A stretch of DNA of 64,000 nucleotides from an actinobacterium LLX17 (GTDB lineage: Bacteria; Actinomycetota; Actinomycetes; Propionibacteriales; Nocardioidaceae): assembly GCA_000471045.1 (NCBI GenBank), contig KI301992.1, positions 870,568-934,567 on the forward strand, written 5' to 3'. The translations under genes and the position numbers were made by a program. Positions 1-64,000 of the stretch are shown in pieces. The first letter of the stretch is position 1, and each line of letters starts with the position of its first letter. The notes under the pieces were generated by a model that was given only the letters and a program-made list of their open reading frames with translations, made no database searches and was not told where the DNA came from.

Positions 1-4
1 CTGC

Positions 5-382
5 TCACCAGTCATCGTCGTACCAGAACTCGCTGGGCATGGTGGCGAACACCACCACGAGCAGCGCGAGCACCAGCAGGTTCAGGACGATGCCGATGAT
101 GCCGCAGATCAGCCCCGCCTTGGCCTGCCCCTCACCGGTCTGCCATCCCTGGGACTGGTTGATCTCCTTGGTCGCCATGGGGCCGAGGATCACGGCGGGG
201 ATGCCGGCCATGAGTCCGAACGGGATGCAGCACAGGAAGCTCAGGAACGCGCCGACCACCGCGCAGATGCCGAGGATCATCGACCACAGCGCCTTCTGGT
301 TCTGCTGCGGCGCGGGCCCGTAGGCGTAGGGCTGGGCGTAGGGGGAGCCGGGCGGAGGACCGTACGGCGGCGTCGCTGACAT
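5..382 (-). CDS. DUF4190-type small membrane protein
   Basis: This is a 125-residue protein with a Pro/Tyr/Gly-rich cytoplasmic N-terminus (about residues 1-27) followed by hydrophobic segments at roughly 30-60 and 88-112. The pattern, including the loop with the Lys-Glu-Ile-Asn stretch between helices, is that of DUF4190 proteins, whose function is unknown. The start at 382 gives MSATPPYG and removes an implausible Arg/Ser-rich extension. A second protein of the same architecture lies at 1104-1478, so the two are probably paralogues. It transcribes away from the next gene. Exact function cannot be stated. Confidence 0.75.
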   Translation of the reverse strand: MSATPPYGPPPGSPYAQPYAYGPAPQQNQKALWSMILGICAVVGAFLSFLCCIPFGLMAGIPAVILGPMATKEINQSQGWQTGEGQAKAGLICGIIGIVLNLLVLALLVVVFATMPSEFWYDDDW

Positions 383-538
383 GACCGGGAGCGTAGTGGA
401 CGGTCGTGACGGGCGAGCCTGATGCCTGACGAACCGCGGAGCCACACGCCGTCGATAGGTTTCGTACAGACAGCGAACTGCGGCAGGATCGGGGCGACGG
501 ACCGGTGAGGCCGGTCCCCGAGCGAGAGGAAACGTGTC

Positions 539-1027
539 GTGGAGCCCTATCCCGCGGGACCCGAAGAGCCGTACCGTCCGCCCACGAAGGGTGAGCCGCC
601 GGCGTCCGTGCGCACGGCGATCAACCTGATCTGGGCCAGCGTCGTGCTGAGCATCATCTCGAGCATCCTGACCTTCGCCATGCTCGACGACATCATCGAC
701 CAGGTCATGGAGAGCAACGCGACCATCGATCGCGACGCGGCACGCATCGGCGCGATCATCGGGGTCGTGATCAGCATCGCCTTCGGCGTGGCGATCGCCA
801 TCCTGTTCGTGTTCCTCCTGAAGAAGGGGTTCAACTGGGCGCGGATCGTCTACACCGTGCTGACGGTGATCTCGATCCTCTTCGGCTTGTTCGGCCTGAT
901 GGGCGAGCAGCCGGCCGTCCTGATGATCGTGAGCCTCATCGGCATGATCCTCAGCATCGCCACGCTGGTGTTCCTGTACCGACCCGACAGCAACGCGTTC
1001 TTCACGGCGGACCAGACCCCGCGCTGA
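539..1027 (+). CDS. Hypothetical four-helix membrane protein
   Basis: This 162-residue protein starts at a GTG preceded by the purine-rich ribosome site agagga about 9 bases upstream. A Pro-rich N-terminus (residues 1-20) is followed by four predicted membrane helices at about 25-48, 68-92, 98-120 and 124-146, with an acidic loop between the first two. The family is not recognised with confidence; such proteins are common neighbours of DUF4190 genes in actinobacteria. A stem-loop terminator follows its stop codon. Function is unknown. Confidence 0.65.
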   Translation: MEPYPAGPEEPYRPPTKGEPPASVRTAINLIWASVVLSIISSILTFAMLDDIIDQVMESNATIDRDAARIGAIIGVVISIAFGVAIAILFVFLLKKGFNWARIVYTVLTVISILFGLFGLMGEQPAVLMIVSLIGMILSIATLVFLYRPDSNAFFTADQTPR

Positions 1028-1050
1028 CGAACCCCGCGCTGACGAACGCC

Positions 1051-1083
1051 CTGGGGCCGCCGAGCATCGCTCGGCGGCCCCAG
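1051..1083. terminator. Bidirectional stem-loop terminator
   Basis: A perfect 14-base inverted repeat (CTGGGGCCGCCGAG, a 5-base loop, then its complement) lies between the convergent genes ending at 1027 and 1104. It has no long T-run, as is usual in high-GC actinobacteria. Confidence 0.8.
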
Positions 1084-1103
1084 GACGTCTCAGGTGCTGC
1101 AGG

Positions 1104-1478
1104 TCAGCTGGTCTCGAAGGACCCGCTGGTCAGCAGAAGGACCCACAAGATGGCGCCGAGGACCGAGAGCACCGTGGCGACGATGCCGGTGATGAAGCCC
1201 GCCTTCGCCATGCCAGCGCCAGTCTGCGCGCCGTGGGAAGCAGCAATCTCGCGCTGGGCGGAGCGCCCGAGGATGATCGCCGGGATGCCGGTGAAGAGGC
1301 CGCACAGCACGATGCCGACGATGCCGAGCACCAGGGAGATGGTGGCCTTCGAGTTGGACTGCGGCGGGAACTGCTGGCCGCCACCGGGCGGCGGGTAGTT
1401 CCCGGAGGGCGGTGGGGTCGATCCGTAGCTGGGCAGGCCGGAGTCGCCGGACGGCTGGTTCGGTTCGTTGGTCGTCAT
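1104..1478 (-). CDS. DUF4190-type small membrane protein (paralogue)
   Basis: This 124-residue protein has a Pro/Gly/Ser-rich cytoplasmic N-terminus (1-42) and two hydrophobic regions (about 46-70 and 92-118) separated by a short polar loop. That loop is similar to the one in the protein at 5-382 (a Gln-Thr-Gly-x-Gly-x-Ala-Lys-Ala-Gly motif), which supports paralogy. The start at 1478 (MTTNEPNQ) is chosen over an upstream in-frame start because the added stretch has no membrane-protein character. It is divergent from trpC. DUF4190 function is unknown. Confidence 0.75.
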
Positions 1479-1666
1479 GCCTGCGAGCCTACTGGCGCCC
1501 TTGCCCGCTTGCGAGCCTCCGGCGGACCGGTCGAGCCCGCCGACCGAGCCCACTGTTTGGGCGGGGTCACCGCCCCGCGACACCCCCGCAGCCGGAGCCC
1601 GCTGACAGGTCTACGCTGGTGGGGCACAGTCGTCCCGTCCCGTCCGGTCCCATCCCAGGAGGTGCC

Positions 1667-2473
1667 ATGTCCGTCCTCGCCGAGATCCTCGAGGGAGTGG
1701 CCGACGACCTCCGTCGTCGGATGGAGACCACCAGCATCGACGACCTGAAGGAGCGCGCGGCCCGCCAGTCCGTCGCGCTCGACCCGATGCCGGCCTACCG
1801 CGCTGACGGTGTGTCCGTCATCGCCGAGGTCAAGCGGTCCAGCCCCAGCAAGGGCGCCCTCGCCAGCATCAAGGATCCCGCGGCCCTCGCGGCCGACTAC
1901 GCCGCCGGTGGCGCTGCCACCATCAGCGTCCTCACCGAGGAGCGCCGCTTCGGCGGCACGCTCGACGACCTGCGGGCCGTGCGCGCCAAGGTCGACGTCC
2001 CGGTGCTGCGCAAGGACTTCATCACCACCTCCTACCAGCTGTGGGAGGCCCGCGCGTTCGGTGCCGACATGGCGCTGCTGATCGTCGCGGCCCTCGAGCA
2101 GAACGCCCTCGAGAGCCTCATCGAGCGCGCCCGGTCGATCGGCCTCACGCCGCTGGTCGAGGTGCACGACGAGGACGAGATCGAGCGAGCCCTGGCCGCC
2201 GGTGCCGACCTGATCGGCGTGAACGCCCGCAACCTCAAGACCCTCGAGGTCGACCGCGGCACGTTCGCCCGCGTCGCCCACCTCATCCCCGATCACGTGG
2301 TCAAGGTGGCCGAGTCCGGCGTCCGCGGCCCGCGTGACGTCATCGACTACGCCAAGCACGGAGCCAACGTGGTGCTGGTCGGTGAGACGCTCGTCCGAGA
2401 CGACGACCCGCGCGCGAGTGTCGCTGATCTCGTCGCGGCCGGCGCCCATCCCGCCCTCCAGCATCGAGGCTGA
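1667..2473 (+). CDS. trpC: Indole-3-glycerol phosphate synthase
   Basis: TrpC closes the ring of carboxyphenylaminodeoxyribulose phosphate to indole-3-glycerol phosphate in tryptophan synthesis. The 268-residue length fits a stand-alone enzyme. Visible family motifs are [13 protein letters not shown] near residue 51 (catalytic Lys56), VLRKDFI near 112, GVNARNL near 185 and VAESGV near 210, all typical of its TIM barrel. The ATG at 1667 has the strong ribosome site aggagg at 1657-1662. It heads a tight trpC-trpB-trpA-lgt operon with 4 bases between its stop and the trpB start. trpE, trpD and trpF are not in the window. Confidence 0.96.
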
Positions 2474-2477
2474 GCCC

Positions 2478-3695
2478 GTGACGCTCCACGACGACGGTTT
2501 CGTCCTGCCCGACGGTCCGGGCCACTTCGGCCGGTTCGGTGGCCGCTTCATGCCCGAGGCGCTCATGGCGCCTCTGGAGGAGATCACCCGCGAGTGGGAG
2601 GCCGCTCAGGCCGATCCCGCCTTCGGCGCCGAGCTCGACCGCATGCTGCGCGAGTACGCCAACGTGCCCAGCCCGCTGTACGAGGCGCACCGCTTCAGTG
2701 CCGCGGTCGGTGCCCGCGTGCTCCTCAAGCGCGAGGACCTCAACCACACGGGTGCCCACAAGATCCGCAACGTCATCGGGCAGGCCCTGCTGGCCAAGCG
2801 CATCGGCAAGCCCCGCTGCATCGCCGAGACCGGTGCCGGTCAACACGGCGTCGCGTCGGCCACGGCGTGCGCGTACCTCGATCTCGAGTGCACCGTCTAC
2901 ATGGGCGAGGTCGACACCGAGCGCCAGGCGCTCAACGTCGCCCGCATGCGCATGCTGGGCGCCGAGGTCATCCCGGTCACCACCGGCAGCCGCACCCTCA
3001 AGGACGCCATCAACGAGGCGCTGCGCGACTGGGTCACCACGGTCGACACCACGCACTACCTGTTCGGCACCGCGGCCGGTCCGCACCCGTTCCCCACGAT
3101 GGTGCGGGAGCTGACGCGCGGCATCGGTGACGAGGCTCGCCGCCAGGTGCTCGAGCTCGACGACAAGCTGCCCGACGTGATCGTGGCGTGCGTGGGTGGC
3201 GGCTCCAACGCGATCGGCCTGTTCACGGCCTTCGTGCCCGACGAGGAGGTCCGCATCGTCGGCATCGAGGCCGGTGGCGACGGTGTCGAGACCGGTCGCC
3301 ACGCGGCCACCATCACGGGCGGCCAGGTCGGCGTGCTGCACGGTGCCCGGTCGTTCCTGCTGCAGGACGAGGACGGGCAGACCGTCGAGTCGCACTCGAT
3401 CAGCGCCGGCCTGGACTACCCGGGCGTCGGCCCCGAGCATGCCTACCTCGCCGACATCGGCCGCGCCGAGTACCGCCCCTGCACCGATGCCGACGCGATG
3501 TCGGCCTTCGACCTGCTCTGCAGGACCGAGGGCATCATCCCCGCCATCGAGTCGGCGCACGCGCTGGCCGGCGCGGTCGACCTCGCCCGTGAGCTGGGGC
3601 CCGACGCGACGATCCTGGTGAACCTGTCCGGACGTGGCGACAAGGACGTGCACACCGCGGCGGAGTACTTCGGCCTGCTGGCGGCGGACCGGTGA
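2478..3695 (+). CDS. trpB: Tryptophan synthase beta chain
   Basis: TrpB condenses indole with serine using pyridoxal phosphate, in an alpha2beta2 complex with TrpA. The 405-residue protein carries the PLP lysine in HTGAHKIRN (Lys95), the phosphate-binding GGGSNAIG loop at about 240, and the C-terminal NLSGRGDKD segment. A GTG start at 2478 lies 4 bases after the trpC stop; starting at the downstream Met would remove the N-terminal region expected in the family. It overlaps trpA by 4 bases (GTGA), which indicates translational coupling. Confidence 0.96.
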
Positions 3696-4522
3696 GCGGA
3701 CCCGTCGACGCTCCCGCGAGCGGCGCCATCAACGCCATCGACGAGCTGTTCGCCCGCACCCGCGCCGAGAACCGCGCCGCTCTCGTGGGGTACCTGCCGG
3801 CCGGATTCCCGACCGTCGAGGGCTCCATCCGCGCCATCGAGGCGATGGTCGAGGCCGGTGTCGACCTCGTCGAGGTCGGCCTGCCGTACAGCGACCCCGT
3901 CATGGACGGTCCCACGATCCAGGCCGCCGCCGAGACCGCGCTGGCGGCCGGGACCCGTGTCGACGACGTCTTCGAGGTCGTCGCCGCCTCCGTCGCCGCC
4001 GGTGCGCCCACCGTCGTCATGACGTACTGGAACCCCGTGGAGCGCCGCGGGGTCGAGACCTTCGCTCGCGACCTCGCCGAGGCCGGCGGGTCGGGCCTCA
4101 TCACGCCCGACCTCATCCCCGAGGAGGGCGTCGACTGGGAGCGCGCCTCCCGTGAGCACGGCCTCGACCGCATCTACCTCGTCGCGCCGTCGTCGACCGA
4201 CGAGCGCCTCGCCCTGACGGCCGAGGCCGCCAGCGGCTTCATCTACGCCACCGCCGTCATGGGCGTGACCGGACAGCGTCAGCAGACCTCGAGCCTCGCG
4301 CCGCGCCTGGTCGAACGACTGCGCGAGGTCACCGACAAGCCGGTCGGCGTGGGTCTCGGTGTCAGCAACGGTGAGCAGGCCCACGAGGTCGCCGCCTTCG
4401 CCGACGCCGTCATCGTCGGGTCGGCGCTCGTGCGCTGCCTGCTCGACGCCCCCGACGAGGCGGCCGGCCTGGCCGCCATCTCCGACCTCGCCCGCGACCT
4501 GCGCCAGGGAGTCGAACGATGA
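3692..4522 (+). CDS. trpA: Tryptophan synthase alpha chain
   Basis: TrpA cleaves indole-3-glycerol phosphate to indole, which is channelled to TrpB. The 276-residue protein shows the EVGLPYSDP motif with the catalytic pair at Glu61 and Asp72, and the GVTGQR phosphate-site motif near residue 190. The GTG start overlaps the trpB stop by 4 bases, and its own stop overlaps the lgt start by 4 bases, so trpB, trpA and lgt should be co-translated. Length and motifs are normal for the family. Confidence 0.96.
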
Positions 4523-5475
4523 TGCTGCCCGCCTACATCCCCAGTCCCGAGACCGGTGTCTGGGAGATCGGCCCGTTCCCGCTGCGGGCCTACGCGCTCG
4601 GCATCATCATCGGCGCCCTGCTGGCCATCTGGATCGGTGAGCGCCGCTTCCGCGCCCGCGGTGGCGACGAGGGCGTCATTGCCGACATCGCCATCTGGGC
4701 CATCCCCTTCGGCATCGTCGGCGCCCGGCTCTACCACGTCGTCACCGACCCCCAGCTGTACTTCGCCGACGGGCAGGACCCCATCGACGCCTTCAAGATC
4801 TGGCAGGGCGGTCTCGGCATCTGGGGCGCCGTCGCCGGCGGTGCGCTCGGTGCGTACATCGCGGCGCGGCGCGCGGGCGTCTCCTTCTCGATGGTGGCCG
4901 ACTCGCTGGCCCCGGGACTGCTGGTGGCGCAGGCCGTCGGCCGCCTCGGCAACTACTTCAACCAGGAGCTGTTCGGCAAGCCGACCGAGGTGCCGTGGGC
5001 GCTCGAGATCGACCCCGAGAACCGCCCGGCCGGTTTCGTGCAGTTCGCCACGTACCACCCGACGTTCCTGTACGAGCTGCTGTGGAACCTCGCGGCCGCG
5101 GCCCTGCTGATCGCCATCGACCGGCGCTTCAAGCTCACCGGTGGGCGCCTGTTCGCGCTGTACGTCATGTTCTACACGGCCGGCCGGTTCTGGATCGAGC
5201 AGCTGCGCATCGACACCGTCAACGAGATCGGCCCGTTCCGGTTGAACGTGTGGACCTCGATGATCGTCTTCGCACTGGCGCTCGCGTACTTCGTGTGGTC
5301 CCGCCGGCGTGACCAGAAGGTCGGTGCCACGGCGACCGCGGCGGAGCCCACCGACACCGGGGACGCGGGCGACACCAGCGCCGACGCCGACACCCACGTC
5401 GATGTCCACGCGGCCGACGACGCCGACGCCGACACCGACAGCGACGCGGTCGACCGCAGCCGCACGTCCGACTGA
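4519..5475 (+). CDS. lgt: Prolipoprotein diacylglyceryl transferase
   Basis: Lgt is the inner-membrane enzyme that transfers diacylglycerol from phosphatidylglycerol to the lipobox cysteine of prolipoproteins. The 318-residue protein has about seven hydrophobic helices and the Lgt signature GRLGNYFNQELFGKPT near residues 141-156, which contains the essential Arg and Asn. The C-terminal 50 residues are an Asp/Ala/Thr-rich low-complexity tail, a common addition in actinobacterial Lgt. It is coupled to trpA by an ATGA overlap. A likely substrate, the lipoprotein at 15018-15569, is encoded in this window. Confidence 0.95.
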   Translation: MMLPAYIPSPETGVWEIGPFPLRAYALGIIIGALLAIWIGERRFRARGGDEGVIADIAIWAIPFGIVGARLYHVVTDPQLYFADGQDPIDAFKIWQGGLGIWGAVAGGALGAYIAARRAGVSFSMVADSLAPGLLVAQAVGRLGNYFNQELFGKPTEVPWALEIDPENRPAGFVQFATYHPTFLYELLWNLAAAALLIAIDRRFKLTGGRLFALYVMFYTAGRFWIEQLRIDTVNEIGPFRLNVWTSMIVFALALAYFVWSRRRDQKVGATATAAEPTDTGDAGDTSADADTHVDVHAADDADADTDSDAVDRSRTSD

Positions 5476-5539
5476 TGCCTCTCGCCCTCCTGTGGAGGAC
5501 GGCGGGGGAGCGCGTCACCGCGCGGCTACCCTGACCGGC

Positions 5540-7537
5540 ATGCCCGACGCAGCTGCGCCAGACGAGACCGAGACCGAGTCCGGGCCCCAGGAGTCGTCCA
5601 CCCCGCCGCGAGCGTCGGTCCGCGAGGTGCTGCACGCCGCGGTGGCCGCGGTCGGCGGCACCGAGCGTCCGGGCCAGGTCGAGATGGCCGAGGCCGTCGC
5701 CCACGCCATCGAGTCCGACGAGCACCTCGTCGTGCAGGCGGGCACCGGCACCGGCAAGTCGCTGGGCTATCTCGTGCCGGCGCTGCTGCACGACAAGCGG
5801 GTCGTCGTCGCCACCGCCACGCTCGCGCTCCAGCACCAGCTGGTCGAGCGCGACATCCCCGCCCTGAAGCAGGCCGCGCGCGAGGTGCTGGGCAAGGTGC
5901 CGCACCACGCGGTGGTCAAGGGGCGCGCCAACTACGCCTGCCTGCACCGGGTGCGCGAGGGCGCCCCGGACGACCAGGGCGTGCTGGTCGAGGTGCCCGA
6001 CGGCACGCTGGGCGCCGAGGTCGTGACGCTGCGCACCTGGGCCGAGACGCAGGCCGAGCAGGGGCGCTCGGGCGACAAGGAGTCGGCACCGCCGCACACC
6101 GATCGCGCATGGCGGCAGGTCAGCGTCACGCATCGTGACTGTCTGGGCGCCACGCGCTGTGCCTACGCCGCCGAGTGCTTCGCCGAGCTGGCCAAGGAGG
6201 ACGCGCAGCGGGCGCACCTCGTGGTCACCAACCACGCGCTGCTCGCGATCGATGCGATCGACGAGATCCCGATGCTGCCCGAGTACGACACCGTCGTGAT
6301 CGACGAGGCGCACGAGCTGGCTGCGCGGGTCACGCAGGCCTCCACGGTCGAGCTCGACCCCGTGATGGTCGAGCGGGCGGCGCAACGCGCTCGCAGCCAC
6401 GTCACCGAGTCGCAGGCCGCCGACGACCTCGCCGACGCTTCTGACGCGCTGGCCGACGTGCTCACCCGCACCGAGGCCGGGCGCATCGACGAGGTGTCGC
6501 AGCCGTTGGCCGAGGTGCTGGGCTTCGTCCGCGACACCGCGCGCGCCTGCCTGTCGGCGTTCACGAAGGAGACCGCCGCCGAGGGCGAGCCCGACGCCGG
6601 TCGGCAGCAGGCGCGGGGACAGGTCGAGGAGGTGCGATCGGTGGCCGAACGGATGGCTGCCGCCGGTGACTTCCAGGTCATGTGGCTGGGCGACGGACGC
6701 ACCGGTCCGCGCCTGCACCTCGCGCCCATCGACGTCTCGGCCAGCCTGCGCGACAAGCTCTTCGCCGAGCACACCGTCGTGCTCACCAGCGCCACGCTCA
6801 CGCTCGGCGGAGGATTCGGACCGGTGGCCCGCACGGTGGGACTCGACGCCGACGGCGACGGCTGGACCGGTCTCGATGTCGGCTCGCCGTTCGACTACGG
6901 CCGCCAGGGCATGCTCTACGTGGCCAAGCACCTGCCGCCGCCGGGTCGTGACGGGGCGTCGCCGGCACACGTCGACGAGCTGGCCGCGCTGGTGGAGGCT
7001 GCCGGCGGTCGCACGCTGGGCCTGTTCTCGTCACGCCGCGGTGCGGAGGCTGCTGCCGAGACGGTGCGGGAGCGACTGCCCGACCTCGACATCCTGTGCC
7101 AGGGCGATGCGCAGCTCAGCGAGCTGACCCGCCGCTTCGTCGAGGACCCGCGCACGTGCCTGTTCGGCACGCTCGGCCTCTGGCAGGGGCTCGACGTCCC
7201 GGGCGACACCTGCCAGCTGGTGATCATCGACCGCATCCCGTTCCCGCGCCCCGACGACCCGCTGATGAGCGCGCGGCAGCGCTTGGTCGAGAAGCGTGGT
7301 GGCAACGGCTTCATGAGTGTGGCCGCGTCGCACGCTGCCCTGCTGATGGCGCAGGGCACGGGTCGGCTGATCCGCCGCTCCAGCGACAAGGGCGTCGTGG
7401 CGGTGCTGGATCCGCGGCTGGTCACGGCCCGGTACGGCAGCTTCCTCACGGCGTCGCTGCCGCCCATGTGGCGCACCACCGACCGCGAGGCCGTGCTGGG
7501 CGCCCTGCGACGGCTGGACGCTGCGGCTGACCCGTAG
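5540..7537 (+). CDS. dinG: DinG/XPD-family Fe-S ATP-dependent DNA helicase
   Basis: This is a 665-residue superfamily 2 helicase of the DinG/YoaA/XPD group, which unwinds DNA 5'-to-3' in replication and repair. It has the Walker A motif AGTGTGKS (residues 67-74), a DEAH box (255-258) and a C-terminal motif VI-like QGTGRLIRR. Four cysteines at about 134, 201, 207 and 213 sit between motifs I and II, where the family binds a 4Fe-4S cluster. The ATG at 5540 is chosen because the in-frame upstream stretch overlaps lgt in an unlikely composition. It is followed by galE after 11 bases. Confidence 0.9.
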   Translation: MPDAAAPDETETESGPQESSTPPRASVREVLHAAVAAVGGTERPGQVEMAEAVAHAIESDEHLVVQAGTGTGKSLGYLVPALLHDKRVVVATATLALQHQLVERDIPALKQAAREVLGKVPHHAVVKGRANYACLHRVREGAPDDQGVLVEVPDGTLGAEVVTLRTWAETQAEQGRSGDKESAPPHTDRAWRQVSVTHRDCLGATRCAYAAECFAELAKEDAQRAHLVVTNHALLAIDAIDEIPMLPEYDTVVIDEAHELAARVTQASTVELDPVMVERAAQRARSHVTESQAADDLADASDALADVLTRTEAGRIDEVSQPLAEVLGFVRDTARACLSAFTKETAAEGEPDAGRQQARGQVEEVRSVAERMAAAGDFQVMWLGDGRTGPRLHLAPIDVSASLRDKLFAEHTVVLTSATLTLGGGFGPVARTVGLDADGDGWTGLDVGSPFDYGRQGMLYVAKHLPPPGRDGASPAHVDELAALVEAAGGRTLGLFSSRRGAEAAAETVRERLPDLDILCQGDAQLSELTRRFVEDPRTCLFGTLGLWQGLDVPGDTCQLVIIDRIPFPRPDDPLMSARQRLVEKRGGNGFMSVAASHAALLMAQGTGRLIRRSSDKGVVAVLDPRLVTARYGSFLTASLPPMWRTTDREAVLGALRRLDAAADP

Positions 7538-7548
7538 GATCGAACGCC

Positions 7549-8511
7549 ATGAGCATCCTGGTCACCGGTGGCGCCGGCTACATCGGTTCGCACATCGTCC
7601 GCGCCTTCGGGCTGGCCGGGCTGGAGTCCGTCGTGATCGACGATCTCTCCAGCGGGCACCGCGACTTCGTGCCCGACGACGTCCCGTTCGTGGATGCCAA
7701 CCTGCTCGACACCGCGACGGTGCAGAACACGATGGACGAGCACGGCGTCGAGGCCGTCGTGCATCTGGCGGGGTACAAGTACGCCGGCGTCTCCGTCGAG
7801 CGGCCGCTGCACACCTACGAGCAGAACGTGCAGGCCACGGTCAGCCTCCTGAGCGCGATGGAGGCCACGGGTGTTGACGCCATCGTGTTCTCCTCGAGCG
7901 CCGCCACCTACGGCACGCCCGACGTCGACCTGGTCACCGAGGACACGCCCACGGCGCCCGAGTCGCCGTACGGCGAGACCAAGCTGATCGGCGAGTGGCT
8001 GATGCGCGACGCCGACCGCGCCTTCGGGCTGCGGCACACGTCGCTGCGCTACTTCAACGTGGTCGGCTCGGCCGTGCCGGAGCTGTACGACACCAGCCCG
8101 CACAACCTGTTTCCCCTGGTCATCCGCGCGTTGCGCGACGGCCGCACGCCGCGGATCAACGGCACCGACTACCCGACGGCCGACGGCACCTGCGAGCGCG
8201 ACTACGTGCACGTGGCCGACCTGGCCGACGCGCACGTGGTGGCCACGCGGGCGCTGCTGAGCGGCCGCGACCTCGAGCGGATCTACAACCTCGGGTGCGG
8301 CGACGGCGTCTCGGTCCGGCAGATCATGGACGCCGCAGCCGAGGTCAGCGGCATCGACTTCGAGCCGGAGATCGGCCCCCGCCGACCCGGTGACCCGGCC
8401 CGCATCGTCGCCTCGGGCGAGCTGGCCGCTCGCGACCTGGACTGGAAGGTCCGCTACTCGGTGCGCGACATGTTCGAGAGCGCCTGGACCGCCGGGCCCG
8501 CCGCTCCCTGA
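7549..8511 (+). CDS. galE: UDP-glucose 4-epimerase
   Basis: GalE interconverts UDP-glucose and UDP-galactose through a bound NAD. The 320-residue protein is an extended short-chain dehydrogenase with the nucleotide-binding motif GGAGYIGSH at residues 5-13, the FSSSAATYG segment with the catalytic Ser/Thr, and YxxxK with Tyr141 and Lys145. The conserved YFNVVG motif follows. Length is slightly short for GalE (about 330), so related UDP-sugar epimerases cannot be fully excluded. It lies 11 bases after the helicase gene and is convergent with fprB. Confidence 0.88.
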   Translation: MSILVTGGAGYIGSHIVRAFGLAGLESVVIDDLSSGHRDFVPDDVPFVDANLLDTATVQNTMDEHGVEAVVHLAGYKYAGVSVERPLHTYEQNVQATVSLLSAMEATGVDAIVFSSSAATYGTPDVDLVTEDTPTAPESPYGETKLIGEWLMRDADRAFGLRHTSLRYFNVVGSAVPELYDTSPHNLFPLVIRALRDGRTPRINGTDYPTADGTCERDYVHVADLADAHVVATRALLSGRDLERIYNLGCGDGVSVRQIMDAAAEVSGIDFEPEIGPRRPGDPARIVASGELAARDLDWKVRYSVRDMFESAWTAGPAAP

Positions 8512-8518
8512 GGTGTGA

Positions 8519-8533
8519 AGGCGCTCTGCGCCT
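8519..8533. terminator. Weak stem-loop between convergent genes
   Basis: AGGCGC-TCT-GCGCCT forms a 6-base perfect stem in the 35-base gap between galE and fprB, which converge. It is short, so termination activity is uncertain. Confidence 0.4.
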
Positions 8534-8546
8534 GAGCCACGAAGGG

Positions 8547-9971
8547 TCAGGCGCTGCGCTCGACGACGCTCCGGTTGAGATCGCGCACGACGCTGTTGAC
8601 GGTCTCCCTGGCGCAGGCGCGGTTCGTCCCGAGCTGGCCGCGGGGGCCGCGCTTGGTCCAGCCGACCACGTAGAGCCCGTTCGGCAGCCCGGCGTCGCTC
8701 AACGCTCGTCCCGCGTCGTGGTGGAGGCCGCCGTGCGGAGCGACGCTCGTCCCCGGGCGGGCCGGCACGGCGTAGCCGACCGACCGCACGACGAGGCCGG
8801 TCTCGATCAGTAGTTCATCGCCGCCACGCGAGCGGAGTCGCAGCCCGCGAACGCGATCGTCGCCACGTACCTCGACCGGCTCCGCGCCGAACACGAGTCG
8901 CACCGCCCGGGTCCCGGGCCGACGCTCACGCGCGGCGAGGTCGCGCAGCAGCTCGACGCGCACCTGTTCCTCGGTGGTCGGTGGCACGGCGTCGGCGAGG
9001 TCGTCCGGGTCGACCACGACGTCGACGTCCGGGAGGCCCGCCAGCCCCACGAGCTCGGAGACCGAGAAGGCGGCACCCACGGGACCGCGGCGCCCGACGA
9101 CGACGACCTCGGTCACCGCACTCGTGCGCAGGGCAGCCAGAGCGGCGGGCGAGATGTCCGTGTCAGCGAGCCGCTCCGGGTCACGAGTCAGGATGCGTGC
9201 CACGTCGAGGGCGACGTTGCCCTGTCCGACCACCACGACGCGCTCGGTGCTCAGGTCGGGGGCGTCGTCTCGGTGGTCAGGGTGGCCGTTGTACCAGGCG
9301 ACCAACGGACGGGCGCCGTGCACGCCGGGCAGGTCCTCGCCCGGTAGTCCGAGCAGCCGGTCGTGACTCGCGCCGGTGGCGAGCACCACGGCGTCGTGGC
9401 GAGCCTGCAGGTCGCGGAGACCGGCGTCGTCGACCTCCTGCCCGGTCACCAGGGTCACGCGAGGATCGCTCAGCAGACGGTCGAACAGGCGCACCACCTC
9501 CCGGGTGCGGGGGTGGTCGGGGGCCACGCCGAACCGGGCGAGGCCGAACGGCTCGGTCAGACGTTCCAGCACCGTCACGCGGACGTCGGCGTGCTTGAGC
9601 AGCTCCTCGACCGTGAACATGCCGGCCGGGCCGGAACCGACGACCGCGACAGACACGGGGGCGGTGGACTGCCGGCGCACCAAGGTCGGCACTGGAGCCT
9701 GCAGCGGTCGGGGCGCGGGCTGCTCGAAGTACGCCGCGTTGAGCAGCTCGAACGGCTGCTGGTCCGGGGTGAGGCGCGAGGCGGCGGTGATCGCCCCGAC
9801 GGGACAGGCCCCCACGCAAGCACCGCAGTCGACGCACGAGTCCGGGTCGATGTACAGCATCGAGGCGGTGCCGAAGTCGGGCTCGTCGGGGGTGGGGTGG
9901 ATGCAGTTCACCGGGCAGGCGAACACGCACGAGGCGTCGGCGCAGCAGGACTGCGTCACGACGTGGGGCAT
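8547..9971 (-). CDS. fprB: FprB-type ferredoxin / ferredoxin-NADP reductase fusion
   Basis: This 474-residue protein fuses a ferredoxin domain (residues 1-65) to an adrenodoxin-reductase-like flavoprotein. The ferredoxin part carries one full 4Fe-4S set, CVDCGACVGACP, and an N-terminal set CxxxxxCxxxCP that supports a second cluster. The reductase part has a GSGPAGMF FAD motif near residue 111 and a GQGNVALD NADP motif near 250. The architecture matches mycobacterial FprB. It starts on the last base of the upstream AurF-like gene's stop (TGATG), so the reductase probably supplies electrons to that diiron enzyme. Confidence 0.9.
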   Translation of the reverse strand: MPHVVTQSCCADASCVFACPVNCIHPTPDEPDFGTASMLYIDPDSCVDCGACVGACPVGAITAASRLTPDQQPFELLNAAYFEQPAPRPLQAPVPTLVRRQSTAPVSVAVVGSGPAGMFTVEELLKHADVRVTVLERLTEPFGLARFGVAPDHPRTREVVRLFDRLLSDPRVTLVTGQEVDDAGLRDLQARHDAVVLATGASHDRLLGLPGEDLPGVHGARPLVAWYNGHPDHRDDAPDLSTERVVVVGQGNVALDVARILTRDPERLADTDISPAALAALRTSAVTEVVVVGRRGPVGAAFSVSELVGLAGLPDVDVVVDPDDLADAVPPTTEEQVRVELLRDLAARERRPGTRAVRLVFGAEPVEVRGDDRVRGLRLRSRGGDELLIETGLVVRSVGYAVPARPGTSVAPHGGLHHDAGRALSDAGLPNGLYVVGWTKRGPRGQLGTNRACARETVNSVVRDLNRSVVERSA

Positions 9972-10981
9972 CAGGCCGCCTCGTCGACGAACACGGGCGC
10001 CGGCTCGTTGCGGTATCGCGAGCGTCGGCCGTCGATCTTGAGCAGCTTCCAGAGACGGCGCGCGACCGGGTTCATCAGCCCGGACTCGTCAGCCAGGGTG
10101 CGCACGTCGGCGAAGATCTCCGAGAGTCGCTCACGCGAGGCCGGGGACTTCCAGTACAGGTCCTTCATGACCGAGCGGGGGATGCCGAACTCGCGGCGGA
10201 AGCTCTTCGGCGGCACCATGATCAGGTCGCAGCCCACGCGCATGATGACGGGGAACGCCAGCGAGGTCAGGAAGCGGTCGACCCGTCCCAGGCGGGCCGC
10301 ACGGCGCTTGACGTACTCATGGGCGAAGGAGATGTGCCGCGACTCCTCGGCCACGTGGATCTGCATGATGCGGGTCATCACCGGCGGCATCTCGTGGCCG
10401 TCACGCAGGATCGCCTTCTGGGTGTGGTCGATGGGCTCCTCGCCGGCCAGGACGCCGATGAAGAAGCCGACCGGCACGACGGAGGCAGCCAGCGGGATGA
10501 GGGCCGACAACGTCCGCACCGCGCGCGGCATGCCCGGCACGTCGATCCCGATGCGGTTGACGGTCTCCTGGAACATCTGGGTGTGGTGGCACTCCTCGGT
10601 CGCCTCATGGGTGAGGTACCGGAACTCCGGTGAACCGTTCCGCAACGAGAAGACGTACTGCATGATCCCGCGGATCAGCAGGTTCTCGAACTGCAGGCCG
10701 ACCTTGAGGATGTTCGCCTGGCGCCACAAGCCGATCTCGATCTGGCGATCGAGCGGGAGTGCCTGGTACCAGGGGTGCCCGCCCAGAGGGTCGGTGCCGG
10801 GCGGCAGGACCCAGCGGGGATCGTCCCGGCGGACCTGGAAGTCGGGGTGCTCCCAGTCGATGTCGACGAACGGGTCGAAGTTGCGCTCGACGGAGGCCAC
10901 CGAGAGCTGGTGCAGCACGGTCGCGTAGTCGGACCGGTTGGCCTCGGCAGAGTCGGTCGCGGCGGGGTGGGTCGCGGTCAT
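9971..10981 (-). CDS. AurF-family diiron oxygenase
   Basis: This 336-residue all-helical protein belongs to the AurF-like diiron oxygenase group, whose founding member oxidises p-aminobenzoate to p-nitrobenzoate. Probable iron ligands are Glu99, Glu130 and His133 (in EECHH), Glu213 and His216 (in EESRHISFAHEY), which form the two ExxH-type motifs of the family. It is directly coupled to an FprB-type reductase and divergent from a MerR regulator across 96 bases with a palindrome, so its expression is likely MerR-controlled. The substrate is not evident; actinobacteria carry many AurF-like proteins of unknown role. Confidence 0.85.
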   Translation of the reverse strand: MTATHPAATDSAEANRSDYATVLHQLSVASVERNFDPFVDIDWEHPDFQVRRDDPRWVLPPGTDPLGGHPWYQALPLDRQIEIGLWRQANILKVGLQFENLLIRGIMQYVFSLRNGSPEFRYLTHEATEECHHTQMFQETVNRIGIDVPGMPRAVRTLSALIPLAASVVPVGFFIGVLAGEEPIDHTQKAILRDGHEMPPVMTRIMQIHVAEESRHISFAHEYVKRRAARLGRVDRFLTSLAFPVIMRVGCDLIMVPPKSFRREFGIPRSVMKDLYWKSPASRERLSEIFADVRTLADESGLMNPVARRLWKLLKIDGRRSRYRNEPAPVFVDEAA

Positions 10982-11011
10982 CTGGCCCTCCAGAACGTGC
11001 CATTGAGCGAT

Positions 11012-11030
11012 GTTACATCGGGAATGTCAC
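11012..11030. promoter_or_regulatory. Candidate MerR operator
   Basis: GTTACATCGGGAATGTCAC is a near-perfect inverted repeat (7-base arms with 6 of 7 matching, 5-base spacer) in the divergent region between the AurF-like gene and the MerR gene. Dyads of this size placed in a promoter spacer are typical MerR sites. Control of one or both genes is inferred. Confidence 0.55.
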
Positions 11031-11077
11031 GATCATCGCACGATGCGGCAGGATGTCAACCATGACCGAGGGGCGCG

Positions 11078-11809
11078 ATGGCTGAGTACCGGATCGACGA
11101 CCTCGCGCGCCGTGTCGGCACCACGGCGCGCAACATCCGCGCCTACCAGCAGCGCGGCCTGCTCCACCCGCCGCGACTGCTCGGACGGGTGGGCGTCTAC
11201 TCCGAGACCCACGTGCGCCGACTGCGGCGCATCCTCTCGCTGCTCAGTCGCGGCTACGACGCCCCGCAGATCCAGGAGCTGCTGGACGCCTGGGACCGGG
11301 GTCTGGACATCGAGTACGTGCTCGACCTCGAGGAGGTCATCACCGAGCCGTGGAGCGTCGAGGACCCGGTGCCGCTGCCTGCCGACGACCTCGCTCACCG
11401 CGTCGGTGATGAACGGACGATCGAGCGCCTGGAGGCACTCGGGTGGCTCGAGCGCACCAGTGACGGTGCGGTGTTCCAGAGCCGCCGCCTGCTGGAGTCC
11501 TTCGAGGAGGCGCACGACCTCGGCTGGTCGCGGGAGGAGCTGGTGGGGCTGTACGAGTCGCTCACCCGCGAGTTCGACGCGGTGGCCGACGACTTCGTCA
11601 GCACGGCGGCCCAGCGGCTGATCGCCGACCGTGGGCCCACCTGGGTGCCGGAGGGTGAGCAGTCCGAGGAGCTCGCCTTCCTCCTCGTGCGGCTGCGACG
11701 CCTCACGTTGACGACCGTGCGAGTCATGCTGGCCGGGGCGCTCGAGCGGCGCACGCGCCAGGAGGTGCAGGCCCATCTCGACCGCGTGGCCCGTGGGCGG
11801 GACGACTGA
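11078..11809 (+). CDS. MerR-family transcriptional regulator
   Basis: This 243-residue protein begins with a MerR winged helix-turn-helix (residues 2-70: YRIDDLARRVGTTARNIRAY, then a QRGLL wing and an ETHVRRLRRI helix). The remaining 170 residues are an acidic, helical region without the metal-binding cysteines of CueR/ZntR-like members. The ATG at 11078 is used because an upstream ATG at 11062 is out of frame and stops after seven codons. It diverges from the AurF-like/fprB operon and probably regulates it. The ligand is unknown. Its stop lies 5 bases from the convergent lexA stop. Confidence 0.85.
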   Translation: MAEYRIDDLARRVGTTARNIRAYQQRGLLHPPRLLGRVGVYSETHVRRLRRILSLLSRGYDAPQIQELLDAWDRGLDIEYVLDLEEVITEPWSVEDPVPLPADDLAHRVGDERTIERLEALGWLERTSDGAVFQSRRLLESFEEAHDLGWSREELVGLYESLTREFDAVADDFVSTAAQRLIADRGPTWVPEGEQSEELAFLLVRLRRLTLTTVRVMLAGALERRTRQEVQAHLDRVARGRDD

Positions 11810-11814
11810 GCCGA

Positions 11815-12591
11815 CTACATGCGGCGCAGGACCGCGGTGACCTTGCCGAGGATGGTGGCGTGCGTGCCGTCGATGGGGGAGTACTGCTCGTTGTGCGGCA
11901 GCAGCCAGACCTGACCGTTCTTGCGCTGGAAGGTCTTGACCGTGGCCTCGCCGTCGAGCATCGCCGCGACGATCTCACCGTTCTCGGCCACCGGCTGCTG
12001 GCGGATGACGACGTAGTCGCCATCGCAGATGGCCGCGTCGATCATCGAGTCGCCGGACACCTCGAGCAGGAAGAGGGTGCCGTCGCCGACGATGGACTTG
12101 GGCAGCGGGAAGACGTCCTCGACGCGCTCCTCGGCCAGGATGGGCCCGCCGGCCGCGATGCGACCGACCACCGGCACGTAGGTGGCGGTGGGCATCGAGT
12201 CGTTGATGCCGGTCTCGTCGACCACCGACTCGGTGGCGCTGCTGACAGCAGCACCGGCGCCCGAGCGCGCACCCTGGCCGTCGGGCAGGAAGATCTCCAT
12301 GGCGCGGGGACGGAACGGATCGCGCCGGATGTAACCCATCTTCTCGAGCTGCTTGAGCTGGTGCGACACCGAAGACGTGCTGTGCAGGCCCACTGCCGCG
12401 CCGACCTCGCGCATGCTGGGCGGGTAGCCGCGGGACGCGACCTCGTCGCGCAGGAACTCCAGGACACGGCGCTGCCGAGCGGTGAGACCCGAGGCGTCGG
12501 GCGGGCCGTCAGGAAGCTCGGTGACGTTGTCGACGGCACTGTCGTCAACGGCGGGGCCGGGTGAGTCGCTGCGGGGCGTGTCGCTGCTCAT
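11815..12591 (-). CDS. lexA: LexA SOS repressor
   Basis: LexA represses DNA-damage genes and cleaves itself when stimulated by RecA filaments. The 258-residue protein has an N-terminal winged helix (about 33-96, [20 protein letters not shown]) and a C-terminal S24 peptidase domain with the Ala147-Gly148 cleavage bond, nucleophile Ser182 in GDSM and general base Lys219. The ATG at 12591 removes an implausible long extension. A LexA box lies 32 bases upstream, consistent with autorepression. The 30-residue acidic N-terminal extension is typical of actinobacterial LexA. Confidence 0.96.
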
Positions 12592-12622
12592 GGGCTCACA
12601 GTAGGACCACCGGAGACCGGAA

Positions 12623-12638
12623 TCAAACATCTGTTCGA
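12623..12638. promoter_or_regulatory. LexA box in the lexA / SDR divergent region
   Basis: TCAAACATCTGTTCGA matches the actinobacterial LexA consensus TCGAAC-N4-GTTCGA at 11 of 12 fixed positions. It is placed to repress lexA and possibly the divergent dehydrogenase gene. Confidence 0.75.
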
Positions 12639-12675
12639 GAGCGTGTCGGGGCGTGTCGGCGATAGGTTGACGCCC

Positions 12676-13494
12676 ATGCCTCGCTCGTTGGTCCGTGCCG
12701 GACGCCCTCGTTCCGCCGTCGTCACCGGAGCCGGGCGGGGGATCGGGCGCGCCGTTGCGGCTGAGCTCGTCGCCCGCGGGTACCTCGTCGTGGTCACCGA
12801 CATCGACGCTGAGGCGGCGCGACTGACGGCCGCGACGATCGGGGCGGCCGACTCCTGCGGTCTCGACGTCACCGATGCCGAGGCGAATCGTGCGGTGGCT
12901 CGGCGGGCCACGGTTCTGGCGCCGCTCGGGGCCTGGGTGTGCAACGCCGGCGTGTTGCAGGAAGGCGCGCTGACGACGCTCTCGGACCGCCAGGTGCGCT
13001 CGCAGGTCGAGGTGAACCTGCTGGGCGTGCTGTGGGGGGTCCGCGCGGCCGCTGACGTCATGCGCGCCGAAGGTGTGGCGGGTGACATCGGCATCGTCGC
13101 GTCGCTCAGTGCGCACGCTCCGGTGCCGGGGCTCGCCACCTACGCGGCAACCAAGGCCGCCGTCCTGTCGCTGGCCACCTCGACGGCGGCAGAGCTGCGC
13201 AGTGATCGCATTCGCGTGCATGCGGTGTGTCCTGACGGCGTGGAAACGGCCATGGTCGGCTCGATGGACCCGTCCGGGGGAGTGCGTTCGGCCCTCGCCG
13301 CCGGCGTGATGTTGACGCCGGAGACGGTCGCCCGCGAGCTGGTCGATCTCTTCGGGCGGCGTCGCGTCTACCGCACGCTGCCGGCTTGGCGCGGCGTGCT
13401 GGCGCGCTCCAGCTCGGTGCTGCCGACGGTGTTCGAGCCGGCCGACCGCGCCATGCGTTGGTGGGGCGCTCGGCGCCTGCGGCGCTCCTCCTGA
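12676..13494 (+). CDS. Short-chain dehydrogenase/reductase
   Basis: This 272-residue oxidoreductase has the cofactor motif TGAGRGIG (17-24), the NAG motif (NAGVL near 100) and the active-site pair Tyr156-x-x-x-Lys160 with a Ser near 143-145, all of the classical SDR family. Asp42 after the second strand (VTDID) suggests NAD preference. Substrate is unknown. It diverges from lexA; the shared LexA box raises the possibility of SOS control, but the box is 38 bases upstream of this start and this is inference. Confidence 0.88.
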
Positions 13495-13795
13495 GTCGTT
13501 CGAACGGCTCTTTCGCGTCGCTCGGACCGGTCTCGGTCGGGCGACACGCTGTGCGGCAGATCACAACGCGCGGTGTTTGTGCAGGTCAGAGCGTCGTTGC
13601 GCGTCCGAATGCGGTCCATTCGTAAGTTTGTTCGAACAAGGTCTTCACTTTTGTCCGACCTTCGCCGTACAGTCGTTCGTGTGTTCGATCGAACGCCTGT
13701 TCGTGCCTCTGGAACCCTCCGGATCGGATGACACTCGGGCCGGCGCTCGTGAGAACACACCAACTTCGAACCTCACTTCCCCCATGGAGGTCATC
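13495..13795 (+). promoter_or_regulatory. 301-base non-coding upstream region of the LysM gene with two LexA-like boxes
   Basis: No gene is visible here. At 13689-13704, TCGAACGCCTGTTCGT matches the LexA consensus at 11 of 12 fixed positions. At 13620-13635, TCGTAAGTTTGTTCGA matches the right half fully and the left half with two changes. Both lie 90-180 bases upstream of the LysM gene start. The rest of the region shows no clear structure. Confidence 0.7.
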
Positions 13796-14218
13796 ATGAG
13801 CATCACCCACCTCGAGCTCCCGCTCACCGACGATCATTACGTCACCGATCGCGATGCCCGCGCCGCGCAGCAGCGGCACCTCAGCCTGGTGCCCGCGCCG
13901 ACCGCGGTCTCCGCGCCCCAGGTGCGGCTGACCCGCCGTGGACGGGTCGCCGTCGTGCTGGCCGCCCTGGGCGTCATCGTCGCGCTGATGGTCGTGTTCG
14001 GGTCCGGCACGGCCGCCACCAGCGATGCCGGCACCATCGTCGACACGGCCACCGTGACGGTGCAGCCCGGTCAGACCCTGTGGTCGATCGCGGCCGACGC
14101 CAACCCTGACGGCGACATCCGCGACACGGTCGACGACATCGTTCGCCTCAACGCCCTGGCCGACGGTCAGAGCCTGCAGATGGGCACGCCGCTCGCGGTT
14201 CCCGTCTACGGCGACTGA
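13796..14218 (+). CDS. SOS-controlled membrane-anchored LysM protein (Rv2719c-like)
   Basis: This 140-residue protein has a cytoplasmic N-terminus (1-50), one membrane helix (51-68) and an extracytoplasmic LysM domain (about 86-136, beginning TVTVQPGQTLWSIAADAN) expected to bind peptidoglycan. The ATG at 13796 has ggagg at 13786-13790. Position near lexA and the upstream LexA boxes match the mycobacterial Rv2719c/ChiZ and corynebacterial DivS loci, where the gene is damage-induced and slows division. That role is inferred from synteny. There is no separate hydrolase domain. Confidence 0.8.
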   Translation: MSITHLELPLTDDHYVTDRDARAAQQRHLSLVPAPTAVSAPQVRLTRRGRVAVVLAALGVIVALMVVFGSGTAATSDAGTIVDTATVTVQPGQTLWSIAADANPDGDIRDTVDDIVRLNALADGQSLQMGTPLAVPVYGD

Positions 14219-14279
14219 GCCAGCCCCTGGTGCGTCGGTCCAGCGGTGGGGAAGCCGCGGACTGACGCCTGCGACACCA

Positions 14280-14309
14280 ACACCGTGGTTGCTTCGGCGG
14301 CCACGGTGT
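14280..14309. terminator. Stem-loop terminator between convergent genes
   Basis: ACACCGTGG, a 12-base loop and CCACGGTGT form a perfect 9-base stem between the LysM gene (plus strand) and the PKD protein gene (minus strand). Confidence 0.65.
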
Positions 14310-14343
14310 CGGTGTGTTCGGGGTCTGTGTGGTCAGGGTCGGT

Positions 14344-15021
14344 TCAGGGGTGGACGAGGACCGGGGGAGCCTCGGTCACTCGCAGCGTGGTGGCCGGGCC
14401 CGTGGCGGTGATGGTGCTCGAGAGGTCCTGCCAGTCACCACCGTTGATGCGGTACCGCACGCGATAGGTGACGTCGACGCTCGGCTGAAGAGCCTCCGCC
14501 GAGCGCTGGTACGTGTGGGTGATGTCGGTGTTCGGGTAGGGCCGGCCAGGACCAGTGGTGGTGGCGGTCGTGCCGTCGCCGTGGTTCCAGCGGTAGCTGG
14601 TGGGTGTGGCCTCGACGTCGACGCTCTGACCGAGCAGGGTGACGGTGCGCCGGAAGTCGGCCGGCTGTGTGTGGAAGATCGTCGGAACGTTGACGAGCGT
14701 CTGCCCACCGGGCTGGATCTGGATCGTCAGCGCCGGCAGCCCGAGTTCCCGCACCGCCCGCTCAACGTCCGCCGGCAGCACCGCGTCAGTTGCCGCGACT
14801 GCGATCGCCCGGCATGCCCTCACGGCCCCGTCTTCGTAGAGGCATTCTGTCGGATTCAATGCGGGGGTAGCCGCTGAACCCGAAGGCGCAGGACCGCTCG
14901 GCCTCGGTTTCGCCAGCTCGCCCTCAAGGCGGACTGACTCCCTGTCCGGGTTCGGTGTGACGTCCACCTGCAGATGGAGGCTGGCGCCGAGGATGAGGGC
15001 GACCAGGCCGACGCCCGTCAT
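14344..15021 (-). CDS. Exported PKD-like domain protein
   Basis: This 225-residue protein starts with a hydrophobic signal or anchor (MTGVGLVALILGASLHLQV) and ends in a PKD-like beta-sandwich (about 130-210) with the signature TSYRWNHGDG followed by a HTYQRS strand. A Pro/Ser-rich stretch and two cysteines lie between. The start at 15021 is chosen because it overlaps the upstream lipoprotein stop by 4 bases (ATGA); an alternative Met at 15057 exists. It is co-translated with the lipoprotein, suggesting a shared cell-surface role. The precise function is unknown. Confidence 0.7.
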   Translation of the reverse strand: MTGVGLVALILGASLHLQVDVTPNPDRESVRLEGELAKPRPSGPAPSGSAATPALNPTECLYEDGAVRACRAIAVAATDAVLPADVERAVRELGLPALTIQIQPGGQTLVNVPTIFHTQPADFRRTVTLLGQSVDVEATPTSYRWNHGDGTTATTTGPGRPYPNTDITHTYQRSAEALQPSVDVTYRVRYRINGGDWQDLSSTITATGPATTLRVTEAPPVLVHP

Positions 15022-15569
15022 GCTTGCCGCCCTGCCACATGCTGCACCATTTGCCAACGCGTCCCGTCGTATCCAGCTACGAAAGTCACGTCCTCTTGCA
15101 CCGCAGTGAATGGCGTTGCATCGGTTGATGGGGCGTCGGCGTACTCGCCCTCAGAGATCTCGACCTTGGCAACTATTGCGACGTCCTTGCCGTACGGCTT
15201 GAGTTCCGCCTTCGAAACAGACCGCTCGCCCCCGGTCATCCAGCCGCCAGCATTGTGTCGGGTGGTGTAGATCTCCACGTACGTCTGACATCCCGAGCAG
15301 GTGTCGAGGCTGAGGGCTTGGAGTGGGGCCACGTCGCCGGTGTGGGAGGCGTAGTTCATGACGTCGAGGTAGTGGTCGAGGAACGCGGCGGCGCCCTCGG
15401 CGGAGTTCTCCGTCGCCTGCTCCGGCAGGGGTGGCGGCGACTCGGTGCTGGTGGGCGTGGGTGAGGTCGACGCCGTGCCGTCCGGCTTTTTCGGCACGGG
15501 CTCGTCCGAGCATCCGGCCAAGACCGCCGCGGCCAGTGTGATGGTGCTGATGACAGTGCGTGTTCGCAT
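15018..15569 (-). CDS. DUF6318-like lipoprotein
   Basis: This 183-residue protein begins with a lipoprotein signal peptide (MRTRTVISTITLAAAVLAGC, lipobox LAGC, acylated Cys20) and a Ser/Thr/Pro linker (25-50). The mature domain (about 55-183) contains a CSGC motif and resembles the DUF6318 lipoproteins of actinobacteria, which have an NTF2-like appearance; the family call is from memory of the pattern. It is coupled to the PKD protein gene and should be a substrate of Lgt at 4519-5475. No enzymatic motif is seen. Confidence 0.7.
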   Translation of the reverse strand: MRTRTVISTITLAAAVLAGCSDEPVPKKPDGTASTSPTPTSTESPPPLPEQATENSAEGAAAFLDHYLDVMNYASHTGDVAPLQALSLDTCSGCQTYVEIYTTRHNAGGWMTGGERSVSKAELKPYGKDVAIVAKVEISEGEYADAPSTDATPFTAVQEDVTFVAGYDGTRWQMVQHVAGRQA

Positions 15570-15691
15570 GGATCCCCCGATCGGTGCGGCACCGAAACTA
15601 GCCACTTGCCTGCGAGTTGTCAGCCCGCTGTCCCCAGGATTGGGCGAACCCGCCCAATCGCCGGATGCGCGTCCGACCCACAATGGAACGC

Positions 15692-16387
15692 ATGCGGGTT
15701 CTGGTGGTGGCGGACGAGACCGATCGCGACGGCGGGTACGTCGTCGAGCGGCTCCGTCAGCGGGGCGCGACGATCGATGTCCTCGAGCGCGAGCACCTGG
15801 TCGAGCCCGCCAGCCACGGAGCGTTCGACCTGCTGCTCCTGCTCGGTTCGTACCGCTCGGCCCACGACCCGGCGCACGTGCACGACGTGATGGCCGAGTC
15901 GCAGCTGGTCCGAGACGCACTGGTGGGTGGCACGCCCGTCATGGGCATCTGCTTCGGCGCGCAGCTGATGGCCCGCGCCCTCGGCGGCACGTCGTACGCG
16001 ATGGACGTGCCAGAGGTCGGGTGGCGTCGCGTCGACACCCTCGACGACGTCTTGTGCCCGCGTGGCCCGTGGGGGCAGTTCCACGCCGACACCTTCAGCC
16101 CGCCGCCGACGGCCCGCGTGCTCGGCCACACCTGGTACGGCCCGCAGTGCTTCGTGGACGACTCGCACGGAGCGCGGGCGATCGGTTGGCAGTTCCACCC
16201 CGAGGTCACTCCCGAGGTGTACGCGCGCTGGATCGAGCAGAACGCGGCGGTGGTCCGCGCCGGCGGTGCCGACCCGGACGACCTGATGCGCGAGGCACGG
16301 GCGAACGCGCCCCGGGCACGCACCCGGGCCTTCGCGCTGGTCGACGCCGCGCTGGAGTACCTGATGGTGTCGGCCTCCCCGGTCTGA
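15692..16387 (+). CDS. Class-I glutamine amidotransferase-like protein
   Basis: This 231-residue protein has the triad of GATase1 domains: Cys87 in GICFGAQ, and His and Glu in the FHPE motif near residue 170. Such stand-alone domains release ammonia from glutamine or hydrolyse gamma-glutamyl compounds, and no synthetase partner is adjacent. The start at 15692 (MRVLVVADE) places the first beta strand at the N-terminus; a Met three codons upstream is possible. The target substrate cannot be deduced. Confidence 0.85.
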   Translation: MRVLVVADETDRDGGYVVERLRQRGATIDVLEREHLVEPASHGAFDLLLLLGSYRSAHDPAHVHDVMAESQLVRDALVGGTPVMGICFGAQLMARALGGTSYAMDVPEVGWRRVDTLDDVLCPRGPWGQFHADTFSPPPTARVLGHTWYGPQCFVDDSHGARAIGWQFHPEVTPEVYARWIEQNAAVVRAGGADPDDLMREARANAPRARTRAFALVDAALEYLMVSASPV

Positions 16388-16466
16388 GCGAACCGCCTGA
16401 GTACCAGACAAAACAGTCCGATCGGACTAGTGTGACCGCACCTCCTCCCTCACGAAGGTGCCGATC

Positions 16467-17999
16467 ATGGCTCGACGTTTCCGCACGTCCCGTTCAGTCC
16501 TCGTCTCGATGGCGCTCGCCGTCGCCGTGGCGGTTCCCGCCGGGTCCGCGGCCGCGTCCTCGCCGCCGCCCGAGCCGGGCTCGGTGGCCTACCTCGCCCG
16601 TGACACCCAGAACGTCCTCGACGCGTATGGGCGCATCACGGGTCCGGGCGGTCAGCTGACCAACCCGCGCTACCTCCCGGCGCTCATCAAGACGGCCGGA
16701 CTGACCACCACCTCGCAGCTGCTGACGCAGGTCGCCAACCCCACGCGTCTCGCCCTGACCGCCGGCCAGCTCGTGCCCGGCTGGAGCGTCGGCAACCCGC
16801 TGCGCTCGGGCTGGAACGGCACCCGCGGCGTGATGACGCCGGTCTCGTTCACGAACCGGTACGGCGCACTGCTGCGAGGCACGATGTTCACCCCGAAGCC
16901 GGGCGCCACGGACCCCTACACGGGCGCCGCGCTGGCGGGTCCGTTCCCCGGTGTCGTCATCACGCCGGGCTCGGTGCAGGGGAGTGCGCCGATGTACCAC
17001 TGGGTTGCCCAGGACCTCGCCGAGCGCGGGTACGTCACGTTCGTCTTCGACGTGCAGGGCCAGGGGACCAGCGAGACGCTCCCGCACACCACCGGCTCAC
17101 CGCTCCCGTTCTGCAGCCTCTTCGCGCCGGCGATCCTGGGGGAGCAGACGCCGTGCCCGGGTGTGCCGTTCCAGCAGCCGTCGAACTTCGTGTTCGGCAC
17201 GCAGGACGCCATCGACTTCTTCATGTCGACGCCCGATGCGCCGTACGCGAACGTCGGGGCCGCAGGGGCGAAGGTCAACGCGTTCAACCCCGTCCACGCG
17301 CAGTTCGACCGCTCCGAGGAACCCGATCCGTTCACCCCGGGCCGCACCACGAAGCTCGCCATCATGGGCCACTCGCTCGGCGCCGCCGCCGTCTCGCAGG
17401 TGCAGGGCATCGACGAGCGCGTGGCGACCGTGGTGGCCCTCGACAAGCTCAACGCGTCGCCGGACTCCGGGCTGCCCGACGTCGGTCCGGTGACCCCGGT
17501 GGTGCCCGGCCTCGGGCTCCAAGCGGAGTACGGCTTCACGGTGGCCCCGTACGCCCTGAGCGGCGGCTCGTCGCTCCTGCCGCTGCCGTCGTCGCCGAAT
17601 GCCCTCACCGCCGGGCCCGATCCGATGCGTGAAAAAACCTCGGGCTTCGAGGCCTGGCAGGCGGCCGGCGTCGACAGCATGGTGGTCGTGCCGCGGGCCT
17701 CGACCCACCTGGAGTACACCGACATCCCGCTGGTGCTGCCGGCCAGCCGCTACGGGCAGGCCCTGTCGAGCGCGTACATCCAGGCGTGGCTGGGGCACTA
17801 CCTGAAGCACGAGAGCGCAGAGCCGCTCACCGCCACGAGCTTCCCGTACCTCGAGCCGCAGGGCGGCGGGGTGTGGAAGCCGATCACCCTGCAGCGCGAC
17901 GCGAATCTGAGCTTCTACTACTGCTCGGCCTTTGACGTGGCAGGCGCGGACGGCCGGCTCGTCGACGAGGACGTCACCGACCTCGGCTGCGCCGACTGA
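16467..17999 (+). CDS. Secreted alpha/beta hydrolase
   Basis: This 510-residue protein has a signal peptide (residues 1-30, Arg-rich start then Ala/Val-rich core ending near AAASS) and an alpha/beta-hydrolase domain with nucleophile Ser303 in GHSLGAAA. A likely acid lies near residue 395 and His in the STHLEYTD segment near 414. Two cysteines in the N-terminal half may form a disulphide. The length and an N-terminal 130-residue extension resemble secreted actinobacterial lipases or esterases of unknown substrate. The ATG at 16467 follows aagg about 10 bases upstream. Confidence 0.82.
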   Translation: MARRFRTSRSVLVSMALAVAVAVPAGSAAASSPPPEPGSVAYLARDTQNVLDAYGRITGPGGQLTNPRYLPALIKTAGLTTTSQLLTQVANPTRLALTAGQLVPGWSVGNPLRSGWNGTRGVMTPVSFTNRYGALLRGTMFTPKPGATDPYTGAALAGPFPGVVITPGSVQGSAPMYHWVAQDLAERGYVTFVFDVQGQGTSETLPHTTGSPLPFCSLFAPAILGEQTPCPGVPFQQPSNFVFGTQDAIDFFMSTPDAPYANVGAAGAKVNAFNPVHAQFDRSEEPDPFTPGRTTKLAIMGHSLGAAAVSQVQGIDERVATVVALDKLNASPDSGLPDVGPVTPVVPGLGLQAEYGFTVAPYALSGGSSLLPLPSSPNALTAGPDPMREKTSGFEAWQAAGVDSMVVVPRASTHLEYTDIPLVLPASRYGQALSSAYIQAWLGHYLKHESAEPLTATSFPYLEPQGGGVWKPITLQRDANLSFYYCSAFDVAGADGRLVDEDVTDLGCAD

Positions 18000-18012
18000 C
18001 CCCTGAACACAG

Positions 18013-18049
18013 CAGTCGTCCGGGCCCGCCATGCGGACCCGGACGACTG
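18013..18049. terminator. Bidirectional stem-loop terminator
   Basis: CAGTCGTCCGGG and its perfect complement are separated by a 13-base loop between the convergent hydrolase and dps genes. Confidence 0.8.
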
Positions 18050-18069
18050 TCGTGCGACGTGCTGGGCTG

Positions 18070-18642
18070 TCAGGCCTTGTCGGCCTCGCCGGCCTGAGCG
18101 GCAGCGTCCTGCTCGCTCGTGGCACCGGAGGTGCTGAGCTGGCCGCCGGCGTTCTCGAGGTGAGCGCGGACGAACCAGTGGAACAGCTCGAGCTGGCCGA
18201 GCTGGCCGATGAGCATGTCCTCGGTGACCGGGTCGATCTCGCCGGAGATCTCGACCGCCTTGCGGTGGTCGGCGATGACGCCCTCGTAGACCTGGTCGAG
18301 CGCGCCGAGGTGCTCGTTGGTGGTGGCGCGGCCCAGGGAGTAGTCGTCCCAGGAGCGCTCCTTGACGATGGAGCCGGTCAGGCCGTTGGGGGAGGCGCCG
18401 AGCGTCGCGATGCGCTCAGCGGTCTCGTCGACGGCGTCGCGGACCTCGACGACGTGCGGATCGATCATCTCGTGCACCGCGATGAAGTGCGGGCCGACGA
18501 CGTTCCAGTGCACGTGCTTCAGGACCAGAGCGAGGTCGTTGAGGGCGTGCAGTCGCTCCTGCAGGAGGTTGGCGACCTTCTCACCCTCGGCCTCGGTCAG
18601 GCCGGGGACGGTGTAACGGGCAGGGGTGTTGGAAGTAGGCAT
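18070..18642 (-). CDS. dps: Dps-family ferritin-like DNA-protecting protein
   Basis: Dps forms a 12-subunit cage that oxidises ferrous iron with peroxide and shields DNA. The 190-residue protein shows the Dps ferroxidase signature around residue 43 (LKHVHWNVVGPHFIAVHEM, with His and Asp/Glu ligands) and DxxxERIATLG near 72. A 30-residue Ala/Gln/Ser-rich C-terminal tail extends beyond the core, as in several actinobacterial Dps proteins. It is transcribed away from the region holding the VOC gene. Peroxide control is plausible but no operator was identified. Confidence 0.92.
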   Translation of the reverse strand: MPTSNTPARYTVPGLTEAEGEKVANLLQERLHALNDLALVLKHVHWNVVGPHFIAVHEMIDPHVVEVRDAVDETAERIATLGASPNGLTGSIVKERSWDDYSLGRATTNEHLGALDQVYEGVIADHRKAVEISGEIDPVTEDMLIGQLGQLELFHWFVRAHLENAGGQLSTSGATSEQDAAAQAGEADKA

Positions 18643-18750
18643 ACTCCGACGCTACGACCCTGTGCCGACGAGGCAAGTCGAAAGCGCATCGCCGCAGGTC
18701 AGGGCCTACGTGACGACCCTCACCCGCAGCGGTCCCTCAGGCGCTCGGGC

Positions 18751-19170
18751 TCAGGCGTCCGGGCCGGGCGACTGGTTGAACAGCCAGGCGATGCCGAACC
18801 GGTCGTTGACCAGACCGAAGATGTCGCCCCACGGCGCCTCGCTGAACGGCACCGCCACCTCGCCGCCCTCGGACAGCGCGTCCCAGAGCTCGCGCAGGTC
18901 GACGCCCTCGGAGTTGATGGAGAGGTTGACCGCGGTGCCGAGGGTGGGCGGATCCATGCCGGGAGGAGTGTCGCCGGCCATGATGACCATCCCGTGGGGT
19001 GCGGTGAGCATGCCGTGCATGAGGAGGCCGGCGAGGTCGGGGTCGTCGCCCATGCCGTTCTCGCCGAAGGTCGACAGGCTCAGCTCGCCGCCGAAGACGG
19101 ACTGGTAGAACTCCAAGGCCTCACGAGCCTCGGTGCGAAAGTTCAGGTACGGGTTCAGGCGAATCGTCAT
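18751..19170 (-). CDS. VOC-superfamily (PhnB-like) protein
   Basis: This 139-residue protein has the glyoxalase/VOC pattern: an N-terminal strand NPYLNFRTEAREALEFYQSV, a second module with a VNLSINSEG strand, and the closing DIFGLVNDRFGIAW. These are features of the PhnB/DUF1428-like group of VOC proteins. Metal-binding residues cannot be assigned. The start at 19170 gives MTIRLNPYL and avoids an added hydrophilic leader. It is a single gene with no functional context. Confidence 0.85.
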   Translation of the reverse strand: MTIRLNPYLNFRTEAREALEFYQSVFGGELSLSTFGENGMGDDPDLAGLLMHGMLTAPHGMVIMAGDTPPGMDPPTLGTAVNLSINSEGVDLRELWDALSEGGEVAVPFSEAPWGDIFGLVNDRFGIAWLFNQSPGPDA

Positions 19171-19230
19171 GTGGACAGCGTCCACCCGAGCGCCCACAGT
19201 TCACAAGAGCCGAGCGGACACGAGAATCGG

Positions 19231-19479
19231 TCACGCCTTGCGGATGCGGATCGGTCCCTTCGCGGTCGCCAGATCGACGACCTGGCCGCCCTGGGTGATG
19301 ACGACGTCGCCGGCGTCGACCAGCCGTTGCGCCGCCTGCCGTGACGGTTCCATCAGTTCGCGCCAGTCGTCATCGCCGACCGATCGAGCAGCATCGGACG
19401 GGCAGATCGTGGCGCCGGCGGCCCGCTGGTCGAGCAGCTCGAGGATCGTGCGCTCGAGCTCGCGGTCGACGTCGGTCAT
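19231..19479 (-). CDS. DUF3253-like small protein
   Basis: This 82-residue protein has the layout of DUF3253: an N-terminal helix, a TICPSDAAR segment, a WRELMEPSR helix, a RLVDAGDVVITQGG wing and a PIRIRK end. It looks like a small winged helix, so nucleic-acid binding is possible. The start at 19479 (MTDVDRE) is preferred to one five codons upstream. Function is unknown. Confidence 0.75.
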   Translation of the reverse strand: MTDVDRELERTILELLDQRAAGATICPSDAARSVGDDDWRELMEPSRQAAQRLVDAGDVVITQGGQVVDLATAKGPIRIRKA

Positions 19480-19819
19480 GCCGCCATTGTCCACAGATCG
19501 GGGGAGGGCGGCAGGCCGAATCGGACGCCGGATGCGGATGGTCTGAGGCTCGAAAAGCGTTGAACTAGAGGCGGCCAGAAAGCCCGAACAGTGCGCTGAC
19601 CTGCAGCGATGCGAAGCGGAGAAGAACTGTCCGACACGGCTGCGAAAGTGGTTGCACTCCCCGGCAGCGAGGCGTACGGTTACCCCTACATCTAGTACTT
19701 ACACGGATGTAGTTCTCCACATGTAGGTCCACAGCTTCGGAGAGCTTTCCACAGAAAATCGCACTTCTCCACCGGTTCGTCCCCGGTTTCGTCCACACTC
19801 CCGAGAGGAGACCCGACCG
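19480..19819 (+). promoter_or_regulatory. 340-base region upstream of nrdR with tandem NrdR boxes
   Basis: No gene is visible. Three related 14-base motifs, CCCCTACATCTAGT (19683-19696), TACACGGATGTAGT (19700-19713) and CTCCACATGTAGGT (19715-19728), are spaced 15-17 bases apart. They resemble the paired NrdR boxes that repress ribonucleotide reductase genes. Downstream are TCCACAG repeats (near 19728-19755) that loosely resemble DnaA boxes. Autoregulation of nrdR and nrdJ is inferred. Confidence 0.65.
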
Positions 19820-20314
19820 ATGCACTGTCCTTTCTGCCAGCACACCGACACCCGGGTCCTCGACTCCCGTGTGGCCGACGAGGGCGTCTCCATCCGTCGT
19901 CGCCGCGTGTGCTCGGCGTGCGAGAAGCGCTTCACCACGATCGAGCAGATGCAGCTGATGGTCGTCAAGCGCTCGGGGGCCGTCGAGCCCTTCCAGCGCG
20001 ACAAGGCCGTCGCCGGTGTCGCCAAGGCGTGCAAGGGGCGCCCGGTCTCGGCCGACGACCTCGCCCGGCTCGGTCATCAGGTCGAGCAGACGCTGCGTGC
20101 GTCGGGTTGCCCGGAGATCGAGGCGCACCAGGTGGGCCTGGCCGTCCTCGAGCCGCTCAGCCAGCTCGACGAGGTCGCCTACCTGCGCTTCGCCAGCGTC
20201 TACAAGGCGTTCGAGTCGGCCGACGACTTCGCCGCCGAGATCGCCAGCCTCATGGCCCGGTCCGCCGACGGTGAGCTCGCCGAGCACACCGCCGCCGGCC
20301 GCACCAGCAGCTAG
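19820..20314 (+). CDS. nrdR: Transcriptional repressor NrdR
   Basis: NrdR senses ATP/dATP and represses ribonucleotide reductase genes. The 164-residue protein has the N-terminal zinc ribbon (CPFC at 3-6 and CSAC near 34-37) and an ATP-cone domain (about 49-139, beginning [15 protein letters not shown]). Length and order are standard. It lies 58 bases upstream of nrdJ and is preceded by tandem NrdR-box-like motifs, so it probably controls itself and nrdJ. Confidence 0.95.
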
Positions 20315-20372
20315 TACGTCACCCCAGCACTTTCAAAAACCGCCACCCGCGAGAACACACAGGAGCACGTCC

Positions 20373-23264
20373 ATGACGGAAACGGTCAGCGGATCCACCG
20401 GATCCACCCGCAAGCGCGCATCGAAGGGCATCACCGTCGAGCGCGTCTACACCACCGAGGGCGTGCACCCCTACGACGCGGTCAACTGGGAGCGCCGCGA
20501 CGTAGTGCAGACCAACTGGAAGACCGGCGAGAACGTCTTCGAGCAGCGCGGCGTGGAGTTCCCCGACTTCTGGAGCGTCAACGCCTCCACCATCGTCACC
20601 ACCAAGTACTTCCGTGGTGCCGTGGGCTCGGAGCAGCGTGAGACGAGCCTGCGCCAGCTGCTCGACCGCGTCGTGCTCACGTACGTCAAGGCGGGCAAGG
20701 AGCACGGCTACTTCGCCACCGACGCCGACGCCGAGATCTTCGAGCACGAGCTGACGCACATGCTCCTGCACCAGGTCTTCAGCTTCAACAGCCCGGTGTG
20801 GTTCAACGTCGGCACGTCCAGCCCGCAGCAGGTCAGCGCCTGCTTCATCCTGGCCGTCGACGACTCGATGGACTCGATCCTCAACTGGTACCGGGAGGAG
20901 GGCCTGATCTTCAAGGGTGGTTCCGGTGCAGGCCTCAACCTCTCGCGCATCCGCTCGTCCAAGGAGCTGCTCCGCTCCTCGGGTGGCACCGCCTCCGGCC
21001 CCGTCTCCTTCATGCGCGGCGCCGATGCGTCCGCGGGCACCATCAAGTCCGGTGGCGCCACGCGTCGCGCAGCCAAGATGGTCGTGCTCGACGTCGATCA
21101 CCCCGACATCGTCGAGTTCGTCGAGACCAAGGAGCGTGAGGAGGAGAAGATCCGCGTCCTGCGCGACGCCGGCTTCGACATGGACCTCGGTGGGTCCGAC
21201 ATCACCAGCGTCCAGTACCAGAACGCCAACAACTCGGTGCGCGTCAACGACGAGTTCATGCGTGCGGTCGAGGAGAACGGCCCGTTCGGCCTGCGTGCGC
21301 GCACGTCGGGTGAGGTCATCGAGGAGATCGACGCCAACGAGCTGTGGGACAAGATGGCCAAGGCCGCCTGGGCCTGCGCCGACCCGGGCATCCAGTACGA
21401 CTCCACCATCAACGACTGGCACACCACGCCGGAGGCGGGCCGCATCACGGCCTCCAACCCGTGCAGCGAGTACATGCACCTGGACAACTCCAGCTGCAAC
21501 CTGGCCAGCCTGAACCTGCTGAAGTTCCTCGAGGACGACGGCTCGTTCGCGGTGCAGAAGTTCGTCAAGAGCGTCGAGCTCATCATCACCGCGATGGACA
21601 TCAGCATCTGCTTCGCCGACTTCCCGACCGAGGCGATCGGCGACACCACGCGCGCCTACCGTCAGCTGGGCATCGGCTACGCCAACCTCGGTGCGCTGCT
21701 CATGGCCTCGGGCCTGGCGTACGACTCCGAGGGTGGCCGCGCGCTGGCCGGTTCCATCACCTCGCTGATGACCGGTGCGTCCTACCGCCGCTCGGCCGAG
21801 CTGGCCGGTGTGGTCGGTGCGTACGACGGCTACGCGCAGAACGCTGCCCCGCACACGCGGGTCATGCGCAAGCACCTGGCTGCCAACGACGACATCCGCA
21901 CGCTGCACTCGATGGACATCGCGGTGCACCGTGAGGCCACCAAGCAGTGGGCCGACAACCTCAAGATCGGTGAGAAGAACGGCTGGCGCAACGCCCAGGC
22001 GTCGGTGCTCGCACCCACCGGCACCATCGGCTTCATGATGGACTGCGACACCACCGGCATCGAGCCGGACTTCTCGCTGGTCAAGTTCAAGAAGCTCGTC
22101 GGTGGCGGCTCGATGCAGGTCGTCAACCAGACGGTGCCGGCCGCCCTCACCAAGCTCGGCTACACCAACGAGACGATCGAGGCGATCGTCGAGTTCATCG
22201 CCGAGCACGGTCACGTCATCGACGCGCCGGGCCTCAAGCCTGAGCACTACGAGGTCTTCGACTGCGCGGTGGGCGAGCGGGCCATTAAGCCGATGGGCCA
22301 CGTGCGCATGATGGCGGCGGCGCAGCCGTTCCTGTCGGGCGCCATCTCCAAGACGGTCAACATGCCCGAGACCTCCACGGTCGAGGAGATCGCCGACGTC
22401 TACTTCCAGGGCTGGAAGCTCGGCCTGAAGGCGCTCGCCGTCTACCGCGACAACTGCAAGGTCGGCCAGCCGCTGTCCAGCCAGAAGTCGCAGGACGACA
22501 AGACCAACGCGTCGGCCGAGGCCGCCGAGGTCGAGGTCAAGACGGTCGTCGTCGAGAAGCCGATCCGTCGTCGTCTGCCGAAGTCGCGCCAGTCGATCAC
22601 CACGAGCTTCAGCGTGGGTGGCGCCGAGGGTTACATGACCTCGGGTGCTCACGAGGACGGTTCGCTCGGCGAGATCTTCATGAAGCTGGGCAAGCAGGGC
22701 TCGACCCTCGCCGGCATGATGGACGCCTTCAGCATCGCGATCTCGATCTCGCTGCAGTACGGCGTGCCGCTGGAGACCTTCGTGCAGAAGTTCACCAACA
22801 TGAAGTTCGAGCCGGCCGGTCTGACCGACGACCCGGACGTCCGCATGAGCCAGTCGATCATGGACTACACGTTCCGTCGCCTGGCCCTGGACTACCTGGA
22901 CTTCGAGACCCGATCGGCCTTGGGCATCCACTCGGCCGAGGAGCGTCAGCGCTACCTCGACACGGGCTCGCACCAGCCGATCGGCAGCGGCACCACCGCC
23001 GCCGAGCTCGTCGAGGATTCGGCGGCTGAGGCCGCTCCCACCCCACAGGCTGAGGTTGCTCCGGCGGCTGAGGTGCGAGGAACGAGCCACGAAGCCGGAA
23101 CCCACGAGGCTCCGGCCACGGCCCACACCTCCGCTGAGCTCCTCGAGGTCATCACCGGCTCCGCGGTTGACTCGCCCCTGTGCATGACCTGCGGCACCAA
23201 GATGCGTCCCGCCGGCTCCTGCCACGTGTGCGAGGGCTGCGGCAGCACCAGCGGCTGCAGCTGA
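20373..23264 (+). CDS. nrdJ: Vitamin B12-dependent ribonucleotide reductase
   Basis: NrdJ is the class II reductase that makes deoxyribonucleotides with adenosylcobalamin and no oxygen. The 963-residue protein has the substrate-site Cys in VSACFILAVDDS near 157, the NPCSEYMHLDNSSCNLASLN active-site region near 366, the loop GGSGAGLNLS near 185, and a C-terminal cysteine cluster (CMTCGTKM, CHVCEGCGS) that re-reduces the active site. The ATG at 20373 has aggag at 20361-20365. It forms a unit with nrdR and ends at a strong terminator. No cobalamin riboswitch is evident upstream. Confidence 0.96.
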   Translation: MTETVSGSTGSTRKRASKGITVERVYTTEGVHPYDAVNWERRDVVQTNWKTGENVFEQRGVEFPDFWSVNASTIVTTKYFRGAVGSEQRETSLRQLLDRVVLTYVKAGKEHGYFATDADAEIFEHELTHMLLHQVFSFNSPVWFNVGTSSPQQVSACFILAVDDSMDSILNWYREEGLIFKGGSGAGLNLSRIRSSKELLRSSGGTASGPVSFMRGADASAGTIKSGGATRRAAKMVVLDVDHPDIVEFVETKEREEEKIRVLRDAGFDMDLGGSDITSVQYQNANNSVRVNDEFMRAVEENGPFGLRARTSGEVIEEIDANELWDKMAKAAWACADPGIQYDSTINDWHTTPEAGRITASNPCSEYMHLDNSSCNLASLNLLKFLEDDGSFAVQKFVKSVELIITAMDISICFADFPTEAIGDTTRAYRQLGIGYANLGALLMASGLAYDSEGGRALAGSITSLMTGASYRRSAELAGVVGAYDGYAQNAAPHTRVMRKHLAANDDIRTLHSMDIAVHREATKQWADNLKIGEKNGWRNAQASVLAPTGTIGFMMDCDTTGIEPDFSLVKFKKLVGGGSMQVVNQTVPAALTKLGYTNETIEAIVEFIAEHGHVIDAPGLKPEHYEVFDCAVGERAIKPMGHVRMMAAAQPFLSGAISKTVNMPETSTVEEIADVYFQGWKLGLKALAVYRDNCKVGQPLSSQKSQDDKTNASAEAAEVEVKTVVVEKPIRRRLPKSRQSITTSFSVGGAEGYMTSGAHEDGSLGEIFMKLGKQGSTLAGMMDAFSIAISISLQYGVPLETFVQKFTNMKFEPAGLTDDPDVRMSQSIMDYTFRRLALDYLDFETRSALGIHSAEERQRYLDTGSHQPIGSGTTAAELVEDSAAEAAPTPQAEVAPAAEVRGTSHEAGTHEAPATAHTSAELLEVITGSAVDSPLCMTCGTKMRPAGSCHVCEGCGSTSGCS

Positions 23265-23277
23265 GCAGCTGAAGCAA

Positions 23278-23309
23278 GGAACGGCCCCACCATTCGGTGG
23301 GGCCGTTCC
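23278..23309. terminator. Strong stem-loop terminator after nrdJ
   Basis: GGAACGGCCCCACC, the loop ATTC, then the perfect 14-base complement, 14 bases after the nrdJ stop. It also separates the core chromosome from the accessory region and can act on the convergent gene at 23417. Confidence 0.85.
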
Positions 23310-23416
23310 TCGTTGAGTCTCCGTTAGTTCGTGAGCTACACGAGCAGCCCAGGACTGGGTTCTGCCACGTGCCACCGGCCCGCAACCGGCGCATGCCGAG
23401 CCGTTGGCGACCGCAC

Positions 23417-23923
23417 CTACGACCGAGACTTCGGCGGCCGGGGGACAGTTGCGATCTCTCCGACGACTTCGAGGCCGAGTCGCTGCGCGTCCTTCAAGAT
23501 CCACCCGAGTGCGTCGTCGTTCAAGAATCGTTCGCCGTTCTTGTTCTCGACGGCTCGAGGACTGCCCGGGCGGGAGTTCCAACCGTTCACGGCCTTGCCA
23601 TCCATGTAGCCGGCTCGTTGCGCGAACTCCGAAACTTCCTTGCTGGTGGCCCCTCGACCCTCCTCTGCGTTGAGCCTGCCGATCGCTCCCAAGTATGCGA
23701 GGTATGCCATCGACATCTGGGACTTCGTGCCCTTCGGGTCAGGAGTGAATGGCGGATCGTCGTGTAGAGGGTCGTACTTGAGTGGTCCGGCAGGACCACC
23801 CACGAGTGCGATTGGGCCGGAGTCCGAATCGCCCGACGATTCATCCAGTGCGGCAAGGAAAGCTTCGGCCGCGGCGCGCGCAGCCTTCAGCAGTGAAGTG
23901 GAGGCGTTCGGATCATTGGTCAT
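23417..23923 (-). CDS. Hypothetical protein, possible DNA-binding regulator
   Basis: This 168-residue protein is not recognised. The N-terminal third is an Ala-rich helix (MTNDPNASTSLLKAARAAAE). The C-terminal two thirds contain helices and a segment with GATSKEVSEFAQRAGY followed by GYMDGKAVNGWNS and a basic loop, which reads like a helix-turn-helix or winged helix. The start at 23923 lies about 36 bases after a well-formed promoter. It diverges from Block A across a 203-base region, so a regulatory role over that block is a reasonable guess. Confidence 0.55.
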   Translation of the reverse strand: MTNDPNASTSLLKAARAAAEAFLAALDESSGDSDSGPIALVGGPAGPLKYDPLHDDPPFTPDPKGTKSQMSMAYLAYLGAIGRLNAEEGRGATSKEVSEFAQRAGYMDGKAVNGWNSRPGSPRAVENKNGERFLNDDALGWILKDAQRLGLEVVGEIATVPRPPKSRS

Positions 23924-23965
23924 TCGAGCTCCTGACTCAGGCGTTAGATGACTTCCCACGTCTAC

Positions 23966-24002
23966 ATAGTAGGTGCGATGTACATTCACTGCAACTGCAG
24001 TG
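23966..24002 (-). promoter_or_regulatory. Promoter with overlapping palindrome upstream of 23417-23923
   Basis: Reading the minus strand, a -35 TTGCAG (23989-23994), a 17-base spacer and a -10 TACTAT (23966-23971) form a near-consensus promoter. The palindrome CACTGCAACTGCAGTG (23987-24002, 6-base arms) covers the -35, which fits a repressor site. Confidence 0.6.
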
Positions 24003-24126
24003 GACTCCTTCGTGCCCGTGCCCTGCCGCGGCCCGAGGGAGCGTGCGTCCAGGGACGGCTTGGCGTGACTCGTGCCTGGCTGCTCAGGCGACCCTGTACG
24101 ACCCGTGCCTGGTCTAGGGTCCTCGC

Positions 24127-24768
24127 GTGATCCCTGCCGTCTTCGCTTTCGACCAGCTTCCGCAAGTCGACCTCCACGTTGGTGCGATCTACCGGGGTGG
24201 ATCGAAGGGCCACCAGGGAGACGATCCGCTGCACCCGTTGCTTCGCGTCGGTAATGCCGGCGGCTTTCGGCAGCGTGGTCGGGGTAAACCCCGATACGTG
24301 GCTCTGTACTCGACTCGTACCGAGGAGGGATGGCCCGATCGCTTCATCAACGACGGGCGAACGTTCTTCTACTACGGGGATCAGCGAAGCCCAGGCGTTG
24401 ACCTCCACGACACTCCGCGAGGCGGGAACCGTCTGTTGAGACACGTCTTCGACCGAGTGCAGCGAGACGATCTGGAAGCCCGCGCCTCAATAGCCCCCCT
24501 CTTCCTTTTCCTGAAGGCGGGTAGCGGTCGTGACGTGACCTTTGCGGGACTGCTCGTCCCGGGGTCGGCGCTCTTGCCTGAGTCGGAGCAGCTCAAAGTG
24601 GAGCGGCTGATGAGCGCGACGGGCACGGTCGAGAACTACCGCGCCGCTTTCACAGTGCTCGATGCCCAAGTCATCTCACGAGCCTGGCTAGTGGACCTGG
24701 AAGCCGGTCGCCCGATGACGGTCAATGGTCCAGCCGAGTGGTTCAAGTGGGTCCTTCTTGGAACGTAG
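24127..24768 (+). CDS. Stand-alone AspBHI-N-like domain protein (modified-DNA reader)
   Basis: The 213-residue protein resembles the N-terminal domain of AspBHI-type modification-dependent restriction enzymes: an IYRGGSKGHQGDDPLHPLL start, a GNAGGFR motif, YVALYSTRTEEGWPDR, a YYGD motif and LHDTPRGGNRLLR near 95-107. In AspBHI this SRA-like domain reads 5-methylcytosine and a separate C-terminal nuclease cuts. Here the nuclease is absent. It starts with GTG. It lies 45 bases before a vsr gene, so reading and cutting may be split between proteins. Family assignment is from motif recall. Confidence 0.65.
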   Translation: MIPAVFAFDQLPQVDLHVGAIYRGGSKGHQGDDPLHPLLRVGNAGGFRQRGRGKPRYVALYSTRTEEGWPDRFINDGRTFFYYGDQRSPGVDLHDTPRGGNRLLRHVFDRVQRDDLEARASIAPLFLFLKAGSGRDVTFAGLLVPGSALLPESEQLKVERLMSATGTVENYRAAFTVLDAQVISRAWLVDLEAGRPMTVNGPAEWFKWVLLGT

Positions 24769-24813
24769 GTTGTCGTCCTGCGGCATGGTCCTAGCACGCC
24801 GAGGATTGGAGGG

Positions 24814-25263
24814 ATGAACGAGGAGAACGAATCGGCAAGTTGGGCGTCGTCGCCTACGAGTCGGCGTGTCATGAGAGCAAACAGACGCAGAGACACCGCG
24901 CCAGAGTTGGCCGTGCGCCGCGCGTGCCATGCGCGGGGTCTTCGCTATCTCGTGGACGCCAGACCACTGCCTCGGTTGAACCGACGAGCAGACATGGTTT
25001 TCAGGGGTGCGAGAGTCGCGGTGTTCATTGACGGTTGTTTTTGGCACGGGTGTCCGACGCATCACACGGCAGCGAAATCCAACTCTGTGTTCTGGAGCGA
25101 GAAGGTGACAACCAATCGGCGTCGTGACGCAGAGACGGATGCAGCGCTGCTCGCGGCCGGCTGGCTTCCCGTGCGCGCGTGGGAGCACGAGAAGCCCGAG
25201 GAAGTCGCTGAAAGAATCGTCCGCGCAGTGAGCGAGCGCCGCGGCACAGCAGGTCACAGCTAA
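24814..25263 (+). CDS. vsr: Very-short-patch (Vsr) DNA mismatch endonuclease
   Basis: Vsr nicks DNA 5' of T:G mismatches formed when 5-methylcytosine deaminates. The 149-residue protein has the core motifs: a RANRRRDTAPELAVRR helix, GLRYLVDARPLPR, the metal-binding RADMVF with the catalytic Asp, and VFIDGCFWHGCP with its zinc-site cysteines and histidine. The start may be 24814 or a Met 19 codons later, because ggaggg abuts the first ATG. A cytosine methyltransferase gene lies 3.6 kb downstream in the same direction, its expected functional partner. Confidence 0.92.
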   Translation: MNEENESASWASSPTSRRVMRANRRRDTAPELAVRRACHARGLRYLVDARPLPRLNRRADMVFRGARVAVFIDGCFWHGCPTHHTAAKSNSVFWSEKVTTNRRRDAETDAALLAAGWLPVRAWEHEKPEEVAERIVRAVSERRGTAGHS

Positions 25264-25322
25264 CACTGACCGGCTGGGTTAGGGTGTGGAAAGTTTTCCA
25301 CTAGGGGAGAGGGCGCGGAGCT

Positions 25323-27167
25323 TTGTCGAAAGACGTTTCCATCAACTGGACTTGGCTTCAGTCGGACCGGATGGGTGGTGTCGATGGCAGCGCGATGGGC
25401 AAGCTCTTCAAGAACTCCGGTGAGGTCTCGGACACCGCGCAGCTTGCGCGGGAGACTGTTCAGAACTCGTGGGACGCCGCCACGGCGTTTCGAGCCTCGA
25501 ATCTGGCCGTGCCGTTCAGAATGCGCTTTCGTTTCGTGGACGTGATCGCGGAAGAGAAGCAGAGATTGATCTCGGACCTGGATCTTCGGGGACTGGCGGA
25601 AAGAAGATCGGTGTTCGCGAAGAGTCCTGTACTGGACGGGACGATTCTGGATCACCTGGACGATGAGACCCCCATGCGGCTGCTCTACGTGGAGGACTTC
25701 GGAACACACGGACTCTATGGGCACCCCGACCTTGGCACGAGAAGCCACCTCTTTCTCGCGATGTACTACATCGGCGGGTCGGACAAGACACCCGGCTCCG
25801 GGGGCTCCTATGGCTTCGGCAAGAGCGCTCTCGAGCGGGCGAGCCGCGTCCATTCCGTCGTCGCTCACTCGGTATTCGAGCAGCAGGAAGACCCATACGA
25901 CGACGAAACGTCACGACTGGTGGGTTTCACCTGGTGGCCGGGGCACCGTAGTGAGAGCGACTCATACCAGGGTCGGGCGATCTTCGGAGCTTCCAGTGGA
26001 GCTGGACCGGGACCAGTCGAGGGTGCCCGATCCTATGAACTGGCAGAGGGTCTGGGCTTCGCGGAGCGCAGCCCTATCGAAGCCGACGAACTCGGTACCG
26101 GCTTCCTGGTCGTGGACCCCGCCATCGACCCCGAGGACTTGGTAGTCGAGCTGGAGAAGTGGTGGTGGCCCGCCCTCCATGAGCATGCTTTCGAGATCGA
26201 AGTCGTTACGGCGGACGGCCGTGTCCTCATCCCCAGACCCGCCGACAACCCTTTCGTCTCGCAGTTCCTCCCCGCCTACCGGATCGCGATCGGCCAGGAT
26301 GAGCCGTCAGATCCGAACAGGTCGCGTCGTCCCTCCGACAATTGGCGGGCCCGGGGTAGTGCCTCCGCGAACCTCGGCGCCTTGGGTTTGCACGTTCCAG
26401 ATCGAGCACTCCAGGAGGATGGTTCGGACGCAGAGGGGGAAGCTCTGGTCGCTTTGATGCGGTCCCCTCGGATGGTCATCAAGTACCTGAAGTACGGACG
26501 CGCGCGGGTGGCGCTCCGGGGAGCGTTCGTTGCCTCGGAGGACGCCAACGCCCTTCTGCGCCAGACGGAGCCTGCACTTCACGAGACCTGGTCGACCAAT
26601 CGCAGCAGCGACGTGGACCCGGAAGCAACCCAGAAAGCCAAAGCCATCCTTGACCGGATCAGGTCTTCCATCCGCAAGATGGCCGAGGAAGTCGCTCCGC
26701 CGCCCCCGAAGGACAACCGCGCGCTCACGCACTTCTCGAAGCTCATGTCAGGGTTTCTCGGGGATAAGGTCGGACCCTTCAGTCCCATCCCGCCCGGGGG
26801 GGAACCGATCGAACTGAAACTCACGAAGCGACCTCGGCCCGAGATCGAAGGAAACGACTCCGTCGTCCTCACGGCCGCCTTCACGGTGTCCGTTCTCGGA
26901 TCCGCGCCAGGCCAGTCGTGCATGGCTGTGGTGGCCTGCAAGTTGTACATCCAAGAGGATGACCGGGCCGGCTCGCGGTGGCCGGTGAGCATTGAGCCGT
27001 CCGACGAGACCGCGGGTTTCGTGCTCAACGAGGACGGGGAATGGGAAGGTGTGATCGAGCAGGGGAAGCGTCAGGAGTTCTCGGTTGCGAGTAGTCCGTA
27101 TTCGAATGCTTGGACGACGCGACTGGTGCCTACGGTCACCCGCGTCGGGGAGTGGGTCTCGGCATGA
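25323..27167 (+). CDS. GHKL (MutL/MORC-like) ATPase of a restriction-type locus
   Basis: This 614-residue protein has a GHKL ATP-binding fold: box N ETVQNSWDA (Glu44, Asn48, Asp51), the DxG box YVEDFGTHG (Asp125, Gly127) and the glycine box GSGGSYGFGK (158-167). The order and spacing resemble MutL/MORC-type ATPases known in bacterial restriction loci. The last ~300 residues are unassigned and end in a beta-rich region. A TTG at 25323 is taken as start with ggggagaggg upstream; a Met at 25371 is an alternative. It overlaps the next gene by 4 bases (ATGA). Confidence 0.7.
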   Translation: MSKDVSINWTWLQSDRMGGVDGSAMGKLFKNSGEVSDTAQLARETVQNSWDAATAFRASNLAVPFRMRFRFVDVIAEEKQRLISDLDLRGLAERRSVFAKSPVLDGTILDHLDDETPMRLLYVEDFGTHGLYGHPDLGTRSHLFLAMYYIGGSDKTPGSGGSYGFGKSALERASRVHSVVAHSVFEQQEDPYDDETSRLVGFTWWPGHRSESDSYQGRAIFGASSGAGPGPVEGARSYELAEGLGFAERSPIEADELGTGFLVVDPAIDPEDLVVELEKWWWPALHEHAFEIEVVTADGRVLIPRPADNPFVSQFLPAYRIAIGQDEPSDPNRSRRPSDNWRARGSASANLGALGLHVPDRALQEDGSDAEGEALVALMRSPRMVIKYLKYGRARVALRGAFVASEDANALLRQTEPALHETWSTNRSSDVDPEATQKAKAILDRIRSSIRKMAEEVAPPPPKDNRALTHFSKLMSGFLGDKVGPFSPIPPGGEPIELKLTKRPRPEIEGNDSVVLTAAFTVSVLGSAPGQSCMAVVACKLYIQEDDRAGSRWPVSIEPSDETAGFVLNEDGEWEGVIEQGKRQEFSVASSPYSNAWTTRLVPTVTRVGEWVSA

Positions 27168-28159
27168 GTGCCGTGCGTTCCGAGAAGTACGTCATTCGGC
27201 CGTTCGTGGACTTGGACGCGGCCGAGGAACTCTTCCATAACGTCCGGTTGTGTCTGGATGCGCAAGAACACGAAGCCGGACCGGTCGTGCTCGACCAGCA
27301 CACCCTGTCATCGGCAGACCTGGTTCTGCGGCTCCCTTCGCCAGCCGAGATCGTCGAAGCGGTAGAGCGGACGCCGGTGGCTCCGATCGATTGTGGCCTG
27401 GTCGTTGTAGCGGCATCGAACAGTAACCGCCGCTCGTGTGTCGTCTTCCGCGACTACGCCCGATACCTGACGTTCGGACAAGAGCTTGAGATCGACCGCG
27501 AGATCGATCCCTTGGTTTTCAAAGACCGAGGCGGTTTCGTCATCACCGTGGCGCTTGTTTTGCTTCACGAACTGCAATCCGAACCACTGCGACCTCATCT
27601 AGTCGGTACTTGGCTCGCCCGGCGAGAGTTCCGTCTGATCCCCGAGCGTGCCGAGTTCAGCTTCAGTCCTGAACCGCTGACGGGCGATATACGGCGTCAG
27701 TTCGGTCTGCCCGACCGGGCGCCGAGCTACGTGCGGATCGACGAGGACCATCTACTTACTGCGGATGAGCTTTCGAGCGCCGTCAGCGTCTATCTTGATG
27801 ACGACATTCTGCGATTGCTGCAGCAGTCGCAGAATGACGCGTTGTCGATTCATATTCAGTCTGAATTGGCGGTGACGACGATGGGCGCAGTCGCGCGCGC
27901 CGCGGTCGGCGCCGTTTCGCGCGAAGTCGACGGTCCGGCTGCACCGACGGACGTGGCGGACTACCCGGCAGTCGAACACTTCCTCACGCGACTGGCGAAG
28001 CGCCTCGAGAGGGAGACCCTCAGTTCGCTCCTCAGTCTGATCGACGATCCGGATGCCCTGGAGGCGCACTTGAGAGCGGCGTTCGACATCCGTCGCTTCA
28101 CGCTAGCGGCGCTCAAGTCGACGCCAACGCACTCGGTGCAGGAAGCGGGCTCGGAATGA
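27164..28159 (+). CDS. Hypothetical protein of Block A (331 aa)
   Basis: This protein is not recognised. It has an N-terminal mixed alpha/beta region (residues 1-200, with VALVLLHELQSEPL near 150), then a helical C-terminal half ending in a charged tail. No cysteine cluster, nuclease motif, Walker motif or membrane segment is seen. The ATG at 27164 overlaps the GHKL gene stop by 4 bases, and its own stop overlaps the next gene by 4 bases. The tight coupling suggests it works with the GHKL ATPase, perhaps as a specificity or adaptor subunit. That is inference. Confidence 0.7.
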   Translation: MSAVRSEKYVIRPFVDLDAAEELFHNVRLCLDAQEHEAGPVVLDQHTLSSADLVLRLPSPAEIVEAVERTPVAPIDCGLVVVAASNSNRRSCVVFRDYARYLTFGQELEIDREIDPLVFKDRGGFVITVALVLLHELQSEPLRPHLVGTWLARREFRLIPERAEFSFSPEPLTGDIRRQFGLPDRAPSYVRIDEDHLLTADELSSAVSVYLDDDILRLLQQSQNDALSIHIQSELAVTTMGAVARAAVGAVSREVDGPAAPTDVADYPAVEHFLTRLAKRLERETLSSLLSLIDDPDALEAHLRAAFDIRRFTLAALKSTPTHSVQEAGSE

Positions 28160-28893
28160 GGTATCCCACTGTCACCATTCGCGATGCAGTCGAATACGTC
28201 GAGGGCCGGCGTGCAGGCAAATATCCTCCGTCGGCGAAACCGGCCATCGTGTGGGAGGGCGTCGGCAAGGAGTACGACGACCTCGTTGACGGCGCCATCG
28301 AGGACCTGCTGGATGCGTGGATCGAGAATCGGGACGAGACCGCGGCATCGAAGAAGGATGCGCTGGAGGGTCGACTGTCCGTGGAGCTGTACGAGAATCT
28401 CGAGACACTCCCCGCCGAGATCTTGACCGATAGGGGGTTCTGGCGTTTCGTAGCGGTCCACGGAATCTACGACTTCGTTCAATGGCGCGATGGGGAAAAC
28501 TGCAAACTTGCGAGCTTCGGCGCCGGAGGACCGGGAGGTTGGGACTGCGTCCCGCATCGCATGTTCAATCGAGCGCTCATCGCGAAGGCCGGAGCGCCGC
28601 CAAGCGCGGCTGACCCCTTCTGGGGGGCATACGTCGCGGGGACTGATTTGTGGCGGAGCCACGTGTTGCGAGTCCTCATCGGGAACGCTCCCTTGCTGGT
28701 GAACGAGATGCTCCTGGATGCTTCTCGCGGCGAACTCCCGTCGCAGCTCCTCCGAGACTTCGTCAAACGTTTGCAACGCACGCGTGCCAACGTGATGTTC
28801 GAGTTGCTTGATCAGGACGAATGCCGGCGGCTGATCGACTCTCATAGGGCCATGGCCGTGTCGGCGGCGAAGTCGGAAGGTCCGACCGACTAG
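28156..28893 (+). CDS. Hypothetical protein of Block A (245 aa, possibly DUF6339-like)
   Basis: This protein is not securely recognised. It is mostly helical, with an RFVAVHGIYDFVQWRDG segment near 97 and a conserved-looking DLWRSHVLRVLIGN stretch near 170. It may belong to DUF6339, a family of unknown function, but this is a low-confidence recall. The ATG at 28156 overlaps the preceding stop by 4 bases. The methyltransferase gene begins 9 bases after its stop, so it belongs to the same operon. No catalytic motif is obvious. Confidence 0.65.
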   Translation: MRYPTVTIRDAVEYVEGRRAGKYPPSAKPAIVWEGVGKEYDDLVDGAIEDLLDAWIENRDETAASKKDALEGRLSVELYENLETLPAEILTDRGFWRFVAVHGIYDFVQWRDGENCKLASFGAGGPGGWDCVPHRMFNRALIAKAGAPPSAADPFWGAYVAGTDLWRSHVLRVLIGNAPLLVNEMLLDASRGELPSQLLRDFVKRLQRTRANVMFELLDQDECRRLIDSHRAMAVSAAKSEGPTD

Positions 28894-28902
28894 AATCCCT
28901 CC

Positions 28903-30213
28903 ATGCTCGAGACCACTGCCGGGGAACCGCCGCACTTCAGTCTGGAGCACGAAGTGCACCCTGAGGAAGTTGTCCGACGGGCAGTGTTGGAGGATCGAAT
29001 CACAGAGGGGCGTCGCGCCTTCGTCGAAGCGGAAACGGGTGACGCTTTCGCCGACTGGTGGAAGGCTTACCTGCGCGGTAGCCGTCCAAGACGCGACCGG
29101 ACCCGCGAGCCGGTTCGGTATGTTGATCTATTCTCGTCGATCGGCGGCCTGTCGCTAGGTGCTTCGGAGGCGATAGAGGCGCTCGGAATGCGCCCGGTGC
29201 CGCTGCTGGCCGCGGATGTCGACGCTGGGGCGCTGGAAGTCTATGCCCACAACATGCGTCCGCGGCAGACCCTCAGCGAGTCAGTGTCCAACCTCGTGGA
29301 CTACCGCGTGTCGGGGATGGGTGAGGACGCGTCGTTCGCCTATGAGCCATCCATTCGGGATGATCGCCTTGCTGGCATCGCTGGCACGATCGACTTGATC
29401 CTGGCAGGTCCGCCGTGCCAGGGACACTCATCGCTGAACAACTACTCGCGGCACGACGACCCGAAGAACCTCCTCTACTTGGCCGTGCCGGCCGTGGCCG
29501 TGGCGACACAGGCAACACACGTGATCATCGAGAACGTGCCGAACGTCGTTTCCGACAAGTACGGGGTCGTTCAAACCAGTGTGGCGCTCCTGCGAAACGC
29601 CGGCTACGAGGTCACCTACGGGGTGATTGCGGCCCACAAGCTCGGCTGGCCCCAGACGAGAAAGCGCTTCTTCATTGCTGCCTCTCGGGACTCCCGGCCC
29701 TTGGACCTTCACACGCTTCAGGCGCAGCTCGCGCGGGACGCGCTGCCGGTCGGATGGTTGTTGCAGGACACCCTGGACGATGTCGTAGCCGGCGACGTGA
29801 TGCGGTCTGTTCCGCAGATGAGTGATGAGAACGTCGAGCGCATCGCCCATCTCTTCGACAACGATACGTATAACTTGCCGAATGACATTCGTCCGGAGTG
29901 TCATCGGGAGGGCACCACGTATGGATCCAGTTATGGGCGCATGGCGTGGGATGAACCCGCGCCCACCATAACGGGGGGGTTCTTGACACCAGGGCGAGGG
30001 CGTTTCGTGCATCCGCTGCGAAGGCGAGTGCTGACTCCCCGCGAAGCGGCGCGAGTGCAGGGGTTCCCGGATTGGTACGACTTCGTGGTCGATGAGCGTC
30101 GTCCTGCATCTCGGGCCCAGCTCACGCGGTGGATCGGGAACGCGGTTCCGACAATCCTTGGTCAGACGGCGACACTGGCCGCCCTTGCCGGAGCCAAGGT
30201 GGACAGGACGTAG
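28903..30213 (+). CDS. DNA (cytosine-5) methyltransferase
   Basis: This 436-residue C5 methyltransferase has the ordered motifs of the Dcm/HhaI family: motif I YVDLFSSIGGLSLG near 73-86, motif IV GPPCQGHSS with catalytic Cys172, motif VI IENVPN near 209, motif VIII QTRKRFF near 250, and motifs IX-X with GNAVP near 417. An N-terminal helical extension of about 70 residues precedes motif I. The target-recognition region lies between VIII and IX; its site cannot be predicted. With vsr in the same operon this is the modification partner of Block A. Confidence 0.92.
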   Translation: MLETTAGEPPHFSLEHEVHPEEVVRRAVLEDRITEGRRAFVEAETGDAFADWWKAYLRGSRPRRDRTREPVRYVDLFSSIGGLSLGASEAIEALGMRPVPLLAADVDAGALEVYAHNMRPRQTLSESVSNLVDYRVSGMGEDASFAYEPSIRDDRLAGIAGTIDLILAGPPCQGHSSLNNYSRHDDPKNLLYLAVPAVAVATQATHVIIENVPNVVSDKYGVVQTSVALLRNAGYEVTYGVIAAHKLGWPQTRKRFFIAASRDSRPLDLHTLQAQLARDALPVGWLLQDTLDDVVAGDVMRSVPQMSDENVERIAHLFDNDTYNLPNDIRPECHREGTTYGSSYGRMAWDEPAPTITGGFLTPGRGRFVHPLRRRVLTPREAARVQGFPDWYDFVVDERRPASRAQLTRWIGNAVPTILGQTATLAALAGAKVDRT

Positions 30214-30322
30214 CTCGAACGGGCCATTTCGCTCATCGGTGTGGCGCGATTCTGCGGTGCGCTCCGTTTCTGACTCGGACAGTCACTAGGCTCGCCGTGT
30301 CGTAGATCTCGGAGGGGGAGCC

Positions 30323-33300
30323 GTGGAAGGCTGGCAAGGCAAGGACGGCGTGCTGGCGGCAATCGTCGAAGAGCAGTCCGCGCGCTGCATGGAAGCCTAC
30401 GCAGCGGACCCGAACAGGGTGAAAGAGGATTACCGCAACGAGCGGCGGACCGCGGAGAGTGGTTACGCGGTCAAGCAGCTCCACGAGCTGGTCCAGAACG
30501 CGGCGGACGCGATGACTGGTCAGCCTGGACGGATCGAAGTGGTCCTGACGGATGATGTTCTGTACGTCGCGAACGAAGGAGCGCCCTTCGATCGCGCTGG
30601 TGTGGAAGCCGTCATGGCTGCTCATCTCTCCAGCAAGGGGGAAGAGGAGATCGGACGATATGGACTGGGGTTCAAGTCCGTTGTCGTCGTCTCTGATTCG
30701 CCCCAGATTTTCAGCCGATCGGGTTCGTTCGGCTTCGATTTGAGCTGGTCGAAGCAAGAGGTAGCCCGGGTGGTCCCCGACGCCGAGGGATACCCTCTGC
30801 TGCGTTTGGCGAGACCACTCAACCCGGAGGCCCACGCTGCCGCGGACCCGCAGCTGGCGCAGTTGATGGATTGGGCTACCACCGTCGTCAAGGTTCCACT
30901 GAGTCGCGACCGCGTACGTCTGGCGGACGATCTGATGACCTTCCCCGCGCGGTTCCTGATCTTCTCCACGCACATCGAGAAACTGACCCTCGCCGACACG
31001 GAGTCGGGTCGACGGGTCGAGCACAAGCTGGCGGTCGTCTCCCCGAAGGAAGTCACGCTGGAAACCGGCGGGGAACGTCAGCGATGGGCGGTGGCGAAAC
31101 GCATCGCTACGTTGACCCGCGCCCAGATGGAAGACATCGGCGCAATGAAGAAGGGCGAGGCGGTCGTCGTGCAGGTGGCGACACCGATCGACCGTAGGCA
31201 GTCTTTCGCCATAGGACAGTTCTGGTCGTATTTCCCAACTCTTGACGAGACGACACTCAGCGCCATCGTGAACGCGCCGTGGAAGTTGAGCCCAGACCGC
31301 ACCCACCTTCAGCCGGGCGCTTACAACGAAGAACTCCTCGAATCAGTGGTTCCGTTGCTCGTCGCCGACCTGGTTCCCGTAGTGGGCAAGAGCGGTTCGC
31401 CGGCTGACGTGCTGGACATGTACCCGGGGCGCTATGCGAAGGTCGAAACTCGCAACTGGGCCGATGACATCGTGAATCGAGCGGTGTCGGATCGGCTGGC
31501 AGTCGTTCCCAGTCTCCCTGACGGTGACGGCGTCCTTCGCGTCCCCTCGACCCTTCGCATCCCGCCAGCGATCATCAATGAGAAGGACAATCCGGAGGCG
31601 AGCCAAGCGTGGTCCCGCCGGCATCCACGGCCGCAGGGATGGTTGCACCCTGACGCTTGGACCCGCACGCGCCGCCCCAAGGCGATGCGGCTTGCTGGTC
31701 AGCGCGCAGACGCCTCCCTGAGGGAATGGCTTGAGGCGCTGGTTGCGGACGGAACGGTCGAAGGTTCTGCGATCGCGCTGGAGACATTCGACCACCTGAA
31801 GCAAGCGCGCAGCGAAGCCAAGGATGCACGGATTCTGCTCGACGAGGACGGGGCGAAGGTCGCGGTCCGGCCGGGGACGATTTTCTTGCGAACCACCGGG
31901 GCCCCTTCGGACCATGCATTCGTGCATCCAGGCCTAGCTGAACTCCCCGAGACCGTGCGCATCCTGAAGGAACTCGGGATTCGAGAGCTCGACAAGGCTG
32001 GCGAACTACGGGCCGCTCTTGCCGGCGGTGATGCGAACAGGCTCAACTGGGACCGCGTATGGGGCCTAGCTCGCGGATGCGCGCCGGAGGTCGCGCACGA
32101 GATCCTCGTCGCCGAACTGCCTTCTCCTCTTCGCATGAGTTTGAGAGTCAGGTCTGTGGCAGGGGCATTCGTCCCGGTGGCCCGAGTTTTGCTGCCCGGG
32201 AACATCCTCGACAGGTCGCTCGCTGCGTCGGACGGCAAGTTCATGGTCGACTTGGCATATCACACCAACGATCAAGAGCTCCTGATTCGTTTGGGCGCAC
32301 TGGCAGCGCCTCGGCTCGAGGATCCGCCCCACCCCGAGCCGTGGCTCGACGCTTTCCTTGAGCGGATCCGGGATCGTTACGCTTCGCAACTGGGCAAGCC
32401 GGGGCTGAACCGGGAGAAGATCGCGGTCGAGATGCCGAAGGTCCCGTTCCCCATCCAGATGTTCCGTGAGCTGAGCGTGCCGGCGCGTGTTGCGATGACT
32501 CGGCATCTGCTGGGACTCGTTGACGGTTCGACGTGGTCCGTCCATCATCCGGACTTCGGCGCCATTCCAGCCGACAATCCTGTCGCGGAAATGGTCCGGG
32601 CTCACGGAGTGCTCGAGACCACCATCGGGCCATTCCCGGTGCGATGGTCCTTGGCGTCGGGCGGAGATGCCGACCGAGAGGTCATGCCGGTCGCAGACGT
32701 GCCGGACAGCTGCGGGTGGCTCAACCTTGAGCGCGACCGACACGAGCTGACAGCCGAAGCCTGGGAGGCGATGTTCATGCGGGCGAGGGAGTGGGAGGTT
32801 GCCCGGCGAGAGCGCCTGTACGCGTGGGCGGCTGAGTCCCGCGTCGATCCGCCACCGAAGCTCCTCGTTCGCTTTGGGTCGAAGATCTCCGAGGTGCCAG
32901 CGCCGGACGTCGCCGTGGTGATCGACGACGAGGACGTGCGTTCGCTCTTGGAGCAGCAGTTCGCCGTGTTGCAGGTCCAAGAGGAAGTCGACCGAGAGAA
33001 TCTCGTCGATGTCTGGGGACTGGAAGACGGTCGACAACTACTCGATCAGATCTTCACCTATCAGCCTGCGGGAGCGCCCGAGCCAATCAGTGACGCTTTC
33101 CCGGCCTTGGCGCGTATCCGTCCCGAAGTGCACGGCTGGAATCTCCAGCGCTGCACCTCCATGGCGCTCGAAGTCTTGACTCACGCCGGCATGCGATCAC
33201 GTCGGATCCTGAGACGCGCAGAGGAGCGCACCGTGTTCACCGTGGCGACGGACCTGGCAGACATCTTGCGAGCGATCTCGTCGTCGGTCTTGATGCCCGA

Positions 33301-34924
33301 GGAGCTGACCGAGGAGCAGGTCACGGCGATCCTCTCAGCGAAGCGGAATGAGGACACTCAAGCGAGGATCGATGCGGTTCGGGCGGTCGACTCGGTCGAG
33401 GAGAAGCTGGTCCAACTCTTCGGGGACGAGCTGCTGCGCAAGCACGTTCCCGAACTCGCCCTGCAATACATCGAAGGAGGAAGTGCCGAACCGGTCTCGG
33501 GGGCGGACCTGGGACGTGTCTTCCTCGCGGTCCATGGGGTCAGCGCGCTGAAGGCGTTGAAGTCACATCTGGCGGACTTCGATCCACCCTCGCAATGGGT
33601 CGGGGGAGCGAGGGCAAGACAATTCGTGTCGATGTTCGGATTTCCGCCGGAGTTCGCGGGCACGCCCAACACGGGTCGAGACCAGATGTTCTTGGTGCCT
33701 GGACCGACGACCCTTCCGCCGGCGCACGACTACCAGGCAGTGACTATCGGGAACATTCGACGGCTTCTCGCTGGTCACGGCCCAGCGCGAGGCATGGTCG
33801 GGCTCCCAACCGGAGCAGGTAAGACACGCGTCGCCGTCGAGGCCATCGTCGGCCACATGCACGAATCGGCAGACCCCATGCTCGTGTTGTGGATCGCTCA
33901 GACGGATGAGCTCTGCGAGCAAGCGGTTCAGACCTGGACGTACATCTGGCGCGCCATCGGACCCGATCGGGAGCTCTCCGTGGGACGGTTGTGGGGCGGG
34001 AACGTGGTGGATGAGTCGCCCGGGATGGCCCTGGTTGTGGCTACGCCAGCCACACTCCGGCACTGCGTCAACAAGAGTCAGTACGAATGGCTGCAGAGTG
34101 CGGATCTCGTCGTCACGGACGAAGCTCACCACGCGATCGCTCCCGAATACACTCAAGTCTTCGGATGGCTCGGACGTGACTTCCGGAACGTCGACGACCA
34201 TCAACGTCCAATGATCGGTCTGAGCGCCACTCCGTTTCGGGGTTCGAATGACAAGGAAGGCCTGGCTCTCGCTCGTCGGTACGCTTCGAATCGATTGGAT
34301 GCGGGAGCCTTCGGCGACGTGCCGGCCCACGAGTTCCTCCAGTCGGCCGGCGTGCTTGCACAGGTCTCCCATCGCGTTCTGAGCGGCGTCAACGTGAAGA
34401 TGTCGGAGGAAGAGAAGTCGTACACGCGGAACTACAACACGTTGCATCCGGAGGTCGAAGCTCGGCTTGGTGAGGATGTCGAGCGAAATCGTCAGATCAT
34501 CGAGTCGATCGAGTCCCTCCCGAACGACTGGACCGCCATCCTCTTCGCGGCTTCCGTGTCCCACGCTCAGGTCCTCGCATCCCTCCTCACCTACCGGGGG
34601 GTCAGCGCTGTGGCGATCTCGGGAGAGACCGACAGAGCCGTCCGACGAAACGTCATCGAGGAGTTCAAGGCCGGGCGAGTGCGTGTCATCACGAACTATG
34701 GCGTGCTGGCCCAGGGGTTTGACGCGCCGGCGGTACAAGCTGTCTACATCACGCGGCCCACGTTCAGTCCCAACCTCTACCAGCAGATGATCGGGCGCGG
34801 ACTTCGCGGCCCTGCCAACGGAGGGTCAGACAGTGTCCTGATCGTCAACGTGGAGGACAACTTCGAGCAATTCGGCGATCAACTCGCCTTCCATGAGTTC
34901 GACTACCTATGGGATGGACGGTGA
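30323..34924 (+). CDS. Sacsin-like GHKL ATPase fused to SF2 helicase
   Basis: This 1533-residue protein joins two ATPases. The N-terminus (about 45-300) is a GHKL domain of the sacsin type: ELVQNAADA (Glu55, Asn59, Asp62), YVANEG (Asn84) and GRYGLGFKSV (111-120). The C-terminus (about 1150-1533) is a DEAD-like SF2 helicase with GLPTGAGKT (near 1160), VVTDEAHH (near 1264), GLSATPFRG, and motif VI QMIGRGLRG (near 1489). The middle 800 residues are unassigned. A GTG start at 30323 has ggaggggg at 30311-30318. It closes Block A, 109 bases after the methyltransferase. Such proteins are seen in restriction and anti-phage loci. Confidence 0.82.
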   Translation: MEGWQGKDGVLAAIVEEQSARCMEAYAADPNRVKEDYRNERRTAESGYAVKQLHELVQNAADAMTGQPGRIEVVLTDDVLYVANEGAPFDRAGVEAVMAAHLSSKGEEEIGRYGLGFKSVVVVSDSPQIFSRSGSFGFDLSWSKQEVARVVPDAEGYPLLRLARPLNPEAHAAADPQLAQLMDWATTVVKVPLSRDRVRLADDLMTFPARFLIFSTHIEKLTLADTESGRRVEHKLAVVSPKEVTLETGGERQRWAVAKRIATLTRAQMEDIGAMKKGEAVVVQVATPIDRRQSFAIGQFWSYFPTLDETTLSAIVNAPWKLSPDRTHLQPGAYNEELLESVVPLLVADLVPVVGKSGSPADVLDMYPGRYAKVETRNWADDIVNRAVSDRLAVVPSLPDGDGVLRVPSTLRIPPAIINEKDNPEASQAWSRRHPRPQGWLHPDAWTRTRRPKAMRLAGQRADASLREWLEALVADGTVEGSAIALETFDHLKQARSEAKDARILLDEDGAKVAVRPGTIFLRTTGAPSDHAFVHPGLAELPETVRILKELGIRELDKAGELRAALAGGDANRLNWDRVWGLARGCAPEVAHEILVAELPSPLRMSLRVRSVAGAFVPVARVLLPGNILDRSLAASDGKFMVDLAYHTNDQELLIRLGALAAPRLEDPPHPEPWLDAFLERIRDRYASQLGKPGLNREKIAVEMPKVPFPIQMFRELSVPARVAMTRHLLGLVDGSTWSVHHPDFGAIPADNPVAEMVRAHGVLETTIGPFPVRWSLASGGDADREVMPVADVPDSCGWLNLERDRHELTAEAWEAMFMRAREWEVARRERLYAWAAESRVDPPPKLLVRFGSKISEVPAPDVAVVIDDEDVRSLLEQQFAVLQVQEEVDRENLVDVWGLEDGRQLLDQIFTYQPAGAPEPISDAFPALARIRPEVHGWNLQRCTSMALEVLTHAGMRSRRILRRAEERTVFTVATDLADILRAISSSVLMPEELTEEQVTAILSAKRNEDTQARIDAVRAVDSVEEKLVQLFGDELLRKHVPELALQYIEGGSAEPVSGADLGRVFLAVHGVSALKALKSHLADFDPPSQWVGGARARQFVSMFGFPPEFAGTPNTGRDQMFLVPGPTTLPPAHDYQAVTIGNIRRLLAGHGPARGMVGLPTGAGKTRVAVEAIVGHMHESADPMLVLWIAQTDELCEQAVQTWTYIWRAIGPDRELSVGRLWGGNVVDESPGMALVVATPATLRHCVNKSQYEWLQSADLVVTDEAHHAIAPEYTQVFGWLGRDFRNVDDHQRPMIGLSATPFRGSNDKEGLALARRYASNRLDAGAFGDVPAHEFLQSAGVLAQVSHRVLSGVNVKMSEEEKSYTRNYNTLHPEVEARLGEDVERNRQIIESIESLPNDWTAILFAASVSHAQVLASLLTYRGVSAVAISGETDRAVRRNVIEEFKAGRVRVITNYGVLAQGFDAPAVQAVYITRPTFSPNLYQQMIGRGLRGPANGGSDSVLIVNVEDNFEQFGDQLAFHEFDYLWDGR

Positions 34925-35027
34925 GCTGAGAGGATCCGTGGGAACATGTCCGCCGTCGCCGAGGGCTGCCGCTCGGTTCGATTGCCCGACCTATCTCGCC
35001 AGCAGTGGTGTCGATTGCCTTCCACTG

Positions 35028-36218
35028 TTACGAGTCGGACTTGGAACCGTTCTTCGTGACCATCGCGTAGCCAGTGGCCGCGACGGCGGCGACCGTGCCA
35101 CCGGCCACCAGCGCCTTCTGGCCGGCTTCCTTACCGGCGGTCCGCCTTTGCTTCGGGTCGCGGGCCGCCTCACGCCAAGGGATCGCGTTCAGGGGAGGGC
35201 GGTCGGATGCGATTCCCAGCGGGGCGTGGAAGTCGTTGATGATCTCTGCCGTGGCGTTGAGGGAGTCGATCACGGACCGCGCTGCACGTGCGTGGAGCAG
35301 AATGTTGTCATTGGCGATCTCGCCGGCTACATCCAAGCGCGACATCAAGCGCCTCGTGTTGTCCATAACGCCTGCCCGCCGCCTCTCTCGTGCGGCGGCA
35401 ACGCCAAGCCGGTGGCCTTCGAGGTTCTCCGGAGCAGTTGCAAGAACGTGGTCGAGTTCGACGATGCGAAACTCATCTTGTAGCTCGAAACAGCGGGCGA
35501 GAATCGCGACTTGAACGCCAGCCTCGTGTTCGATCTCGCGGACAGCTCGCTTCAACTCGCCGGCCGTGCTCTTGCGCACGACCTTATCGGCGAGTGCGCG
35601 TAACCCATTGAGCGCATCGTCCTGCACGTTGAAGATCGTGTTTGAGACTCCGCTGACCTTGTCCCACAGTGTCTTCGGATCGCCGCCCTGCGCACGGATG
35701 ATCATGGCGTCGTCGATGGCTGCGGCTGCGCTCGTCATCTTGGCGAGCACGCCGTCCCGTTGCGCACGGCGGACATCGTCGAGCTTGTCATCGATTCGCA
35801 GGAGCAGCGCCTTCAGCTCGTGTGCCTCGGACTGCTGAGCGAACTGACTCATGAGGCTACCGATGCCGGAGAGGACCGCCGGGTTCGACAGGAGCGATCT
35901 CGGACCGTCTTGAACCTGGAGCCACTTGAGTGACTTCTTGCCACTCTCGCCCAACATCGCGTGGCTGACGCCCTTGGTCTTGGTCTTCATCAGGCCGCCG
36001 GCGTCCTTGAGCCGCTTCGCCGACTCGGGCGTCAGCTTCAGGTACATCGCGGACTGCTCGACGATGCCGGAAACGGACGTGACGCTGTCGGCTCCGACTT
36101 TGAGGACGGTGCTGAGCCTGCTGAGGTCGAACTGGTGAGCCTGCTCCAGGAGACCCGCGTGGTCGAGGAAGCGTTCGACTGCCAACGAATTTCCCGCGAG
36201 CACGACCGTCGCCGTCAC
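35028..36218 (-). CDS. Helical protein with C-terminal membrane segment, end of Block B operon
   Basis: This 396-residue protein is not recognised. It is largely helical (for example AILARCFELQDEFRIVELDH) with a hydrophobic 20-residue segment near the C-terminus (KALVAGGTVAAVAATGYAMV, about 370-389) then a short charged tail. A TGA lies directly before the GTG start at 36218, fixing the start at or after it. It is the last gene of the long minus-strand run and converges with the helicase gene of Block A. A membrane-acting effector is one possible reading, without motif support. Confidence 0.65.
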   Translation of the reverse strand: MTATVVLAGNSLAVERFLDHAGLLEQAHQFDLSRLSTVLKVGADSVTSVSGIVEQSAMYLKLTPESAKRLKDAGGLMKTKTKGVSHAMLGESGKKSLKWLQVQDGPRSLLSNPAVLSGIGSLMSQFAQQSEAHELKALLLRIDDKLDDVRRAQRDGVLAKMTSAAAAIDDAMIIRAQGGDPKTLWDKVSGVSNTIFNVQDDALNGLRALADKVVRKSTAGELKRAVREIEHEAGVQVAILARCFELQDEFRIVELDHVLATAPENLEGHRLGVAAARERRRAGVMDNTRRLMSRLDVAGEIANDNILLHARAARSVIDSLNATAEIINDFHAPLGIASDRPPLNAIPWREAARDPKQRRTAGKEAGQKALVAGGTVAAVAATGYAMVTKNGSKSDS

Positions 36219-36242
36219 TCACGAGCTCGATTTCATCCGCCA

Positions 36243-36422
36243 TCAGTCGATCCCTCGCCGAACTCTGGAATCGGTACTAGGTGGACGAGCGCTGCCGTGG
36301 TCTGCGAACAGCCGGCGCCACTGCTTTCCCTCGGTCCACTCGTAGCTGCGTTGGAACGTGCGGATGATGTAGCGGCGCTCAGGCTTGAGAATCTCCCCGA
36401 GCGCCCAGGTCTTGGCTTCCAC
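36243..36422 (-). pseudogene. DUF262 (GmrSD-like) N-terminal remnant
   Basis: A 59-codon frame starts at a GTG immediately after the upstream TGA (TGAGTG) and reads LKPERRYIIRTFQRSYEW followed by KQWRRLFAD. This matches the conserved N-terminal nucleotidase-like motif of DUF262/GmrS proteins (a PxYQRxYxW-type line then WxxLxxD). Full proteins are several hundred residues; here the frame ends after another 18 residues at 36243. It is therefore most likely a deleted remnant, though a functional micro-protein cannot be excluded. It is too short to be found by length-based gene calling. Confidence 0.55.
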
Positions 36423-37451
36423 TCACACCACCTCTTCAAGTTGATCTTCGGCCGAGTAGTCGTCGAGCGAGCCGAGATAGGTCCAGGTGCCGCTCACCAG
36501 GGCGACGGCCTGACCGACACGGCTCAGGTGGACGTTGCCGCCGTGCGGTAGAAACTCACGCCACCGTTCAGCCGCCCTGACCGCGATCGCGCCGTACTCA
36601 TTGGACAGGAGGTCCGTCGCGGCCGGGTCGTAAAGGTCGCCGACGTGGCCAAGCAGACGCAGTGTCCGGCTCGGCGGTGCGGCGGGCCAGACGTCACCTG
36701 CCGCAAGATCGACGTACTCGTCGGAGAAGGTGCGCCGTTGCGCGTTGCGTTGCGCCTCCAGCGCCGCTTCAAGGCCGGCGATCGTCTCCGCCATGACAGC
36801 CAACTCGTTGGCGGCGGCCTCGGCGTCAGCCTTGGCGGCTTCGCCAGTCGTGCGGGCTTTCGCAACCTCCGCCGCCTGGGCCTTGTGCTTGACCTGATAC
36901 TCCTCGAGCTCCCGGGCGAGCTCAGCCACCATCTCCTCCGGCGCTCCGCCGAAGACGGCCCCGCCTTCGAGGGCATCGACCCGCGCGATGAGCTCGGTAG
37001 CTTCTTCGGCGACAGGGAGGCCCAGGAACGACGCGACGTCTCGAATCAGCTCAGCGTCCGCTCGCAACGTCTGCAGCGCGGGCACCTCGTCGAAGTGCTG
37101 CTCGCGGTTGCGGAACTTGAAGGGGATGCTCTTGAACTTGCTCCAGACATTGAGTGGCATGGGCCCGAGGCACTGCTTCAGAGGTGAGTCCGTGTTCTTC
37201 GCGGGCTCGTTCACGCAGAAATTGGGGTCCCACAAGTTCGGCAGCTTCTTGTACATCGGTACGTCGGGATGCTGCTGCTTGCGGACCTCGACCAGCTTCT
37301 CCAGCCAGTCATCACCGAACTTGGGGCACATCTTGTCGTGGTAGTACTTGCCGAGATCCCACCCGAATGCACGGAGCATCGTCTGGGTGCCCTTGATGAC
37401 CTCGCCGAACGAGCCGTCGACCGGCAGCGCCGTTCCTACACGTGGGATCAT
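36423..37451 (-). CDS. Swt1-like HEPN domain protein with coiled coil
   Basis: The 342-residue protein has an N-terminal helical domain (about 20-150) ending in KFRNREQHFDE, an R-x4-H arrangement (Arg114, Asn115, His119) typical of HEPN ribonucleases and especially of Swt1-type HEPN domains. A long Ala/Glu-rich coiled coil (about 165-250) follows, then a small C-terminal domain. HEPN proteins usually act as RNases in stress and phage defence. It overlaps the upstream gene by 4 bases (ATGA). The HEPN call rests on this motif and fold pattern. Confidence 0.6.
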   Translation of the reverse strand: MIPRVGTALPVDGSFGEVIKGTQTMLRAFGWDLGKYYHDKMCPKFGDDWLEKLVEVRKQQHPDVPMYKKLPNLWDPNFCVNEPAKNTDSPLKQCLGPMPLNVWSKFKSIPFKFRNREQHFDEVPALQTLRADAELIRDVASFLGLPVAEEATELIARVDALEGGAVFGGAPEEMVAELARELEEYQVKHKAQAAEVAKARTTGEAAKADAEAAANELAVMAETIAGLEAALEAQRNAQRRTFSDEYVDLAAGDVWPAAPPSRTLRLLGHVGDLYDPAATDLLSNEYGAIAVRAAERWREFLPHGGNVHLSRVGQAVALVSGTWTYLGSLDDYSAEDQLEEVV

Positions 37452-38020
37452 GGCGCGAGCCTCGCCTTCACGATCGGGAGGACACGAGTCAGCACGTAGA
37501 CCGCGAGCGGACCGAGCGGCTCGTACCCGGAGAAGACGACCGCGAGCCGGTTCTTGTAGGCGTTGCTGGTATCGCCGAGGACCTTGGCACGAGTTCCGAA
37601 GTCAATTGCGCCGGCTTCAATGAACAGTGCCTCCGCCGAGCTCTCTAGGCACTGGTCAAGATCGGACGGTGTGGCCTTCTTGCAGCTGCCCCATCCATGC
37701 GGTCCGTGTGTGCTGTCCCACCGCAGAAGGTCTGCGACGACGTGCTCGGCACCATCCTGACGCTTCAACACAGACATTCGCTCACCGTGCAAGAGACGGT
37801 CGTAGGCCGGTGGGCTGTCGCCCCGACTCAGAGCGATGACCGCCCCGGCGTCATCCCATCGCTGGTAAGCGATCTCCATGAGCAGGCCGTCGGGGGCGAC
37901 GACGACGGCAGGCATCTCCCAGGCGGTATGAGTCTCGCCAGCGAAGTCACTGACCTGCAGTTCGCGCCCACCGTGGTCCGGGACGAGAAGAGTTGCACGA
38001 CCAATCTGAAACTTACTCAT
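37448..38020 (-). CDS. Hypothetical protein of the methyltransferase operon (190 aa)
   Basis: This protein is not recognised. The first half is beta-rich (MSKFQIGRATLLVPDHGG and following) and the second half is alpha/beta with a hydrophobic YEPLGPLAVYVLTRVLPIV stretch near the end. It lies between the adenine methyltransferase and HEPN genes and overlaps each by 4 bases (ATGA), so it should be made in step with them. No catalytic motif is evident. A specificity or inhibitor role is conceivable but unsupported. Confidence 0.7.
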   Translation of the reverse strand: MSKFQIGRATLLVPDHGGRELQVSDFAGETHTAWEMPAVVVAPDGLLMEIAYQRWDDAGAVIALSRGDSPPAYDRLLHGERMSVLKRQDGAEHVVADLLRWDSTHGPHGWGSCKKATPSDLDQCLESSAEALFIEAGAIDFGTRAKVLGDTSNAYKNRLAVVFSGYEPLGPLAVYVLTRVLPIVKARLAP

Positions 38021-40824
38021 TTGCAGCGGTTCCTGTCTTCAACTCGACCGCCGAGCCCGTCCGGGTTGAGCTCGGCGTAAGCGCGGAAGAGGACGCTCTG
38101 TCGTTCTTCCTCCGCAACGTCCCGACCGGCCAGTCCGAACGCGCTGTCTACTGCCTCATCCAATGTCCGATGGGCGGTAGCGAGTTCCGAAGGCATGCTA
38201 GAAGCTACATACATCTTCGCGAGGGAGAGGGAAGAAGTATTGACACGCGCCTCCAGAACACCCTTCCCGGCATTGATGATGGCCGAGCGTGTGCCGATGG
38301 TGAGCTGAGGAAGCGGGAAATTGTTCCAAACTATTGTGTTCGAGAAGCGGTAGTCCGATTTCAAACGACCGCCAACCGCCTTCTGCCAGGCGATGAACAT
38401 TGACGATGAGATCAGCGCGAAAAGCATGCCGTCCGGGTCAGTTGCGGTGAACGCGAGGTTGCTTGCAATTGCGTCCGGTGGCAACCACGCAGCTGTAAAG
38501 AAGGGACGCTTCTCTGAAACCACGCTTGGTATGCACAAGAAGGGACTGGTCCGTTCGGGCGGCCGCTGTCCGAAAAGGTGGGGAGTCGCGGCCATACCGC
38601 GGGTGCTTGACGCGGTGCTGGCGAGTCGAAATTTCTTAACGGCCTCTGTCCGTGCACGCAGCACGGGGCTCTCGGCGATCTCTTCAGGAGCCGCTTCGGT
38701 GAGCCATAGGCACCAGCGCTGCTTGCCATGGAGGAGCTCCTCCGAACCTAGAAAAGGTCGAAGGTACTTCGATGCCAAAGCGTCCGCAGCTACGTCGTCG
38801 TACTCCTCAGGTGTCACGATGAGATTGCCGCCATCGCGTGGCATCGCGCCGAAAATTGCCGGGGGTAAGCCGGCGGAGATCGGTGCAGCGCGTTTGGCGA
38901 TGAACACTCGAGGCCCATCAACGAGGTAAGCGTTGAGTCGCCGGACGTGGTGCGGTTGGCTTCCCCAGGCCGACGCGTCGTAGAGGAGTGGCTTCGTCAC
39001 GGATCTCGCAAACCCGACGATTACGCAGTGGACCGCCGCCTTGCCGGCTGCCTCCGAGGTCCAGGGGAATGTGCGATGGGCGAACTTGATGTCCCAACCG
39101 GAATCGAAGATCGGGCCGAAAAGGTGCGGAACCGGGTCACCTTGGGTGATCGAGTTCGTGGTAACGAATGCCCATAGGCCGGGCTGGTCCTCGAAGTAGG
39201 CCAGCGCTTTCGCGTGCCAACCGGTGACATAATCAAGGCGACTGATGTCATCCGTTCCCCAGACGTCGCGGAGTTCCTGCGCTTGCATAGGGCTCCGTGT
39301 GGCGTGCCCGAGAAATGGCGGGTTTCCGGCAATCACAACGTTCTTCGATCGAGGGCAGACCTCCTGCCAGTCCGTCCGCAGCGCATTTCCGACAACAATT
39401 CTTGCCGAGTTCTGGATCGGGAGTCGCTCAGGAGCGGTCCCGAACCGTTCCTTCATCTTCAGGTCCGCTTGGCGGTCAATGAGGAACATTGCAGTCGCCG
39501 CGATTCGCGCCGGCCACTCGTCGATCTCGATACCGTAGAAATGGTCGAGCGTCACCTTGAGCAAGTGGGTCCAATCCGCATCAAGGGCGACCGCCTTCTC
39601 GCCGTCGGTGAGTGTGGCGAGCGCATCCATGATTCGCAGCTCGAGATCGCGCAGCTCCCGATAGGCGACGATGATGAAGTTGCCACATCCGCAAGCAGGG
39701 TCCATGTAGCGAATACCTCCAAGGCGGTTCCAGAGGTCGTGGAGCTTCTGTCGCTTTCCCGCCCGGAGAGTCAGGATGTGATCGAACTCCTCACGAAGCT
39801 CATCAAGGAAGAGCGGATTCAGCGTCTTGAGGATGTTCTCCTCGGATGTGTAGTGCTCACCAAGCTCGCGTCGTGTCCGCGCATCCCGCACGGATTGGAA
39901 CATCGAGCCGAAGATGGCCGGGCTGATCGTTGACCAGTCGACCCCGCTTGCGTCGAGAATGGCCTTGCGGAAGTCGTTGTCGAGGTCGGGCAACGTGATC
40001 ATCTCGTCGAAGATGCCGCCATTGACGTACGGGAACGCCGCCAACTCTGACCCGAGGCCCTTGCGCTTGTCGGGTGCCGTGTCGAGGGCACGGAAGAGTG
40101 CGTTGAGCCGGGCAGCGATGTCCGAACCGTCACGCTCGGTGTGGTCCTTGATGAAGTCCTGAAACAAGTCAGGCAGCGGTTCGCCGGCCGAGTCCTTCCA
40201 CATCTCGGTGTCGTCGCCGAAAAGCAGGAAGAGGACTCGGGCGAGGGTCACCGAGATCTCGTGGTCGCGCTTCTTCGGGTCGCCGTCCGGTGTGTAGCCT
40301 TTCTCGACCGCCGCGTACATCCGAGCCATGAGCTTGGATGCGCGCTTGGTCTCGTTCTTGGTCTCGACGTCGAAAGCGCCGCGGACGCGGGAGAGCAGCT
40401 CGTTGACGTCGATCTGGACGTCCGTAGGGAGCCGGATGGCGTCGAGCTTCGCACCGAACTTGGGGTCGTTGCTCCCCGCCTTGTGCACGTGACGAGCGGG
40501 GCGCGAGATGACCCCAGAGCCTTTGGTGCTGCGCGACGGCCATCGCCAGATCTGCTTGTCGTCGTCGTGGAAGATCACGAGGCGGTTTGTCGAGGTCTTC
40601 GCGATGGCTTGGTCGATCTTGGCCTCACCCGCGGAGCCGGGCAGCGACGGCACCTCCCAGACGCGAACGCCTTGGTGGGAAGAGACGTTGGTAGCGGTGA
40701 GCTTGAACCCGTCGCCCAGGTCGACCTCGATGGGCGGGTGGTTCGGGGCGCCCCAGAACAAGTCGAGCCGAAATAGGTCACCGTACTTGCCTTCCTCAGC
40801 TCGGGCGATGAGCTTGTCGGTCAT
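38017..40824 (-). CDS. MmeI-like class I DNA methyltransferase (N6-adenine type)
   Basis: This 935-residue protein has motif I DPACGCGNFIIVAYRELR near 385 and the catalytic motif IV GNPPF near 500, the NPPF form used by N6-adenine methyltransferases. The region around motif I is nearly that of MmeI-family enzymes. The N-terminal 350 residues include RLVIFHDDDKQIWRWP near 85 and may hold a degenerate nuclease or specificity part; no clear PD-ExK is seen. The start at 40824 is chosen because it overlaps the SNF2 gene stop by 4 bases; an upstream Met at 40848 exists. The recognition site is unknown. Confidence 0.85.
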   Translation of the reverse strand: MTDKLIARAEEGKYGDLFRLDLFWGAPNHPPIEVDLGDGFKLTATNVSSHQGVRVWEVPSLPGSAGEAKIDQAIAKTSTNRLVIFHDDDKQIWRWPSRSTKGSGVISRPARHVHKAGSNDPKFGAKLDAIRLPTDVQIDVNELLSRVRGAFDVETKNETKRASKLMARMYAAVEKGYTPDGDPKKRDHEISVTLARVLFLLFGDDTEMWKDSAGEPLPDLFQDFIKDHTERDGSDIAARLNALFRALDTAPDKRKGLGSELAAFPYVNGGIFDEMITLPDLDNDFRKAILDASGVDWSTISPAIFGSMFQSVRDARTRRELGEHYTSEENILKTLNPLFLDELREEFDHILTLRAGKRQKLHDLWNRLGGIRYMDPACGCGNFIIVAYRELRDLELRIMDALATLTDGEKAVALDADWTHLLKVTLDHFYGIEIDEWPARIAATAMFLIDRQADLKMKERFGTAPERLPIQNSARIVVGNALRTDWQEVCPRSKNVVIAGNPPFLGHATRSPMQAQELRDVWGTDDISRLDYVTGWHAKALAYFEDQPGLWAFVTTNSITQGDPVPHLFGPIFDSGWDIKFAHRTFPWTSEAAGKAAVHCVIVGFARSVTKPLLYDASAWGSQPHHVRRLNAYLVDGPRVFIAKRAAPISAGLPPAIFGAMPRDGGNLIVTPEEYDDVAADALASKYLRPFLGSEELLHGKQRWCLWLTEAAPEEIAESPVLRARTEAVKKFRLASTASSTRGMAATPHLFGQRPPERTSPFLCIPSVVSEKRPFFTAAWLPPDAIASNLAFTATDPDGMLFALISSSMFIAWQKAVGGRLKSDYRFSNTIVWNNFPLPQLTIGTRSAIINAGKGVLEARVNTSSLSLAKMYVASSMPSELATAHRTLDEAVDSAFGLAGRDVAEEERQSVLFRAYAELNPDGLGGRVEDRNRCK

Positions 40825-43800
40825 CGCGGTGTCACCCCGATCGAGCACACGATCTTGATCTCGTCCTTCTCAGTGGTTCCGATGACGAGGCGCTCCTCGT
40901 CATGCAGCTGCTTGACCAGATCGGCGAGGTCCTGGTCGGCGTACTTCGCGCGGCGCGCCTGGCGGAGCCGGATGTTCGCGTACTCCGTGAGGGGCCGGTC
41001 ATTCATGGCTGCGAGCGCTTCGCTCGCGTCTGCGCCGAAGATCGTCCCCCCGAGTCGTTCGACGGCCCACTTGCGCACACCCTTGAGGTTGCCGGCGGTG
41101 ACGATCTCTGTCGTCAGCTTCTCCTGGACCAGCTTGACCTCGCGCGCGAAATGATCTTCGCGAAGCGGTGCGGTCGGTGTGGACTCCTGGGCCCGGAAGA
41201 TGCGCAGTGCCTCGAGCGGAGTGAGCAGCCGCTCGACGGCTCCACCGTCGCCGTTGTCGAACGATGCAGCGAACGCGTCGACTCCGGAGGTGGTGCTGGC
41301 GAAGGTGGTGATGCCGGACTTGGTCTCGTGGTCGTAAGGGTCGCGAGTGCTGTGGAGCATGTCCTGCATCCTGAGCACCCTGCCCGCGAGCTCGGGCTTG
41401 TGGTCTTTGACGCTCGACCACACGAGCCACGCCTCGCTCACCGCGTCCGCCTCGCCCTCGTCCTGTTCGAGTTCGGCCTCGCCCGGGACGACCCCCTTGT
41501 AAAGGTCGTCGAGGAGATTGACTTCCTTGTCGTCACCGAAGAAGCGCTCGTCGGAGCCGAAGGCTGCCGCATTGTCGCCCAAGCGGCGGCGGATGCGTTG
41601 GCGGAGCTGGATCGCGTCCTCGACCTTCTTGTGCGAGATCAGGTAGATGTTGACGGTGTCGGACTTCTGACCAATGCGGTCGACGCGGCCGGCTCGCTGG
41701 ATGATCCGGATGATCGCCCACGGCAGGTCGTAGTTGACGACGACGTGGGAGTCTTGGAGGTTCTGGCCCTCGGAGAGGACGTCGGTGGCAATGAGAACAT
41801 CGATGGGATCGTCGACCGGAGTGGCGTCTCCCTCATCGCCGGGGAGCTTGTTGCTCTCTGGTGAGAACCGGCGGGCGAGCGCGGACGGGTCCTCGGAGTC
41901 ACCGGACGCGAGTCCGACATTGGCGATCCCGGCCGACTTGAGTGCCTCGGCGACGTAGACGGCGGTGTCGGCGTACTCGGTGAAGACGAGGACCTTGTCA
42001 CCCTTGTGCTCGCCACGGAGCTTGTCGACGAGGGCGTCGATCTTGGAGTCCTTGGCTGGGTCCCAGGTGCCGAAGCTGTCGAGCAGGTCGGTGATGATGC
42101 GATTGTCCCGCTCGAGGTCCTTGCGCAGCGTCTTCTTGAAGACCTGGGTTGCCAGCCATTTCGTCGACGCCGGGAGCCGGCGCTTGAGCTCCTCGTACTG
42201 CGACTCCAGACTTCCGTAGCCGCCCTGCTCTTCTTCGACATCCTCGTCGGTGACCATGAACTGGTGATCGCTGAAGCTGCCGAGCGGCACGTCGAGTCCG
42301 TTGTCGATCGCATGAATGAACAGCTCGTTGCGGGCACGCTGGCGCTGGAGGCTCAGGATGAAGGAGTGGCCTGACGACGACAGGCGCTTGAAGAGGCCGA
42401 TCCGGACGAATCCGCTGACGTTGCCGCGGCCGGAGCGGATGTCGTCAAGGATCCTGGTGTCGGACTCGCTGTGCAACGCCTTCGGGTCGTCGTAGTCGGC
42501 GAGCCGGTAGCGCGGTAGGGCGAGGTCGCGAACTGCATCGAGGGTGGTCTCGTCCTCCATGAGTCGTGCTGGGTCGTCATCCGCAAACTCGTGCCACAGC
42601 GGGCTGGGCACGCGGGTCGGGAAGTGGAACTTCTGGCCGTTGGCGAACTGGAGGTACTCGCGCTCGACGACTCTGCCGTCTGCGAGGGTGATGCTCTCCT
42701 TCTTCGCCGTTCGTTTGATGAAGGAGCGGGTGCGCCGGACGAGGTGGTCGCTCATCAGTCGTTTCCAGTCCTCGGGCTCCTCCGACTTTCGGAAGGCGGC
42801 CAGGGTGGTGATCTTCCCGTCGACCTTCTCGATCAGGGTCGGATCCTTCGTGATCGCGGCTGTCGGCTGGATGCCGAGGTCGTCGTCGTCCTCGATGTAG
42901 AGGCCGATCTGGTTGGCGACGTCGGCGAACGCGAGGTTGTAGGGAGTCGCTGTGAGCAGCAGGACCTTGGAGCCGTTGCGGCGGACGTAGTCCCTGATCG
43001 CCTCGGACGCCCTGGTGGTGTTGTTCCGCAAGTTGTGCGATTCGTCGCAGATCACGAGATGGAAGCGCTTGAGTTCCGGGAGCTTCCTGTCGGCCATCGA
43101 GTAGGGGATCACTCTGGCGCCGACCAGCCCGTACTTCTCCAGGTGCTCCTCCCACATGTGCTGCAGGTTCTTGGGACACAGCACGAGCGTCGTGTAGTCC
43201 TCGGCAGCTTCGAGCATCAGGGCGGTGGCGATGGCTGTGAGGGTCTTGCCGAGACCGACGACGTCACCGAGCATCGTGCCGCCTCGCCGGACGATGCGTC
43301 GGGCGAGCGTGCGGACGGCCGTGGTCTGGTAGTCGAGGAGGAGGTTCTCGATCGACGGGGGCAGGACGTAGCCCATGCCCTCGCGCGCGTCCTCGGACAA
43401 GGCGTGGCAGACCTTCAGGTAGACCTCATACGGGGTCGGCTGGGTCTCCGACGCCCACGACTCCTCGATGAGCTCGAGGATCTCCTGTGTGATCTGGAGG
43501 GAGAAGACGTCGTCCCAGCGGTTCGCGAACCAGTTCGAGAGCTTCTCCGTGGCGTCGTTGTCGGTGACGTCGATGTTGAGCTCGAGGTTCCTGTAGAAGC
43601 CAGCGTTGGTCAGGTTTGACGACCCCACGTACGCCCGTCTCTGCGCCAACGCATTGCCGGGCGCGTGGAAGATGTAGGTCTTGCCGTGCAGGGGTGCGGT
43701 TGTGAAGACCTTCATCTCGACCGCTCCGGACGCCAGATGAGCCTTGAGCTGTTGAAGTGTTCGCTGCTGCGCCTCCGACGGCAACCCTCTCATCAGCTGA

Positions 43801-44138
43801 GTCCGCAGGTGCCTGACGAGCGCCTCCTTGGCAGCCTGCGCCTTCGGCATGTCGTTGATGTCGGCTCCATACGGCGTCGGTTGCACCGCCTGTTGCAGCG
43901 CGGAGAGCATGAGCTCCGAGTCAGCGGGCATCACCATGCCGACGAGCACTCGGACGATGGCTGGTTCCCCATCTTGCCGGTCCGCCTCCTTGGCATCGAC
44001 GATGTCGGCGAAGCTGGCCCAGCCTCGAAGGTCGAAGTACCCGGTAGCGACGTCGCAGGTCCGGAACGCCGTCAAGGCAGTCTCGAGTGCGGGGCCGAGC
44101 CTCGTGTCGACGCTCAGATTGTCGAAAATGTCCGGCAC
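40821..44138 (-). CDS. PLD-SNF2 helicase of a restriction-type system
   Basis: This 1105-residue protein joins a phospholipase-D-like nuclease to a SNF2 helicase. The PLD part has an HGKTYIF motif (His151, Lys153) and a SSNLTNAGF motif (Ser173, Asn175), as in HKD nucleases. The helicase has DVVGLGKT near 280, CDESHNLRN near 350, LLLTATPYNL and a C-terminal FTEYADT plus QRAGRVDRIGQ. The GTG start at 44138 has aggag 8 bases upstream, and the preceding gene ends at 44141. It is coupled to the adenine methyltransferase by ATGA. The pair is a plausible restriction-modification module. Confidence 0.85.
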   Translation of the reverse strand: MPDIFDNLSVDTRLGPALETALTAFRTCDVATGYFDLRGWASFADIVDAKEADRQDGEPAIVRVLVGMVMPADSELMLSALQQAVQPTPYGADINDMPKAQAAKEALVRHLRTQLMRGLPSEAQQRTLQQLKAHLASGAVEMKVFTTAPLHGKTYIFHAPGNALAQRRAYVGSSNLTNAGFYRNLELNIDVTDNDATEKLSNWFANRWDDVFSLQITQEILELIEESWASETQPTPYEVYLKVCHALSEDAREGMGYVLPPSIENLLLDYQTTAVRTLARRIVRRGGTMLGDVVGLGKTLTAIATALMLEAAEDYTTLVLCPKNLQHMWEEHLEKYGLVGARVIPYSMADRKLPELKRFHLVICDESHNLRNNTTRASEAIRDYVRRNGSKVLLLTATPYNLAFADVANQIGLYIEDDDDLGIQPTAAITKDPTLIEKVDGKITTLAAFRKSEEPEDWKRLMSDHLVRRTRSFIKRTAKKESITLADGRVVEREYLQFANGQKFHFPTRVPSPLWHEFADDDPARLMEDETTLDAVRDLALPRYRLADYDDPKALHSESDTRILDDIRSGRGNVSGFVRIGLFKRLSSSGHSFILSLQRQRARNELFIHAIDNGLDVPLGSFSDHQFMVTDEDVEEEQGGYGSLESQYEELKRRLPASTKWLATQVFKKTLRKDLERDNRIITDLLDSFGTWDPAKDSKIDALVDKLRGEHKGDKVLVFTEYADTAVYVAEALKSAGIANVGLASGDSEDPSALARRFSPESNKLPGDEGDATPVDDPIDVLIATDVLSEGQNLQDSHVVVNYDLPWAIIRIIQRAGRVDRIGQKSDTVNIYLISHKKVEDAIQLRQRIRRRLGDNAAAFGSDERFFGDDKEVNLLDDLYKGVVPGEAELEQDEGEADAVSEAWLVWSSVKDHKPELAGRVLRMQDMLHSTRDPYDHETKSGITTFASTTSGVDAFAASFDNGDGGAVERLLTPLEALRIFRAQESTPTAPLREDHFAREVKLVQEKLTTEIVTAGNLKGVRKWAVERLGGTIFGADASEALAAMNDRPLTEYANIRLRQARRAKYADQDLADLVKQLHDEERLVIGTTEKDEIKIVCSIGVTPR

Positions 44139-44140
44139 GG

Positions 44141-47100
44141 TCAGCTCCTGGAGGAAACGGGTGAGGTCGAAAGGTATCGACCGGGATCTTGCATGGGCGT
44201 CGTGGTTCTCAAGAATGCGCCGAGCTCGGCGATACCGTGCGGAGTCGCGGGCATGGTGTCCGCCAACGCAGGGGAGTGCACGACATGGGCTGCCCACTGG
44301 CCGCGGGAGATCGCGACGTTGAGGCGGTTTCGGTTGAGGAGGAAGTCGAGCCCGCGGGGGGCGTCGGCGGCGCTGGACGCTGTCATCGACACGATGACGA
44401 CCGGCGCCTCCTGACCCTGGAACTTGTCGACGGTGCCGACTCGCGTGTCCGTTAGTCCGGCGGCGTCGAGAGTCGCCCGGATCAGCGACACCTGAGCGTT
44501 GTACGGCGCGACGACAAGAACGTCTGCCGGCGACGTCGGTCGCGGCACAGCTGCGACTGACTCCCGCCACGTCTCGCCCGCAATCATCCGAACGATGCGC
44601 ACGACCTCGTCGGCTTCCTCCTGCGACTGCACACCGTTGCCGTGGTGCGTGACTGGCGCGGGGTGAAGACCCGGCTCCATCCCGGTCAGCTCGCGTGAGT
44701 CCGTGGCGTCGACCTGAGAGTGCAGGCGACCTTCGTAGGACAGATTCGAGTCGACCTCGGTCAGCGCCGAGTGCATCCGCCGCGTGCGCTCCAGAAAGTA
44801 ACCGTGAGTCGGCGGCATCGTGGCTTGGCCATTTGCGACCCACGAGAGGGCGGACTCGTCGACGGGCTCGGGGTGCGTGCCTTGGCTGACCTGTGGCAGT
44901 TGTTGAGGGTCGCCCAACAGCATGACCCGCTGGGCGGACGAGGCTGCGGCAAGAGTGTTCGCGAGCGAGAACTGACCGGCTTCGTCGATCACGAGCAGAT
45001 CGAGCTGTTCCTCCTGCACCCTGTTGCGGTTGGTCATGTCCCAGGGTGTGCCTCCGACGAGGCACCCTCCGGACTCAGCGATGAACGCTCGAAGCTTGGC
45101 ATCAGTCGGCGACAGCCACGGCTCTTCCTTCGCACTCTTCTGCTTTGCGACACGGGCCGGAGCGAGGCCGGCCTTGATCGTCGCGCGGAGGAAGTGCTCG
45201 ACGACGGAGTGAGACTGCGCGACGACACCAACCTTCCAGCCGCTCTCGACGAGTTGCTTCACGACACGCGAGCCGACGTAGGTCTTGCCAGTGCCGGGAG
45301 GCCCTTGGACAGCGAGGTACGACCGGTCGAGGCGTCGCACCGAGTCGAGGAGGGCGTGCTCCGAGGATCCGGCCGCTTCGATGCCGGTCAGACCCCCGCC
45401 GTCGAGTCGTGGCGGTACCCGCCTGAGGAGGTCGAGCGCAGCGCGCATCGGCATGCCTGGTGCTAGGCCTAGCACCTCGCGGGCGAGTGCTTGGAGTGCC
45501 TCGTCGATTGACGTCGTGCCGATTACCCCACTGACGCACAGGCCCATCGGCAGCTCGGACCAGCCTGTTGCCACCACGACTCGCTTGAGTGTCTTGCACG
45601 ACTCCAAGACAGTGAGCGCATCACGGTGCTCGTCGATATTCTCGATGGCCTCTATCTTCGTGCTACCGCCGAGGCAGCGCCCGCGCGGGTCGTCGGGGAC
45701 GACGCCGGGAGGGAACTCGTCGTAGATCAGGCGGTACTCGGACTTTCCGTCGATGCGGGTGGCGGGGTCCAAGCGGCCGTAAAGGCGAAGACGGCGCTTC
45801 TCGAGGGTGTCGCCCTGCTTCCGGTGCCAGTCGTCAACGAGCTCGACCTCCTCAACCACGAAGCAGTCGCGCGGCTCGGGCCACTCGTCGACGTCAGCCA
45901 CCAGGCGCTCGAAGTAGGACCACCAGAACGACTTGCGCTCGCGACGGTGATAACCCAGCGAGGCAGCGAGCATCGCCATCGCCTGCTGGTCGTTACTGCG
46001 CTCGTGACGAGCAACGTCCGGAACATGGGCAAGTAGAGCGTCGACGAGCGGTGCCAGCTCGTCGATGCGCTCGGTTGCGGGAAGGTCACCGAAGGCTTCG
46101 GAATCTGGTGTCGTCACCGTGGCACCTGATCGCACCTGCGAACGCAACCAGTCCCGAAGACGCCAGGTCGAGAGGCAGTCGTAGCGGTTGTAGTCGGCGA
46201 TCCCTTCGAGTGTCGCCTCCGCGGCGTCGGGTTCGGCGAGCACCTGGTCGCAGAAGCGCTGGTACTCGGCGATCGAGTCGGCGGCATTGTCCAGCTCCCC
46301 GCGGAGCTGGTCGCCCATGTACAGCGGCTCGAGCTTCTTGATGCTGTATGAGCGGGTGCCGACCCGGATGCCGCGTCGCACCGTCGCGTAGAGGTCGATG
46401 AAGACATTGGCTCGAAGGAGGTCATCGAGCTTGTCCTCATGCGTCGCGTGACGGGCGACCAGCCGCTTCAGGGCCGTGACCTCATACGGGGCATAGTGGT
46501 AGACGTGCATGCCTGGATGCATCTGGCGTCGGGCAACGACGTAGTCGAGAAAATCGATCAGTGCCGCCTTCTCCTGAACGCGGTCGTGCGCCCACCACTT
46601 CCGGAAGACGCCGTCCTCACCGTCAGGCTCGATGACGCCCCAGAGGTACTCGAGACCCCAGTCGGTGCCGTCGTCGGTCCAGAGCGGGTCGCCCTCGAAG
46701 TCGAAGAAGACGTCGCCATCACTTGGTGCGGGCAGCAGGCTGATGGCGCGACCGCCATTGAGCAGACACGTGGTGATTTCGCTGCCATCTGGTTTCGAAA
46801 CCAGTTGGAGGGTCGCCTGAAGACGCAGATTCTCCAACGTGCCCGAACCCAAGCCTGCGACGGGATGCGTGGACTCGGCGAGCTGTTCGATCGTCTCTAT
46901 GCCAGATGCGCGCAGCTTCGTTCGCTGAGGGCGACCGAGCCCAGCCACGAGCAGCACGTCCCGGTGGTGTCCGATCTCATCGAGGCACCAGTCGCAGGCA
47001 CCGCAAACGGATACGTCGGGCGATTCCCAGGGAACGGGCTCGGACTGTGCGAGGTGGCGGTGCAGGAGGTCCTCGAGCTGAGCACGGCGATGGCGGTAGA

Positions 47101-47659
47101 CCGGGATGATGTCGTTGAGGTCGTGCTCGGAAACTGACTGGTCACCCAGCACCAACACACCCAGACGACTCCGCGGCACACCTTCGCCGTCCAACAGATC
47201 TGCGTAGGCGGCGATCTGCAGCAGAGCGGGCACCTTCGCGCTGCGCGCCAGCTTCGCGTCTTGCACCTGGTAGGTGCCGTCAGTCTGACGCACCATGAAG
47301 TCGGCCATGCCGCCGAAGCGTCCGTCGAACAGCGTGCCTTGGAAGAGCACATCAACACCTTGCTTCAGGTGATCGATCGTGCGTGCATGAGACTCAACGA
47401 GTATCGCGGGTGTGTAGGGATCAGGTCGGTCCAACTCGACAACTCCTGCGCCGTGTTGCGCGCGGAGACCTTCGAGCACGCGGGACTCGTGGACATCGCC
47501 CAGCACCGCAGCGCGCTCAAGCATCGCGTCGGCCTTGTGCTGGACGTCCGCGAGCCGTTCGAGCTTGACATCCACTCCCCGCAGCCAGGCAAACTCGCAA
47601 CTCGCATTAGCCGTAAGGTCGGACGGACTCAGCACGAAGCCGCCGTCCTTCGTCAGCAT
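44141..47659 (-). CDS. TM0106-type RecB nuclease / DEDD exonuclease / SF1 helicase fusion
   Basis: This 1172-residue protein has three parts. Residues 1-340 are a RecB-like nuclease with VQDAK and QIAAYADLL motifs and cysteines (SCEF near the N-terminus, CGACDWC near 255) suggesting a 4Fe-4S cluster. Residues 360-600 are an RNase H-like exonuclease with FFDFEGDPLW, YAPYEV and YNRYDCLSTW acidic motifs. The rest is a Dna2/Nam7-type SF1 helicase with GPPGTGKT near 800, VIDEAGQF, GDPQQLPQ and ISRGQW. The start at 47659 is preferred; GTGs just upstream are possible. It is the TM0106-family architecture, used for DNA end processing. Confidence 0.85.
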   Translation of the reverse strand: MLTKDGGFVLSPSDLTANASCEFAWLRGVDVKLERLADVQHKADAMLERAAVLGDVHESRVLEGLRAQHGAGVVELDRPDPYTPAILVESHARTIDHLKQGVDVLFQGTLFDGRFGGMADFMVRQTDGTYQVQDAKLARSAKVPALLQIAAYADLLDGEGVPRSRLGVLVLGDQSVSEHDLNDIIPVYRHRRAQLEDLLHRHLAQSEPVPWESPDVSVCGACDWCLDEIGHHRDVLLVAGLGRPQRTKLRASGIETIEQLAESTHPVAGLGSGTLENLRLQATLQLVSKPDGSEITTCLLNGGRAISLLPAPSDGDVFFDFEGDPLWTDDGTDWGLEYLWGVIEPDGEDGVFRKWWAHDRVQEKAALIDFLDYVVARRQMHPGMHVYHYAPYEVTALKRLVARHATHEDKLDDLLRANVFIDLYATVRRGIRVGTRSYSIKKLEPLYMGDQLRGELDNAADSIAEYQRFCDQVLAEPDAAEATLEGIADYNRYDCLSTWRLRDWLRSQVRSGATVTTPDSEAFGDLPATERIDELAPLVDALLAHVPDVARHERSNDQQAMAMLAASLGYHRRERKSFWWSYFERLVADVDEWPEPRDCFVVEEVELVDDWHRKQGDTLEKRRLRLYGRLDPATRIDGKSEYRLIYDEFPPGVVPDDPRGRCLGGSTKIEAIENIDEHRDALTVLESCKTLKRVVVATGWSELPMGLCVSGVIGTTSIDEALQALAREVLGLAPGMPMRAALDLLRRVPPRLDGGGLTGIEAAGSSEHALLDSVRRLDRSYLAVQGPPGTGKTYVGSRVVKQLVESGWKVGVVAQSHSVVEHFLRATIKAGLAPARVAKQKSAKEEPWLSPTDAKLRAFIAESGGCLVGGTPWDMTNRNRVQEEQLDLLVIDEAGQFSLANTLAAASSAQRVMLLGDPQQLPQVSQGTHPEPVDESALSWVANGQATMPPTHGYFLERTRRMHSALTEVDSNLSYEGRLHSQVDATDSRELTGMEPGLHPAPVTHHGNGVQSQEEADEVVRIVRMIAGETWRESVAAVPRPTSPADVLVVAPYNAQVSLIRATLDAAGLTDTRVGTVDKFQGQEAPVVIVSMTASSAADAPRGLDFLLNRNRLNVAISRGQWAAHVVHSPALADTMPATPHGIAELGAFLRTTTPMQDPGRYLSTSPVSSRS

Positions 47660-47672
47660 CACCACGAGCGCC

Positions 47673-48056
47673 TCAAAGTGACTCGTTGGCCGCGGCCAGG
47701 AGTTCGTTGAACCGGACCTTGACGTTCTTACGATTCTCACGGCGCGCCTTCGCCGATGGAAACGGAAGCTGAAGGCGGGTGCGAAGCGTGCGAAGCTCGT
47801 CGAGCGTCGTCTCCGCGAGCTGGAAGCGGTCAGAGTCCTTCGCTGTGTTCGTAGCAATCTCCTCGAAGGCGACGATCGCGAGGTCGATCTGCGAGAGCAG
47901 CTTCTGTGTGGGGTTCGAGCTCGCGAGACCTTGGACCATGTTGAGCGCCTTGGTCTGGTTCTCCGGACGCCCGATCCACCCGACGAGAGCGGCACCGGCC
48001 AGCTTCTTGGCATTTGGACCCAGGAACTTCGCGATGCCCGCCATGTTGTTCGCCAT
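47673..48056 (-). CDS. Small helical hypothetical protein
   Basis: This 127-residue protein is not recognised. It is helical throughout, with an Ala/Leu/Gly-rich N-terminus (AKKLAGAALVGWIG near 18-31) that could contact a membrane or another helix, and a basic C-terminal third (KARRENRKNVKVR). Its ATG overlaps the HAD gene stop by one base (TGATG), and the nuclease-helicase gene begins 13 bases after it. It is co-translated with its neighbours. No functional motif is seen. Confidence 0.7.
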   Translation of the reverse strand: MANNMAGIAKFLGPNAKKLAGAALVGWIGRPENQTKALNMVQGLASSNPTQKLLSQIDLAIVAFEEIATNTAKDSDRFQLAETTLDELRTLRTRLQLPFPSAKARRENRKNVKVRFNELLAAANESL

Positions 48057-49051
48057 CAGTGGTTGCCTTTCCCGAGACCTGAGAGGAACTGCTCGATCTG
48101 GTCGAGCTCCTCGGTGGACAGCCTGTCATCTACCGGTGTCGTCAGGTGGACGTTCGACTCAAGTGAGAACGACTCACGGACCTCGTCATCGATGTCGTGG
48201 TCGGTCCAGACGAACGGCGCGCGTCCGCCGACGAGGTGGTCGACGGCGATCTGGCCCTTCCAGAACGACATCGGCGACTCCTCCGCGCCCGGGTCCACGT
48301 GGGCCCACAAATGCCCCAGCCCGGTGTCGAGGGCGATCGCGAAGAGCGCGTGGCGTGGCAGGTCGGACATGAAGCGCAGGTCGAGGTCGAAGCGCTTGCG
48401 GAACGCCGAGATCCGCTCCACGACCGCGACGTCCACGTAGTAGTCGACGTCTTCGATCTCATAGACCCGTGCACCGTCGATCGGACGAGCGCTTACGAAC
48501 GTGCCGTCGCCCAAGAACCAGATCGGCCGGTGAGGGTGGTGGTCGCCCTCAGGGTTCATGCCGGCGGCGTCGCGCAGCAGGAAGCCCAGCACGCGGTACA
48601 TGTCCTCGGGCGTCAGTCCGCGGTCCTCGCGCGGGGCGACCAGCAGGTGGGGCATGCCGAGTGCCTGGTCGAGGAGGCCGTGCTTCTCGAGGTCGACCTC
48701 GTCGTCGGTCCACACGAACGACCGACCCTCGTGGGCGATGACCCGGTCGACCACCTCCGCCTTGTACCAGCGGCCGGTGTCGTCCTCGGGGATGTCGTAG
48801 GCGTGGAAGTCGTCCAGGCCGACCACCTTCGCGAACGACGTGCGGGCCTCCTGCTCCCACGTCGAGAGCCAGCGGATCTCGACGACCCCCGCACGGTGGC
48901 AGGCGTTGATCGTCTCCACCAGCTCGGGGGAGTAGTGGATGGTGAACGGGTGGTCCATGCAGACGGCCGTGGTCTGGACGAGGCCGTCAGCGGGCGCGAG
49001 CGCGTTGACGACGCCGTCGATGTCGAGGAACCAGATGGGTGGACGAGTCAT
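48056..49051 (-). CDS. Duplicated HAD-fold protein (RNA-repair type)
   Basis: This 331-residue protein contains two similar halves. The first (about 5-165) starts WFLDIDGVVN with the DxD nucleophile motif of HAD phosphatases, then RWLSTWEQEART and a FVWTDDEVD segment. The second (about 178-310) repeats the layout (WFLGDGTFVS, RFMSDLPRHA, FVWTDHDID) but has lost the DxD. HAD proteins of this kind occur in Swiss-Army-Knife RNA-repair loci. Only the first half should be catalytic. It overlaps both neighbours (ATGA, TGATG). Confidence 0.75.
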   Translation of the reverse strand: MTRPPIWFLDIDGVVNALAPADGLVQTTAVCMDHPFTIHYSPELVETINACHRAGVVEIRWLSTWEQEARTSFAKVVGLDDFHAYDIPEDDTGRWYKAEVVDRVIAHEGRSFVWTDDEVDLEKHGLLDQALGMPHLLVAPREDRGLTPEDMYRVLGFLLRDAAGMNPEGDHHPHRPIWFLGDGTFVSARPIDGARVYEIEDVDYYVDVAVVERISAFRKRFDLDLRFMSDLPRHALFAIALDTGLGHLWAHVDPGAEESPMSFWKGQIAVDHLVGGRAPFVWTDHDIDDEVRESFSLESNVHLTTPVDDRLSTEELDQIEQFLSGLGKGNH

Positions 49052-49839
49052 GCGATCTCCTGAAGGTGGTCGACCAAGGCGGCGACGCCCGTGGCCAGTC
49101 GGTCGATGCCGGCATCGTCGGCGACGCGCGGCGAGTGGGACAGCAGGTCGCGACGGACCTCGAGCATCAGCGATCTCACACGCGTGTCGGTCCCGTAGTG
49201 GCGGAGCGGGACGTACGTCCCGCCGAAGGGGGAGTCGAGCCCGACGTCACCGGTGGGCGTGACCGGGGCCAGGTGCTGCCGGGCAGCGTCGATGAGAGCG
49301 CTCGGTGTGTGAGTGACGTCGGTGCCGAGACACAGCTCGGGCCGCGGTCCGTCGGCGCGCAGCTCGTAGGGGAGCGGTGTCACCGGGAAGGAGTGCACGT
49401 CGAGGATGGTGGCCGCGCCTGTGCTGTCGAGCCGCTCCTGCACCAGCTCGGTGAGCGCCGCGGCGTAGGGCTCGAAGAACCGGTCGATCAGGTCGGGCGC
49501 CGGGTCGCGCAGGACGGCGCCACCGGACGTGCGCGTGTAGACCGCGCCCATGCCGACCGCGTTCATCTCCTCGCGATCGTCGGGGAACCGCTCGGGATCG
49601 ACGACCAGGCGCGAGCGCCGGTTGGCGAAGAGCCACGGCCGGCACCCGGACAGTGCCGCAGCGCGCTCGGCCAACCGGTCGGTGAACGCATCGGTCATTG
49701 CGTCCAGCTCCGCCGCCAGTGCGTCGTCGTCGAGCACGATGACGGCACGCACGTCGTCGGGGATGGACCGCGACGAGTGCGGCACGTGCAGCAGTACGCT
49801 CGACGACGGGTCGCCGGGGACGACCTCGAAGGCGTTCAC
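49048..49839 (-). CDS. N-formylglutamate amidohydrolase-like protein
   Basis: This 263-residue protein resembles FGase (HutG2 family): VLLHVPHSSRSIP near 15, a NRRSRLVVDPERFPDD stretch near 75, an ILDVHSFPV motif near 146, and a PFGGTYVP segment near 198. These are positions of zinc and substrate residues in the family. No histidine-degradation gene is nearby, so the substrate is likely another N-acyl or amide compound. The GTG start at 49839 overlaps the upstream stop by 4 bases, and its own stop overlaps the HAD gene by 4 bases. Confidence 0.82.
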   Translation of the reverse strand: MNAFEVVPGDPSSSVLLHVPHSSRSIPDDVRAVIVLDDDALAAELDAMTDAFTDRLAERAAALSGCRPWLFANRRSRLVVDPERFPDDREEMNAVGMGAVYTRTSGGAVLRDPAPDLIDRFFEPYAAALTELVQERLDSTGAATILDVHSFPVTPLPYELRADGPRPELCLGTDVTHTPSALIDAARQHLAPVTPTGDVGLDSPFGGTYVPLRHYGTDTRVRSLMLEVRRDLLSHSPRVADDAGIDRLATGVAALVDHLQEIA

Positions 49840-51317
49840 CGGCGTGCCCCTGCTGGCTCGAGGTCGGCGACCGCGTCCCACAGTCGGCCCGACCCGCGCA
49901 GTCCGGGCAACGCCTGCCGCATGGCAGCGCGCGCTTCTTCCAGGGACTGTCCACGCAGCATCCCGTAGGCCACGCCGACCGTCGGCGTGCGTTGCTGCGA
50001 CGCGACGCAGTGCAGGAACACCCGTCGCCCCTCGTCACGCAGCTCAGCCACGGCGCGCGCGGCCTGGGCGAGCGTGAACGCCAGGTGCGGGTTGTGGTCG
50101 GGACCGCCGCGATCGATTAGTCGCACCAGCACGTGGTCCTCCGGGGCGACACCCTCGGGCGCGACGTCGTCGGTCCCGATCCGGCACAGCGACACGATCG
50201 CGTCGCACCCGTGGTCGCGAGCGGTGTAGGTGCCGAGGACGACGCCGTCGTCGACCGGGTGAGGCACTGCGATCGGCCGCGCCTCGGTGTACTCCCAGGA
50301 CGTCATGCGGGGCGCGGTCGGCCAGCCCTGGCCCGTGACCTCGCCGCGGGTGGCGGTGAGGTGCGCCAGCGTCGTCAGGCCGCGGGCCCGGTGGCCGCCG
50401 TACCCGTGGATGCGGCGGGTCCACGACAGCGGCACCGCGGACTGACCCCAGTAGGCCCCGAGCAGCCCACCGGCGATCGCCGCCACCGTGTCGGTGTCGT
50501 CGCCCGTCCGCACCGCGTTCTTCGTCGCCTCGGCCAGGTGCTGGGCTTGGAACGACCCGCGTGACGGGTCCAGTTCCGGCACCGGCGTCCACGTGATGGC
50601 TGCCCACGCGGCCTGCAGGGCCCACACCGTGAATCCGTTGCGAGCGAAGGTGCGCGGGTCGACTCCGGTGGCCTCGTCGATCCAACCGGCCCATCGGTCG
50701 CGTCGCGACTCGGGCAGCAGGTCCAGGCCGGCCGCGACGTCGAGTCGTCCTTCGGTGACCGCGAGCCGCACGGCCTCGCTCCACAAGACCGCGGAGTCGC
50801 GGCCGAGCGGGTCCGCGTGGGTCAGGCGCGCCACGGCGGACGCGGCTGCCGCCGTGGCCCCGCGGTCGTCGAGCCACGTGAGTCCGACGATGGCCGTGCG
50901 CATGAGCGCACCGTTGCCGACCTGACCGGGCTGCGCCACCGCGAGGGCGTCGGAGGCGTCGCGCATGACCCGACCGACGCGGCCCGTGCCACCGCGTCGC
51001 GTCGCAGCGAACACGCGGCTGGTCTGCGCTCCGACGTCCTTTGACACCGCGGCCCAGGCGAGGAACCGCTCGGCGATCTCGTCGAGCGCGTCGTCGGAGG
51101 TCAGGTCCGCGCCGGTGCGGGAGACCTCGGCGATGCACACGGCCATCGCGGTGTCGTCGCTGTACTCGGCCGGGTCGAACCCGAACGGGCCACCGCCGGT
51201 CATCTGCGGCTCGAACGTGTCGGGGAGCGCCGGACCGAACTCGTACGGCACGCCCAGGGCATCGCCGCAGGCCTGGCCGAGCAGGACGCCGGCTGCCCTG
51301 TCGGGGTGGTGGGTCAT
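49836..51317 (-). CDS. ADP-ribosylglycohydrolase fused to a phosphatase-like domain
   Basis: This 493-residue protein has an N-terminal DraG/ARH fold (about 5-320) with the expected acidic metal sites: GDALGVPYEF near 20, YSDDTAMAV near 55, GNGALMRTA near 137 and GDDTDTVAAIAGG near 270. ARH enzymes remove ADP-ribose from proteins or small molecules. The last 140 residues form a phosphatase-like domain with HCVASQQR, a C-x5-R P-loop (Cys near 445). ATGA overlaps join it to both neighbours. The fusion suggests removal of ADP-ribose and phosphate from one target, which is inference. Confidence 0.82.
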   Translation of the reverse strand: MTHHPDRAAGVLLGQACGDALGVPYEFGPALPDTFEPQMTGGGPFGFDPAEYSDDTAMAVCIAEVSRTGADLTSDDALDEIAERFLAWAAVSKDVGAQTSRVFAATRRGGTGRVGRVMRDASDALAVAQPGQVGNGALMRTAIVGLTWLDDRGATAAAASAVARLTHADPLGRDSAVLWSEAVRLAVTEGRLDVAAGLDLLPESRRDRWAGWIDEATGVDPRTFARNGFTVWALQAAWAAITWTPVPELDPSRGSFQAQHLAEATKNAVRTGDDTDTVAAIAGGLLGAYWGQSAVPLSWTRRIHGYGGHRARGLTTLAHLTATRGEVTGQGWPTAPRMTSWEYTEARPIAVPHPVDDGVVLGTYTARDHGCDAIVSLCRIGTDDVAPEGVAPEDHVLVRLIDRGGPDHNPHLAFTLAQAARAVAELRDEGRRVFLHCVASQQRTPTVGVAYGMLRGQSLEEARAAMRQALPGLRGSGRLWDAVADLEPAGARR

Positions 51318-51913
51318 GACAGCTCCTCGTCCATGCGGATCCGGCGGATGACGGCGCCGACGTCCAGGGAGTCCGCTGCGCGCCACTGTCGCAGCGCCCG
51401 GGTGTCAGCACGGCGGACGTCCGGCGTCGCGCCTGTCGCGAGGTGATGCCAGGCGAGGGCCTGCTCCGCGTACCAGACGTAGGCGATCGGACGGGCACGC
51501 CGAATCGCGTCCATGGCCTCGATGACGTCCCACCCGGCGTCAAGCAGTGCGGCGAGCCCGAGCGTCGGTCCGCGGTTGATCCCCATGTGGCAGTGGGTCA
51601 GCACCACGGCGTGTGGATCGGTGCGGGCGTCGCGGACGATGCCGACGGCGCGGTCGAACCAGACCGGCGCGATCGTCTGGCCGGCGTCGTCGATGCCGTG
51701 ATGGGTGTAGGCGACGGAGGGGACGCCGGACCAGTGCTCGGCGTCCGACCACTCGGCGCGGCAGTCGACCACGTGGGTGACGCCGAGCCGCACGAGCTCG
51801 TCACGTTGCTCGACGGCGACCGACGGGTCGGGTGAAAGGTCGCCCCCGATGAACAGCCAAGGGGTGACCGCGCTCGCGTTCGCGAGCTGCGGCCGGGGGA
51901 GTGTGGTGGTCAT
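51314..51913 (-). CDS. Dual-specificity protein-phosphatase-like protein
   Basis: This 199-residue protein has the C-x5-R signature THCHMGINRGP (Cys near 114) of dual-specificity phosphatases, an upstream HVVDCRAEW strand and a YVWYAEQALAWHH helix. It is clearly paralogous to the protein at 61428-62000, which shares most of these segments. Start 51913 is chosen for the gaggag ribosome site 7 bases upstream; an alternative Met at 51934 would give an ATGA overlap with the preceding gene. It is coupled to the ARH gene by ATGA. Confidence 0.85.
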   Translation of the reverse strand: MTTTLPRPQLANASAVTPWLFIGGDLSPDPSVAVEQRDELVRLGVTHVVDCRAEWSDAEHWSGVPSVAYTHHGIDDAGQTIAPVWFDRAVGIVRDARTDPHAVVLTHCHMGINRGPTLGLAALLDAGWDVIEAMDAIRRARPIAYVWYAEQALAWHHLATGATPDVRRADTRALRQWRAADSLDVGAVIRRIRMDEELS

Positions 51914-51930
51914 GTGGGTCTCCTCGGGGG

Positions 51931-52458
51931 TCATGACAAGGCCGACATGACGTCGGCCTGGATCTCGGCGGTCTGGACGGACACTGCGGCCGGGACCAAG
52001 TCCGCGGAGAGGTCGAGCGCGTCGACGTCGCACTCGGCGTCGCCGAAGATGCAGTCCTCCCAGCGCGTCCCGGCCTCCAGGTACTCGACGAGCGCCGCGT
52101 CGAGGGGGTCGACGATCTCGGACTGGCAGTCCGGCAGGACCGCCGGCACCTGGCGGGAGGCGATGGCGGCCGCCTGCAGCAATGACGAGTAGTCGTTGTA
52201 GCTGACCCCCGCTTCCACCACCGCGGCGACGGCCTGGACCGACTGGAGGTATGGCTCGGTGGCGTCGAGACAATCGCGGTTGGCCGCGAGAAGTGCCTGC
52301 TTCTCATCCTCCTTCTCCTGGGCTGCGCGCTCCTTGCGCTCGTCGCGCTCCTCCTGCGCGCGGGCATCGCGCTGCATGTCGACGACCACGGCGGTGATCG
52401 ATCCGCCCAGCACGATGATCGGGGCCGCGACGAGCGCGGCGATCTTGATGCGATTCAT
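51931..52458 (-). CDS. Membrane-anchored or exported hypothetical protein
   Basis: This 175-residue protein starts with a hydrophobic anchor or signal (MNRIKIAALVAAPIIVLGG) followed by a strongly charged Arg/Glu coiled-coil stretch (residues 30-55). The remaining domain has four cysteines (DCLDA, DCQSE, DCIFG, ECDVD) in two pairs, fitting disulphides outside the membrane. The family is not recognised. The ATG at 52458 follows caggag. It sits between the VWA and phosphatase genes in the operon; its role is unknown. Confidence 0.65.
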   Translation of the reverse strand: MNRIKIAALVAAPIIVLGGSITAVVVDMQRDARAQEERDERKERAAQEKEDEKQALLAANRDCLDATEPYLQSVQAVAAVVEAGVSYNDYSSLLQAAAIASRQVPAVLPDCQSEIVDPLDAALVEYLEAGTRWEDCIFGDAECDVDALDLSADLVPAAVSVQTAEIQADVMSALS

Positions 52459-52472
52459 GAGTTCTCCTGAGA

Positions 52473-53756
52473 TTAGATGCGGCGGTCGCGCCGGCGGGAG
52501 CCGACGGCGGTGGCGGCGAACATGGCCTTCGAGGCGAAGGCGCGGTCCTCCATGGATCCGAGCTCGGTGACCTCGAGCTGTCGCAGTGCATCGGCGAGCT
52601 CGCCCTCCATCTCGGGGCGACGTTGCAACGGAACGGACGGCAGCTCCCGCTTGATGAGCCGGACCAGGCGGCGCAGGCTCCGGGCGGCGCCGAGCACGTC
52701 GCCCTTTGCGAGCTTGGCGGCCACTCGGCGCTTGCGGCGCTGCACTCGCTGGAACAGCAGCTCTGCCATGACCTCGCGGTCGACCACGGCAGGGGACTCG
52801 CCGGGACGGGAGACGTGGGCCCACACCGACGTCGAGACGCTGTACGTCTCGAGGTCGTCGGCCGATACCCACGTCAGGTGAATCCGCGCCACCTTGCGGC
52901 GTCCGGGACGCGTCGCCAGCGTGGGCTCGAACCGCATGACGAGTGAACGGACGTCGTCGGGACGCAGGCCGCCGAGCTCGATCTCAACGCCGTGCGCCGC
53001 CTCGTGCAGGGTGACGTGGTTGACCACCTCGACGTGGCGCATGGTGGTGCCGGTCTCGACCACGAGGCGGCAGCGAAGGTGTCGCTCGGCGACGAGGTCG
53101 CCGCACTCCTGACGGATCCGGCTCGCGGCGGTGTCGGCCTCGTTGGCGAAGTACTCCGCACCACCGCCGGCCTGCGAGACCGCGCCGAGGAGCTCCTCGT
53201 CGTAGCCCAGGCCCATGCCCAGCGTCGACGTGCTGACCCCGTCCTCGCGGAGGAAGCGGGCGGCGTGCCGTGCGAGCACGGCGTGGTCGACGACGCCGCG
53301 GTTGGCGTGCCCGTCGCTGACGAGCAGGACCCGCACCCCCTCGCGCCGGTCCAGCCGGGCAGCCTGACGCAGTCCTGCCGATAGGCCGGCAGCGAGGTCG
53401 GTGGATCCGCCAGGCTGCACCGCGTCGATGGCCGCGAGAGCCGTGGCACGGTCGCCGACGGGTCCGGCCGGCACGGCGACGTCGACCTGGTCGTCGAACA
53501 GCACGAGCCCGAAGGAGTCGTCGGGACGCATCCCGGTGACGACCTCCTGCAGTGCCATCTTGGCGTGGTCGAGCCGTTCACCGCTCATGGAGGCGCTGCG
53601 GTCCAGCACCACCACGAGGTGCGTGGCGTTGAGGCGCTCGGACGCTGGGGCTTCGGGGGCTGTGACGTCCACCAGGACGACGGCCGGCTCGGTGCGGAGG
53701 TTGTCGTCCTCCATCCAGCCGTGGCGGTCCTGGCCCAGTCGTGTCGTGATGTCCAT
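52473..53756 (-). CDS. VWA-domain protein, first gene of the Block B operon
   Basis: This 427-residue protein has a von Willebrand A domain (about 40-215) with an intact MIDAS site: DRSASMSG near 49 (DxSxS), a Thr in GGSTDL near 118 and an Asp in VSDGHANRG near 142. The C-terminal half is a beta-rich domain followed by a basic helical region (VQRRKRRVAAKLAKGD) and a short tail. VWA proteins usually scaffold metal-dependent protein contacts, as in ternary stress systems. The start at 53756 lies 34 bases beyond the promoter. It diverges from the XRE regulator. Confidence 0.85.
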   Translation of the reverse strand: MDITTRLGQDRHGWMEDDNLRTEPAVVLVDVTAPEAPASERLNATHLVVVLDRSASMSGERLDHAKMALQEVVTGMRPDDSFGLVLFDDQVDVAVPAGPVGDRATALAAIDAVQPGGSTDLAAGLSAGLRQAARLDRREGVRVLLVSDGHANRGVVDHAVLARHAARFLREDGVSTSTLGMGLGYDEELLGAVSQAGGGAEYFANEADTAASRIRQECGDLVAERHLRCRLVVETGTTMRHVEVVNHVTLHEAAHGVEIELGGLRPDDVRSLVMRFEPTLATRPGRRKVARIHLTWVSADDLETYSVSTSVWAHVSRPGESPAVVDREVMAELLFQRVQRRKRRVAAKLAKGDVLGAARSLRRLVRLIKRELPSVPLQRRPEMEGELADALRQLEVTELGSMEDRAFASKAMFAATAVGSRRRDRRI

Positions 53757-53766
53757 GTCGACCCCT

Positions 53767-53829
53767 TTGCGGTAGCGTATGCAACGAGCATAATGCTTGA
53801 GACCGACAGAATTACGCAAGGAGCATAAT
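53767..53829. promoter_or_regulatory. Shared divergent promoter with two palindromic operators
   Basis: Plus strand: -35 TTGCGG (53767-53772), 16-base spacer, -10 CATAAT (53789-53794). Minus strand: -35 TTGCGT (53814-53819), 18-base spacer, -10 CATTAT (53790-53795). The two -10 boxes coincide. Two dyads, TATGC-AACGA-GCATA (53778-53792) and TACGC-AAGGA-GCATA (53813-53827), are 35 bases apart and overlap these elements, so one regulator could control both directions. Confidence 0.65.
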
Positions 53830-53830
53830 C

Positions 53831-54307
53831 GTGTCAAGTGAGCGGAGCTTCGGACGTGTCGTGGTCGAGTTTCGGAACCGACGCGGAATGACCCGGTCGC
53901 AGCTGGCGGAGCGGGCCGAGCTGTCCTACCCGTACGTCTCCCAGATCGAGACCGGACTCCGGAAGCCCTCGCGCAAAGCGGCGGCCAAGCTGGCGGAGGC
54001 GCTCGGCGTGAGCGCCTTCGACCTCGAAGCGGCGATTCCGCGGGACGACAGCGATGACGACCAGAATCGCAGAGCTTCCGCGGCCGCAGACACGCTCATC
54101 TCGGGCGAGCCGATGGTCTTGGCGGCCATGGTGTCGCCCGCGCTCGAGCGCACCAGTGGCAGCTGGCGTCCGTCTTCCCGCGAGGACCTCGTGGCCCAGA
54201 TCGTCGACCTGCTCGAGGAGGTCGACGTCCAAGAGCGGCTCGACGTCCTGGCCGACGTGCAGAAGCTCGCAATGCGCCGGCTCATCGATCGCGGGGGAGC
54301 GTCGTAG
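53831..54307 (+). CDS. XRE-family helix-turn-helix regulator
   Basis: This 158-residue protein has an XRE domain at residues 8-66 (MTRSQLAERAELSYPYVSQI, then ETGLRKPSRKAAAKLAEAL), followed by a charged region and a C-terminal helix. The GTG start lies directly after the second palindrome, so the message would be nearly leaderless or the operator overlaps the initiation region. It is the obvious candidate to bind the two dyads and control both the VWA operon and the genes that follow it. Confidence 0.88.
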   Translation: MSSERSFGRVVVEFRNRRGMTRSQLAERAELSYPYVSQIETGLRKPSRKAAAKLAEALGVSAFDLEAAIPRDDSDDDQNRRASAAADTLISGEPMVLAAMVSPALERTSGSWRPSSREDLVAQIVDLLEEVDVQERLDVLADVQKLAMRRLIDRGGAS

Positions 54308-54366
54308 CGAATTTGTCGCCACATCGTTCTATGCTGCAAGCATCGGTTCGAACGAAGAGGTGGGTC

Positions 54367-55530
54367 ATGAGCAGCTACGAGGAGATGGTCGTCGACCGCG
54401 CGATCGACACGGCGTGGGCGGCGTTCCGAGATCGGCTGGCCGAGCACCTGGCCGGCGAGGCAGGGCGGAGCCAGGTCGTTCTGTGCCCATCCCCGGACCC
54501 CGAGGCGGACGCTCCCTTCCTGCGCCTGATGTGGACCTTCGGGTCGTGGGAGGTGGCGCTCGAGGCTGAGGGCCCGCTGGTCCCGCCGTACCAGCTCGAT
54601 CGCGAGCAACGGGTGCGTCTGCGCGAGCTGGGTTTTCGTCTGCGTGAGGGTGCTCCCTGCCTGTTGGTGCCGGACCATCTGGTGGATCAGGTGGCACACA
54701 TCGCGGTGACGGTCCTTCGCGACGTGTGGGGGGTGCTGATGCCGACCCTCGTCGACACGGCGGGGCTGGACCTCGTCGGTGAGGCGGTCACGGAGCCGGA
54801 GGTCGGGGTGGCACGCCCTTCGAATGACGCGGCTGTGCCCGATCTCGTCGAGTCCGCCGACCCGGAGGTGGTCGCCAGGTGGACGGATCACGTGCTCGGG
54901 GAGGTGTTCGGGCACCCGCCGCGTCGTGACCCCGATGGAGACATTCGCGTCAGCGGCCACGACGGCGGCCGCGCGGTGGTCGCTCAGCGAGCAGACGGCC
55001 GCATCGAGGTGTGGAGCGTCTTGGCCCGACAGGTCCGCTTCAAGGCGGCGCACCGCGCGGCCGACCGGCTCTCGAGCACGTACCGCGACGTCCGGTTCTT
55101 CCTCGCACAGGATGTGTTGGTCGCGTCGGTGGTGGTGGAGTCCGATCCCTTCGTTCCCCGTCACGTCGTGGCCGCGATGCGACGAGTTCTCGAGGTGAGT
55201 CGTCGGACTCAGGACTTGGAGTACCGCCTGCGCCGGCGCCGGGCGGTGGTTGCCGCCGACGACCTCGACGACGCGTTGATGACACTGTTCGCCGGCATCT
55301 GGGCCAAGGACATCGACGCCGATGAACTCGCCGAGGAGCTCAGTGGCGGAGACGTCGACGTATTGGCTCGGTGGCAGCGGACCGCACGGGTCATGGCCGC
55401 TCGGTTCGTGGCCGACGACGACATGTCGCCGTCCGAGCGCCACGCGCGTCGGCGGACGCGGAGCAAGTGGCAACGGGTGGAGCGTGTGGTCTGTCGTACT
55501 CGCGCCGCGTGCGAAGAGGGTGCGGCATGA
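54367..55530 (+). CDS. TY-Chap/YbjN-like chaperone domain protein
   Basis: This 387-residue protein seems to contain two chaperone-like domains of the T3SS-chaperone/YbjN class. The first (about 5-125) has a FGSWEVALEAEG strand and HIAVTVLRDVWGVLMP. The second (about 165-290) has AVVAQRADGRIEVWSVLA and a FVPRHVVAAM helix. The C-terminus is basic and helical (RHARRRTRSKWQRVE). Such domains are predicted partners in bacterial conflict loci. The ATG at 54367 is used. It overlaps the next gene by 4 bases (ATGA). The assignment is by pattern only. Confidence 0.6.
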   Translation: MSSYEEMVVDRAIDTAWAAFRDRLAEHLAGEAGRSQVVLCPSPDPEADAPFLRLMWTFGSWEVALEAEGPLVPPYQLDREQRVRLRELGFRLREGAPCLLVPDHLVDQVAHIAVTVLRDVWGVLMPTLVDTAGLDLVGEAVTEPEVGVARPSNDAAVPDLVESADPEVVARWTDHVLGEVFGHPPRRDPDGDIRVSGHDGGRAVVAQRADGRIEVWSVLARQVRFKAAHRAADRLSSTYRDVRFFLAQDVLVASVVVESDPFVPRHVVAAMRRVLEVSRRTQDLEYRLRRRRAVVAADDLDDALMTLFAGIWAKDIDADELAEELSGGDVDVLARWQRTARVMAARFVADDDMSPSERHARRRTRSKWQRVERVVCRTRAACEEGAA

Positions 55531-55973
55531 GGCTCGCGCCCCATCCAGTCACCGACCTCGGCTCCGACATCGATGAGCTGGTGCCGCGCTTGCGGGACGG
55601 CGAGGAGATCGTCGTCAGCGCGCCGGACGACGGGCGCTTCCTCGCGATCAGGAGGTGCGGACCCGGGATGGTGCGCGCCCGCATCGCCTGCGATGAGCTC
55701 GTCAGGCCCGTCGACCTGCTGACGAAAGCGGGTGTGAACGTCCTGCTGGACGAGGGTTGGGTGGAGCAGTCGCCGCGGGATGGTCTGCGCACCTTCCGCG
55801 TCGACGCCGAAGTTCACTGGTCCGGCTTTCTGGCTGACATGGTGGTGCGTGTGGTCGAGGATGTGTGGGGACTGCGTTGTTCCGACGTCGTCCTCGACGA
55901 CGGTCGGGCGTCCCGCGGCTGCCTGGTGACGGTCGACGACGAGTACATCCCGATCGAGAGGCTCCTTCCGTGA
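55527..55973 (+). CDS. Small TY-Chap-like protein
   Basis: This 148-residue protein shares the late part of the first domain of the preceding protein, with a FLADMVVRVVEDVWGLRC helix near 106 in place of HIAVTVLRDVWGV. It appears to be another T3SS-chaperone/YbjN-like domain. ATGA joins it to the upstream gene and GTGA joins it to the NERD gene, so three proteins are co-translated. A chaperone for the downstream helicase or toxin is a reasonable idea but not shown. Confidence 0.6.
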   Translation: MRLAPHPVTDLGSDIDELVPRLRDGEEIVVSAPDDGRFLAIRRCGPGMVRARIACDELVRPVDLLTKAGVNVLLDEGWVEQSPRDGLRTFRVDAEVHWSGFLADMVVRVVEDVWGLRCSDVVLDDGRASRGCLVTVDDEYIPIERLLP

Positions 55974-57634
55974 CCGACGGACCGCTGCTGTGGCCGGCCG
56001 AGCCGGAGTTCGTGAACTCTGCCGAGCGACGGGTCTGGACCGCGTTGCGGGACCAGCTCGGGCCGAACGACCTCCTCATCGCCAACCAAGCATTCGTCAC
56101 GCGCCAGCGCGACTACGAGCTCGACCTCGCGGTGGTGCTGCACGGCTACGGGGTGATCGTCGTCGAGGTCAAGGGCGGGTCGGTGTGGGTCGAGGACGGA
56201 CGTTGGCGCCAGGGCGCGCGTCATGAGTCGCACCGGATCGATCCGGTGGGACAGGCATCAGAGGTCAAGCACATCCTGCGGTCGTGGGTCGAGGAGTCGC
56301 ACGCTTGGGCCGGGCGCCGTCGTGTGCGGTGGGCGCACGCCGTCGCCTTCCCGCACACCCAGGTCGACCCCAAGTTCGCGCTGCCTGACTGCTCCCGCTC
56401 GATGGTGGTCGACCGCGACGACCTCGACGAGATCGCCACGCGCTTGCGCAACCTCCTCGCTACGCAGGACACCAAGTACCGCGTTTCTGACGGGGACGAC
56501 GCCTTCGCCATCCATGGTGCGCTCGTGGGTCGCTTCACTCCCACGCCGCTGGCGTCTGCCGACATCGAGGAGTCCGTGGCCAACCGCGACGACGTCGTGG
56601 AGCGACTCAGCAGCGAGCAGGCCACCATCCTCGACGCCACGCGCCTGCTGAACCGGGTGGAGGTGCGCGGCGGCGCGGGCAGCGGGAAGACCTGGCTGGC
56701 CGTCGAGCAAGCGCGACGTCTCGCCGACCAGGGTCTGCACGTCGCCCTGCTGTCGTACACCCGAGGGCTGGGGGAGTGGATGCGCCGACGCGTCTCCACC
56801 TTCGACCCGGCCGAACGCCCCGCCTACGTCGGCACCTTCCACGAGATCGGCTCGGTGTGGGGGCACGAGGTCGACGCGGAGAACAACGATCCCGACTTCT
56901 GGGAGCACGCGCTGCCGGCGCAGCTCCTCGAGGTCGCGAAGTCGCAGCCGCTCGAGCGGCTCTTCGACGCCATCGTCATCGACGAGGCCCAGGACTTCGC
57001 CGACGAGTGGTGGCCGGTGGTGCTCGAGTCTCTCAAGTACGAGGACGACGGGCTGTACGTGTTCTCCGACGAGGGGCAGCGCATCTTCCAGCGGTACGGC
57101 AACCTCCCGGGCGGACTGGTGCCGCTGGTGCTCGACCGCAACCTGCGCAACACGCGGCAGATCAGCGAGGCCTTCGAGCCCATGGTGCCCAACCGCATGG
57201 TGCCGTCCGAGCACGACGGTGTGGAGGTGCGCTTCGTCCCCACGACGCTGGAGGATGCGATCTCGGTCGCGGACGACGAGGTCGAGCGGCTCCTCGACGA
57301 GGGGTGGCAGCCGTCCGACGTGGCTCTCCTGACCACGCAGTCCCGGCACACCGAGCACAAGAACCGTCAGGCCGAGGGGCACCAGTCGTATTGGGACTCC
57401 TTCTGGGACGACGACCAGGTCTTCTACGGCACGGTGCTGGGATTCAAGGGCCTCGAGCGCCCAGCGGTTGTGCTCGCGGTCAACGACTCGAATGACCTGG
57501 GTCGAGCCAAGGAACGGCTGTATGTCGGCCTCTCCCGCGCACGTGACCTGCTGGTGGTCTGCGCTGATCCCGCGATGATCGAGAAGTTCGGCGGCCCGGA
57601 GGTCATGGCGCGGCTTTGCGGCAGACCCTCGTGA
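55970..57634 (+). CDS. NERD nuclease domain fused to UvrD-like helicase
   Basis: This 554-residue protein begins with a NERD nuclease-related domain (about 10-130: ERRVWTALRDQL, then ELDLAVVLHGYGVIVVEVKG, the D...ExK-type metal site). It continues with an SF1 UvrD-like helicase: GGAGSGKTW near 240, VIDEAQDF near 340, LRNTRQIS near 393 and a C-terminal GLSRARD. NERD proteins act in DNA processing and are frequent in anti-phage loci. The GTG start overlaps the previous stop by 4 bases, and the next gene starts inside its stop (GTGA). Confidence 0.88.
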   Translation: MTDGPLLWPAEPEFVNSAERRVWTALRDQLGPNDLLIANQAFVTRQRDYELDLAVVLHGYGVIVVEVKGGSVWVEDGRWRQGARHESHRIDPVGQASEVKHILRSWVEESHAWAGRRRVRWAHAVAFPHTQVDPKFALPDCSRSMVVDRDDLDEIATRLRNLLATQDTKYRVSDGDDAFAIHGALVGRFTPTPLASADIEESVANRDDVVERLSSEQATILDATRLLNRVEVRGGAGSGKTWLAVEQARRLADQGLHVALLSYTRGLGEWMRRRVSTFDPAERPAYVGTFHEIGSVWGHEVDAENNDPDFWEHALPAQLLEVAKSQPLERLFDAIVIDEAQDFADEWWPVVLESLKYEDDGLYVFSDEGQRIFQRYGNLPGGLVPLVLDRNLRNTRQISEAFEPMVPNRMVPSEHDGVEVRFVPTTLEDAISVADDEVERLLDEGWQPSDVALLTTQSRHTEHKNRQAEGHQSYWDSFWDDDQVFYGTVLGFKGLERPAVVLAVNDSNDLGRAKERLYVGLSRARDLLVVCADPAMIEKFGGPEVMARLCGRPS

Positions 57635-59058
57635 GCCAGTCTCGTGGTGGGCGCTTCGTCGCCGCGATCGCGGTCCTTGCGCTGATGATCGGGCTCGGCG
57701 GTGGCGAGGTCCAGCGTCGGGGCGTCCCGGACTCGGACGGCGACGGGTTGCCGGACGAGGTCGAGGTGCTGGGGTGGAAGACGTCCCTGGGGGAGACGTA
57801 CCGGACCGATCCGGAGCTGGCCGACTCCGACGGTGACGGACTGACTGATCGCGACGAGGCCGGTCCCCGGGGCGAGGACGACGACGCGGCTGGCGGCCCG
57901 CCTTTCGACGAGCTCCGCGTCTTCACTGGGTACTCAGATCCGCTGGTGCCTGACACCGACGGTGACGAGCTCGGTGACGCGGACGAAGCCGACCTCGGCG
58001 TCGATCCCTACAAGCGCGACACCGACGGTGACGACATCGAGGACGGCCGGGAGTTCAATCTCGTCGGGACGTCGCCCAGCATTGTCGACTCCGACGGCGA
58101 CGGGTTCGACGACGGCTACGAAGACGCCGACCTCGATGATCGCGGCCTCGACCCCCTGTTGGTCGACGTCAAGATCAGCACGGCGACATACGCCACAGAC
58201 TTCGCAGTCGGACTGGTCTTCGGTGACGCCTGGCGCAAGGACTCCGCGGCCTGGCTTGCGGGCTATCTCGTGTCCAGCGGATCGAGCTCAATCCCCGGCG
58301 TCGGGTGGGTCTTCGGTCCGGCTGCGGACGTTCGCGATGCGGTTGCGTCGGCCATTCGTGGCGACTGGGTGGGATCGGGATTCAGTGCCTTGGGGACCGT
58401 GCCCTACGCCGGCGACGCGGTCAGCATGCCGGCCAAGGTTGGCGAGTTCGTGCTGCGTAACAGGGAGCTGGCCGCCGTCGTGGCAGCCTCGGTGATGGCA
58501 AGTTCAAAGATTCCACGAAAGGTGAAGGTCCAGGCCGGCAAGCAAGTCTTCAAGCAGTGGGACAAGCTCAAAGACGAAGGTGCCAGCGAAGACGCTCTGC
58601 TCCGATTGGCAGAGGGCAGGACCGATCTCGACGACCTGGGTCAAGCTCTTGAGGCGTCGGGCCATGTTGAAGGCGCGCCTGCCGACTTCCTCCCGAGCTC
58701 CCGGGATGGCGAGCAGTGGCTGGCGGAGCTGGAAGGAGCTACGGAGGACGGCGCCGATCGAGAGGTTCGCTTTTCGACGAGCGACTGCAAGGACGTGTGC
58801 AATGAGACCGGACTTCGCAAGGTCGACGTTCTCGTGGACGGTGTCGCTCACGAGGCCAGGGTCGGATACACCCAGCTGGTCGACGACGTCGAGCGACAGA
58901 TCAGATCCGATGCCCACCTTGTGAATCGCGGCTTGATCGACGGCGCTCACTGGCACTTCCTTGCCAGTGGGCACACCAATCAAATGGGCGCCGAGCCCGA
59001 AATCTTCGAGCTGCTCGACGAGCTCGACATCTCCTACACGATTCACCTTCCAGCCTGA
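57631..59058 (+). CDS. Exported TSP3-repeat protein with toxin-like C-terminal domain
   Basis: This 475-residue protein has a signal peptide (about 5-28) and five calcium-binding thrombospondin type 3-like repeats (about 30-180: SDGDGLPDE, SDGDGLTDR, TDGDELGDA, TDGDDIEDG, SDGDGFDDG). A Gly/Ala-rich, membrane-like middle (200-300) follows. The C-terminal 85 residues (KVDVLVDGVAHEARVGYTQL, then HWHFLASG and ELDISYTIHLP) resemble nuclease-type polymorphic toxin tails with a restriction-endonuclease-like layout. No immunity gene is recognised beside it. The GTG at 57631 is chosen for its overlap with the previous stop. Confidence 0.65.
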   Translation: MSQSRGGRFVAAIAVLALMIGLGGGEVQRRGVPDSDGDGLPDEVEVLGWKTSLGETYRTDPELADSDGDGLTDRDEAGPRGEDDDAAGGPPFDELRVFTGYSDPLVPDTDGDELGDADEADLGVDPYKRDTDGDDIEDGREFNLVGTSPSIVDSDGDGFDDGYEDADLDDRGLDPLLVDVKISTATYATDFAVGLVFGDAWRKDSAAWLAGYLVSSGSSSIPGVGWVFGPAADVRDAVASAIRGDWVGSGFSALGTVPYAGDAVSMPAKVGEFVLRNRELAAVVAASVMASSKIPRKVKVQAGKQVFKQWDKLKDEGASEDALLRLAEGRTDLDDLGQALEASGHVEGAPADFLPSSRDGEQWLAELEGATEDGADREVRFSTSDCKDVCNETGLRKVDVLVDGVAHEARVGYTQLVDDVERQIRSDAHLVNRGLIDGAHWHFLASGHTNQMGAEPEIFELLDELDISYTIHLPA

Positions 59059-59072
59059 CGACCGGAGGTCCA

Positions 59073-59097
59073 TTGCGCGCAACCCAATTGCGTGCAA
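59073..59097. promoter_or_regulatory. Tandem palindromes upstream of ohrR
   Basis: TTGCGCGCAA (59073-59082, a perfect palindrome) and TTGCGTGCAA (59088-59097) are 15 bases apart, 11-35 bases before the MarR gene start. They are the likely autoregulatory OhrR site; this is inferred from position. Confidence 0.6.
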
Positions 59098-59107
59098 TGC
59101 TTCACGC

Positions 59108-59542
59108 ATGACCACCGTCCGGCTCGACGACCAGCTGTGCTTCGCGCTGCACGCGGCATCGCGCACGATGACCGCCGCGTACCGCGAGCCGCTGGCGCGC
59201 CTGGGCCTGACGTACCCGCAATACCTTGTGCTGATGGCGCTGTGGGAGGACGACGGCCTGACCGTCTCCGCCCTCGGTGGCCGGCTCAAGCTGGACAGCG
59301 GCACGCTCTCGCCTCTGGTCAAGCGCCTGCAGGGGCAGGGACTCGTCGAGCGTCGCGCGTCCACCGAGGACGAGCGCCGCGTGCACGTGCACCTGACCGC
59401 CGCCGGCCGGAAGCTCAGCGACGAGGCCGACGACGTCGCGCGCTGCATCGCCAGTGCCATCGACATCAATGCCGAGGAGTTCCTCGCCCTGCGCACCCTC
59501 GCGCGCAAGGTCGCAGCCCTCGACAACCCCCAGACCGCCTGA
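59108..59542 (+). CDS. ohrR: MarR/OhrR-family peroxide-sensing repressor
   Basis: OhrR represses ohr until an organic hydroperoxide oxidises its N-terminal cysteine. The 144-residue protein has the MarR winged helix (about 45-110, with GGRLKLDSGTLSPLVKRL recognition helix) and the conserved cysteine in DDQLCFALH (Cys12), as in one-Cys OhrR. It lies 50 bases upstream of the ohr gene and is preceded by tandem palindromes. The ATG at 59108 follows these operators. Confidence 0.9.
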   Translation: MTTVRLDDQLCFALHAASRTMTAAYREPLARLGLTYPQYLVLMALWEDDGLTVSALGGRLKLDSGTLSPLVKRLQGQGLVERRASTEDERRVHVHLTAAGRKLSDEADDVARCIASAIDINAEEFLALRTLARKVAALDNPQTA

Positions 59543-59592
59543 ACCCAGGCATGCACGAACTGATCGCACGAACCGACCCGAAGGAGATCCGC

Positions 59593-60015
59593 ATGGACGC
59601 CCTGTACACCGCAGAAGCCCTCGCCACCGGAGGTGGCCGCGACGGTCACGTCCGCACCAGCGACGGCCAGCTCGACCTCGACCTCGCCGTCCCGAAGGAC
59701 ATGGGCGGCGCCGGGGGAGCGGCCAACCCCGAGCTGCTCTTCGCCGCCGGTTACTCCGCGTGCTTCCACGGGGCCCTCCAGGCCGTGGCCCGCGCCGAGA
59801 AGGCCCAGCTGGGCGAGTCCTCGGTCGGCGCGAAGGTCTCGATCGGCTCCGACGGCAACGGCGGCTTCAAGCTCGCGGTCGTCCTCGAGGTCGTCATCCC
59901 CGACCTGCCGCACGGCGAGGCCCAGGCCCTGGCCGACAAGGCCCACCAGGTCTGCCCGTACTCCAACGCCACCCGCGGCAACATCGAGGTCGAGGTCAAC
60001 GTCGTCGACGACTGA
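59593..60015 (+). CDS. ohr: Organic hydroperoxide resistance protein
   Basis: Ohr is a thiol peroxidase that reduces organic hydroperoxides, using lipoylated partners. The 140-residue protein has both family cysteines: Cys57 in YSACFHGAL and a second in HQVCPYSNATRGN near 121. The start at 59593 (MDALYTAEA) has aaggag at 59581-59586 and is standard for the family. It is paired with ohrR and ends at a strong stem-loop. Confidence 0.95.
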   Translation: MDALYTAEALATGGGRDGHVRTSDGQLDLDLAVPKDMGGAGGAANPELLFAAGYSACFHGALQAVARAEKAQLGESSVGAKVSIGSDGNGGFKLAVVLEVVIPDLPHGEAQALADKAHQVCPYSNATRGNIEVEVNVVDD

Positions 60016-60033
60016 CCTCCCACGTACGACAAG

Positions 60034-60065
60034 CAGGCCCCGCCATGGACATGTGGCGGGGCCTG
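60034..60065. terminator. Stem-loop terminator after ohr
   Basis: CAGGCCCCGCCA, an 8-base loop and its perfect 12-base complement lie 18 bases after the ohr stop and end 15 bases before the next gene. Confidence 0.8.
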
Positions 60066-60080
60066 CGTCATGATCCGCCC

Positions 60081-60440
60081 ATGACTCGCACCACGCCCGA
60101 CATGATCACAGAGCTCGCCGACGACGAGGTCTTCGTGTTCGGCAGCAACGCCTCCGGCGCCCACGGCGGGGGAGCGGCGCTCATCGCGCACCGCATGTTC
60201 GGTGCCGAGATGGGCGTGGGCGAGGGACTTACCGGACGCACCTACGCGCTGCCCACGATGGAGGGGGCGGGCGCCTTCCAGGCCGCGGCCGAGCGCTTCA
60301 TCACCTTCGCCCGTGAGAATCCCGACCTCACCTTCCTGCTGACCAAGGTCGGTTGCGGCATCGCCGGGTACGCCGAGGACGAGGTGCGGCCGTGGTTCGC
60401 CGACACGCCGCCGAACGTCGTCAAGCCCGCCGGGTGGTAG
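60081..60440 (+). CDS. A1S_2505-like macro-domain-related protein
   Basis: This 119-residue protein has a VFVFGSNASGAHGGGAALIA start, a GEGLTGRTYALPT loop and a FLLTKVGCGIAGY strand, which together match the small A1S_2505-type proteins related to macro domains. Macro domains bind or process ADP-ribose. The start at 60081 removes an in-frame Pro/Arg-rich stretch that overlaps ohr. It is 20.6 kb from the ARH gene, so any link between them is only thematic. Confidence 0.75.
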   Translation: MTRTTPDMITELADDEVFVFGSNASGAHGGGAALIAHRMFGAEMGVGEGLTGRTYALPTMEGAGAFQAAAERFITFARENPDLTFLLTKVGCGIAGYAEDEVRPWFADTPPNVVKPAGW

Positions 60441-60513
60441 TCCGCCCGGAGCATTCGCACCGGCCGCCTATCGTGGGGGCGGCTCTGCCGTGGAGCCAGA
60501 AGGTGGTGGCTCG

Positions 60514-61401
60514 ATGGCCGGCTGGCAGATGAAGGCGCTCGGCGCCTTCTTCCGAGTGGCGTACAAGCGCCGCTACGCAACGACCGCCGCGGGCCACGAG
60601 CGCCTGAGCCAGCCGAAGAAGCCCTACGACCCGCCCGCGAGCGTCGCGTCCGGCCGCAGCGTCGAGCGACGCGAGGTCGGCGGCCACCCGGTCGTCGTCG
60701 TGTCACCGCGCTCCGGCACGCCAAAGCCCGATCGTGCCGTCGTCTACCTCCACGGTGGCGCCTACGTGAACCAGATCGTCAAGCAGCACTGGCAGCTCGT
60801 CGCGCACCTGGCCGACCGCGCGGGTTGCGACGTGCACGTGCCGATCTACCCGCTCGCCCCGGAGCACACCGCTGCCGAAGCGATGACGTTCGTGCAGGCC
60901 GTGCTCGGCGACCTCGCCGCCGAGGATCATCAGCTGCACCTGGTGGGTGACTCCTCCGGTGGCGGACTCGCGCTGCTCGCTGCCCAGCAGGTGAGGGAGC
61001 AGACCCGACCCGCCGTGGTCGGCGTCACCGCCATCGCCCCGTGGCTTGACATGGCCATGGCCAACCCCGACATCCCTGCCGTCGAGGCCGTCGACCCGTG
61101 GCTGACGCGCGCCGGCCTGCGACCCATCGCCGACGCCTGGGTGGGCGACGTGCCGCTGGACGACCCGCGCGTCAGCCCCATCCACGGACCCGTCGACACC
61201 TTGCCGCCGGTCGGGCTCTGGATCGGCACCCGCGACATCACGATGCCGGACTGCCGAGCACTGCGCGACCGCCTGCCCGGATCAAATCTGACCTACGTCG
61301 AGCTCGAAGGTGGGCTGCACGTCTACCCGCTGCTGCCCGTCCCCGAGGGCCGCCGGGCGCGCGACCACATCGCGCAGTACGTCGCCCAGTCGTTCGGCTG
61401 A
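60514..61401 (+). CDS. Alpha/beta hydrolase (hormone-sensitive-lipase type)
   Basis: This 295-residue protein has an HGGAYV oxyanion motif near 86 and the nucleophile elbow GDSSGGGLAL near 148, as in the alpha/beta hydrolase fold-3 family of esterases. A C-terminal His in GGLHVYP near 270 and an Asp in TRDITMPD near 246 complete a triad. The ATG at 60514 has agaaggtgg about 7 bases upstream; a GTG 8 codons earlier is possible. Substrate is unknown. Confidence 0.88.
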   Translation: MAGWQMKALGAFFRVAYKRRYATTAAGHERLSQPKKPYDPPASVASGRSVERREVGGHPVVVVSPRSGTPKPDRAVVYLHGGAYVNQIVKQHWQLVAHLADRAGCDVHVPIYPLAPEHTAAEAMTFVQAVLGDLAAEDHQLHLVGDSSGGGLALLAAQQVREQTRPAVVGVTAIAPWLDMAMANPDIPAVEAVDPWLTRAGLRPIADAWVGDVPLDDPRVSPIHGPVDTLPPVGLWIGTRDITMPDCRALRDRLPGSNLTYVELEGGLHVYPLLPVPEGRRARDHIAQYVAQSFG

Positions 61402-61427
61402 GTCCCTGCGCTGGACTTCGGGGTGAA

Positions 61428-62000
61428 TCAGACCATCAGGTGTGACTCGCCCAGCGGGTGCGCCAGCCGCCAGGCCGCCAGTGCGTCGGCCTCGTCGAGC
61501 CGCTCACGGGCCGAGGTGCCGAACCGCCGGTGGTACCAGGCCAGGGCCTGCTCGGCGTAGTAGACGTAGGCGCTGGGACGCGCGGTGCGGATGGCGGCCA
61601 GGGCGTCGACCGGTTCCCAGCCCTCGGCCAGCAGCAGCGCGAAGCCCAGGGACGGTCCGCGGTTGACGCCCGAGTGGCAGTGCGTCAGCACGGTCGTGTC
61701 GGTGTGCTGCAGCGCGTCCTGCAGGTGGCCGACCGCCTGGTCGAACCACTCCGGCGGCACCTGCTGGCTCTCGTCGGGCATGTCGAAGGCGCGGTAGTCG
61801 ATGAAGGGATAGCGAGCCCAGCGGTGCGCGTCGTCGAGCTCGGAGCGCACGTCGACCACGTGCGTCAGACCCTTGGCCACGAGCTCCTCGGCCTGCTCGA
61901 ACGCGAGGTCGTCGTGGTGGACCGAGAGGTCTCCGCCGATCCAGATGCGCTCGGTGACGGCGTTGACGTTCGCGGCCTCGAAGGCGGGCAGGATGTTCAC
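61428..62000 (-). CDS. Dual-specificity protein-phosphatase-like protein (paralogue)
   Basis: This 190-residue protein has the C-x5-R motif THCHSGVNRGP near 111, HVVDVRSEL, and YVYYAEQALAWYHRR, the same elements as the protein at 51314-51913. It is in a different context here: the GTG start overlaps the stop of the upstream alpha/beta hydrolase by 4 bases. It is probably the chromosomal copy from which the Block B gene was derived, or the reverse. Substrate is not known. Confidence 0.85.
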   Translation of the reverse strand: MNILPAFEAANVNAVTERIWIGGDLSVHHDDLAFEQAEELVAKGLTHVVDVRSELDDAHRWARYPFIDYRAFDMPDESQQVPPEWFDQAVGHLQDALQHTDTTVLTHCHSGVNRGPSLGFALLLAEGWEPVDALAAIRTARPSAYVYYAEQALAWYHRRFGTSARERLDEADALAAWRLAHPLGESHLMV

Positions 62001-62725
62001 GAGGCAGCCGCCAGCGACGCGGGACGGGAGAGTCGGTCGGCCAGCACCTGCAGGACGTCGAGGTTGAACCCGAAGCCCAGATGGGTGGAGTCGACCTCCA
62101 CGTTCTCGGCATCGGGGCCGATGTCTTCCTCGCGCACCTGGCAGGCGTGCCCGGAGACGACGCCGTCGCGGGAGCTCCAGATGGCGGTGGTCGGTGCGTC
62201 GATGGGCTGCGCCATGCGCTCGGCGCCCTCGTCGGTCAGATCCTCGCCTGCGGCCTGGTTGAGCAGACGGAAGAAGAACACCACCCACTGTGTGCCCTCG
62301 CGGCCCCGGATCGGTGTGCCCATCGTCACGACACGACGAACCAGCTCAGGGCGCCGACGAGCCACTTCGCGGGCGTAGACCCCGCCGAGGCTCCAGCCGA
62401 CGATCGTGATCGGGCCGTCGGCGGCGAGTCGCTCCACGTGGGCCTCGAGCTTTGGCTCGTCCTCGGGCTTGATGCCCAGGTTCCAGCCGAGCGACCAGCC
62501 GGCGGTGCGGTAGCCCAGACGGTCGAGGAATCGGCGCATCGGGAGCGTGGTCTCGTCCGTGGCCGTGAATCCGGGCAGAACGAGCACCGTGTGGCCGTCG
62601 CCGCGGGGGCACTGCGCCACGGCGTCGCCGAATCCGCGGTACATGCGAGCGAACTCCAGCGGCATGCCGACGAGCTCGCGCACCACGCCCAGCGGGCCGG
62701 GGTGGAGAGATGGCAGCACGCTCAT
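61997..62725 (-). CDS. Alpha/beta hydrolase / esterase
   Basis: This 242-residue protein has a VLVLPGFTATDET segment near 50 (oxyanion side) and the nucleophile elbow GWSLGGVYA near 110, as in alpha/beta hydrolases. The likely acid is in the WSSRDGVV stretch near 183 and the His in VDSTHLGFGF near 212. It is coupled to the phosphatase gene by GTGA. Substrate is unknown. Confidence 0.82.
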   Translation of the reverse strand: MSVLPSLHPGPLGVVRELVGMPLEFARMYRGFGDAVAQCPRGDGHTVLVLPGFTATDETTLPMRRFLDRLGYRTAGWSLGWNLGIKPEDEPKLEAHVERLAADGPITIVGWSLGGVYAREVARRRPELVRRVVTMGTPIRGREGTQWVVFFFRLLNQAAGEDLTDEGAERMAQPIDAPTTAIWSSRDGVVSGHACQVREEDIGPDAENVEVDSTHLGFGFNLDVLQVLADRLSRPASLAAAS

Positions 62726-62855
62726 GCGAGTTCCTGTCGATCGGCAGCATTCAATGCTAGTGCCGATTTCAACGGTCCGCGCGGCGTTCGAGGTTTCAGG
62801 TGCTGGTGACCCCCGGCCCGTGCATGATCGTCGTCACGTCAGGGAGGGAGACCCG

Positions 62856-63050
62856 ATGGGAGACGTGAAGGAGCCGGCGCCATCCGCGGGACGGCGCCGG
62901 GCCGACGTGCCGGTGGACTCAGGAACCCCCGCCGAAGGACGGCGGCGTGCCGTCGAGCGCGCTGCACCTGCCAGCGACACGAGCGGCCGACGAGGAATCC
63001 TCGGCCGGTTGAGCCTGCGTCGCCCGTCGTCGACGGTGTCGTTCGACTGA
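62856..63050 (+). CDS. Small disordered basic hypothetical protein
   Basis: This 64-residue protein is rich in Arg, Pro, Ala and Ser and has no predicted fold. Its ATG has a very strong ribosome site, agggagggag at 62841-62850, which is the main reason to accept it as a gene. It converges on the SNF2 helicase gene with 9 bases between stops. No function can be assigned. Confidence 0.5.
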   Translation: MGDVKEPAPSAGRRRADVPVDSGTPAEGRRRAVERAAPASDTSGRRGILGRLSLRRPSSTVSFD

Positions 63051-63059
63051 GGCGCTGCG

Positions 63060-64000
63060 TCAGCGGCGGAGCTGGACCAGGCGGGCGAGCTCGAGGTCGC
63101 TCAGCTCGGTCAGTGCGGCCTCGCCGGCGTTGACGACCGCATCGGCGAGCGCGCGCTTGCTGGTGATGAGCTCGGCGATCGACTCCTCGATCGTGCCCTC
63201 GGTGATGAGCCGGTGCACCTGGACGGCCTTCGTCTGGCCGATGCGGTGGGCGCGGTCGGTGGCCTGATCCTCGACCGCGGGGTTCCACCAGCGGTCGTAG
63301 TGCACGACGTGGTCGGCGCGCGTGAGGTTGAGGCCGGTGCCGGCCGCCTTCAGCGAGAGCAGGAAGACGTCGATCTCGCCGTCCTGGAACTTCTTGACCA
63401 TCGTCTCGCGGGCGCGCACGCCGGTGCCGCCGTGCAGGAACTGGTGGCGGATCTTGCGCTGCTCCATGTGGCGCGCCAGCAGCGAGCCCATCCGCGCGTA
63501 CTGCGAGAACACGAGCGCAGCGCCGCCCTCGTCGACAATCTCCTCGAGGATGTCGTCGAGCACGGTCAGCTTGCCCGACCGACCCGGCAGGCGCCCCGCG
63601 TCCTCGCGCAGGAAGTGCGCCGGGTGGTTGCAGATCTGCTTGAGCTGGGTGAGCAGCTTGATGACCAGGCCGCGTCGCTGGATGCCCGAGGCCGCCTCGA
63701 TCTCGCGCATCGTCTGGCGCACGACGGCCTCGTACAGACCGACCTGTTCGCGAGTGAGGTTGGCGGTGTAGTCGGTCTCGATCTTGGGCGGCAGCTCGGG
63801 CGCGATGCCGGGGTCGGACTTGCGACGGCGCAGCACGAACGGCCGGATGAGCCCGGCGAGCTCGGCGGCCTTGTTCGGCTCGCGGCCGGACTCGATGGGC
63901 CGCGACCACGTCTGGCGGAACTCGTCGGAACCGCCCAGCAGTCCGGGAGTGGTCCAGTCGAGGATGGCCCACAGCTCGCCGAGGTGGTTCTCGACCGGGG
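63060..64000 (-). CDS. SNF2-family helicase, C-terminal part (cut by window edge)
   Basis: The frame is open to the window end and covers about 313 C-terminal residues. It shows SNF2 helicase motifs: a VLRRRKSD helicase linker, KLLTQLKQICNHP, ALVFSQYARMGSLLA, FLLSLKAAGTGLNLT, HYDRWWNPAVEDQATDRAHRIGQ split across motifs V and VI. The order and spacing match bacterial HepA/SNF2 ATPases of the DEAD/DEAH type. The N-terminal ATPase half and any SWIM domain lie beyond the window. Confidence 0.92.
   Translation of the reverse strand, partial: PVENHLGELWAILDWTTPGLLGGSDEFRQTWSRPIESGREPNKAAELAGLIRPFVLRRRKSDPGIAPELPPKIETDYTANLTREQVGLYEAVVRQTMREIEAASGIQRRGLVIKLLTQLKQICNHPAHFLREDAGRLPGRSGKLTVLDDILEEIVDEGGAALVFSQYARMGSLLARHMEQRKIRHQFLHGGTGVRARETMVKKFQDGEIDVFLLSLKAAGTGLNLTRADHVVHYDRWWNPAVEDQATDRAHRIGQTKAVQVHRLITEGTIEESIAELITSKRALADAVVNAGEAALTELSDLELARLVQLRR

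What the first reader, a model, noticed from the sequence alone, without database searches (positions are those of the whole stretch)
24127..34924. Candidate restriction system with a 5mC reader, Vsr, cytosine methyltransferase and two different GHKL ATPases
The seven genes are all on the plus strand, with ATGA overlaps inside the central trio. A MutL/MORC-like ATPase and a sacsin-like ATPase-helicase occur in the same locus as Vsr and a C5 methyltransferase. GHKL ATPases with Vsr and methyltransferases are known from restriction loci, but the pairing of both types with a lone AspBHI-N-like reader and the two unknowns looks unusual. Function in defence is inferred.
Basis: partly seen in the sequence, partly recalled or inferred. 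Interest (0 to 1): 0.78.

Follow-up and report, generated by a model that had tools for sequence, protein, structure and literature searches.

The report
Hybrid methylation-linked bacterial anti-virus gene cluster
A seven-gene island in an actinomycete genome combines a three-gene ATP-driven module, a DNA-methylating enzyme with its repair partner, a methylation-reading protein and a large helicase whose relatives mostly sit beside a known phage-defence system (DISARM), so it looks like a naturally rebuilt, untested defence system made from known parts.

Summary
The seven genes are real, intact and co-directional, with both ATGA overlaps. Gene 3 is a paraMORC2-type GHKL ATPase (diagnostic ExxxH present), gene 5 a divergent DUF6339 protein. 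GHKL-middle-DUF6339 is a conserved trio in actinomycetes, haloarchaea and a cyanobacterium; PADLOC lists it as candidate PDC-M33, so the 'unusual trio' is a known, untested module. Gene 7, sacsin-like N-terminus plus SF2 helicase ('SacHel'), belongs to a family that sits with DISARM DrmA+DrmB in 75 of 80 loci, mostly with a UvrD-like helicase, C5 methyltransferase and Vsr; 56 of 80 carry the trio. None of 20 classical-DrmA loci examined has SacHel or the trio. The window's SacHel is of the DISARM-linked kind, but its genome lacks DrmB and has no DrmA above cut-off. Its paraMORC2 falls outside the clade that accompanies SacHel in Streptomyces and relatives (AU p = 6.4e-5), so the pairing seems to have arisen twice. 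Gene 1 is only the SRA-like half of an AspBHI/LpnPI-type enzyme, its 5mC pocket largely kept; the same genus has a second lone reader beside Vsr, methyltransferase and SacHel. Best reading: a rearranged, DISARM-core-free, 5mC-linked defence system. Function is inferred. Gene 4 has no detectable relative.

The parts
24127..24768 (+). Gene 1: lone SRA-like 5mC reader (N-domain of AspBHI/LpnPI family, 213 aa; no nuclease domain)
   Evidence: PF18062 4.5e-47; LpnPI-N 4rzl 1.6e-40 and AspBHI 4oc8 1.8e-38; pocket residues W69, D71, Y82-Y83-G84-D85, R87 kept, N63 changed to T; closest relatives 403-490 aa, their C-terminal part not found here
24814..25263 (+). Gene 2: Vsr-family endonuclease, 149 aa
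   Evidence: TIGR00632 2.3e-31 above cut-off; aligns to E. coli Vsr 1cw0 3.4e-10
25323..27167 (+). Gene 3: paraMORC2-type GHKL ATPase, 614 aa (TTG start)
   Evidence: PADLOC PDC-M33A 2.7e-17; N-box, G1, G2 motifs and ExxxH at 416-420; window-excluded profile 4.8e-65
27164..28159 (+). Gene 4: 331-aa protein in the middle position of the trio; ATGA overlap with gene 3; homology to other middle proteins not detectable
28156..28893 (+). Gene 5: divergent DUF6339-family protein, 245 aa; ATGA overlap with gene 4
   Evidence: window-excluded profiles 8e-10, 1.3e-6, 1.2e-10 and 0.046; PF19866 0.024
28903..30213 (+). Gene 6: C5 cytosine methyltransferase, 436 aa
   Evidence: PF00145 1.6e-39; GPPCQG, ENV, QTRKR motifs; at most about 32% identity to any methyltransferase of the related loci listed, best score to L031 at 30%
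30323..34924 (+). Gene 7: SacHel, sacsin-like GHKL N-terminus fused to RadD-like SF2 helicase, 1533 aa
   Evidence: NF047352 7e-21 above cut-off, RadD model 3.4e-27 but far below that model's cut-off; full-length 35-36% identity to six DISARM-linked relatives; motifs intact
23300..49500 (.). Probable acquired island (approximate limits) holding the locus: GC 0.636 against 0.702 (1-20000) and 0.698 (49500-64000)

Best explanation
The locus is one horizontally acquired, cytosine-methylation-linked anti-invader system rebuilt from two known module sets. Shown here: a paraMORC2 trio position with an ATPase of its own deep lineage, a sacsin-helicase whose sister and other clade-mates all lie near DISARM DrmA, a C5 methyltransferase with Vsr, and a nuclease-less SRA-like 5mC reader. 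Inferred mechanism: the methyltransferase marks host DNA; Vsr repairs the T:G mismatches that 5mC deamination creates; the paraMORC2 ATPase, with gene 4 and DUF6339 as partners, forms an ATP-gated DNA clamp or loop; SacHel supplies translocation or unwinding in place of the Z1 helicase or DrmA/DrmB found with relatives; the lone reader flips out 5mC and tells the complex whether DNA carries the mark, so that unmarked incoming DNA is remodelled or blocked. No recognised restriction nuclease is encoded except Vsr, so block of replication, Vsr nicking or host nucleases are all possible end points. One functional unit is the most likely form (about 0.5); the individual steps are inferred.
For: Trio order conserved outside the genus: 24 of 26 non-window GHKL ORFs have a DUF6339-family gene in the fetched locus (profile seeded with the window and three plasmid loci), including haloarchaeal and cyanobacterial plasmids. 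SacHel loci: DrmA+DrmB 75/80, methyltransferase 74/80, Vsr 54/80, full trio 56/80. Classical-DrmA loci: SacHel 0/20, trio 0/20. SacHel tree: window sister to G018 (0.999) within a 13-tip clade of support 1.0 (97 and 99 SH-aLRT). GHKL: window excluded from the clade of trios that accompany SacHel in other actinomycetes, AU p 6.4e-5, so the pairing appears to have arisen twice. A second lone reader next to Vsr, methyltransferase and SacHel in the same genus. Intact motifs. Island composition and empty site.
Against: No experiment. Gene 4 is not shown to be a middle-protein homologue. No DrmA above cut-off and no DrmB in the genome and no UvrD-type hit in window 10-50 kb, so parts that SacHel relatives nearly always have are missing. 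Reader-type genes are rare near SacHel: 1 of 80 loci, 4 of 12 in the window's order. The window GHKL sits on a long branch. The methyltransferase is not close to any of the related loci, so it gives no independent support for common descent of the set.
Confidence: 0.5

Rival explanations
1. Neighbours, not one system: a paraMORC2 trio, an ordinary methyltransferase-Vsr pair and a left-over DISARM sacsin-helicase happen to share a defence island and work separately.
For: Each part occurs without the others: 24 of 80 SacHel loci lack the full trio; 10 of 11 loci of the Z1-linked GHKL clade show no SacHel in the stretch fetched; other defence-type genes follow at 38-48 kb. 109 bp separate genes 6 and 7.
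Against: All seven genes are co-directional with gaps of 45, 59, -4, -4, 9 and 109 bp; SacHel and trio are paired in two separate GHKL lineages.
Confidence: 0.27
2. A decaying DISARM island: DrmA, DrmB, the UvrD-like helicase and the nuclease half of the reader were lost, and what remains has little activity.
Confidence: 0.15
3. Type IV-like targeting: the lone reader finds 5mC on foreign DNA and recruits the motor complex, and the resident methyltransferase has a different site.
For: Relatives of gene 1 are modification-dependent restriction enzymes of the AspBHI/LpnPI type (PMC4499157, passages); full-length relatives lie near SacHel in G400, G668 and G078.
Against: Nuclease half absent, so a new effector link must be assumed; both lone readers sit in loci with a C5 methyltransferase, which fits reading of the own mark as well.
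Confidence: 0.08

Closest known systems
paraMORC2 restriction-modification operons (Iyer, Abhiman, Aravind 2008, PMC2292703; parts 1-3 of 4 of the text read)
   Same: GHKL ATPase with ExxxH motif, with SF2 helicase, cytosine methylase and Vsr-family nuclease nearby; proposed DNA looping.
   Different: Here the helicase is a sacsin-fused RadD-like protein; no RE-fold partner recognised beside it apart from Vsr; a lone SRA-like reader is present. Whether gene 4/DUF6339 equal the unnamed domains of their figure could not be checked (figures are not held).
PADLOC candidate PDC-M33
   Same: Gene 3 matches PDC-M33A; DUF6339 relatives match PDC-M33C.
   Different: Gene 5 itself matches no PADLOC model and gene 4 nothing at all; no paper found with DUF6339 or PDC-M33.
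DISARM (DrmA/DrmB core, with C5 or A methyltransferase; PMC9142583, passages)
   Same: SacHel relatives, C5 methyltransferase and Vsr lie in short-DrmA DISARM loci.
   Different: No DrmA above cut-off, no DrmB in the window's genome.
Z1-helicase systems: PADLOC MzaC/MzaD and the CglI/NgoAVII RM systems (PMC4267653, passages)
   Same: In the 11-row Z1-linked GHKL clade a Z1 helicase is in 11 of 11 loci and a DUF4420 PD-(D/E)XK protein in 9 of 11.
   Different: Window has no Z1 or DUF4420 hit among its ORFs from 10-50 kb; SacHel takes the helicase place.
AspBHI/LpnPI (MspJI-family) 5mC-dependent restriction enzymes (PMC4499157, passages)
   Same: Same SRA-like domain with flipped-base pocket.
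   Different: Nuclease domain absent in gene 1.

Membership tests
paraMORC2 (Iyer 2008) | GHKL motifs with ExxxH in the C-terminal part of the S5 region | tested here: met
   E416 and H420 invariant in 24 sequences; N-box, G1, G2 present. The S5 region itself was not tested by structure
paraMORC2 (Iyer 2008) | Operon with SF2 helicase, methylase or Vsr-type nuclease | tested here: met
   Genes 2, 6, 7
PADLOC PDC-M33 | PDC-M33A and PDC-M33C model matches | tested here: inconclusive
Trio middle-protein (MID) family | Sequence homology of gene 4 to the middle proteins | tested here: inconclusive
   Position and length fit; rank 80th, 37th and 69th in three profiles, hhalign probability 0.5% (E 0.11), while L045's middle protein scores 96.9%
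DUF6339 (PF19866) | Profile match | tested here: met
   Below Pfam's cut-off alone (0.024) and 0.046 with a SacHel-locus profile, but 8e-10, 1.3e-6 and 1.2e-10 with three diverse window-excluded profiles, first of all targets each time
DISARM | DrmA helicase | tested here: not met
   Only a 22.9-bit helicase hit, cut-off 950, whole own genome
DISARM | DrmB (DUF1998) | tested here: not met
   No match in the own genome
AspBHI/MspJI-family restriction enzyme | SRA-like 5mC-binding domain | tested here: met
AspBHI/MspJI-family restriction enzyme | C-terminal endonuclease domain | tested here: not met
   Frame ends at 24768; no convincing trace in 23-31 kb by tblastn with full-length relatives
Vsr | TIGR00632 above curated cut-off | tested here: met
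   108.5 against 97.85 bits
Vsr | T:G mismatch nicking | not testable with these tools
   needs enzyme assay
Type II restriction-modification | Restriction enzyme cutting the unmethylated methyltransferase site | tested here: inconclusive
   No restriction-type nuclease other than Vsr recognised among the seven genes; gene 4 is unassigned
Mza / Z1 systems | Z1 helicase | tested here: not met
   No Z1-profile ORF in window 10-50 kb

The most novel reading that the evidence does not exclude
A DISARM-core-free defence system in which a paraMORC2 ATP-gated clamp and a sacsin-fused helicase, steered by a stand-alone SRA-like 5mC reader, tell self from non-self by methylation and stop invaders without a dedicated restriction nuclease; SacHel would be an interchangeable motor that can serve either DrmA/DrmB or a paraMORC2 trio.
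Probability: 0.25. Interest if true: 0.75.

Novelty: new variant of a known kind. Interest (0 to 1): 0.52.

Why it matters
It ties three separately listed things together: the 2008 paraMORC2 operons, the untested PDC-M33 trio and a form of DISARM with a short DrmA, UvrD-like helicase, SacHel, C5 methyltransferase and Vsr. The pairing of trio and SacHel in two lineages predicts a physical partnership that can be tested at once. Because eukaryotic MORC silencing proteins have been proposed to descend from such bacterial ATPases (PMC2292703), a bacterial system that couples a MORC relative to a stand-alone 5mC reader would be a simple model for methylation-directed MORC action.

Tried and rejected
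Circular test withdrawn: the first HMM survey was seeded with the window's own proteins. Repeated without them it upheld genes 3 and 7 clearly, gene 5 with diverse profiles (not with the SacHel-locus profile alone, E 0.046), and failed for gene 4. In one search gene 4 ranked first of 248 window ORFs but with E = 1.1, with reversed ORFs added as decoys, it ranked 80th, 37th and 69th in three profiles. Gene 4 therefore counts only by position.

Fold searches: the DUF6339 model (L077 protein, pLDDT 79.7, all-helical) had no Foldseek match with E <= 0.001; best VIA-align Z 4.2, which the tool rates as no more than a common arrangement. The middle-protein model (L111, pLDDT 89.0, pTM 0.62) has three Foldseek matches at E <= 0.001 with TM-scores to the query of 0.20-0.23 and an Ig-like beta-sandwich at about residues 1-155 (best Z 8.9, many unrelated families); the helical rest was hardly tested. 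Neither model is of the window's own protein, so nothing follows for gene 4. The idea of a HEPN RNase in DUF6339 (an R-x5-H in relatives) was dropped: the pair is not kept in the window row.

FastTree put the window GHKL in the Z1 clade (0.888); the careful tree joins it there only weakly (71/35, with L044) on a long branch, and window plus Z1 rows are one side of a branch at 78/54, neither shown nor rejected. I do not claim Z1 descent. The rejected group was the SacHel-linked rows less L077, which I left out after seeing the tree; the p-value is therefore somewhat flattered.

A claim that the window's methyltransferase is of the DISARM rather than the trio kind was dropped: the profile it fits best (192.8 bits against 105.9 and 79.3) was built from a mixed set, and its best single hit is in a Z1-type trio locus.

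Response_reg_2/HEF_HK (PMC8011034, abstract and outline) was considered for genes 3-5; no such Pfam match. Searches without result: gene 4 in viral contigs; genes 4 and 5 in plasmids; gene 4 in 58 relatives (own genome only) and in 391 genomes of the order (two weak local hits besides the own; L051, fetched around one of them, showed no family member).

Rows dropped or counted twice: of 24 class hits for gene 3 all were fetched, but L046 and L050 held no GHKL family member by profile; of four plasmid hits three were fetched (H3 not). Of 80 SacHel loci, 14 are 24 kb or shorter and were left out of the 'untruncated' counts. L112 and L123 overlap on one contig and share one trio, so the 80 are 79 separate places as to neighbourhood and the 56 trios are 55.

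Print searches: 'DUF6339' 0 papers; 'PDC-M33' in none of the 4 papers found for 'phage defence candidate'; of 15 papers holding three or more of DISARM, DrmA, DrmB, sacsin, UvrD, Streptomyces none holds both sacsin and DISARM; combined related terms, and only 15 of 98 and 10 of 57 papers were listed in the last two. The library lacks most subscription papers, so the short-DrmA/SacHel form may be in print elsewhere.
Full report
What is there. The window lies in a 3.0-Mb single-contig genome. Seven open frames run on + from 24127 to 34924, with gaps of 45, 59, -4, -4, 9 and 109 bp; the two ATGA overlaps were read directly. Family scans give: lone RE_AspBHI_N domain; Vsr above its NCBIfam cut-off; a GHKL protein whose only meaningful match is PADLOC PDC-M33A; a 331-aa protein without any match; a weak DUF6339 match; a C5 methylase; and a 1533-aa protein with a sacsin-type N-terminus and an SF2 helicase end closest to RadD.

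The island. GC is 0.636 in 23.3-49.5 kb against 0.702 before 20 kb and 0.698 after 49.5 kb. Third-position GC of the seven genes is 0.67-0.75 against 0.93 for the gene at 20394-23261, a ribonucleotide reductase by my recall of its sequence. Stretches of 17 kb round that gene were compared in six congeners: none matches 24.1-35 kb. In G004 the gene is followed after about 95 bp by sequence matching window 59-64 kb (with one local swap of order), in G005 after about 180 bp by sequence matching 50.4-51.3 kb; the other four showed no right-flank match. So the locus sits in an insertion whose right border is only approximate.

The trio. A search of 394 class genomes with gene 3 gave 25 genomes including the own. 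All 24 others were fetched, 22 proved to hold the family by profile, and three plasmid loci (two haloarchaea, one Synechococcus) added four more ORFs. Of these 26 non-window GHKL ORFs, 24 have a DUF6339-family ORF in the fetched locus; of the other two, one lies at a locus edge. In 56 of 56 trio-bearing SacHel loci an in-frame start of the middle gene lies within 60 nt of the GHKL stop, and likewise for the third gene (the nearest start was chosen, which favours this). PADLOC calls the first and third PDC-M33A and PDC-M33C. The ExxxH motif that Iyer and colleagues gave for paraMORC2 (PMC2292703, text parts 1-3 of 4 read) is invariant in the 24 sequences aligned.

Limits of homology. With the window left out of the profiles, gene 3 scores 4.8e-65 and gene 7 practically 0. 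Gene 5 scores 0.046 with a profile from SacHel loci only, but 8e-10, 1.3e-6 and 1.2e-10 with three more diverse profiles, ahead of 1879 reversed decoys. Gene 4 fails, whereas another divergent middle gene, in L045, passes. The middle gene seems the fastest-changing of the three.

The sacsin-helicase. Profile annotation gives DrmA and DrmB 75 each, UvrD-like 75, methyltransferase 74, Vsr 54, full trio 56, and trio with Vsr and methyltransferase 43 (of 80 each). One pair, L112 and L123, overlaps and shares its trio, so one trio is counted twice. DrmA and DrmB assignments rest on one representative each that passes the NCBIfam cut-off. Among 66 untruncated loci, DrmA+DrmB occur in 65. Methyltransferase number follows the GHKL gene: two copies in 46 of 50 loci with it (one in 2, none in 2), one copy in 14 of 16 without (two in 1, three in 1), as if the trio came with a methyltransferase of its own. 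One of the two kinds is also the common kind in trio-less loci; L124 has both kinds without a trio.

Control from the DrmA side. From the list I took, in list order, 20 long-form DrmA loci and 20 of the short, split-match form (G602:C9, G458 and G018 skipped). Seven of the 20 short-form neighbourhoods were already known to me. Long form: SacHel 0/20, trio 0/20, C5 methyltransferase 0/20, UvrD 1/20. Short form: UvrD-family hit 20/20 (any UvrD-like ORF), SacHel 13/20, methyltransferase 11/20, trio 8/20, Vsr 5/20. Four of the 40 stretches are cut short by contig ends or by the request (L201, L202, L222, L225). This points to a form of DISARM that I did not find in the papers searched (listings partial). 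The 2025 YprA-helicase preprint PMC12458937 was seen in abstract and passages only; it mentions UvrD once, in ARMADA, and holds no GHKL or MORC term.

Where the window differs. In the order, 12 of 391 genomes have SacHel at E <= 1e-60; the 11 others all show a DrmA-family ORF in the stretches fetched. The window genome has no DrmB and only a 22.9-bit DrmA hit against a cut-off of 950. Its SacHel is sister to that of G018, same genus (0.999), in a 13-tip clade of support 1.0, with 97 and 99 SH-aLRT in a second tree of 44 rows chosen by me. The other 12 members have DrmA nearby, so its absence here is most simply a loss; 11 of the 12 show no trio in the stretch fetched, while G103 has a Z1-type trio about 12 kb beyond its SacHel. 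In the same tree another starred clade of 13 rows consists only of loci with the trio. The GHKL tree (39 rows chosen by me) keeps the window out of that SacHel-DISARM group; forcing it in is rejected, AU p = 6.4e-5, the group having been trimmed of L077 after the tree was seen. Its link to the Z1 clade is weak (78/54). The row is long, so its exact place is open. Taken together, SacHel and a paraMORC2 trio seem to have been joined at least twice.

Gene 1 aligns over most of its length with the N-domains of LpnPI (4rzl) and AspBHI (4oc8). Of the pocket residues given in PMC4499157 (passages), W69, D71, Y82, Y83, G84, D85 and R87 (AspBHI form) are kept and N63 is T; the loop residue N42 is kept. 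Closest relatives are 403-490 aa; no C-terminal remnant was found in 23-31 kb. PF18062 occurs in 16 of 394 class genomes. Their neighbourhoods were all read: three lie near SacHel (G000, G018, G668) and two more near a trio (G598, G119). Two of the three short frames, G000 and G018, are both in loci with Vsr, methyltransferase and SacHel; the third, G499, is a partial match. Full-length versions lie near SacHel in G400 and G078 as well.

How it may work. Shown: parts, motifs, order, phylogeny. Vsr may be only a repair partner: it occurs with methyltransferases with or without the trio. The histidine of E. coli Vsr aligned to the aspartate of FIDGCF is not kept here; whether this matters was not tested. 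If Vsr is not the effector, the locus has no recognised restriction nuclease; DISARM's nuclease DrmC likewise appears non-essential (PMC9142583, passages).

Verdict. A real, intact and coherent locus; a new variant of paraMORC2/DISARM-type methylation-linked defence, rearranged from known modules, with function untested. The wider pattern (a SacHel-bearing form of DISARM with an accessory PDC-M33 trio and second methyltransferase) is as interesting as the window itself.

Noticed in passing
L052-L131 and L208-L227: A form of DISARM with short DrmA, UvrD-like helicase, sacsin-helicase, C5 methyltransferase and Vsr, often with the paraMORC2 trio; SacHel and trio absent from 20 long-form DrmA loci.
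   Followed up: partly
window 38020-45065 (-): MmeI-like type IIG enzyme (PADLOC REase_MTase_IIG 1.6e-274) beside a PLD-SNF2 helicase that matches C3a139 and DrmD models: another restriction-type system just downstream.
   Followed up: no
window 44144-49051 (-): A 1290-aa frame with AAA and RNase_H_2 domains matching PADLOC MkoA/MkoC, overlapping the neighbouring frame by about 920 bases, so gene borders there need care; a HAD_SAK_2 protein follows.
   Followed up: no
window 35031-38020 (-) and 23420-23989 (-): Four frames with no Pfam or PADLOC match at the thresholds used, within or beside the island.
   Followed up: no
   Followed up: partly
L175/L176 (G103): A Z1-DUF4420-paraMORC2 locus lies about 12 kb beyond a SacHel-UvrD-DrmA-DrmB locus, both with methyltransferase and Vsr between them: a possible source of window-like recombinants.
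   Followed up: no
L004 606-2498 and 8890-10788; L005: Halomicrobium and Halobaculum plasmids carry the trio near DISARM-like genes (DUF1998 or its relative, PLD, helicase); Halomicrobium has two GHKL copies.
   Followed up: partly
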